From positions 1 through 24,524 of the IMG/VR virus record IMGVR_UViG_3300010396_001256: a stretch of DNA of 24,524 nucleotides; one strand, 5' to 3'. This document shows positions 1 through 24,524 of this stretch, one piece after another. The notes under the pieces are model-generated. The model ran no database searches. It saw nothing but the letters and a program-made list of their open reading frames with translations, and was not told where the DNA came from. A program made the translations under genes and the position numbers. Origin of the DNA: a virus. The first letter of the stretch is position 1; every line of letters starts with the position of its first letter.

Positions 1-540
1 ATGAGGCTGATAGCAGCAGCGGCGATCGCCGCGTTCGCGCTGGCAGGAACTGCCGCCGCAGCAGACGGAGCTTGCACGCCGAAATTCGACTTCGAAGGCC
101 TGCACATCGGCGATCAGGGTAACGACCACACTGACAGATGCGCCGCATACGGCGATGCGGTCAACGAGATCGTCAGGTGCGTCAAGACGATCTGGTCAGG
201 AAGCACCCGCATCGAGACTGAGGCCTATTATATCGACGACAAGCTCGCTGGCCTGAAGGTGAATTACTCGTCGGGCGACTTCGATGCGGTCATCGCGGCC
301 TATACGCAGAAGTTCGGCTGCGCACCTTCATTGCGACATCTGCCGGCGACCAACGGCTTCGGTGGCGCGCTGGATCAGCAGCTGGCCACCTGGCACACGA
401 CGGACGGGGATTTCTCGCTGGCGAAGTACCAGCCCGGAGTGGCGGGAGAAGGCAGCGGCTTCCTGTTCGGCCCGGCGTTGGACGCGAAACTTCACGGCTT
501 AGGGCAGCAGGCAGCAGGCGCGCTGGCTGGCAAGCTCTGA
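1..540 (+). CDS. exported protein, moron-like, function unknown
   Basis: The 179-residue product opens with a clear Sec signal peptide: Arg-2 followed by an Ala-rich hydrophobic stretch and a probable cleavage after the AAA at about residue 20. The mature part has four cysteines (C25, C47, C60, C107), which suggests two disulfides and a periplasmic location. I do not recognise a family with certainty. Small exported proteins of this size occur as lysogenic-conversion genes at the ends of prophages. The gene runs opposite to, and converges on, the late operon, which is the usual setting of a moron. The window begins exactly at its ATG, so an upstream start and its promoter cannot be judged. 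It could instead be the first host gene beyond an undetected attL. Confidence 0.75.
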   Translation: MRLIAAAAIAAFALAGTAAAADGACTPKFDFEGLHIGDQGNDHTDRCAAYGDAVNEIVRCVKTIWSGSTRIETEAYYIDDKLAGLKVNYSSGDFDAVIAAYTQKFGCAPSLRHLPATNGFGGALDQQLATWHTTDGDFSLAKYQPGVAGEGSGFLFGPALDAKLHGLGQQAAGALAGKL

Positions 541-689
541 TCTGGAGCGGTCTGTCTGCGAGCGGTGAACGCCTTCCCCCGGCAGCGCGACCTCGCGTCG
601 GCGATCCAGCCGCTGTGCTTCTCGTGCGCGCACCAGCGCTGGGCATAGCCGCCGCGCGCGGCGACCCAGAAGCAGCCGTCGCAGATCAC
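492..689 (-). CDS. small cysteine-rich protein, possible last gene of late operon
   Basis: This is a 65-codon frame with a GTG start; no ATG is available because an in-frame TAG lies 18 bases upstream. The N-terminal half has a believable metal-site pattern: CDGC near residues 3-6, then WCAHE around residue 19 and RCRG around residue 35. That resembles small zinc-binding phage proteins, while the C-terminal third looks like low-complexity translation. The GTG overlaps the stop of the frame just upstream in a GTGA junction, the same coupling style used through the late operon. Its end overlaps the last 49 bases of the convergent exported-protein gene on the other strand. The function is unknown and the call is tentative. 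Confidence 0.4.
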   Translation of the reverse strand: MICDGCFWVAARGGYAQRWCAHEKHSGWIADARSRCRGKAFTARRQTAPDQSLPASAPAACCPKP

Positions 690-820
690 TTGCGAGGCCT
701 CACGCTATGCTGCCTTCGTCCCTGCCCGAGCGCCGGCAGCGCCTGGTAGCCCCCATGCAGGCGCCATAGCCCGAAGCGCGTCCAGATCCAGAGCTTTACG
801 GGGCTGTGACTTTGACCCAT
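686..820 (-). CDS. possible tiny Trp/Arg-rich protein
   Basis: This 44-codon frame overlaps the end of the fibronectin-III gene and ends in a GTGA overlap with the next small frame. After about residue 8 it reads as an amphipathic Trp/Leu/Arg-rich segment (KLWIWTRFGLWRLHGGY). There is no clear ribosome binding site before the ATG at 820. Translation could rely on coupling from the upstream gene. The only support is its position and the overlap, so it may not be a gene. Confidence 0.22.
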   Translation of the reverse strand: MGQSHSPVKLWIWTRFGLWRLHGGYQALPALGQGRRQHSVRPRK

Positions 821-1176
821 GGCGTAACCGTATGGGTATAGCCATCCGCTCCCCTCGCCAAGAGCCATGCTGCGTAGACGGCTCCGCTGGTCAGCCCCGT
901 GAGCGTGTAGCTCGTGGCCGAGGCGGGTATGCCGTCGATGAAGCTCACGTCGTAGGCGTCTATCCGTTCGTACACCATGACGTAGTGGTCTACGGTGAAG
1001 GGCGCGCCGTAATCATCGATCGTGGGGGTGTCCCAGGTGATCGTGAGCTGGCCGGGAATCGCTGTGCATGCATTACAGGCCGCCAGCGGGCCGAAGGGGA
1101 TGATGGGGTGAGCGGTCCACTGTCCCGCGCGCGCCAGCGGCGCCAGCGCGAGCAGGAGCGGCCAGAGCGCCTTCAT
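796..1176 (-). CDS. secreted single fibronectin type III domain protein
   Basis: The 126-residue product starts with a typical signal peptide (MKALWPLLLALAPLARA, probable cleavage near residue 17). It is followed by one fibronectin type III-like beta-sandwich: a GQLTITWDTP strand, a DHYVMVYER strand, and the TSYTLTGLTSG turn near residues 88-98. Cysteines C34 and C37 form a CxxC pair near the mature N terminus. FN3 domains in phage proteins usually mediate weak binding to cell-surface glycans or proteins. Here the domain stands alone with an export signal and not as part of a tail fibre. The ATG overlaps the stop of the papain-like gene (ATGA), so it is co-translated with the lysis-like cassette. 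The FN3 assignment is by pattern and the role is unknown. Confidence 0.75.
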   Translation of the reverse strand: MKALWPLLLALAPLARAGQWTAHPIIPFGPLAACNACTAIPGQLTITWDTPTIDDYGAPFTVDHYVMVYERIDAYDVSFIDGIPASATSYTLTGLTSGAVYAAWLLARGADGYTHTVTPWVKVTAP

Positions 1177-1979
1177 GCGGCCTTACTGATCGCCCGCATC
1201 GCATCGACCAGGTCGGGCTCGGACTGCCCGAACGGCGTCTTACCGGTACGCTCGACCCAGTCGCGGTCGATGATCCCGTAGACCTCGTCGACGTACTTGG
1301 CGAAGAACCGGTACGTCATGGTGTACTCGTAGCCCCACGAGATCACGATGAAGCGCTGCAGCTGATCGTCGTAGCCCACCAGGATGACCGCGTGGCCACC
1401 GACGATATCGGCAGTCCCGGGCTGCACGTCCCAGTCCGAATTCGGCGCCGTGAGCCCGTTCATCAGGAAGGACGGCACGTTGAAGCCGATATAGGCCACG
1501 CCGCAGTCCGCGATGGTGCGTTTCACGTCATCGAGGTGGCGCGGGTCGACCTCCACGAATGCGTCGATCTTGTGCCTGCCGCCCTGCCCAACCGGCGCGC
1601 CACGATTCAGCAGGTAGGTCAGCACATCCTGCTCGATGCCGCCCTGGTCGGTCGGATTCTCGCCGTTGACCAGCGGCGCATGCGGGTTGTAACCGCAGGC
1701 CTCGATGTACAGCATCATGACGTTGCTGTCCGGCTCGGTCTGCATGGGCGGGTTGGCGTTGGCCGTCCAGACCTGCAGGGAGTGGTAGACCGCTGCGCAT
1801 GTGCAGCAGCCGAGCTGATTGTTCAGCATGGCGCCCAGCGGTTGGCTGGCGATCGCGCGGCTGTAGTTGACGCTGGGAGGCAGCGGCGGGAGTTCCCGGC
1901 CAGCGAGAATGGACGATAGGTGCGGAACGCCGACGCGGCGGACGCGCGCGCGGCGGCCGAGCTTGAGGCTAATCGTCAT
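1173..1979 (-). CDS. papain-like (C1-type) cysteine peptidase-like phage protein
   Basis: The 268-residue product has the layout of a papain-fold peptidase without a propeptide. Residues 53-63 read NNQLGCCTCAA. Q55 and C61 are six residues apart, exactly as the oxyanion-hole Gln and catalytic Cys are in papain, and C58 falls where papain has its disulfide Cys. The His motif is GGHAVILVGYD with H196. The downstream block reads VISWG where papains usually have NSWG, so the catalytic Asn position carries Ile-213. No signal peptide is visible, and the first 20 residues are basic. It overlaps the upstream permuted hydrolase gene by 11 bases and the downstream FN3 gene by ATGA. A lytic, processing or toxin role is possible, and an inactive binding fold cannot be excluded. 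Confidence 0.72.
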   Translation of the reverse strand: MTISLKLGRRARVRRVGVPHLSSILAGRELPPLPPSVNYSRAIASQPLGAMLNNQLGCCTCAAVYHSLQVWTANANPPMQTEPDSNVMMLYIEACGYNPHAPLVNGENPTDQGGIEQDVLTYLLNRGAPVGQGGRHKIDAFVEVDPRHLDDVKRTIADCGVAYIGFNVPSFLMNGLTAPNSDWDVQPGTADIVGGHAVILVGYDDQLQRFIVISWGYEYTMTYRFFAKYVDEVYGIIDRDWVERTGKTPFGQSEPDLVDAMRAISKAA

Positions 1980-2460
1980 CGTTGAAGGACTCCCATACTT
2001 TCCCGCCGATCGCCCGGGCTAGCATCGCCAGGCCGTCGGGGGTTACTTGCTGAGGGGGAATGCCGATATCGCTCATGCGACCGCACTTCTGCAGCGCCTC
2101 GGCCTGAAGCGCCGAGCAGAACCACATGCCGTCATCCGCCGGCTGCGTTCCGAGGATGAAGGACAGGATCCCGCGCGAGTCGTACGGCCGGCCGATCTGG
2201 GATCGCAGGTAGCGCTCCCACGCAGCGTCCTGGGCAGCCGACGAGGGAATGTCGATTACCTGCCAACGCAGCCACTTTTCGTAACCGTCCGGGCGGATGC
2301 GCACGCCCGGAGGTTGGCCTCCGACATGGTCGTAGCGAGCGTCAAGGAGCTCGCCTGACGGCAGCACTGCTGCTGCATGGGAATAACCCCCGAAGCCGTT
2401 GCCCCACCAGCACAGGGCTTTGGAGGTCAGCCCTGTGCCTGCTACGACCTTGACGCGCAT
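1969..2460 (-). CDS. permuted papain-fold hydrolase, YiiX/NlpC-P60-like
   Basis: The 163-residue product carries the order typical of circularly permuted NlpC/P60 (YiiX/LRAT-type) enzymes. The His comes early in the YSHAAAVLPSGELLDA block (H28), the GRPYDSRGILSF segment lies near residues 90-101, and the nucleophile Cys comes late in the WFCSALQAEAL helix (C115). Family members hydrolyse amide or ester bonds in peptidoglycan, lipids or ubiquitin-like substrates. No signal peptide or membrane segment is present, so access to the cell wall would need a holin. The ATG overlaps the stop of the preceding gene (TGATG). Its place beside holin-like genes suggests a lysis or wall role, which is inference. 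Confidence 0.75.
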   Translation of the reverse strand: MRVKVVAGTGLTSKALCWWGNGFGGYSHAAAVLPSGELLDARYDHVGGQPPGVRIRPDGYEKWLRWQVIDIPSSAAQDAAWERYLRSQIGRPYDSRGILSFILGTQPADDGMWFCSALQAEALQKCGRMSDIGIPPQQVTPDGLAMLARAIGGKVWESFNDDD

Positions 2461-2834
2461 CAGCTGGCGGGCGCGCTGATGTACGCGTTCGCTGCCGCGG
2501 CCATTCCAGCGGCCGTGTCCTTCAGCGCCGTGAAGACGTCGCTGCCGATCAGCGGCGCGGCGGCCAGAAGCTGACCCTCGGAGGCCAGGAAGGGTGCGCC
2601 GATGGCCCAGGCCTGGTTCACCAGGAGCACGAGCCCGGGGTCAGAGGTCTTCACGATCAGCGCCTGGAACTGCTGGGCGGCTGCGACAATGTCGCCGTTG
2701 CCGGCTGTCGCGAAGATGCTGGAGACGGCCAGCGCCGCCTGCGCACGAGCGACCTTCGTCGGCTGATCCTTCGCGCCGAAGTCGATCGCGGCCACCGTGA
2801 GCGCAGTGGCGCCCTGCTGTGCAAATGGAATCAT
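2460..2834 (-). CDS. Ala-rich small phage protein, unknown function
   Basis: The 124-residue product is rich in alanine and short hydrophobic stretches (for example AALAVSSIFATAG near residue 33 and GLVLLVNQAWAIGAPFLA near residue 67). It has no charged N terminus typical of a signal peptide and no motif I recognise. Secondary structure is probably all-helical. It starts in an ATGA overlap with the upstream two-helix membrane protein and ends in a TGATG overlap with the permuted hydrolase, so it belongs to the same lysis-like cassette. It could be a membrane-associated partner of the holin-like protein. No function can be assigned. Confidence 0.65.
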   Translation of the reverse strand: MIPFAQQGATALTVAAIDFGAKDQPTKVARAQAALAVSSIFATAGNGDIVAAAQQFQALIVKTSDPGLVLLVNQAWAIGAPFLASEGQLLAAAPLIGSDVFTALKDTAAGMAAAANAYISAPAS

Positions 2835-3142
2835 TTTGAAACGCTCCCCGGATTTTCCGGATGTGGTGAAGGTTGCGTAGGGACTGCCTGCCTGAGCTCC
2901 GCGACGACTGCGCGCACGACGGCCGCAAGCTGGCTATTCGTAACCGCCGGCGGCGATGCCGCGGCCAGCAGCTCGAAATGGTGATAGACCCCGAAGGCGA
3001 TGGTCGCGAGCGTTGCCGCCAGCGTCGCGTACTGCTCGGGCGTCAGGTGCACATCGAGCTTCGCGAGCTGCGGGGCGATGATCGCCGCGAGCAGCGCCGC
3101 CATCACACGGTTGACGATCTGCATTGCGGTGAGCTGTTGCAT
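2831..3142 (-). CDS. putative holin-like two-helix membrane protein
   Basis: The 103-residue product has two hydrophobic segments, about residues 11-28 (VNRVMAALLAAIIAPQLA) and 40-62 (a threonine/alanine-rich helix ending in FELLAAA). A long polar C-terminal tail rich in Pro and Ser follows. Size, two-helix topology and location fit a class II holin or similar membrane pore former, but small two-helix phage proteins are diverse and the sequence itself is not diagnostic. A GAGGG ribosome binding site lies at the end of the upstream DUF5675-like gene, two bases of spacing separate the stop and start, and the 3' end overlaps the next gene by ATGA. Confidence 0.6.
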   Translation of the reverse strand: MQQLTAMQIVNRVMAALLAAIIAPQLAKLDVHLTPEQYATLAATLATIAFGVYHHFELLAAASPPAVTNSQLAAVVRAVVAELRQAVPTQPSPHPENPGSVSK

Positions 3143-3144
3143 GG

Positions 3145-3636
3145 CTATCCCTCGCGCGGCGCGGTGATCGCGTCGCGAATGATGGTCAGCTGGTGGATAT
3201 CGTTTTCGCTCAGCATGAGCAGCTCGCGCAGCCGTTCGAATGCCTCGCGACTGTTCTGGACGGCTGGCTCGACCTGGTGCGTGCAGCCATCGCCAGCACC
3301 ATCGAGCATTGGCTCGCCCGACAGGCCGACCGCGATGCAGCCCTGTAGCTCGCGCGCGAAGTTCGCGCAGTGGATCTCTATCTCGGTCCTGACGCCCTCG
3401 GGCGCGAGCGTCCTGCCCCAGACGCCGAGTGCCGGGTTATGCAGGCGCCAGGTCTGACCGTGCTTGGGCGAGAGGTACGGCAGGAGTTCGTAGTCGCCCG
3501 CAGGCACGCAGGATCGACCGGCCAGGTTGTCTCGCCAGGGCAGCTCGATCGTGCTGAGCGTCAGATTGCCGGCGGCGAGCGTGCCGACCTGGGCGATGTC
3601 GCCGCGCGAGCTCGTCGAACGAAGCGTCAGGTTCAT
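3145..3636 (-). CDS. DUF5675-like protein in lysis region
   Basis: I take ATG at 3636, which overlaps the upstream stop (ATGA); the frame is open further upstream but that part is antisense-like. The 163-residue product fits the DUF5675 family. It has a TIELPWRDN block near residue 29, CVPAGDYEL near 43-51, and the family's IHxxN...xGCI signature as IEIHCANFARELQGCIAVG near residues 86-104. This protein also has a C-terminal extension with a helical NSREAFERLRELL segment. Family members lie in phage lysis or tail-end regions and their biochemical activity is not settled. The His...Gly-Cys arrangement recalls L,D-transpeptidase active sites, but that is only a resemblance. A cell-wall role is inferred from the position between holin-like genes. 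Confidence 0.75.
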   Translation of the reverse strand: MNLTLRSTSSRGDIAQVGTLAAGNLTLSTIELPWRDNLAGRSCVPAGDYELLPYLSPKHGQTWRLHNPALGVWGRTLAPEGVRTEIEIHCANFARELQGCIAVGLSGEPMLDGAGDGCTHQVEPAVQNSREAFERLRELLMLSENDIHQLTIIRDAITAPREG

Positions 3637-3869
3637 TTGTGCCCCGTTCTGACAATCCAGTGCACGATCTCCGCGATCGCGGCGCCAAGGCCGCCAGCGG
3701 CCGTCAACATGGCGGTCAAGGTCGCTTTCCCGCCGCGCTGGCGATTGACCCATGAGACGACATGCGCGAGGTCCTCTTCGATTCTTTCCAGCCGCACGCC
3801 GATCTGTTCCTGCACGCCCTCCAGCCGACCGATCGCCCGATCGGAGTTGCTCTCGACAGGCGCGGTCAT
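3633..3869 (-). CDS. XhlA-like small coiled-coil plus membrane-anchor protein
   Basis: The start is the ATG at 3869, which overlaps the stop of the J-like gene (ATGA). The 78-residue product has an amphipathic helix from about residue 10 to 43 (RAIGRLEGVQEQIG, RLERIEEDLAHVV), a short basic turn (NRQRGGK), and one hydrophobic segment at about 49-73 ending in WIVRTGHK. This architecture matches the haemolysin XhlA type of phage lysis-associated protein and also some pinholins and spanin-like anchors. It is the first gene after the tail genes and the first of the lysis-like cassette. Assignment rests on topology and position, not on conserved residues. Confidence 0.65.
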   Translation of the reverse strand: MTAPVESNSDRAIGRLEGVQEQIGVRLERIEEDLAHVVSWVNRQRGGKATLTAMLTAAGGLGAAIAEIVHWIVRTGHK

Positions 3870-6800
3870 TCCAGCTCTGCCGTGATCTCGGTGCCGGAGG
3901 CAACGCCGTCGAGAATGCTGCTGCCGTTCCACTGCCACCGGGCTTCGCCGCCGAAGTCGCCGACGACGAAGGTGTAATCGGCGGCGCTCGTGGCCAGCGT
4001 TCCGCGGCTCCCCAGATCGAGTGTCGTGAAGGCGCTCTGCCCTGGGTTCCCTGACGGACAATTAATAACCAGGGTCGTGAAATCGGTGGGCGAGCTCGCG
4101 CTGTTGAATTGCGTGTGCAGCTCTGTGATCGTCCCGAACGGACAAGAGCGGCTCTCGATGGTCCCGAAGCTGCCGTCCGTCACGCCGTAGAGCGTCTGGA
4201 CGAAGAAAGGCGGATCGCTCCCATCGGCCTGGCCGAGAAGGAACTTGATCGACCCGAGGGCGGGAGGCGCGCAAGCGATCGAGACGCTGCAGTCTGGGTG
4301 CGCCACCTGGCCGAACTCATCCGTGACGGTGCACCGGAGCGTGCCGCTATAGGTCGTCCCGGGCCTCATGCCGACGCCGGTGACGGTGGTCGCCTGGCTC
4401 GACGGCGAGACGATCGACAGGCCAGCGCCGCCGCTCGCCCAGGCCCAGCTGAACGTGTAAGGCGCCGAGCCGCCGCTCGGCATCGCGGTCGTGCCCCCGG
4501 TCGTCTGCGTCGTGGCAGAGCTGCCCGCCAAAGAGAGGCTCGTGGGCGAGCAGGTCGCTGTCAGGGTCGTCTCGCAGGCGATCTCGACGCTAACGTTGAT
4601 CAGGGTCGTCTGGCCGAGCGCGTCCGTCACCGTGCACTGAGCGACGCCCGAATAGGCGTTGCCCTGGGTCATTCCGGAGCCGGTGAACGAGGTCGAGGCG
4701 GCTGATGCGTTGCCGATCGAGAGATTCGCGCCGCCTGTCAGCCACACCCAGGCGTACGTGTAGGCAGGCGTGCCGCCGTGCGGCGTGACGGTGACCGCAG
4801 GCGTCGTCTGCGTGGAACCCGGGCCGCCGGTCGTGACGCTGGACTTATCGACGGCCGCCGAGAGCACGCCAGGGGTGATGGCCGCGGCCGCCAGCCCACT
4901 GCCGGTCGGGAACTCTTCGGAAAAGTTTCCCTGCAGGTCCCGCACTCGCACCCAGTAATAGCGCGTGGTCGAGTCCGACTTATTCAGGACGAAATAGCTG
5001 ATCGCCCCTTCCTGAATCTTCGTCGCGCCAGAGAATGGCGAAGAGCTCGTCGACTCGTACAGCTCCACGACGCTGCCGGGCGTGAGCGTCCCGACGGCCA
5101 CCGTCAGCACGATCTGGCCAGGGTACGAGCTTGCCGTCAGCCCTGTCGGCGCGTCTGGGATCTTCAGGCCGATCGAGGGATAACTATTGCCGGCTAGGAC
5201 TTCATATTCCTCTACGGCCATGTCGGCGTAAGCGTCGGCATTCTCGATGGTGCCGGTGATCGAGACCAGCCCGGATGCGCCGAGGAACTTCCAGCTCGAG
5301 CAGCGGAAGATCTGCTCCGACCAGCCATATTCCGGGATCGTCACGAAGAACGTGTCCCACAGCCCGATCTTCATCGCCTTGGGCGATAGGCCGTTGAACG
5401 TGATGCTGGTTTTGTTCCTCGACAGCTGCAGCAGCACGTTTGCCAGACGCTGTGCGCGGAAGCTCGAGCGCGTCAGCGGCAGAGCAATCGTCCGGGTGTA
5501 TTGCCCGTTGTCGTCGTCCTGATAGGTGGCATTCTGGCGCGTCGGGAAGGACGACTGCTGCCAGCCACGCGTCTCATCGAAGAAGGTCCCGGCCACCGCG
5601 TTATAGACGTCCTCGCCCTGTGGATGCGTCTGCACCGCGACCGAGTCGAGCACATCGTCTGCGGTGATCTCGATCAGCGGCGTCGAGTAGGCGCCCGCAT
5701 GGATCCGGTACTTGCCAGCCGCCCACGACACCTTTCCATTCATGGCCGCGAGCATGTTATTGAGCGTGTCGGCGAAGGTATCCGCGCAGCTGACCTGGCC
5801 ATCGATCGTGAAGCGCGCCTGCGTCGTCGAGGTGGCGCCGGTCGTGCCGAATTGCCCGACAGCGCCGCTCACTGTGACGCCGGAAAACGCGGGGAATACG
5901 GCGGCCGTAAAGTCATCCGTGACGGACGTGACCTCGTGCATGGCACCGTCCGGGTCCATCACGAAATCGCCCACGACGAGCTCGCGCAGGAAGGACGTCG
6001 CCAGGCCCTTGAGCGCGATGCTGCCATTGGTCCATGTGAGCGAGCCCGATAGGATCGGCAGGGGCACCGTCACAGGCTCATCACAGGCATTCGCGGCGTC
6101 GATCGAGTAGCTGTCATCGATCTGGGAGTCGGAGATGCCAATCCCCAGCCGGTTATCGGCGACCTGCACGTCATACGTGCGCGAGCCGCCGGTCAGGTAG
6201 TCGCGCGCACACAGCGCTGCATTGTTAGACCATGCCCAGCTAGTCGGGTCGCTCGCTCGCTGCGCGCCGCTGCCGCCGTTGATAGAGTCCTGGCGCGGGT
6301 CGTAGACCCTGCGGCCTTTCACGACCGAGAAGAATGCCTGCGGCGCGCCGTCCGGATAGACGTCGGCGTTGTGCTCCATCCGGAACACGCGGTAGGCGAT
6401 GCCGTTGCCGCGGTGGTTGGTGTCCAGGTTCCATACCGGAATGTTCGCAGCAAGCTCCGAGTCGATCGCCTGATCTGAGCTCCCAAGGTGCGTCGTGATC
6501 TTGAGATAGCCGTTGAAGCCGACCAGGTTGCCCAGATCGTCCTTTAGCCCATTGGCGACGATGCCAGTCGAAGGATCGATGTCGCTGGCCCGGACGTAGC
6601 GCGTGTCGAGCGCCGCATCGGACATCGACTCGCACTGGTGCGTCGCATAGACGACCACGAAGTAGAGAAATTTCCCGCCGTCGCCGCCCAGCTCGAAGAA
6701 GGCGAGATACCCGCCGGTGAGCGACTCGCCATAGAGCATCTGCCGCGGCGCGATCGTGCCGGTAATGGTGACGTTGGGCGATGGCGCCGAGTTGGGCGGC

Positions 6801-6970
6801 TTTTTCCCACCAGTCAGCAGCCGCCCGGCAATCGCCGTCGAGAAAGAGATCGCGAGTGTGCCGATTATCTCAGTCGCTACGAACGCGACCTCGGCCAGCG
6901 TCTCCGCGGCGCCGCCGGCGACGAGCGCTTCGAAGACTGCACCCGCCACATACGCAATCGCCGGAGGCAT
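3866..6970 (-). CDS. J-like tail-tip / central tail protein with FN3 and Ig-like domains
   Basis: The 1034-residue product sits where lambda gpJ does and should form the tail tip and contact the receptor. The N terminus has a hydrophobic segment (about residues 5-50) and the GGKKPPNSAPSPNV linker, then a hub region with VYDPRQ near residue 223. An FN3-like module starts at PDAPTGLTASSYPG, near residue 605. Two tandem Ig/PKD-like repeats follow at about 705-800 and 803-900. They share YAWVW/FSWAW, SG.GM, YSG and CTVTD.(L/F)GQ positions. A distinct domain covers 905-1034 and is probably the receptor-facing end. The gene starts directly after the upstream TAA and overlaps the next gene by ATGA. 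Domain calls are by motif reading. Confidence 0.85.
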   Translation of the reverse strand: MPPAIAYVAGAVFEALVAGGAAETLAEVAFVATEIIGTLAISFSTAIAGRLLTGGKKPPNSAPSPNVTITGTIAPRQMLYGESLTGGYLAFFELGGDGGKFLYFVVVYATHQCESMSDAALDTRYVRASDIDPSTGIVANGLKDDLGNLVGFNGYLKITTHLGSSDQAIDSELAANIPVWNLDTNHRGNGIAYRVFRMEHNADVYPDGAPQAFFSVVKGRRVYDPRQDSINGGSGAQRASDPTSWAWSNNAALCARDYLTGGSRTYDVQVADNRLGIGISDSQIDDSYSIDAANACDEPVTVPLPILSGSLTWTNGSIALKGLATSFLRELVVGDFVMDPDGAMHEVTSVTDDFTAAVFPAFSGVTVSGAVGQFGTTGATSTTQARFTIDGQVSCADTFADTLNNMLAAMNGKVSWAAGKYRIHAGAYSTPLIEITADDVLDSVAVQTHPQGEDVYNAVAGTFFDETRGWQQSSFPTRQNATYQDDDNGQYTRTIALPLTRSSFRAQRLANVLLQLSRNKTSITFNGLSPKAMKIGLWDTFFVTIPEYGWSEQIFRCSSWKFLGASGLVSITGTIENADAYADMAVEEYEVLAGNSYPSIGLKIPDAPTGLTASSYPGQIVLTVAVGTLTPGSVVELYESTSSSPFSGATKIQEGAISYFVLNKSDSTTRYYWVRVRDLQGNFSEEFPTGSGLAAAAITPGVLSAAVDKSSVTTGGPGSTQTTPAVTVTPHGGTPAYTYAWVWLTGGANLSIGNASAASTSFTGSGMTQGNAYSGVAQCTVTDALGQTTLINVSVEIACETTLTATCSPTSLSLAGSSATTQTTGGTTAMPSGGSAPYTFSWAWASGGAGLSIVSPSSQATTVTGVGMRPGTTYSGTLRCTVTDEFGQVAHPDCSVSIACAPPALGSIKFLLGQADGSDPPFFVQTLYGVTDGSFGTIESRSCPFGTITELHTQFNSASSPTDFTTLVINCPSGNPGQSAFTTLDLGSRGTLATSAADYTFVVGDFGGEARWQWNGSSILDGVASGTEITAELE

Positions 6971-7402
6971 TTAGCCGACGCCCCAGGCTTGTCCGATGAC
7001 CTGCCGCGGGTAGTAACGCAGGCCCTGCAGGCTGACAAACGCGGCGCGCGGACCGACGATCACGCCGATCCCGAGCGGCTGCCGGCGGCGCCGGCCTATG
7101 TATCCCACCGCAATGTCGCCCAGGCGCGCCAGCGCGCGATTCTGCATCGCAGGACCCAGCACGGATGAGATTCGCTGCTGGATCTGCAGATCGTCGCCTG
7201 AGAGATCCAGCGAATAGCTCTGCGAGCCGACCGCGGCAAGCATCGCATCGGCGTGCTCGTCCCCGCATAGAGCAATGACCGCAGCCGCTCCAAAGTGAGC
7301 GCAGTTCCACGTCTTCTCGTCGAATGGCCGGCTGAGCGACTGCCGGATCATGACGTCGAAGCGTGCGCGCCAGTCCGCGACGCGATGCAGCTCAATTGCC
7401 AC
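6971..7402 (-). CDS. NlpC/P60-related tail assembly protein (DUF6950-like, gpK position)
   Basis: I prefer the GTG start at 7402. It overlaps the upstream stop by 11 bases and gives MAIELHRVADW at the N terminus; an ATG at 7441 would overlap the upstream gene by 50 bases. The 143-residue product has the RPFDEKTWNCAHFGAAAV block (C34), matching the Cys motif of DUF6950/NlpC-P60 phage proteins, and the GDIAVGYIG and LGIGVIVG strands further on. No His stands in the usual place before the second strand (LGIG in place of HxGI), so hydrolase activity is doubtful. In lambda-like tails a protein of this type (gpK) acts in tail-tip assembly. The neighbours, an L-like and a J-like gene, fit this. Confidence 0.75.
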   Translation of the reverse strand: MAIELHRVADWRARFDVMIRQSLSRPFDEKTWNCAHFGAAAVIALCGDEHADAMLAAVGSQSYSLDLSGDDLQIQQRISSVLGPAMQNRALARLGDIAVGYIGRRRRQPLGIGVIVGPRAAFVSLQGLRYYPRQVIGQAWGVG

Positions 7403-7994
7403 TGCGAGCCCTGTCGCCTGCGCCGGCGCGGATCTGCGCATTGCCCCAGGTCACGCTCTTCGCTGCGATCGCATTGACCTGGTCGAAAAAGTTGTCCGTC
7501 GCGTCGAAAAGACGCTGATGCTCCTGGGTGTAAAGCCAGTTCGGCGCCTGCTGCCAGCGCACGAGCGGGTTCTGACAAACCAGCGAGACCGCCGAGCCGT
7601 TCTTGGTGGAATTGAGCGTCATCACGTCCATGACGCCCTGCCAAAGGATTTCGGGGTCGTCGATCAGGTCTTCGTTTTGATCGAGGTAACCCACCAGCAA
7701 TGTGGCGTTCTTACCGTGATACTTTTCCGCGAGCGTCGGCTCGATCAGCGCGTTATCGACGCCGGACAGCGTGAATGTGATCGACCGGCTCGAGAGGTCC
7801 GTGCCTTCCTGGATATCGCTGATGCCACCGAAAAGCCCGAGTGCTTGATAGACATGACCTAGCGCCGTGTAGCTTCGAGCACCAGAGCAGCAATAGACGG
7901 AGCCGCTCGGGAAGTCGAATTCGACGAAGAGCACGTAAGGGATCAGAACCTTATCGACAGCGTTCTGGTTTACGTCGGACGCCAGCCTGCTCAT
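7392..7994 (-). CDS. minor tail / hub protein (DUF2163-like, gpL position)
   Basis: The 200-residue product has the pattern of phage minor tail proteins near the hub. It reads VLFVEFDFPSGSVYCCSG near residues 22-37, a GGISDIQEGTDLSSRSITFTLSG block near 55-77, and WQGVMDVMTLN near 118-128. It starts in an ATGA overlap with the small 73-residue gene and ends within the start of the NlpC/P60-like gene. The order tape measure, distal tail, L-like, K-like, J-like is the same as in lambda-type tails. The family name is given with moderate certainty; the structural role is well supported by context. Confidence 0.75.
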   Translation of the reverse strand: MSRLASDVNQNAVDKVLIPYVLFVEFDFPSGSVYCCSGARSYTALGHVYQALGLFGGISDIQEGTDLSSRSITFTLSGVDNALIEPTLAEKYHGKNATLLVGYLDQNEDLIDDPEILWQGVMDVMTLNSTKNGSAVSLVCQNPLVRWQQAPNWLYTQEHQRLFDATDNFFDQVNAIAAKSVTWGNAQIRAGAGDRARSGN

Positions 7995-8212
7995 TCGATA
8001 TCTCGGCTCGGCGCCTCTCCGGCGACAACCCTTCCCTGCTCGTCCTGGACCTGCCAGCCGACGTGCTGCAGGTGGCGGGCGCGCGTTTTTGCCCTACCGG
8101 CCGCGACCGGCGCCCAGCGGAATGCCTTGCTCCAAAGCACGTCGCGCGGGTGCACTTTGCAGGCCCAGCGGCTCATAGGACCGCGGAAATAGACCGTCGC
8201 GACGAAGCTCAC
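7991..8212 (-). CDS. small protein between distal tail genes, unknown
   Basis: The 73-residue product starts with GTG in a GTGA overlap with the stop of the upstream tail protein and ends in an ATGA overlap with the downstream gene. Such tight packing argues strongly that it is translated. It is basic and Trp-rich (SRWACKVHPRDVLWSKAFRWAPV near residues 14-36), with a final acidic tail. I recognise no domain. It may be a tail-tip assembly factor specific to this phage group. Confidence 0.65.
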   Translation of the reverse strand: MSFVATVYFRGPMSRWACKVHPRDVLWSKAFRWAPVAAGRAKTRARHLQHVGWQVQDEQGRVVAGEAPSRDIE

Positions 8213-9306
8213 TGATCTAGCGCCTCTTCGAGTTCCAGCGTGACATCGCTGAATGCGCCAGGCGTATCTGTCCAGCCGTTCTGGTTAGAGGTCGCCACGA
8301 AGCGGCCGCAGGGATTGCTGATGATCAGCGGATCAGAGTCCGCGGGTGAGCTGCGAAAAGGCCGGTAGAGCTGCAGGTAGCCGGTGCCGCTCCCATCTGA
8401 ATCGAGCGCGGCGGCCACCATGTTCAGCTCAGAGCCGAGCTGCACCAGGTCGCCTGGCAACAGCAGCGCGCTGCTTGAGGCCGGCAGGGACTTCAATTGC
8501 AACGTGAGCCCGGTCTGGCCGGCACCGTGGATCTGCGCACACCGCGCAAGCGAGACCCATGGCATGTCGAAGTAATCGCCACTGGCGACGCCCGACGTCG
8601 AGGCATCGTAGATCTGGATCTGGGCGCTGACCGGGATTGCGGAGCCGCCGTCGGCCGTCACAGTCGATGAATCAGCCGTGATGCTGGACGAATCCGCGGT
8701 GGCCCCGGAGCCGCCGGTGGCGATACCGCAGAGCACGCGATAGCCCTGACCTGCCGTACCGGCAAGCGTGTACGCGGCGCCTGCCGTGAGACTCATCGCG
8801 ATGGACTGCGAGCCGCCGACATTCAGATTGGCGCCCACGAAGCTGCGCAGCGCGTACGCGCCGCCTGAGACCACGATCGCCGAGGCCTGCGCGCCCGAGG
8901 ATGCGCCCGCAGCGGTGCGCTTCGCCCTGAGCACACGGTCGTTGCAGGAAAGCGTGGCCGAATTCAGTGCCGTCCAGGGCCCGATTGCCCGCTGAAAGGT
9001 CGAATCGAGCAGCTCGGCGGACGGAAAGCTGCCGCGAGGCTGGTAGGACTTGTCGTAGAAATACGCTCGGTTCGCCTGGCCGCGCAGCCGCGCGAGGAAA
9101 GCCCGCAGCGTGGCCCGCTCCGGATTGCTCTGATACTTGCCGTCCGCGGCGCTGTTGAGCGTCAGACTGACCTTCAGATGGTCGCCCGAGCGCGCGAGCG
9201 TGCGCGTGGCGCTGGTGAAGATCGACTGCGATACGGCGGTATTGGCGACGGCGGTCCATTGCGCCTGTGCGATGCGCAGCCAAGGTGGCAGAAAGAGGTC
9301 GCTCAT
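8209..9306 (-). CDS. distal tail (DIT-like) minor tail protein with inserted domain
   Basis: The 365-residue product directly follows the tape measure, starting in an ATGA overlap. The first 100 residues and the last 130 look like one conserved tail protein. The N part includes the LRAFLARLRGQANRAYFYD block, and the C part includes LLLPGDLVQLGSELN, GYLQLYRPFRSSPAD and FSDVTLELEEALDQ. Between them, about residues 105-215, lies a Ser/Ala/Gly-rich beta segment that resembles a jelly-roll carbohydrate-binding insertion. It ends in a three-fold TADSS repeat (TADSSSI, TADSSTV, TADGGSA). Distal tail proteins often carry such inserted modules at the tail tip for early adsorption. The insertion is inferred from composition. 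Confidence 0.75.
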   Translation of the reverse strand: MSDLFLPPWLRIAQAQWTAVANTAVSQSIFTSATRTLARSGDHLKVSLTLNSAADGKYQSNPERATLRAFLARLRGQANRAYFYDKSYQPRGSFPSAELLDSTFQRAIGPWTALNSATLSCNDRVLRAKRTAAGASSGAQASAIVVSGGAYALRSFVGANLNVGGSQSIAMSLTAGAAYTLAGTAGQGYRVLCGIATGGSGATADSSSITADSSTVTADGGSAIPVSAQIQIYDASTSGVASGDYFDMPWVSLARCAQIHGAGQTGLTLQLKSLPASSSALLLPGDLVQLGSELNMVAAALDSDGSGTGYLQLYRPFRSSPADSDPLIISNPCGRFVATSNQNGWTDTPGAFSDVTLELEEALDQ

Positions 9307-11087
9307 CCCAACGGTCCCGCAGCGAGAACTCCCCGCCTCTTCAACTGAAGGACTTGCGCGAGGGCCATCTGCACGGCCTTGTTCGTCATGCTCGGCAGCA
9401 GCTTCACGGCGTCTGGCGTCGAGCCGCGCATGTCGATGCTGATAGGAATGTTGATGCCGCCCGCAGTTCCAAGCCCGCTGTTCGGCGTTATGGTGCCGGC
9501 CGTCGACGGCGTGAAGAGCTCTGCGCCCTTCTCACCCACGAGGTACGGCATGCCCGCGGAGACAGGGCCGCCGCTGGCGCGCGCGCCGGCGATAAGGCTG
9601 AACGTTTTATCGAAAAGGCTTCCCAGTGCACCGCTGGTACCGTTGGCACCGAATAGCTCGAGCGTGGTCCATTTCGCGAGCATCTGATCGACCGCCGCGA
9701 GGAAATCCTTGGCCAGGCCCTTGATTCCGACGCTGACAGGATCGGCGAAGAACTGCTCAAAGCTGTTCGCCATGCTCTGCGAGGCCTGGCTGGTCAGGTT
9801 CGACATGGCCGCCCAGGTCTGCTGCTGGACGGTCAGCATTTTCTGGGCTTTGACTACGACAGGCTGAAGGCTATCGATCCCCAGGGCGTTATCGTTGTCG
9901 TACTCGGCGAGGCGCCTATTCGCCTCGTCCTGCTTCATTCCATTCGCGACGAGGTTCTCCAGCTCGCTCTGGTAGTGGTCCCGGGCTGCGAACTGCTTTT
10001 CGAGGCCGGTCATCGTGTCCGCGTTCTCCTGATCGAGGAAAGCGCGATTGGCCCTGACCATCTGATCGATGCTGGCGTTCTGCTGGTCATTGAGCTGCTG
10101 GTAGAGCCTCGACGAGGCCTCCAGCGCCTGATTGGAGGAAGCGTACAGATTTTCGACGTTCGGAAGCGGAGCGCCGGTATATGCGACGAACTTCGGGTTA
10201 CCTACAACGCCCGCCGGAAGAGCGCTCTTCTTCCCATTCAGCGCATCGATCTGCGCCTGCACCTGGGCAATGTTCGCCTTGATCGCCGCCGTCCCACTGG
10301 CGGTACCAGGGATGAGCAGCGCCTCCTGCAGCTTCTCAAGCTGAGCCTGCAGGCGCTCGATGCCGGTGCCACTGCCGATCATCAGGCGGATCTCATTCGA
10401 GAACAGCGAAATCGCCGGCGCAATCTTTGCCACCAGGGAATCGCCGAGCCCGGTCACCGACTGATGCAGGTCGTCGATCGCGCTCTTGGCATCGTGCAAC
10501 GCGGCGGCCGTAGCTCCGTCCAGCGCGGCATTCAAATCCTCTGATTTCTTGCGCAGCTTCTCGATGCCCTCTGCGCCTTGGTTGAGCAGCGGCAGGAGCT
10601 CTGCGCCCGCGCGGCCGAATATCGCAATGGCGTCCGACGCACGCTCAGCCGGATCCGGTATTTGGCTGATCGCCTCGGCGACGGCCTCGAACTGCTGGTC
10701 GGGCGAGAGCTCCTTGAGCTTATCGACATTGATCCCGAGTTCACCGAATACCGCAGATCCCTTGACGACGTTCTGCTGCATCTTCGCGAACGCCGTGGTG
10801 AGCGCATCGGCATTCACGCCGCTGGACTGAGCCGCGTAGCTGAGCTCGGAGAGCGCCTGCACGGCGACGCCGGTCTGCTGCGACATGGTGTAAAGCGTGT
10901 CGCCGGCTTTGAGGGCAGACCCGATGAAATCGGTGAGCGCAGCTGCGGAAAACGCGACGCCCAGTGCACCCGAGACGTCCTTTACGACGGTCTTGAGCTG
11001 CTTGAACTCGCCCTCGACTCGCTTCATCGAGGATTCGAAGCCCGCCGTCTTCGCGGCGATGTCGAATAGGACGTTGAACAGAGCCAT
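9303..11087 (-). CDS. tail tape measure protein
   Basis: The 594-residue product is the tape measure that sets tail length and is carried inside the tail tube. It begins MALFNVLFDIAAKTAGFESS, followed by KRVEGEFKQLKTVVKDVSGALG, a common opening of this family. It has long heptad-rich helical regions (about 230-275, and 320-400), an internal hydrophobic segment near residues 36-60, and the family's C-terminal GMPYLVGEKGAELFTP motif near residue 517. It is short for the family (lambda gpH has 853 residues), so a short tail is expected. It starts three bases after the gp10-like gene. The order chaperones, then gp10-like, then tape measure is slightly shuffled relative to HK97. Confidence 0.9.
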   Translation of the reverse strand: MALFNVLFDIAAKTAGFESSMKRVEGEFKQLKTVVKDVSGALGVAFSAAALTDFIGSALKAGDTLYTMSQQTGVAVQALSELSYAAQSSGVNADALTTAFAKMQQNVVKGSAVFGELGINVDKLKELSPDQQFEAVAEAISQIPDPAERASDAIAIFGRAGAELLPLLNQGAEGIEKLRKKSEDLNAALDGATAAALHDAKSAIDDLHQSVTGLGDSLVAKIAPAISLFSNEIRLMIGSGTGIERLQAQLEKLQEALLIPGTASGTAAIKANIAQVQAQIDALNGKKSALPAGVVGNPKFVAYTGAPLPNVENLYASSNQALEASSRLYQQLNDQQNASIDQMVRANRAFLDQENADTMTGLEKQFAARDHYQSELENLVANGMKQDEANRRLAEYDNDNALGIDSLQPVVVKAQKMLTVQQQTWAAMSNLTSQASQSMANSFEQFFADPVSVGIKGLAKDFLAAVDQMLAKWTTLELFGANGTSGALGSLFDKTFSLIAGARASGGPVSAGMPYLVGEKGAELFTPSTAGTITPNSGLGTAGGINIPISIDMRGSTPDAVKLLPSMTNKAVQMALAQVLQLKRRGVLAAGPLG

Positions 11088-11090
11088 GGC

Positions 11091-11543
11091 TTAGCCCTGC
11101 TTCGTCAGCTGGCCATTGACGGCCTTTCCGAGCTCTTGGAAGAAGGTCGCACTGATGGTCTGCTGAAGCCGCGCCCAGGTGTTTTCGACGAAGCGCGTAG
11201 CCGGGACCAGGTGCTGCGGCTTGGGATTGGTCGCGTGCGACGGCCGCGTTTTGTGTCCGCGGTCTACGAAGGCCCAGTAGAAGGCGTTCTTCTTGTCGTC
11301 ACGCTTCCCGCTGGTGTTCACCACGACGTCGACGGCGATCGCGCCTTGCCTGGAGGTGGCGCGAAGCGCGATGTTCGTCTGCAGCCGGCCGGTGCGCCGG
11401 GGTGCGGCAGTGCGCAGCATGGCCAGAGCCTGGGCGCTGGCCAGGCGCAGCGCGGAGCGCACGAACGTGCGCGCAACCTTGTCCTCGAAGGACTTGAGCG
11501 CGGAAGCGACGTCGTCCTCGTTCCAGGTGATTGCGTCAGGCAT
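11091..11543 (-). CDS. HK97 gp10-like head-tail/tail completion protein
   Basis: The start is the ATG at 11543, inside an ATGCCTGA junction where the frameshifted chaperone frame ends. An upstream in-frame ATG at 11639 would only translate the chaperone region in a wrong frame. The 150-residue product matches HK97 gp10-type proteins: an N-terminal helix, then LRTAAPRRTGRLQTNIALR near residues 43-62, a KNAFYWAFVDRGHKTRPSHAT block near residue 83, and a C-terminal amphipathic helix. These proteins help terminate or join the tail at the head. The gene lies between the chaperones and the tape measure and not before the tail tube, an unusual place for this family. Confidence 0.8.
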   Translation of the reverse strand: MPDAITWNEDDVASALKSFEDKVARTFVRSALRLASAQALAMLRTAAPRRTGRLQTNIALRATSRQGAIAVDVVVNTSGKRDDKKNAFYWAFVDRGHKTRPSHATNPKPQHLVPATRFVENTWARLQQTISATFFQELGKAVNGQLTKQG

Positions 11544-12092
11544 CGCGAGGCCTCCCGAAGATTGCCCGCAGCTGCGCTTCGGCCGCCGCGGGATCCGACT
11601 CAGGGCCACCGCCGGCCCGCTCGAGCTCGTAGAACGCAAGCCACTCGCCGAGCTCGGCGCTGCTGGTCTCGCTAAGGAGCTGCTGTAGGGTTTTGCCCAG
11701 CGCGCGCGCCAACATGAAATAGAATCGCCGGCGCGGCTGGGCTTTCAGTTTTTTGACGCTTCCTCGATCGAGGCGTCCGTGAGCAGCGAGAGCTTGGCGG
11801 CGACCGTGGCAACGCGTTCGAGCGCAACGCCGCTCTTGGCGCTCAGGCGGTCCAGGTCCGCCTCCTTGAAGAGCGGCTCGCCAGACTCATCGCAGCAGCT
11901 GTAGGCCACCAGGAGCGCCCGCATCGCGGGCTCTGTCGGATTGGCCACGCGGCGGTCGCGCACCGCCTGCTCGAACTGCTCGCGCTGGCAGCCGGTCATC
12001 GACCGCACGCGCACGCTGCCGCCCCATTCCGGCACGTTCACTTCCTCTGTGCGCAGGTCGTCGGCGCCCAGGATGTCCCCCCGGCCGAGCAT
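11536..12092 (-). CDS. tail assembly chaperone, -1 frameshift fusion (gpGT-like)
   Basis: This is the extended product of the chaperone gene. Ribosomes that slip back one base at the A AAA AAC heptamer (11754-11748) bypass the TGA at 11747-11745 and read 70 further codons to a TGA at 11538-11536, giving about 185 residues. The added part contains LGKTLQQLLSETSSAELGEW, near fusion residues 132-151, and is followed by LAFYELE. This is the conserved pattern of gpT-like extensions. In lambda the equivalent fusion binds the tape measure through G and recruits tail tube subunits through T. The 3' frame ends in an ATGCCTGA overlap with the next gene. The frame has no good start of its own, which supports frameshifting. 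Confidence 0.8.
11745..12092 (-). CDS. tail assembly chaperone, short form (gpG-like)
   Basis: The ATG at 12092 overlaps the stop of the tail tube gene (TGATG), and a TTG one codon upstream is less likely. The 115-residue product opens MLGRGDILGADDLRTEEV followed by VPEWGGSVRVRSMTG, a typical beginning of gpG-like tail assembly chaperones. It ends in IEEASKN at the slippery site. In lambda the short form is made in large excess over the frameshifted form and coats the tape measure before tube polymerisation; it is absent from virions. Position between tail tube and tape measure fits exactly. Confidence 0.85.
   Translation of the reverse strand: MLGRGDILGADDLRTEEVNVPEWGGSVRVRSMTGCQREQFEQAVRDRRVANPTEPAMRALLVAYSCCDESGEPLFKEADLDRLSAKSGVALERVATVAAKLSLLTDASIEEASKN
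11748..11754 (-). promoter_or_regulatory. programmed -1 ribosomal frameshift heptamer A AAA AAC
   Basis: In the zero frame the message reads TCA AAA AAC TGA. This is an X XXY YYZ heptamer in register, with a stop codon as the very next codon. The same A AAA AAC heptamer is used by known -1 frameshift sites. Downstream, the -1 frame is open for 70 codons with a recognisable gpT-like pattern. A stimulatory hairpin may exist in the GC-rich stretch just downstream (about 11740-11715), but I did not establish one. Confidence 0.8.
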
Positions 12093-12727
12093 CAAGCGAA
12101 CCAGGGCGGCGCGTTGGTCACGCGCAGAGTGACGCTTCCGGACACCGCGCCGTCCGGCTGCACGCCTTCGAAGCTGAACTGCTTCACGAGCGCTATGAAG
12201 GCTGAGATCGATCCGTCTGACAGCTGCAGGGTGAATGCCGTAGGCGCCTGGGTGCGCTGGATCGTGCGCAGCTGCGCCTGGCCGGCGTCGCCGTTAGTCA
12301 GCAGCACCTTGATGGTCACCTGACCAAAGTCCTGCAGTCCCAGCAGGAATTCCTTTGCGGTGCTCGAGAGGCTCGTCACGTCGATCTCGGCGGCCTGACC
12401 GTCGAAGCCGCCGATGGACTGCACGGTGGCGATCGCAGCCATCGTCTGCTTCTGGAACGAGCCGCCGCTAACGTAGACCGAGTCGTTGGTCGAGTCCTCG
12501 CCCTTGAGGGTGAACTGCGTGCCGCTGGGCGCCGTCACGACGAAGGCGCGATTGTTGAGCTGCGTCATCCCGACGATTCCGGACGACGTGACGACATCGC
12601 CGGCCGAGTACGTGTTCGTTGCGGTGACGACTGCGGGATTCGCCTTCGTGATCGCCGTCGCGCTGACTGCCGTTCCGCTCACCGCGGTTGCGACGCTCAG
12701 AACTGCGCCTGAACCCTTAGTTGCCAT
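12092..12727 (-). CDS. major tail tube protein with FCCH-like inserted domain
   Basis: The 211-residue product should polymerise into the tail tube. The core is recognisable in the second half: GGFDGQAAEIDVTSLSSTAK near residues 106-125, EFLLGLQDFGQVTIKVLL, and the terminal FEGVQPDGAVSGSVTLRVT. Residues about 27-93 form a separate beta module, with NPAVVTATNTYSAGDVV, GIVGMTQLNNRAFVV, and DSTNDSVYVSGG. This matches the phage domain annotated as ubiquitin-activating enzyme E1 FCCH-like and probably decorates the tube. A GAGGA ribosome binding site precedes the ATG. The gene follows the DUF3168-type gene and overlaps the chaperone gene by TGATG. Confidence 0.85.
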   Translation of the reverse strand: MATKGSGAVLSVATAVSGTAVSATAITKANPAVVTATNTYSAGDVVTSSGIVGMTQLNNRAFVVTAPSGTQFTLKGEDSTNDSVYVSGGSFQKQTMAAIATVQSIGGFDGQAAEIDVTSLSSTAKEFLLGLQDFGQVTIKVLLTNGDAGQAQLRTIQRTQAPTAFTLQLSDGSISAFIALVKQFSFEGVQPDGAVSGSVTLRVTNAPPWFA

Positions 12728-12739
12728 GATGTCTGTTCC

Positions 12740-13093
12740 TCACGTCCATATTTGCCACTGCTGGGAGACGCGAAACGTTCGCGTCGGGTTGTCGTAGTCC
12801 TCGGTTTCCTGTTGCATCAGGATCTGCTGCGCCTGCAGGCAGGTCCGCGCCGCCGCTCCGAGCGCCTTGGTGCTGGTGAAGTCGACGCCATAGGAATCGA
12901 TCAGTACGGCCGACAGGTCCAGGCCCGCCCAGCCATCTAGCGCATTGACGGGCTGCGTCTGTAGCGGCTGCAACACGATATAGGGCGCCGGTGCACCTTC
13001 CGGCGCGGTCAGGAAATAGACCCGGCTTGCGCCCACCAGCGGCCGCACGCCCGCGTCGGCGAGCAGCAGCGCGCGCAGCGCCGTCAGGTCCAT
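12740..13093 (-). CDS. tail completion / tail terminator protein (DUF3168-like)
   Basis: The start is the ATG at 13093, overlapping the previous stop (TGATG); the longer upstream frame is a shadow of the head closure gene. The 117-residue product begins MDLTALRALLLADAGVRPLV. It contains VYFLTAPEGAPAPYIVLQPL near residues 25-44 and a DLSAVLIDSYGVDFTSTKALGAAAR stretch near residue 58. This is the DUF3168 pattern of proteins that cap the head-proximal end of the tail. Its position between the head closure and tail tube genes agrees. Confidence 0.8.
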   Translation of the reverse strand: MDLTALRALLLADAGVRPLVGASRVYFLTAPEGAPAPYIVLQPLQTQPVNALDGWAGLDLSAVLIDSYGVDFTSTKALGAAARTCLQAQQILMQQETEDYDNPTRTFRVSQQWQIWT

Positions 13094-13437
13094 CAGTGCG
13101 GCGCCTTCAGGCAGAGCAGCTCGAGCGCCTGGCGGTAGCCGAGCTCCGCCACTTCGATGATGTTGAAGTCCTCTCCCTGGTAGCGGACGCGATCCTTCGA
13201 GTCGATATCGCGGCGGAATCGGATCAGGAAGATCGTCTGCAGTTCGTTCTGCTCCTGGGCCGCGCCGTAGTAGTCGCGCCCGACCCATGGCATGACCTTG
13301 GACCAGACCTCCTGAAGCGGCTCGAAGGTCTCGATCGCCTCGCCGGCGCCGTTCGGCCGCACCGAGCGCTTCAGCAGCGTCAGGCGCCACTTCAGTTCCC
13401 CGGCCCGCGGTACCGGAATGTTGTGGCCGCCGCTCAT
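13093..13437 (-). CDS. phage head closure / head-tail adaptor protein
   Basis: The 114-residue product matches the head-tail adaptor family (SPP1 gp16 / HK97 gp7 type). It has a GELKWRLTLLKRSVRPNGAGEA opening near residues 12-33, the VWSKVMPWVGRDYYGAAQEQNE block, FLIRFRRDIDSKDRVRYQGEDFNI, and an IEVAELGYRQALELLC ending. These proteins attach under the connector and close the DNA channel before the tail joins. The ATG overlaps the connector stop (ATGA) and the stop overlaps the next ATG (TGATG), so translation is coupled on both sides. Confidence 0.85.
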   Translation of the reverse strand: MSGGHNIPVPRAGELKWRLTLLKRSVRPNGAGEAIETFEPLQEVWSKVMPWVGRDYYGAAQEQNELQTIFLIRFRRDIDSKDRVRYQGEDFNIIEVAELGYRQALELLCLKAPH

Positions 13438-14033
13438 ATCAGGCCGGTGGCCTGCTCGCTGGAGATCAGCGCCTGCACGCCGAAGGGAACCTCGGTCAGG
13501 ATTCCGGCGGCGGCCTCGCGGGTCGCAAACCAGTGCGCGGCGAGCATCATGATTGCCGTGCGCAGCTTCGCCGGAACGAGCGCAGCGTCCGTCCAGCCGG
13601 CGACCCAGGTCACGGTGACAGCATCGGGTTGGCAGCGTGTCGCCGGCCAGCCTGTGACGCCGTAGGCCGGCGCCAGATAGGAAACGTACGGTTCCTGCAC
13701 GAGCTGATACTGAGAGGGATCGAGCGTCAGCTCGGCGCCGGTCGGATCGATGTACTGAACCGACGTGATCGACTGCAGCGGCGGCTTTGGCAGGTACATG
13801 CGCTGCGAGCGCCGCTCCCAGTAATGCCCGGGCCAGCTACTGTCCCAGGTCTTCTTCCATGCCTGCGTGAGCAGCGCGCGGCCGGTGGCCGCCTCGACGT
13901 GCTCCCTGGCCGCCTGCAGATAGACGCCCAGGACGACGTCGGATGCGGCGTCCTCGATGCGCGCGTGCGCCTTGAGCTCGGACAGCGAGACAGGCTCGAC
14001 GGTCGGCGGCGTGACGAGCTGCAGCGACGACAT
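13434..14033 (-). CDS. head-tail connector protein (HK97 gp6-like)
   Basis: The 199-residue product carries the gp6-like connector pattern. The opening is LVTPPTVEPVSLSELKAHARIED, with helices through LGVYLQAAREHVEAATGRALLTQ near residues 35-58. A beta insertion follows, with LPKPPLQSITSVQYID and a YQLVQEP strand. A C-terminal VPAKLRTAIMMLAAHWFATREA helix ends it. These proteins form a ring below the portal. It starts two bases after the upstream small head gene and overlaps the head closure gene by ATGA. Confidence 0.87.
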   Translation of the reverse strand: MSSLQLVTPPTVEPVSLSELKAHARIEDAASDVVLGVYLQAAREHVEAATGRALLTQAWKKTWDSSWPGHYWERRSQRMYLPKPPLQSITSVQYIDPTGAELTLDPSQYQLVQEPYVSYLAPAYGVTGWPATRCQPDAVTVTWVAGWTDAALVPAKLRTAIMMLAAHWFATREAAAGILTEVPFGVQALISSEQATGLI

Positions 14034-14035
14034 GC

Positions 14036-14227
14036 TCAGGCCTTCTTGAGGCTCTCAGCGTAGGCGACTGCGTCCGGATGTGGGTCGATATCGCCCGCTG
14101 CGGCGTGCGCGTCCGCCATGTCCGCGGGAAGCGTCACGAGGTCGTTCGGCGCGTGGCGCTGGCCGGCAATGTGCACATGCCGCAGCACGCGCGCCTTGAC
14201 GTCGCCGCGCTCTTCCTTTTTTGCCAT
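14036..14227 (-). CDS. small head-region protein, unknown
   Basis: The 63-residue product begins MAKKEERGDVKARVLRHVHI and continues GQRHAPNDLVTLPADMADAH, with a short C-terminal helix. Small proteins with a single beta-hairpin and this VxLPADxAxxH-like pattern are common between capsid and connector genes. Some are decoration or head-tail joining factors, but I cannot name the family. A GAGGA ribosome binding site stands before the ATG. It is the first gene after the terminator that follows the capsid gene, so its expression relative to capsid is set by read-through or by a promoter not seen here. Confidence 0.7.
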   Translation of the reverse strand: MAKKEERGDVKARVLRHVHIAGQRHAPNDLVTLPADMADAHAAAGDIDPHPDAVAYAESLKKA

Positions 14228-14248
14228 GTTCGTTCCTCAATCTGGGAG

Positions 14249-14282
14249 AGAAAACAGGCCCCGGAGCTTTCGCCCCGAGGCC
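14249..14282 (-). terminator. intrinsic terminator after the major capsid gene
   Basis: On the minus strand an 11-bp stem (GGCCTCGGGGC with GCTCCGGGGCC, two G-U pairs) closes a GAAA tetraloop and is followed by TGTTTTCTCT. It lies between the capsid stop at 14313 and the next start at 14227. Strength is judged from stem GC content and the stable GNRA loop. The late operon continues past it, so termination must be partial or overcome by antitermination. Confidence 0.8.
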
Positions 14283-14312
14283 CGAGTTACAACGCGATTC
14301 CTTCCGGGGGGA

Positions 14313-15617
14313 TCAGGTCGCGCTGTTCGCGTAGTAGTAGACCGCCTTCGCGTCCACCAGGTTGCCGCCCGATCGCATCCAGGCCAGGAAGCCGACCTGC
14401 GCCTTGCTGGCATAGGCAGAATCCGTAAACCGGAAGAGCATCATCTCCAGCGTGTCCCGGATCTTGTAGAACGAGAAGTCGCCGAAGAGGACCGACTTCG
14501 CGTTCGCCGCCATGGCGGCGACGTCCTGGTTGATCTGGATCGGATAGCCCATGAGCTCGTTCGGAGCGCTCGCGCCGACGATGCCGGCCGAGTAGGCAGG
14601 CAGGAACAGAGGGCGGCCGGCGGTATCCTTCAGCTTGCGGATGACCTTCAGTGAGCTGTCCGCCATCATCCACTTGCAGTTGCCCAGCGCACGATAGGCC
14701 GGGTCCACCGAATGCTCGAGATCGACCAGATCATCGTAGATGATCGTGAGCGTCTGACCAGTCGTGCCGGTCTTACCCAGCGTCGCAGCAGTCACGACGC
14801 CATTCGGCTCGCTCGAACTATCGCCCGCGCCGACCGTGTACTTCGTGTTCTGGATGCGGCCGATGCGCTGGCCAATGCGCTTTCTGATCAAGCCCTCGAT
14901 GTCGATCACCGTGTCCTGCAGCAATTCGAACGGGACGGTGATGATCTTCGAGCCGAACTTGTAGACGTTCAGGCTCACCGATCCGAAGCTCGGATCCAGC
15001 GCGTTCGCCGCGGTATTCTGCGCGATGATCTCGCCTACCTCGGCAGTGCCGTCCGTCGTCGGGTACTGCATCGTGCGACCGTCGGCCGTGGCGAACTGAT
15101 CCGCCACCGCTCGCATGCCGCCGAATGCCTTCAGCTCATCGATGAACTGAGGGACGATGGTCACAGGGACCGTGTAGCCGCCCTGCGAGTTGGTCGTGGT
15201 GCTCAGTGTGTTGCTAATCTCCCGCAGCGCACGAATCTGCTCCGAAGAGAGCGCCTCGAGGCCGCCGCGCACCAGCGCGCTGAAGGCGCTTTCCTGCAGC
15301 GCTTCCTGCACGGAAAGCTGGACCTGATTGGCACGGTTGAGGACGCGCGCGTGAGCTTCGCTCAGCTTGCGCCGTGCGGCGGGCTCGCGCTCTACCTGCT
15401 GAACCGCGTCCTGAAAGCGCTCTTCGGCGTTCAGATCGAGGACGCGCTCTTCGCGTTTGATCTCTCCGTCGATGCGCTCGATGTCGGACATGTGCGCGTC
15501 ATACTGCGCCTGGTGCTCCGGCTTCCAGTCCTTGCCGGGGAACTTGTAATTCAGGGCGCGGACTTCCTTTGCGAGCGCGTCACGCTGCTCCCGCAAGGCT
15601 TTGAGCTTGCTAACCAT
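14313..15617 (-). CDS. major capsid protein, HK97 fold with delta domain
   Basis: The 434-residue product is the main head subunit. Residues 1 to about 120 are charged and helical (heptads such as KLKALREQRDALAKEVRAL), the delta scaffolding domain normally removed by the head protease. The mature part probably starts near REISNTLSTTTNSQGGYTVP at about 130-150. HK97-fold landmarks follow: VPQFIDELKAFGGMRAVADQ, then the GTAEVGEI and FGSKIITVPFELLQD region, the WMMADSS strand, GYPIQINQDVAAMAA, and VLFGDFSFYKIRD. Because the scaffold is fused, no separate scaffolding gene is needed, and none is seen. It has a GAGGT ribosome binding site and lies between two terminator hairpins. Confidence 0.93.
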   Translation of the reverse strand: MVSKLKALREQRDALAKEVRALNYKFPGKDWKPEHQAQYDAHMSDIERIDGEIKREERVLDLNAEERFQDAVQQVEREPAARRKLSEAHARVLNRANQVQLSVQEALQESAFSALVRGGLEALSSEQIRALREISNTLSTTTNSQGGYTVPVTIVPQFIDELKAFGGMRAVADQFATADGRTMQYPTTDGTAEVGEIIAQNTAANALDPSFGSVSLNVYKFGSKIITVPFELLQDTVIDIEGLIRKRIGQRIGRIQNTKYTVGAGDSSSEPNGVVTAATLGKTGTTGQTLTIIYDDLVDLEHSVDPAYRALGNCKWMMADSSLKVIRKLKDTAGRPLFLPAYSAGIVGASAPNELMGYPIQINQDVAAMAANAKSVLFGDFSFYKIRDTLEMMLFRFTDSAYASKAQVGFLAWMRSGGNLVDAKAVYYYANSAT

Positions 15618-15640
15618 GGTGTCTCTACCTCAAGTTGTAT

Positions 15641-15663
15641 AAAAAAACCGCCCGGGTGGGCGG
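15641..15663 (-). terminator. terminator-like hairpin in the leader of the capsid gene
   Basis: On the minus strand CCGCCC, loop ACCC, GGGCGG is followed at once by seven T residues. It is a compact six-bp all-GC stem with a perfect U tract. It lies in the 80-base gap between the protease stop (15698) and the capsid ATG (15617), only 24 bases before the ATG. It could terminate transcripts from upstream genes, act as an attenuator, or mark a processed 5' end of a stable capsid mRNA. Confidence 0.75.
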
Positions 15664-15697
15664 CTGGTTTTCACGTTGCGGGAGCGCCGCTGCGTGT

Positions 15698-16510
15698 TCA
15701 GATAAGGGCGAGTTCCCGGCGGCGCTGATCGGCCGCGGCCTCGAAGCCCTCGTTATCGTCTTGCGCCTGGGCTGCTACCGGCGGCGCTTTCGCTGCCGCG
15801 CGAGCCGGCGGGCGTTTCAGGTATGCGGTCAAGTCCCAGTTCGCCGCCGCGCTGGCCGGGTCGATGCCGTCCCCGTCATCGTCGTCATCGCTCTGGCCAT
15901 CTTCGTCGTCGTCATCGTCGGTATCGCCCGCGATGCGATCTGCAAAACCATTCGCGAGCGCCTCATCGGCCGTGAACCACGTCTCGGCGTTCATCCAGTC
16001 GGTGACCTGCTCTAGCGAATTGCCGGTCTGGGCGACATAGTCCGCCGCCAGCGAGCCGTCGATCTTCTCGAGCAGCGCGGCGGTCTCCTGCAGATCCTCG
16101 GCGTTGCCGAAGGCCAGCGTCCACGCGCGGTGGATCATCAGGAAGCTGCCTGGCGCCATCTCGACCTCGTCGGCTGCCATGGCGACGGTCGAGGCGGCAG
16201 AAGCCGCCAGACCATCGATGTGCGCCACGACGTTGGACGGATGGGCGGCAATCGCCGAGGCGATGGCCCGCCCGTCGAACACGTCGCCCCCTGGCGAGTT
16301 GATGTGCAGATCGATACGCGGCGCGCTGATCGCATTCAGGTCCTTCACAAACTGATCGGCGCCGATCCCGAAGTCCGGGTCGATCATGTCGTACAGGTAG
16401 ACCGTCGCGGATTCACTGCCCGCCTGGTGACGGACCTCGTAGCGGCGCGGCCGGCTCCGGTTTCGGGCGACCAGCTGGCTCAGCCGGTTCATCGGGCGCA
16501 TTGCTCGCAT
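15698..16510 (-). CDS. ClpP-like head maturation protease
   Basis: I choose the ATG at 16510, eight bases after a strong AGGAGGG site; the frame opens further upstream but without such a site. The 270-residue product has the ClpP fold used by many HK97-like phages to cleave the capsid delta domain. Landmarks are RIDLHINSPGGDVFDG near residues 65-80, the Ser motif GLAASAAS (S104), the His motif FLMIHRAW (H127), and the WFTADEALANGFAD block near 178-191. A run of Asp/Glu (residues 197-213, almost all acidic) precedes a Pro/Ala-rich C-terminal tail. The gene overlaps the portal end by about 98 bases in another frame. Confidence 0.9.
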   Translation of the reverse strand: MRAMRPMNRLSQLVARNRSRPRRYEVRHQAGSESATVYLYDMIDPDFGIGADQFVKDLNAISAPRIDLHINSPGGDVFDGRAIASAIAAHPSNVVAHIDGLAASAASTVAMAADEVEMAPGSFLMIHRAWTLAFGNAEDLQETAALLEKIDGSLAADYVAQTGNSLEQVTDWMNAETWFTADEALANGFADRIAGDTDDDDDEDGQSDDDDDGDGIDPASAAANWDLTAYLKRPPARAAAKAPPVAAQAQDDNEGFEAAADQRRRELALI

Positions 16511-17777
16511 CGGACGTCCCTCCTGCGGGGGTAAACAGCGACGTGCCGCCATCGATGGGCGGTAGACCGACGCGCTGGCGCACGTCGTTCGAGGTCATGA
16601 AGCCCGGGCCGGCAGAACCGCCGAGCGCCGCGCGGAACCAGGTGCCGAGCGACTGCATATCGCCGCGCTCGAGCGCTTCCTCGTCAAAATCCACCGCATA
16701 TCGGTCGATTCCGAAGAGCTTCCGGTTAATTTCCTGCTCAAAGGCGTTCGTGTGCGGCCTCAGCGTGTAGCGCACGAAGCCCTTAGACATCTGCTCGATG
16801 CCGCTGCCCCAACTGGTCGTGTTTGCGGTTTCACCGATCATGAAACCTGGCACGCGGAACGCCCGAGCGATCTCCACGACCTGATAGGCGCGCGTCTCCA
16901 GCAGCTGTGCTTCCTCGGCCGTAGCCGATATCTTGTCGGCCTTGGTGCCATTGGCGAGCACCAGCGGCATGTGCGCATTCCCGGCGCCGCCATATCGCTC
17001 CACCCACATGCGTCGCAGCTGCTCGATCTGCTCGTCCTTCATCGTGTTTGGGTGGCTCAACACGATCTTCGGCATTCCGCCGTTGGTGAAGAACCTGCCG
17101 CAGTATTCTTCGATCGCGAGCGAGATCCCGATCGCCTGGCGCGCGCCGTCCAGGATGGCGGATTGCATCGTTCCGCCGCTGACCGTGATCGCGTAGCGGG
17201 TCGGGTCGTCGAGCGGCTTCTCGCCCTCGAAATGCAGCATGTCGTCCGGAGAGACGCCGAAGAAATTGCCGGCGACGTTCACCAGGTAGCGCACGATCCG
17301 ATACATACGCCAGGTCGGGTCCCACGCCCTCTCGATCATGACGTCGCGGTTGTGCTGAAACACCAGGCCCAGCACTTCGTTCGACTTCGGGCGCCGGATG
17401 ATGCGCGCGAAGCTCTCGCCGAAGAGCAGCTTGTGAAGCGTCAGGCGAGTCCAGAGCTGCGCGGCGGTGCTGTCAGGGCCCGCCTGCTCATTGAACATCC
17501 ACCAGTAAGGGTGATCATCGATCGGCCTGAGCAGGAGTCTGCCGCCCTCATAGGAGCGCTTATTCACGCGCAGCGGCATGCAGATCACCCCGCCGGCGAT
17601 AAGCGTCGTGCACGCCTGCACGGCAATCGCCTGCATCGCCGTCTCGGGCGACACGGTGCGGCCGGCGAAAGTGCCTGCGAGCCCCAGGAACTCTGCAAAC
17701 TGCATCGGCGTCATGCCGGCGGTGTCGTTCCGAACTTCCAGGCCGACCAAGCGCCTGAGTGCGTCGTACCAGGCCAT
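16413..17777 (-). CDS. portal protein, HK97 family
   Basis: The 454-residue product forms the dodecameric DNA gate at one capsid vertex. Family features include the opening helix, MQAIAVQACTTLIAGGVICMPLRV near residues 48-71, HPYWWMFNEQAGPDSTA near 89, the LLFGESFARIIR strand near 117, and the IARAFRVPGFMIGE block near 313, which is highly conserved in HK97-type portals. RYTLRPHTNAFEQEINRKLF then corresponds to the wing/stem end. The last 40 residues are Pro/Ser/Gly-rich. The ATG overlaps the terminase stop (TGATG). Confidence 0.92.
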   Translation of the reverse strand: MAWYDALRRLVGLEVRNDTAGMTPMQFAEFLGLAGTFAGRTVSPETAMQAIAVQACTTLIAGGVICMPLRVNKRSYEGGRLLLRPIDDHPYWWMFNEQAGPDSTAAQLWTRLTLHKLLFGESFARIIRRPKSNEVLGLVFQHNRDVMIERAWDPTWRMYRIVRYLVNVAGNFFGVSPDDMLHFEGEKPLDDPTRYAITVSGGTMQSAILDGARQAIGISLAIEEYCGRFFTNGGMPKIVLSHPNTMKDEQIEQLRRMWVERYGGAGNAHMPLVLANGTKADKISATAEEAQLLETRAYQVVEIARAFRVPGFMIGETANTTSWGSGIEQMSKGFVRYTLRPHTNAFEQEINRKLFGIDRYAVDFDEEALERGDMQSLGTWFRAALGGSAGPGFMTSNDVRQRVGLPPIDGGTSLFTPAGGTSDASNAPDEPAEPAGRPKPEPAAPLRGPSPGGQ

Positions 17778-19492
17778 CAGAGCGCCACGAAGGACTGCTG
17801 CGCCGGCTGGTTATGCACCACAGCGCGAGCCAGGGCCATGAGCATGGCGCACATGCCGTCGATCTTGTCGGCGGAACGCTTCCGATCTGGTGCCATGTTC
17901 ATGTTCGCGTCCCTCCGCGGCACCAGGTTGGCGGCATTCCATGCAAGCACGGGATTGCCGCCGTGGTGCAGCTTGCGCGCGATGTAGGCCTCCTCGAGGT
18001 ACTTCATCGCGGGGTTATATGACCGGGCGCCCTGGGCAAACTCGACCATCGTCTGTCCCTCATTCGCGAGGTTGTTGACGATCTGGTTGGCATTCCAGCG
18101 ATCAAAAGCGATCTCCTGAACCTGGAATCGCCGGCAGTCCTCGAGCACGCGCTGCTGTACCAGGTCGTAGTCGGTCGTTTCACCGCTCGTAACCTCGATA
18201 TGCCCGGCAGCGACCCACGGCGCGTATGCGACGCCGCCGCGCTCGCCGCGGCTTGCCACCGCAGACTCGGGCACGAAGTAGCGGCCCCACGCATAGACGT
18301 GTCCCTCGAGCAGCCACACGAGCCACCAGGCCGTCATGTCCGTCGTTGAGGCCAGATCCATGCCGGCCCAGCAGGGCTGCCCGACGAGCTCGTCGAGCGG
18401 GACAGCGCCGCCGCAGCGCCGCCATTTCAGAAGATTGACCCAGGCATCGCCCGCCGCCGCGGGCCTATTCAGGCGCTTGATCCGGAACTCGGCCAGCGCT
18501 CCGGGCAGCTCGCGCGCTTCCTTCGCCAGTTCGCGCATCTTCGTGATGCTCGGCGTGATCCCCATCAGGGGATTCGCCTTGTACCAGGCGCGTTCGTCGA
18601 AGTCGTCGTCGTCGACGGCGTAATACAGCGCCAGCAAGTGATCAGCCTCAACCGTGCCCTCGAGCACCAGCTGCGCGAACTTGCGCACTTCCTGCCACGG
18701 TCCGGGGTTTAGATATCCCTCGGTCGTCGTGTACAGAAACAGTGGATTCTTCCTCGCGCCGGCCGCCGAGCGCAGCACGTCGAAGAGGTCACGCGTCTTG
18801 TGCGCGTGGAGCTCGTCGAAACATAACGCCGAGGGATTCAGGCCGTCCTGCGTCGAGGCCTTCGCGTTGATCGGCTTGAACGTGCCCCCGATATCGAAGC
18901 GCGAGATGACATTTGCGAATGCCTCCACGCCGAACGCCTCGCGAAGATCCGTGCACCGCTCCACCATGCGGCGCGCAACGCCCCAGACGATGCGCGCCTG
19001 GTCGCCAGTCGTCGCCGCGCTGATGATCTGCGGGCCAAGCTCCGGCTCGTCGCAGAAGCAGTACAACATGATCGCAGCGGCGAGCGTCGACTTCGCATTT
19101 TTGCGCGCGACCGCAAGCAGGGCCGTCGTGAACCGTCGAGTACCGTCGAAATTCCTGAATCCGAACAGCTGAACAATGAAGAAAACCTGCGCCGGTTCGA
19201 GCTTAATGGTCGAGGTCGACCATGAGCCCTCGACGTGCGGCAGCAGCTGGATAAATTCGCAGGCTCGGTTCGCCCTTGCCGGACTCCACAGGAACGGCGG
19301 CCGACGCTTGCGCTGCGCGCGGCGCAGGTCGGCCATGAATCGCTTCGCTGCGAGCCGGATCCACTTCCCGAACCGTTCGCCCTTCCTGTCCTCGATCGCC
19401 GTCTCGGCGTAGGCGAGCGCGATCCCGACGAAATCAGCCGGCCGGGTCCGACGGCGTGAGGTTGCCGAACTTGTTGCCGCCCGGTTTCCCAA
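17777..19492 (-). CDS. terL: terminase large subunit, HK97-like
   Basis: This is the packaging motor ATPase with a C-terminal nuclease. The open frame reaches 19585, but that part overlaps the small-subunit gene. I use the TTG at 19492, the closest in-frame start upstream of the conserved ADFVGIALAYAE block, and the exact start is uncertain. Walker A is LLAVARKNAKST at about residues 125-136 and Walker B is ALCFDELH near 222-229. The nuclease domain shows CWAGMDLASTTDM and the terminal ADKIDGMCAMLMALARA. WNANQIVNNL and the FDRW segment are typical of Terminase_1-type proteins. The stop overlaps the portal start. The HK97-like type together with an HNH gene nearby suggests cos packaging. Confidence 0.92.
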   Translation of the reverse strand: MGNRAATSSATSRRRTRPADFVGIALAYAETAIEDRKGERFGKWIRLAAKRFMADLRRAQRKRRPPFLWSPARANRACEFIQLLPHVEGSWSTSTIKLEPAQVFFIVQLFGFRNFDGTRRFTTALLAVARKNAKSTLAAAIMLYCFCDEPELGPQIISAATTGDQARIVWGVARRMVERCTDLREAFGVEAFANVISRFDIGGTFKPINAKASTQDGLNPSALCFDELHAHKTRDLFDVLRSAAGARKNPLFLYTTTEGYLNPGPWQEVRKFAQLVLEGTVEADHLLALYYAVDDDDFDERAWYKANPLMGITPSITKMRELAKEARELPGALAEFRIKRLNRPAAAGDAWVNLLKWRRCGGAVPLDELVGQPCWAGMDLASTTDMTAWWLVWLLEGHVYAWGRYFVPESAVASRGERGGVAYAPWVAAGHIEVTSGETTDYDLVQQRVLEDCRRFQVQEIAFDRWNANQIVNNLANEGQTMVEFAQGARSYNPAMKYLEEAYIARKLHHGGNPVLAWNAANLVPRRDANMNMAPDRKRSADKIDGMCAMLMALARAVVHNQPAQQSFVAL

Positions 19493-19847
19493 CTTTCGCT
19501 CCCAGCGCAGCTCGCGCCTTGACGCCCATGCCGAGTTCGGCCAGCCACGTCTGCAGGCGACGGTCGAGCGCCGCGTAGACATCAATCATGATCGGATTGA
19601 TCTTTCGCAGCATGGCGAGGGCTCGCGCCGCCTGCTCGAGCGCGATCTCTTCCGAGCTCGATAGCGCCGGCAGCGGGCAGCGCTCGTAGATGTATCGCCA
19701 GGCCGCGATCTCTTCGCCTGTCAGCGTGGGTGGCGGCTCCGTGGCCATCGGACCGGCACCAGGCAGATCGGCGCGCGCGCGATCGGGGTTCTTATCGAAC
19801 GCGCCCTTCATCTGCAGGATCGTCGCGGATTCTCTCGGCCTGGCCAT
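19434..19847 (-). CDS. terS: terminase small subunit
   Basis: The 137-residue product opens MARPRESATILQMKGAFDKN followed by PDRARADLPGAGP, the usual N-terminal pattern of P27-type small terminases. A helical region with WRYIYERCPLPALSSSEEIALEQAARAL follows, then an arginine-rich LDRRLQTWLAELGMG helix. It recognises phage DNA and loads the large subunit. No strong ribosome binding site is seen before the ATG: a GAGGT lies 13 bases upstream, rather far. It is preceded by a 166-base AT-rich noncoding gap that could hold its binding site. Confidence 0.85.
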   Translation of the reverse strand: MARPRESATILQMKGAFDKNPDRARADLPGAGPMATEPPPTLTGEEIAAWRYIYERCPLPALSSSEEIALEQAARALAMLRKINPIMIDVYAALDRRLQTWLAELGMGVKARAALGAKVGKPGGNKFGNLTPSDPAG

Positions 19848-19900
19848 CGTATTAGTTAGTACCTCGAACGAATTACGCCAGCCATCAGACAGGGCTCACT

Positions 19901-19937
19901 TCCACAAAACGATGATTTCATTAACTTATTTTGTGGA
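19901..19937. repeat. 9-bp perfect inverted repeat in AT-rich gap before terS
   Basis: TCCACAAAA at 19901-19909 and TTTTGTGGA at 19929-19937 are exact reverse complements around a 19-base AT-rich spacer. The surrounding gap (19848-20013) between the terminase small subunit and HNH genes is the only long noncoding, AT-rich stretch in the packaging region. A DNA-binding site for the terminase small subunit near cos, or an operator, is plausible. The centre-to-centre distance of the arms is 28 bases. Confidence 0.7.
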
Positions 19938-20013
19938 TGTGAAAATTTGGCTAGACGCCCGACATGGAAGCCATCGCTCCAAAGTTTTTGGCACCCGGGG
20001 GCCGGCGCTTGCA

Positions 20014-20370
20014 TTACCAACGTCCGCCTTCGCGCGCCGTCTTGCGTGAATGGCACGCGTGACAGAGCGACTGCAGGTTGCCGTCATCGAACGGATCGCC
20101 GCCGGCAGCGATCGGCGTCTTGTGGTCGACCTCGCTTGCCAGCGCACGGCTGCAATGTTCGCACATCGGATCGCGCGCGAGCTTGGCAGCACGACAACGA
20201 CGCCACGCCGTCGTCGAATAGAACGCCATGCGTTCCCGACGCACCGGATCAGACCGTCTGGCGCGCGTCTGCTCGCGCTGTGCGCGCAGCTCGTGCGCGC
20301 GACAGTAACCAGATGACACCAGCGCCGGACAGCCGTGCCGCTTGCACGGTCGCAGCGCCTTACTCGGCAA
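20014..20370 (-). CDS. HNH endonuclease
   Basis: The 118-residue product has an N-terminal Cys3His site (C9, C14, C23, H26) and an HNH domain. The domain has a CxxC pair at C70/C73, the VDHKTPIAAGG motif with H83, GNLQSLC with N99, and CHACHSRKT with C103/C106 and H107. The TTG start overlaps the TAA of the upstream small gene, and an in-frame stop lies just before it, so no ATG alternative exists. HNH proteins beside the terminase genes in HK97-like phages support the large subunit in cleaving cos DNA. That function is known for the group and inferred here. Confidence 0.87.
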   Translation of the reverse strand: MPSKALRPCKRHGCPALVSSGYCRAHELRAQREQTRARRSDPVRRERMAFYSTTAWRRCRAAKLARDPMCEHCSRALASEVDHKTPIAAGGDPFDDGNLQSLCHACHSRKTAREGGRW

Positions 20371-20536
20371 CGCGTACCATCAGCTTGAGCGCTGCGATCA
20401 GGCTTTCACCGTCGGAGAGCGTCACGGTGCATACGGCTGCTAGATCAATCGCTTCAGTGATCGCGCCAGCGTCGAGCGTGATCTGGGCAAGCTGGCCCGC
20501 GAACACCGCACCGGCTGCCGTCAGCGCGGCTGGCAC
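20360..20536 (-). CDS. small protein upstream of HNH, start uncertain
   Basis: A frame ending at the TAA at 20360 reads as a coherent Ala/Val-rich protein with GC-rich third positions: AGAVFAGQLAQITLDAGAIT, then DLAAVCTVTLSDGESLIAAL. The only plausible start close to it is a GTG at 20536 (58 residues), without a clear ribosome binding site. Sensible sequence continues about 15-20 residues upstream (SLIATVAGVEW), so a non-canonical start may be used. It overlaps the HNH TTG start by 11 bases, as in a coupled pair. It would be the first gene of the leftward operon. Function unknown. Confidence 0.45.
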   Translation of the reverse strand: MPAALTAAGAVFAGQLAQITLDAGAITEAIDLAAVCTVTLSDGESLIAALKLMVRVAE

Positions 20537-20589
20537 GGTCCATTCAACGCCAGCGACGGTCGCGATCAGACTGACGTGGCCTGGGCGGC

Positions 20590-20619
20590 TTGCGACAGGG
20601 ATGCGCTCGCTTCTAGGGT
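20590..20619 (+). promoter_or_regulatory. weak candidate promoter for rightward early genes
   Basis: TTGCGA (20590-20595) and TAGGGT (20614-20619) with an 18-base spacer stand 40 bases before the first rightward ATG. The match is poor, four and three of six consensus bases. It is listed because this divergent gap (about 20537-20658) must hold the start signals of the rightward cluster, and I saw no better candidate. No clear operator repeat is visible here. Confidence 0.22.
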
Positions 20620-20658
20620 GCGTACTGTCCGCGAAGCCCTCGCCCAGGAGAAGCAGCC

Positions 20659-20841
20659 ATGAGTGCAAAGCACCAGGCATTCGAGTACGGATCGCTGCAC
20701 GCCACCGTGGCGCTGGCAAATAGCATCGTCGATGACGACTGCGTGAATCTCGACGTTCTTCAGCGTGCGCTAGAAGCTGCGTGGCTGGCGGGTTATCGAA
20801 ATATCGAAAATAAAGATATCTCGGACGAGGACAAGGTATGA
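20659..20841 (+). CDS. small acidic early protein
   Basis: The 60-residue product starts with a good ribosome binding site (CCAGGAGAAGCAGCC before ATG). It is acidic, with a probable helix in the middle (CVNLDVLQRALEAAWLAGYR near residues 28-47) and a charged tail ending in DISDEDKV. No domain is recognised. It is the first gene of the rightward cluster and overlaps the next gene by ATGA. Such small acidic early phage proteins often bind host proteins, but nothing in the sequence shows a target. Confidence 0.7.
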   Translation: MSAKHQAFEYGSLHATVALANSIVDDDCVNLDVLQRALEAAWLAGYRNIENKDISDEDKV

Positions 20842-21335
20842 CCGCCTCAAATTCGCTGTGCGATTTTTGCGGGCTGTCGATCAACCCAGCCAAGCCTGGG
20901 GCGCACTCGTGCCACGACTCGCAACGGAAGGAAATCAACCGCCTGCGCGCCCAGGTAGCTAATCTAGAGGCGTCACTGCTCGGCGCCTGCAACGACACCA
21001 TCGACTGGGCTGACAGCCACGACCACCTTACCGCGCGCTGCGAGAAGCTGGAGGCGCGCATCCGAGAGCTCGATTATAGCAACACGGTTGCAGGGGTCGT
21101 TGCGTCTAAACGTACCGCTGACGAGCCGACACAGCAGCGACTGTGCTCCAAGTGCGGTCGCAACTGGATCAGCGGCAGCGAGCAGTGCGATTGTGATCCG
21201 GAGGAACCGAAAGCTGCGCATGTCTGCGGTGCGCAGGGCTTTGGGCGCGGTCAGGGGTCGGAGGACGATGTTTGCCCGGCCTGTGCAGCGGAGGAAACGA
21301 TGCCGCAACGGATTGGAGATAAGGCCCATGAGTAG
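20838..21335 (+). CDS. zinc-ribbon / coiled-coil early protein
   Basis: The 165-residue product begins with a CxxC pair (C8, C11), with C25 and H24/H26 nearby. A coiled-coil-like stretch follows (about residues 31-78, KEINRLRAQVANLEASLL then HLTARCEKLEARIREL). The second half has further metal-site candidates: LCSKCGRNW (C103, C106), CDCD (C117, C119), HVCG (C130) and VCPACA (C146, C149). This looks like two or three zinc ribbons on a helical stalk, fit for nucleic-acid or protein binding. I do not recognise the family. It overlaps both neighbours: ATGA with the 60-residue gene, and 8 bases with the small membrane protein. Confidence 0.7.
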   Translation: MTASNSLCDFCGLSINPAKPGAHSCHDSQRKEINRLRAQVANLEASLLGACNDTIDWADSHDHLTARCEKLEARIRELDYSNTVAGVVASKRTADEPTQQRLCSKCGRNWISGSEQCDCDPEEPKAAHVCGAQGFGRGQGSEDDVCPACAAEETMPQRIGDKAHE

Positions 21336-21477
21336 CAAGGAATTTTGGCTGACGATTGTCGCCATTTTCGCCGGCCTGATCTTTACCGCCGAATTTGTCG
21401 GTTGCCAGTGGCATGCAGACAACCTGGAGCACGGCTGCGCCACGAATGCGTGGTCGTGCGCGAATGCACATAAGTGA
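21328..21477 (+). CDS. small single-pass membrane protein
   Basis: This 49-residue product is encoded in the gap after the zinc-ribbon gene. ATG at 21328 follows a GGAGATAAGG ribosome binding site and overlaps the previous gene's last codons. It opens MSSKEFWLTIVAIFAGLIF and has one hydrophobic helix at about residues 6-24, followed by a Cys/His-rich tail (C26, H29, H35, C37, C44, H48). The tail is probably periplasmic or metal-binding. The function is unknown; superinfection exclusion is one role of small phage membrane proteins, but nothing here proves it. Confidence 0.65.
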   Translation: MSSKEFWLTIVAIFAGLIFTAEFVGCQWHADNLEHGCATNAWSCANAHK

Positions 21478-21492
21478 GCGAGGAAGTGCAAC

Positions 21493-21966
21493 GTGGCTAG
21501 TATCCCATACGAAAACACAACCGCTGGCGATCAGGCGCTGGTGGCGGCGCAGAAGATCCTGTCGACGTTTGGTTGTCAAGCGTTCGGCACCATGATCGAC
21601 AACGAGCGCGGCTGCACCATCGTTCAGTTCAAATGGCGCGGCCGTCAGATCAGCTTGGAGGCAAGCTGGCGTGGCTATGCCAATGCATGGCTCAAGGCGC
21701 ATCCATATTCTGAGCGCTGGAATGGACCCACGAAGCAGCGATGGGACCAGAAGGCACTAGGCATCGCTCAGACGGCCGTGTGCTCGGTGCTACGCGATTG
21801 GATCAAGGGCCAAGTGACAGCCATCGAATGCGGCGTAATGAGCTTCGATGCGGTGTTCATGCCCCACATTCTGCTGCCGACCGGCGAGCGCGTGATCGAC
21901 AAGGCGAAGGCGCTGCTGCCGCCACCGGCCGAGGATAAGGTCGTGGCGCTGCCCAGTAACCGCTGA
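21493..21966 (+). CDS. conserved phage protein, unknown function
   Basis: The 157-residue product starts with GTG after an AGGAAG site. It opens MASIPYENTTAGDQALVAAQ and has the blocks FGCQAFGTMIDNERGCTIVQF, RGRQISLEASWRGYANAWLK and VCSVLRDWIKGQVTAIECG near residues 96-114. The blocks resemble a hypothetical protein family I associate with early regions of Pseudomonas-type and related phages; no function is known to me. The fold is probably alpha/beta without membrane segments. It stands alone with short spacers in the early cluster. Confidence 0.75.
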   Translation: MASIPYENTTAGDQALVAAQKILSTFGCQAFGTMIDNERGCTIVQFKWRGRQISLEASWRGYANAWLKAHPYSERWNGPTKQRWDQKALGIAQTAVCSVLRDWIKGQVTAIECGVMSFDAVFMPHILLPTGERVIDKAKALLPPPAEDKVVALPSNR

Positions 21967-21981
21967 GGGAAAGGGGGAGCA

Positions 21982-22125
21982 ATGAAACCGCCGCCCTACT
22001 TCTGGTCCGAGCACTTCGGTCTATGGATAGCGCGCCGCCACGTCGCGGGATATCCGATGTGGCTGAAGCCGGGCGCGCCGGTGTTCGCAGCCGCTCAGTC
22101 CCGGGAGGACGAAGGCTGCTCATGA
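21982..22125 (+). CDS. 47-residue early protein
   Basis: ATG at 21982 follows a strong purine-rich ribosome binding site (GAGGGAAAGGGGGAGCA). The product reads MKPPPYFWSEHFGLWIARRH, then a short VAGYPMWLKPG segment and an acidic end. Its stop overlaps the excisionase-like start by ATGA. The strong binding site and the overlap make it likely to be real despite its size. It is aromatic-rich; no domain is recognised. Confidence 0.6.
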   Translation: MKPPPYFWSEHFGLWIARRHVAGYPMWLKPGAPVFAAAQSREDEGCS

Positions 22126-22502
22126 TGGAGACCCTTCCCCGCCTGTACACCGCCCGCCAGGTCGCCGAATACCTCGGCGTGAGCGTGCGGACCGTGATGC
22201 GGCTGATCGCATCGCGTAAGCTGACGGCCAAACGATACGGTCGGGCTGTCCGGGTGATCGAGGCCGACCTGCAGAAATTCGCAGCGGAGGGGACATGCCA
22301 GTCGAGCTCGACCGCGCCGGCCGATTCTTCCTTAAGGCCAGGGGGAAGCGCCGAACGCTCTACATCTGCTGGTACGACCCGCAGACTCGACAGACAGCTG
22401 GTGTATCGACTGGCACAGCAGACCTCGAAGAGGCACGGCGCGCGCTCCTCGAGCACGCCCTCCGCGCCGACCGCGCGCCGGTCACCGCTGACGCCCAGCT
22501 AG
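22122..22502 (+). CDS. xis: excisionase-like helix-turn-helix protein
   Basis: The ATG at 22122 overlaps the previous stop. Residues about 7-55 form a winged helix-turn-helix of the HTH_17/excisionase type: LYTARQVAEYLGVSVRTVMR, then LIASRKLTAKRYGRAVRVIEADLQKF. Such proteins bend attachment-site DNA and switch integrase to excision. After about residue 58 the frame continues for nearly 70 Ser/Arg/Thr-rich residues that overlap the integrase gene in another frame for 208 bases. This tail is probably unstructured. A place directly before int is standard. A regulatory role is an alternative. Confidence 0.8.
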   Translation: MMETLPRLYTARQVAEYLGVSVRTVMRLIASRKLTAKRYGRAVRVIEADLQKFAAEGTCQSSSTAPADSSLRPGGSAERSTSAGTTRRLDRQLVYRLAQQTSKRHGARSSSTPSAPTARRSPLTPS

Positions 22503-23560
22503 CCGGCGTCATGCAGGCCTATTATGTGAACTACGCGCGCGAGCTGCCCAGTGTGCATGCACACCTCGCCGCCCAACGCGACGCGCTGGAGATCTGGGGC
22601 GATCCAGACATCTGTGAGCTCGATCGAAGGAAGCAGCTCGAGCTGGTCGACAAGCTGCGCGAACGAGGCCTCTCAGACTGGACGATTCAGAGCCGCCTCA
22701 ATCGCATCTGGGCGGCGATGAACTGGCACCGTCGCGACAATCCCGAGCTCGTCGTGCCCGAGCAGATCACCGCCGCGGACTGGAAGCCGGTCCTGCGAGA
22801 CCGCGAGCACACCTTCACGGTCGAGGACCTGGCCGCGCTGTTCAACGCCGCGGCCGCGCCCAGGGCCGAAGGCCAGCACACGCGCGAGCACTGGTGGCGC
22901 TTCCTGGTCCTGGCGGTCGGCACCGCATCGCGCGAGGCCGCGCTGCGCGAGCTCACCTGGGGCCAGGTCGATCTGCGACTGGGCCGGATCCGGCTCAATC
23001 CGGATGGCAGGCGTCAGACGAAGAAGCGCAGGCCGACGGTGCCGATCGCTCCGACGGTGGCCGCCGAACTCGCGAGCTGGGAGCGCGCCGGCAACCAGGT
23101 CATCACGTATTACGGAAAGCGCCTGGCGACGCGTGAATTCTTCGATCTGCTGGCCGAGGAAGCCGGCGTCACCGGCGGCCCGAACGTCATCCGGCATACC
23201 GTGCGCACGTGGCTCGCCGAGTACGGCGTGCCAGACTCCGAGGCCGACGTGTTCATGGGTCACAAGGCGGAAGGATCGGCGACCGGCAAACGCTACATCC
23301 ACCGCCGGCCAGAGTACCTGCGAAGCGTCGTCGACGCCGTCGAGGCGCTGTTCGACGAGCTGGCCGCGCGCGTCACGCGCGCCTTCTGCGGACGGGAGAT
23401 CGTCGATCAGCCCGGGCCCGAGGATCCGGTCGCCAGGGCGATGCGTGGCAAGTGCGTGGCAACCCTGGAGGCGAGGTCCGCTATGTGCCTGAATTTGGAG
23501 CGGGAAACGAGGCTCGAACTCGCGACCTCAACCTTGGCAAGGTTGCGCTCTACCAACTGA
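22295..23560 (+). CDS. int: tyrosine recombinase integrase, reading into tRNA-Gly
   Basis: The 421-residue product has a strong GGAGGGG site seven bases before the ATG. The N-terminal arm-binding region is RTLYICWYDPQTRQTAGVST near residues 20-39. The core-binding domain covers about 65-160 and the catalytic domain 170-360. Catalytic residues visible are Arg in TASREAALRELTW (R213), Lys near K243/K244, H301 and R304 in IRHTVRTWLAEYGVP, H323 in MGHKAEGS, and Tyr-334 in GKRYIH. It should recombine attP with the tRNA-Gly gene. The last 21 residues, from about residue 401, are antisense translation of the tRNA gene, and the stop lies in the anticodon-arm region. Confidence 0.93.
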   Translation: MPVELDRAGRFFLKARGKRRTLYICWYDPQTRQTAGVSTGTADLEEARRALLEHALRADRAPVTADAQLAGVMQAYYVNYARELPSVHAHLAAQRDALEIWGDPDICELDRRKQLELVDKLRERGLSDWTIQSRLNRIWAAMNWHRRDNPELVVPEQITAADWKPVLRDREHTFTVEDLAALFNAAAAPRAEGQHTREHWWRFLVLAVGTASREAALRELTWGQVDLRLGRIRLNPDGRRQTKKRRPTVPIAPTVAAELASWERAGNQVITYYGKRLATREFFDLLAEEAGVTGGPNVIRHTVRTWLAEYGVPDSEADVFMGHKAEGSATGKRYIHRRPEYLRSVVDAVEALFDELAARVTRAFCGREIVDQPGPEDPVARAMRGKCVATLEARSAMCLNLERETRLELATSTLARLRSTN

Positions 23561-23571
23561 GCTATTCCCGC
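23496..23571 (-). tRNA. tRNA-Gly (GCC)
   Basis: The 76-base minus-strand gene folds completely: acceptor stem GCGGGAA with TTCCCGC, discriminator T, encoded CCA, D arm GCTC/GAGC, anticodon arm CAACC-TTGCCAA-GGTTG with anticodon GCC, and T arm GCGAG-TTCGAGC-CTCGT with TTCGA loop. Its 3' end faces the prophage, so the 3' part was restored at integration and the gene looks functional. Confidence 0.96.
23496..23571. other. attR region within tRNA-Gly
   Basis: The integrase gene lies next to and overlaps the 3' part of tRNA-Gly, the classic arrangement of a phage using a tRNA as attB. The recombination core must lie within the tRNA, most likely the T-arm to anticodon-arm part (about 23496-23545). 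The precise core cannot be set without attL, which is not in the window. Confidence 0.6.
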
Positions 23572-23593
23572 GCCGTCTCAGACGAGAAGCGGA

Positions 23594-23622
23594 ATGGTGA
23601 GGTTAGCGCCTTTCCAAGTCAA
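23594..23622 (-). promoter_or_regulatory. candidate promoter of tRNA-Gly
   Basis: On the minus strand TTGACT (23622-23617) and CACCAT (23599-23594) are separated by 17 bases, about 22 bases before the mature tRNA 5' end. The -35 match is good; the -10 is weak with three of six bases. The gap 23572-23693 otherwise holds no gene. Confidence 0.4.
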
Positions 23623-23693
23623 GGCAGTCCCACGACTTTTGGACAGGATCAGTGGCAAGATGGGTGCTGATTAATCAGGTTTTTTTTAGGCCT

Positions 23694-24524
23694 ATGAGCA
23701 CTTCGCTGCAGAGACTGCTGCCGCTTTTCGACAGCGAGCGCACGCACGCGCAGTCCATGGTACTGGCTACCGTGTTGCATACCGCCGGCCCCACCTACAC
23801 CAAGCCGGGTGCGCAGATGCTCATCGCATCCAGCGGTGAATATGCCGGGCTGCTGTCCGGCGGCTGCCTCGAGGGCGACCTCAGTGAGCGCGCCCGACGC
23901 GTATTCGACAGCGGCCACAGCGAGATCGTGCGCTACGACATGCGCGGACCGGAGGATCTATTGTTCGGGCTCGGCTCCGGCTGCGAGGGGGCGATGGAAA
24001 TTCTGCTGCAGCGTCTGGAGGTGTCCCGACAATGGCAGCCTCTGCAAAGGCTCGCGGCAGCCTGGCGAGCGCGTCGAGCCGAGCGACTGCTGATGCTCAT
24101 CCGCTCAACTTCGCACACCGTGGCCGCCGGCACGCCAGCCGCGCAGGCTGATTGGGCGGCCGGAAGCGGCATTTTCATTCCCGACGGAGAGGCTTTCGGA
24201 ATGGCGCCGCCCGCCTGCGCTGAGGCATTGCGAAGAGTGGCGGTGAACTTACCGGCGACCTCGGGCTCCCGCCTGCTGTCGCACGCCCTGCCGGGAGCCG
24301 AATTGTTGCTGCTAGAACAATCAGCCCCTCCCCGGCTCCTGCTGTTGGGCGCCGGAGCCGATGCCCTGCCGGTAGCCACGTTGATTACCTTCCTCGGGTG
24401 GAGCGTCACGGTGGTGGATCACCGTCCCCACTACGCTCGTTCCGAGCGCTTTCCGGGCGCTGATGCCGTGTTATCCGGCGGCCCAACCGTTGTACCGGAA
24501 TTAATCGCGAAAGTCCGGGCAGCC
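23694..24524 (+). CDS. XdhC/CoxI-family protein, 3' end cut by window
   Basis: This host gene starts at ATG 23694 with only a short AGG before it and stays open to the window end (277 codons). It has the XdhC N-terminal domain: SMVLATVLHTAGPTYTKPGA near residues 22-41, the YAGLLSGGCLEGDLSERA motif near 50-67, and LLFGLGSGCEGAMEILL near 88-104. The start of the C-terminal Rossmann-like domain (LLLLGAGADALPVATL then VVDHRP) comes near residue 225. XdhC-family proteins deliver sulfurated molybdenum cofactor to xanthine dehydrogenase-type enzymes. Molybdoenzyme genes may lie further right. It marks the chromosome outside the prophage. Confidence 0.9.
   Translation, partial: MSTSLQRLLPLFDSERTHAQSMVLATVLHTAGPTYTKPGAQMLIASSGEYAGLLSGGCLEGDLSERARRVFDSGHSEIVRYDMRGPEDLLFGLGSGCEGAMEILLQRLEVSRQWQPLQRLAAAWRARRAERLLMLIRSTSHTVAAGTPAAQADWAAGSGIFIPDGEAFGMAPPACAEALRRVAVNLPATSGSRLLSHALPGAELLLLEQSAPPRLLLLGAGADALPVATLITFLGWSVTVVDHRPHYARSERFPGADAVLSGGPTVVPELIAKVRAA

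Follow-up and report, generated by a model that had tools for sequence, protein, structure and literature searches.

The gene for the main shell protein of this virus sits between two terminator-type hairpins. The window, the whole 24,524-base IMG/VR virus record that was analysed, carries its late genes on the minus strand. Hairpin A precedes the major capsid protein (MCP) gene and hairpin B follows it, and scans and folds of the sequence showed both to be putative terminator-type elements, specific to the late strand. Comparison with relatives showed that a large group of siphophages of the HK97 type, most of them from Proteobacteria, share the predicted architecture: a hairpin of the intrinsic-terminator type stands directly in front of the capsid gene and of the major tail gene, and a very stable one follows the capsid gene. 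B is an element of a different kind from A, with a very stable stem and a variable U-tail.

The late genes were TerL, portal, ClpP-type protease, HK97-type MCP, a 63-aa ORF, adaptor, head closure, a further connector gene and major tail protein (Table 1). The first-pass annotation of this DNA had remarked that the gaps around the MCP gene stand out among tightly packed late genes. This was borne out, as every other intergenic gap from TerL through the gene after the major tail protein was 12 nt or less.

Table 1. Features of the capsid region and of the window edges (positions in the window)
Feature	Position	Strand	Basis or remark
Late-end protein, phrog_1128 (enoyl-CoA hydratase/carnithine racemase-like)	1969-2460	-	E 7.1e-16
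63-aa ORF, first gene past hairpin B	14036..14227	-	no family match
Hairpin B, after MCP stop (14313)	stem-loop 14284-14255, tail UUUUCUCUCC 14254-14245	-	terminator scan + fold
Major capsid protein (MCP), HK97 type	14313..15617	-	PF05065 2.2e-59, phrog_10 3.9e-70
Short leader, 23 nt, T-run to MCP ATG (15617), Shine-Dalgarno-like GAGG	15618..15640	-	sequence
Hairpin A, between protease stop (15698) and MCP start (15617)	stem-loop 15665-15646, T7 run 15647-15641	-	terminator scan + fold
P1, small hairpin a few nt past protease stop	15672..15696	-	fold of 15618-15700
ClpP-type head maturation protease, gene preceding capsid gene	15698..16552	-	PF00574 9.2e-29, phrog_94 1.6e-71
Excisionase-like HTH protein, in region between TerS and integrase	22023-22502	+	
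tRNA-Gly(gcc), overlapping 3' end of integrase gene	23496-23571	-	likely attachment site

Hairpin A was found where a six-bp GC stem with U7 had been described, about 24 bases before the capsid ATG. Its stem on the minus strand had eight pairs, six of them G-C, closed by a 4-nt loop, and the T7 run directly 3' of the stem left 23 nt to the ATG. With an energy of -13.6 kcal/mol, it had the GC-rich stem (five pairs or more), the short loop and the U-tract of intrinsic terminators. The leader that contains it (83 nt, 15618-15700) folded better than its own shuffles (z -2.5; 3 of 200 equally good). An Rfam search of 13900-16000 gave no match at the gathering score; the best sub-threshold hit, an isrK match spanning hairpin A (E 0.16), was taken as chance.

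Hairpin B begins 28 nt past the MCP stop. Its energy of -26.5 kcal/mol and its tail, TTTTCTCT, likewise agreed with the stem and the U-tract of intrinsic terminators. The location, GAAA loop and U-rich tail reported earlier for this element stood, but the stem, given then as 11 bp, had 13 pairs by the scan. The 88-nt stretch around B as a whole folded no better than shuffles (z -1.1; 24 of 200 equally good). A d'Aubenton-Carafa-type score was 38.6 for A and 34.7 for B.

Related loci were gathered by MCP similarity. There were 170 of them (2 plus 8 phage records, the best 80 of 82 genome contigs and the best 80 of 570 viral contigs), which with the window made 171 and formed 118 lineages at 80% MCP identity. 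Start codons are approximate, since gene calling relied on tblastn and on extension of ORFs, and the sample size varies between junctions because loci with a short flank or a missing gene were dropped for each junction separately.

In the 100 nt ahead of the start codon, a terminator-like hairpin was present at the MCP gene in 110 of 165 gathered loci, or 70 of 114 lineages; at the major tail gene the figures were 40 of 59 loci and 22 of 36 lineages. Among the gathered loci, it was also found before the tape measure gene (12/24) and the tail chaperone gene (3/23), and was nearly absent before TerL (2/125), portal (0/150), protease (0/144), adaptor (Ad1, 3/125), head closure (Hc1, 0/93), gp10 (0/80) and tail terminator (0/64). 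The antisense strand upstream of the MCP gene gave 4/165 and shuffles gave 1.3/165, indicating that the signal was strand-specific. Absence of the hairpins from close relatives, which the first-pass annotation had named as evidence against its proposal, was not what was found. Such hairpins recurred around the MCP gene in relatives, and this recurrence, together with the sequences of A and B, supported the claim that both elements are of the terminator type.

At the threshold used, the U-tailed hairpin before the MCP gene was missing in 55/165 loci, and certain loci had a protease-MCP gap of 9-13 nt, without room for a hairpin. The window itself lacked a terminator before its own major tail gene, where the gap is 12 nt. 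Two tandem terminator-like hairpins preceded the major tail gene in L083, L116, L076 and L148. On a tree of 110 lineages, 66 of them with the upstream element (after removal of entries whose MCP was short or broken or whose flanks were short), the element underwent at least 24 changes of state. Its stem and loop sequences differed widely among lineages. That of Aggregatibacter was wholly different (ACCGCAC...GTGCGGT), and presumably resembles the uptake word of the Pasteurellaceae.

The U-tailed hairpin after the MCP gene, scored by the same test as upstream, was found in only 42 of 164 loci. The site conserved most often was thus the one upstream of the MCP gene rather than the one downstream, an arrangement that the major tail gene of relatives also showed. 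When the tail was disregarded, a very stable hairpin (-14 kcal/mol or lower within 80 nt) followed the MCP gene in 85 of 111 lineages, as compared with 0/111 in mid-MCP. The same test gave 4/98 lineages after TerL, 4/106 after portal, 17/100 after protease, 4/80 after adaptor, 1/55 after head closure, 3/45 after gp10, 7/32 after tail terminator and 12/34 after major tail protein. The tails of these post-MCP hairpins were variable, with six or more T among the first eight bases in just 23/101. U-tailed hairpins flanked the MCP gene on both sides, as in the window, in 22 of 111 lineages; 45 had the upstream one only, 11 the downstream one only and 33 neither.

A more distant set consisted of seven phages whose MCPs were 31-34% identical. 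Their protease-MCP gaps were 8-37 nt in six and 95 nt in L176, and the scan found no U-tailed hairpin in this gap in any of the seven. This suggested that the upstream element is a trait of the MCP group of the window and not of all HK97-type phages. After the MCP gene, L174 and L178 had a short U-tailed hairpin (-7.7 and -7.8 kcal/mol, respectively), and L176 had a strong hairpin with a weak tail. In SfV (L173), a GC hairpin lay in the gap after the MCP gene, where the record annotates a putative terminator. L172, L175 and L177 gave no call there, yet L172 showed a 4-bp CCGC/GCGG stem and then T7. The major tail gene was preceded by a U-tailed hairpin in two of the distant phages, L172 and L178.

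That the hairpins are mere products of chance in a GC-rich genome has a negligible probability. A simple terminator scan of 5000-24524 did find no overall enrichment (14 sites versus 12.0 +/- 4.2 in shuffles), with A and B at the top of its list. The terminator prediction with folding energies that had been proposed earlier as a check was run with thresholds on stem energy (-8 kcal/mol) and U-tail score (2.5). Only A and B then passed on the late strand of 19,557 nt, against a mean of 0.34 sites in 200 dinucleotide shuffles, and none of the 200 shuffles held any site as strong as A or B. On this result, and on the conserved position of the hairpins among relatives as compared with counts near zero at other junctions, a chance origin was ruled out. 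We also considered that A and its U-run might enhance MCP translation, as a structured 5' insulator with a site for ribosomal protein S1. The hairpins do precede the MCP and major tail genes, presumably the most translated ones, but the arrangement of the U-run makes this very improbable. In the protease-MCP gap, a GC hairpin of -8 kcal/mol or lower with any tail was present in 71 of 96 lineages. The frequency of T after these stems was 0.80 at the first base, stayed at about 0.5 or above for some nine bases, and fell below 0.4 only at the tenth; registered to the ATG, it was diffuse, with a maximum of 0.48. The U-run is thus in register with the stem and not with the start codon, as predicted by termination and not by a translational U-tract, and a U-tract enhancer was rejected on this ground. 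Among 72 lineages, the hairpin lay anywhere between 6 and 110 nt from the ATG (median 28 nt).

Between the protease stop and the first base of the A stem, the spacing was nearly constant. Its median was 23 nt (quartiles 21-25) in 67 lineages, 54 of which had A at 19-27 nt; the window, at 33 nt, is an exception. The interquartile range was 4 nt, as compared with 18 nt (quartiles 10-28) for the U-tailed hairpin after the MCP gene in 37 lineages. In the accessible text of a reporter study, a lambda terminator was nearly fully repressed by ribosomes at a short stop-hairpin distance and reached full efficiency beyond about 27-30 nt (PMC4824070). With a median of 23 nt against this limit, the spacing in relatives falls within the ribosome-sensitive range. 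In most lineages with A, unlike in the window, the spacing did not exceed this limit of about 27 nt. Ribosome-sensitive terminators such as those of the tR2 reporters and the pyrBI attenuator are alike in that efficiency rises with this distance up to about 27-30 nt; they differ from the window in its spacing of 33 nt, and gating in this phage group is a proposal from spacing.

The space before A also had structure of its own. A small GC hairpin (stem of about 4-5 bp) after the protease stop, corresponding to P1, was found in 58 of 100 lineages and in 17% of shuffles. Shared ancestry of the leader may contribute to the constant spacing, P1 being conserved. Counterparts of P1, for example GCGC-TCCC-GCGC and AGCGG-CTC-CCGCT, were present even without terminator A in L040, L051, L063 and L161. 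The terminator hairpin and its T-run were enclosed, in a Burkholderiales-type subgroup, by an inverted repeat that begins at the protease stop or close to it (e.g. L025:4901-5000 and L046:4906-5003); in single-sequence folds, the P1 strand paired with a complement past the T-run to form an outer stem. The fold of the window had no such outer stem. Leaders of 21 Burkholderiales-type loci were aligned with MAFFT, and pairs were not counted on this alignment because the outer stem was misregistered between subgroups.

If A terminates, the capsid message has to come from a promoter downstream or from read-through. An internal promoter before the capsid gene had been suggested as something to search for between 15640 and 15700. 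None of the sigma70 type was found in the protease-MCP gap of the window, and the best sigma70-like match in the 300 nt upstream of its MCP gene was 6/12. In relatives, a match of 9/12 within 200 nt occurred before the MCP gene in 2 of 114 lineages versus 6 of 105 before portal, without enrichment before the MCP gene. A promoter downstream of A would also have little room, the hairpin being a median of 28 nt from the ATG. An internal sigma70 promoter for the capsid gene was accordingly rejected. With no sigma70-like promoter seen before the MCP gene, the capsid mRNA would have to arise by read-through of A.

Four complete relatives (PHB09, VarioGold, KS9 and H4907) were scanned for further elements of this kind. 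Each had several terminator-like sites on the late strand, and in all four such a site preceded the MCP gene, the major tail gene and, at a distance of up to about 2 kb, TerS; additional sites were ahead of the tape measure gene, within the tail region or in other places. Genes annotated as antiterminators were present in two of the four, VarioGold and H4907. The labels were weak by family search: that of VarioGold matched phrog_79 at only E 0.042, and that of H4907 matched a family of unknown function. No Q-like protein was found among five candidates scanned from PHB09 and KS9.

In the reading that we favour, and to which we would give about half of our confidence, A would be a terminator checkpoint that is read through within one long late operon, and B would combine 3' protection of the capsid mRNA with partial termination. 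RNA polymerase without aid would halt at A, so that leaky or untranslated transcription would not yield the costliest structural proteins. In lytic growth, A would be passed by means of a processive antiterminator of the Q type and/or a ribosome that finishes the protease gene and hinders folding of the hairpin. B would shield the 3' end of the capsid message and, by partial termination, trim downstream transcription. That A is licensed by translation, with a ribosome at the protease stop, about 23 nt before A and behind P1, keeping the terminator unfolded, we regard as improbable, suggested as it is by the spacing. Only transcripts with translated upstream head genes would then extend into the capsid gene, the major tail gene would have a similar device ahead of it, and the window would count as a relaxed case.

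It is rather unlikely that A and B are partial terminators that set protein ratios, each dropping a fixed fraction of transcripts as in phiX174 or after gene 10 of T7. The terminators of phiX174 lie on both sides of its major capsid gene, F. Within its structural block J-F-G-H, TJ, TF and TG have efficiencies of 40-60% and TH of 90% (PMC11527146, accessible text). Both systems have intrinsic terminators between structural genes, flanking the major capsid gene; phiX174 differs in being an ssDNA microvirus with several promoters and no homology, and its efficiencies were measured, whereas the window is known from sequence. A strong terminator right after the MCP gene, 'similar to T7', is described in the available part of the LUZ100 report (PMC10134795), and B, like the putative terminator of the SfV record, fits this position. 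On the other hand, A precedes the gene that is needed in most copies, and no sigma70-like promoter was found to follow A. Simple attenuation there would lower the wrong product unless translation compensated, because the most-needed gene comes next. The U-tailed hairpin after the MCP gene was also infrequent among the loci, as given above. The T7-like partial termination proposed by the first-pass annotation thus agreed with B and not with A, and no capsid promoter was found. Of the T7-type unit, the putative terminator directly after the capsid gene is present as B, and the promoter directly upstream was missing in the scan for sigma70-like sites; without enrichment of such sites before the MCP gene, a promoter-plus-terminator unit was not supported. 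T7 and LUZ100 have a local phage-RNAP promoter before the MCP gene, in contrast to the group of the window, which has a putative terminator there and no sigma70-like promoter that could be found. An alternative that we hold to be unlikely is that a processed polycistronic mRNA has its segment ends protected by the stable hairpins, namely B and A plus P1, termination being incidental. The intercistronic hairpins of puf and malE-malF are models for such protection. The B type, very stable and widespread despite its variable U-tail, is in favour of this, and the energy of B falls in the range of -28 to -22 kcal/mol in which terminators favour abundance of the upstream transcript, according to the accessible text of a terminator-library study (PMC11696848). 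Protection leaves A unexplained, which usually has 6-8 T directly after its stem and occurs on the sense strand only.

Terminators after capsid genes were already known. A regulatory layout in which a conserved terminator stands right in front of the MCP and major tail genes, almost equally far from the stop codon of the gene before, was not encountered in searches of open-access papers. In the accessible text of papers on SfIV, AchV4, SPP1, Fc02 and Listeria phages, terminators are listed or mapped and none is described before the capsid gene; for SPP1, late gene clusters are said there to be delimited by potential terminators. SfV has a homologous HK97-type MCP and a putative rho-independent terminator annotated after orf5, in a position like that of B, and differs in its 10-nt gap with no hairpin before the MCP gene. 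In Caulobacter, GafZ bypasses terGTA (PMC11150451, text seen in part). Antitermination by Q or GafZ resembles the reading of A as a checkpoint in that a structural operon has a terminator needing bypass; as described in that text, terGTA comes after the first gene and is made of 150-bp repeats, unlike A, a single hairpin before the MCP gene. The conserved signals before the shell and tail-tube genes suggest that production of the most abundant virion proteins has a checkpoint built into it. If functional, they would be internal checkpoints in the late operons of a common phage group, would help to explain very unequal protein amounts from one long transcript, and could serve as simple testable parts for control of gene expression.

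The early region, where the late promoter and any antiterminator would be sought, was absent from the window record. The record may represent a reduced or rearranged prophage, or the early genes may lie past its left edge. ORFs scanned in 19900-22300 gave no match to repressor, replication or antiterminator families. At the right edge, the integrase gene overlaps tRNA-Gly and an xdhC-like gene comes next; from this we took the window to reach an apparent prophage edge, consistent with the earlier description as a prophage. The distance from TerS to the integrase gene, over the same 19900-22300, was only about 2.4 kb.
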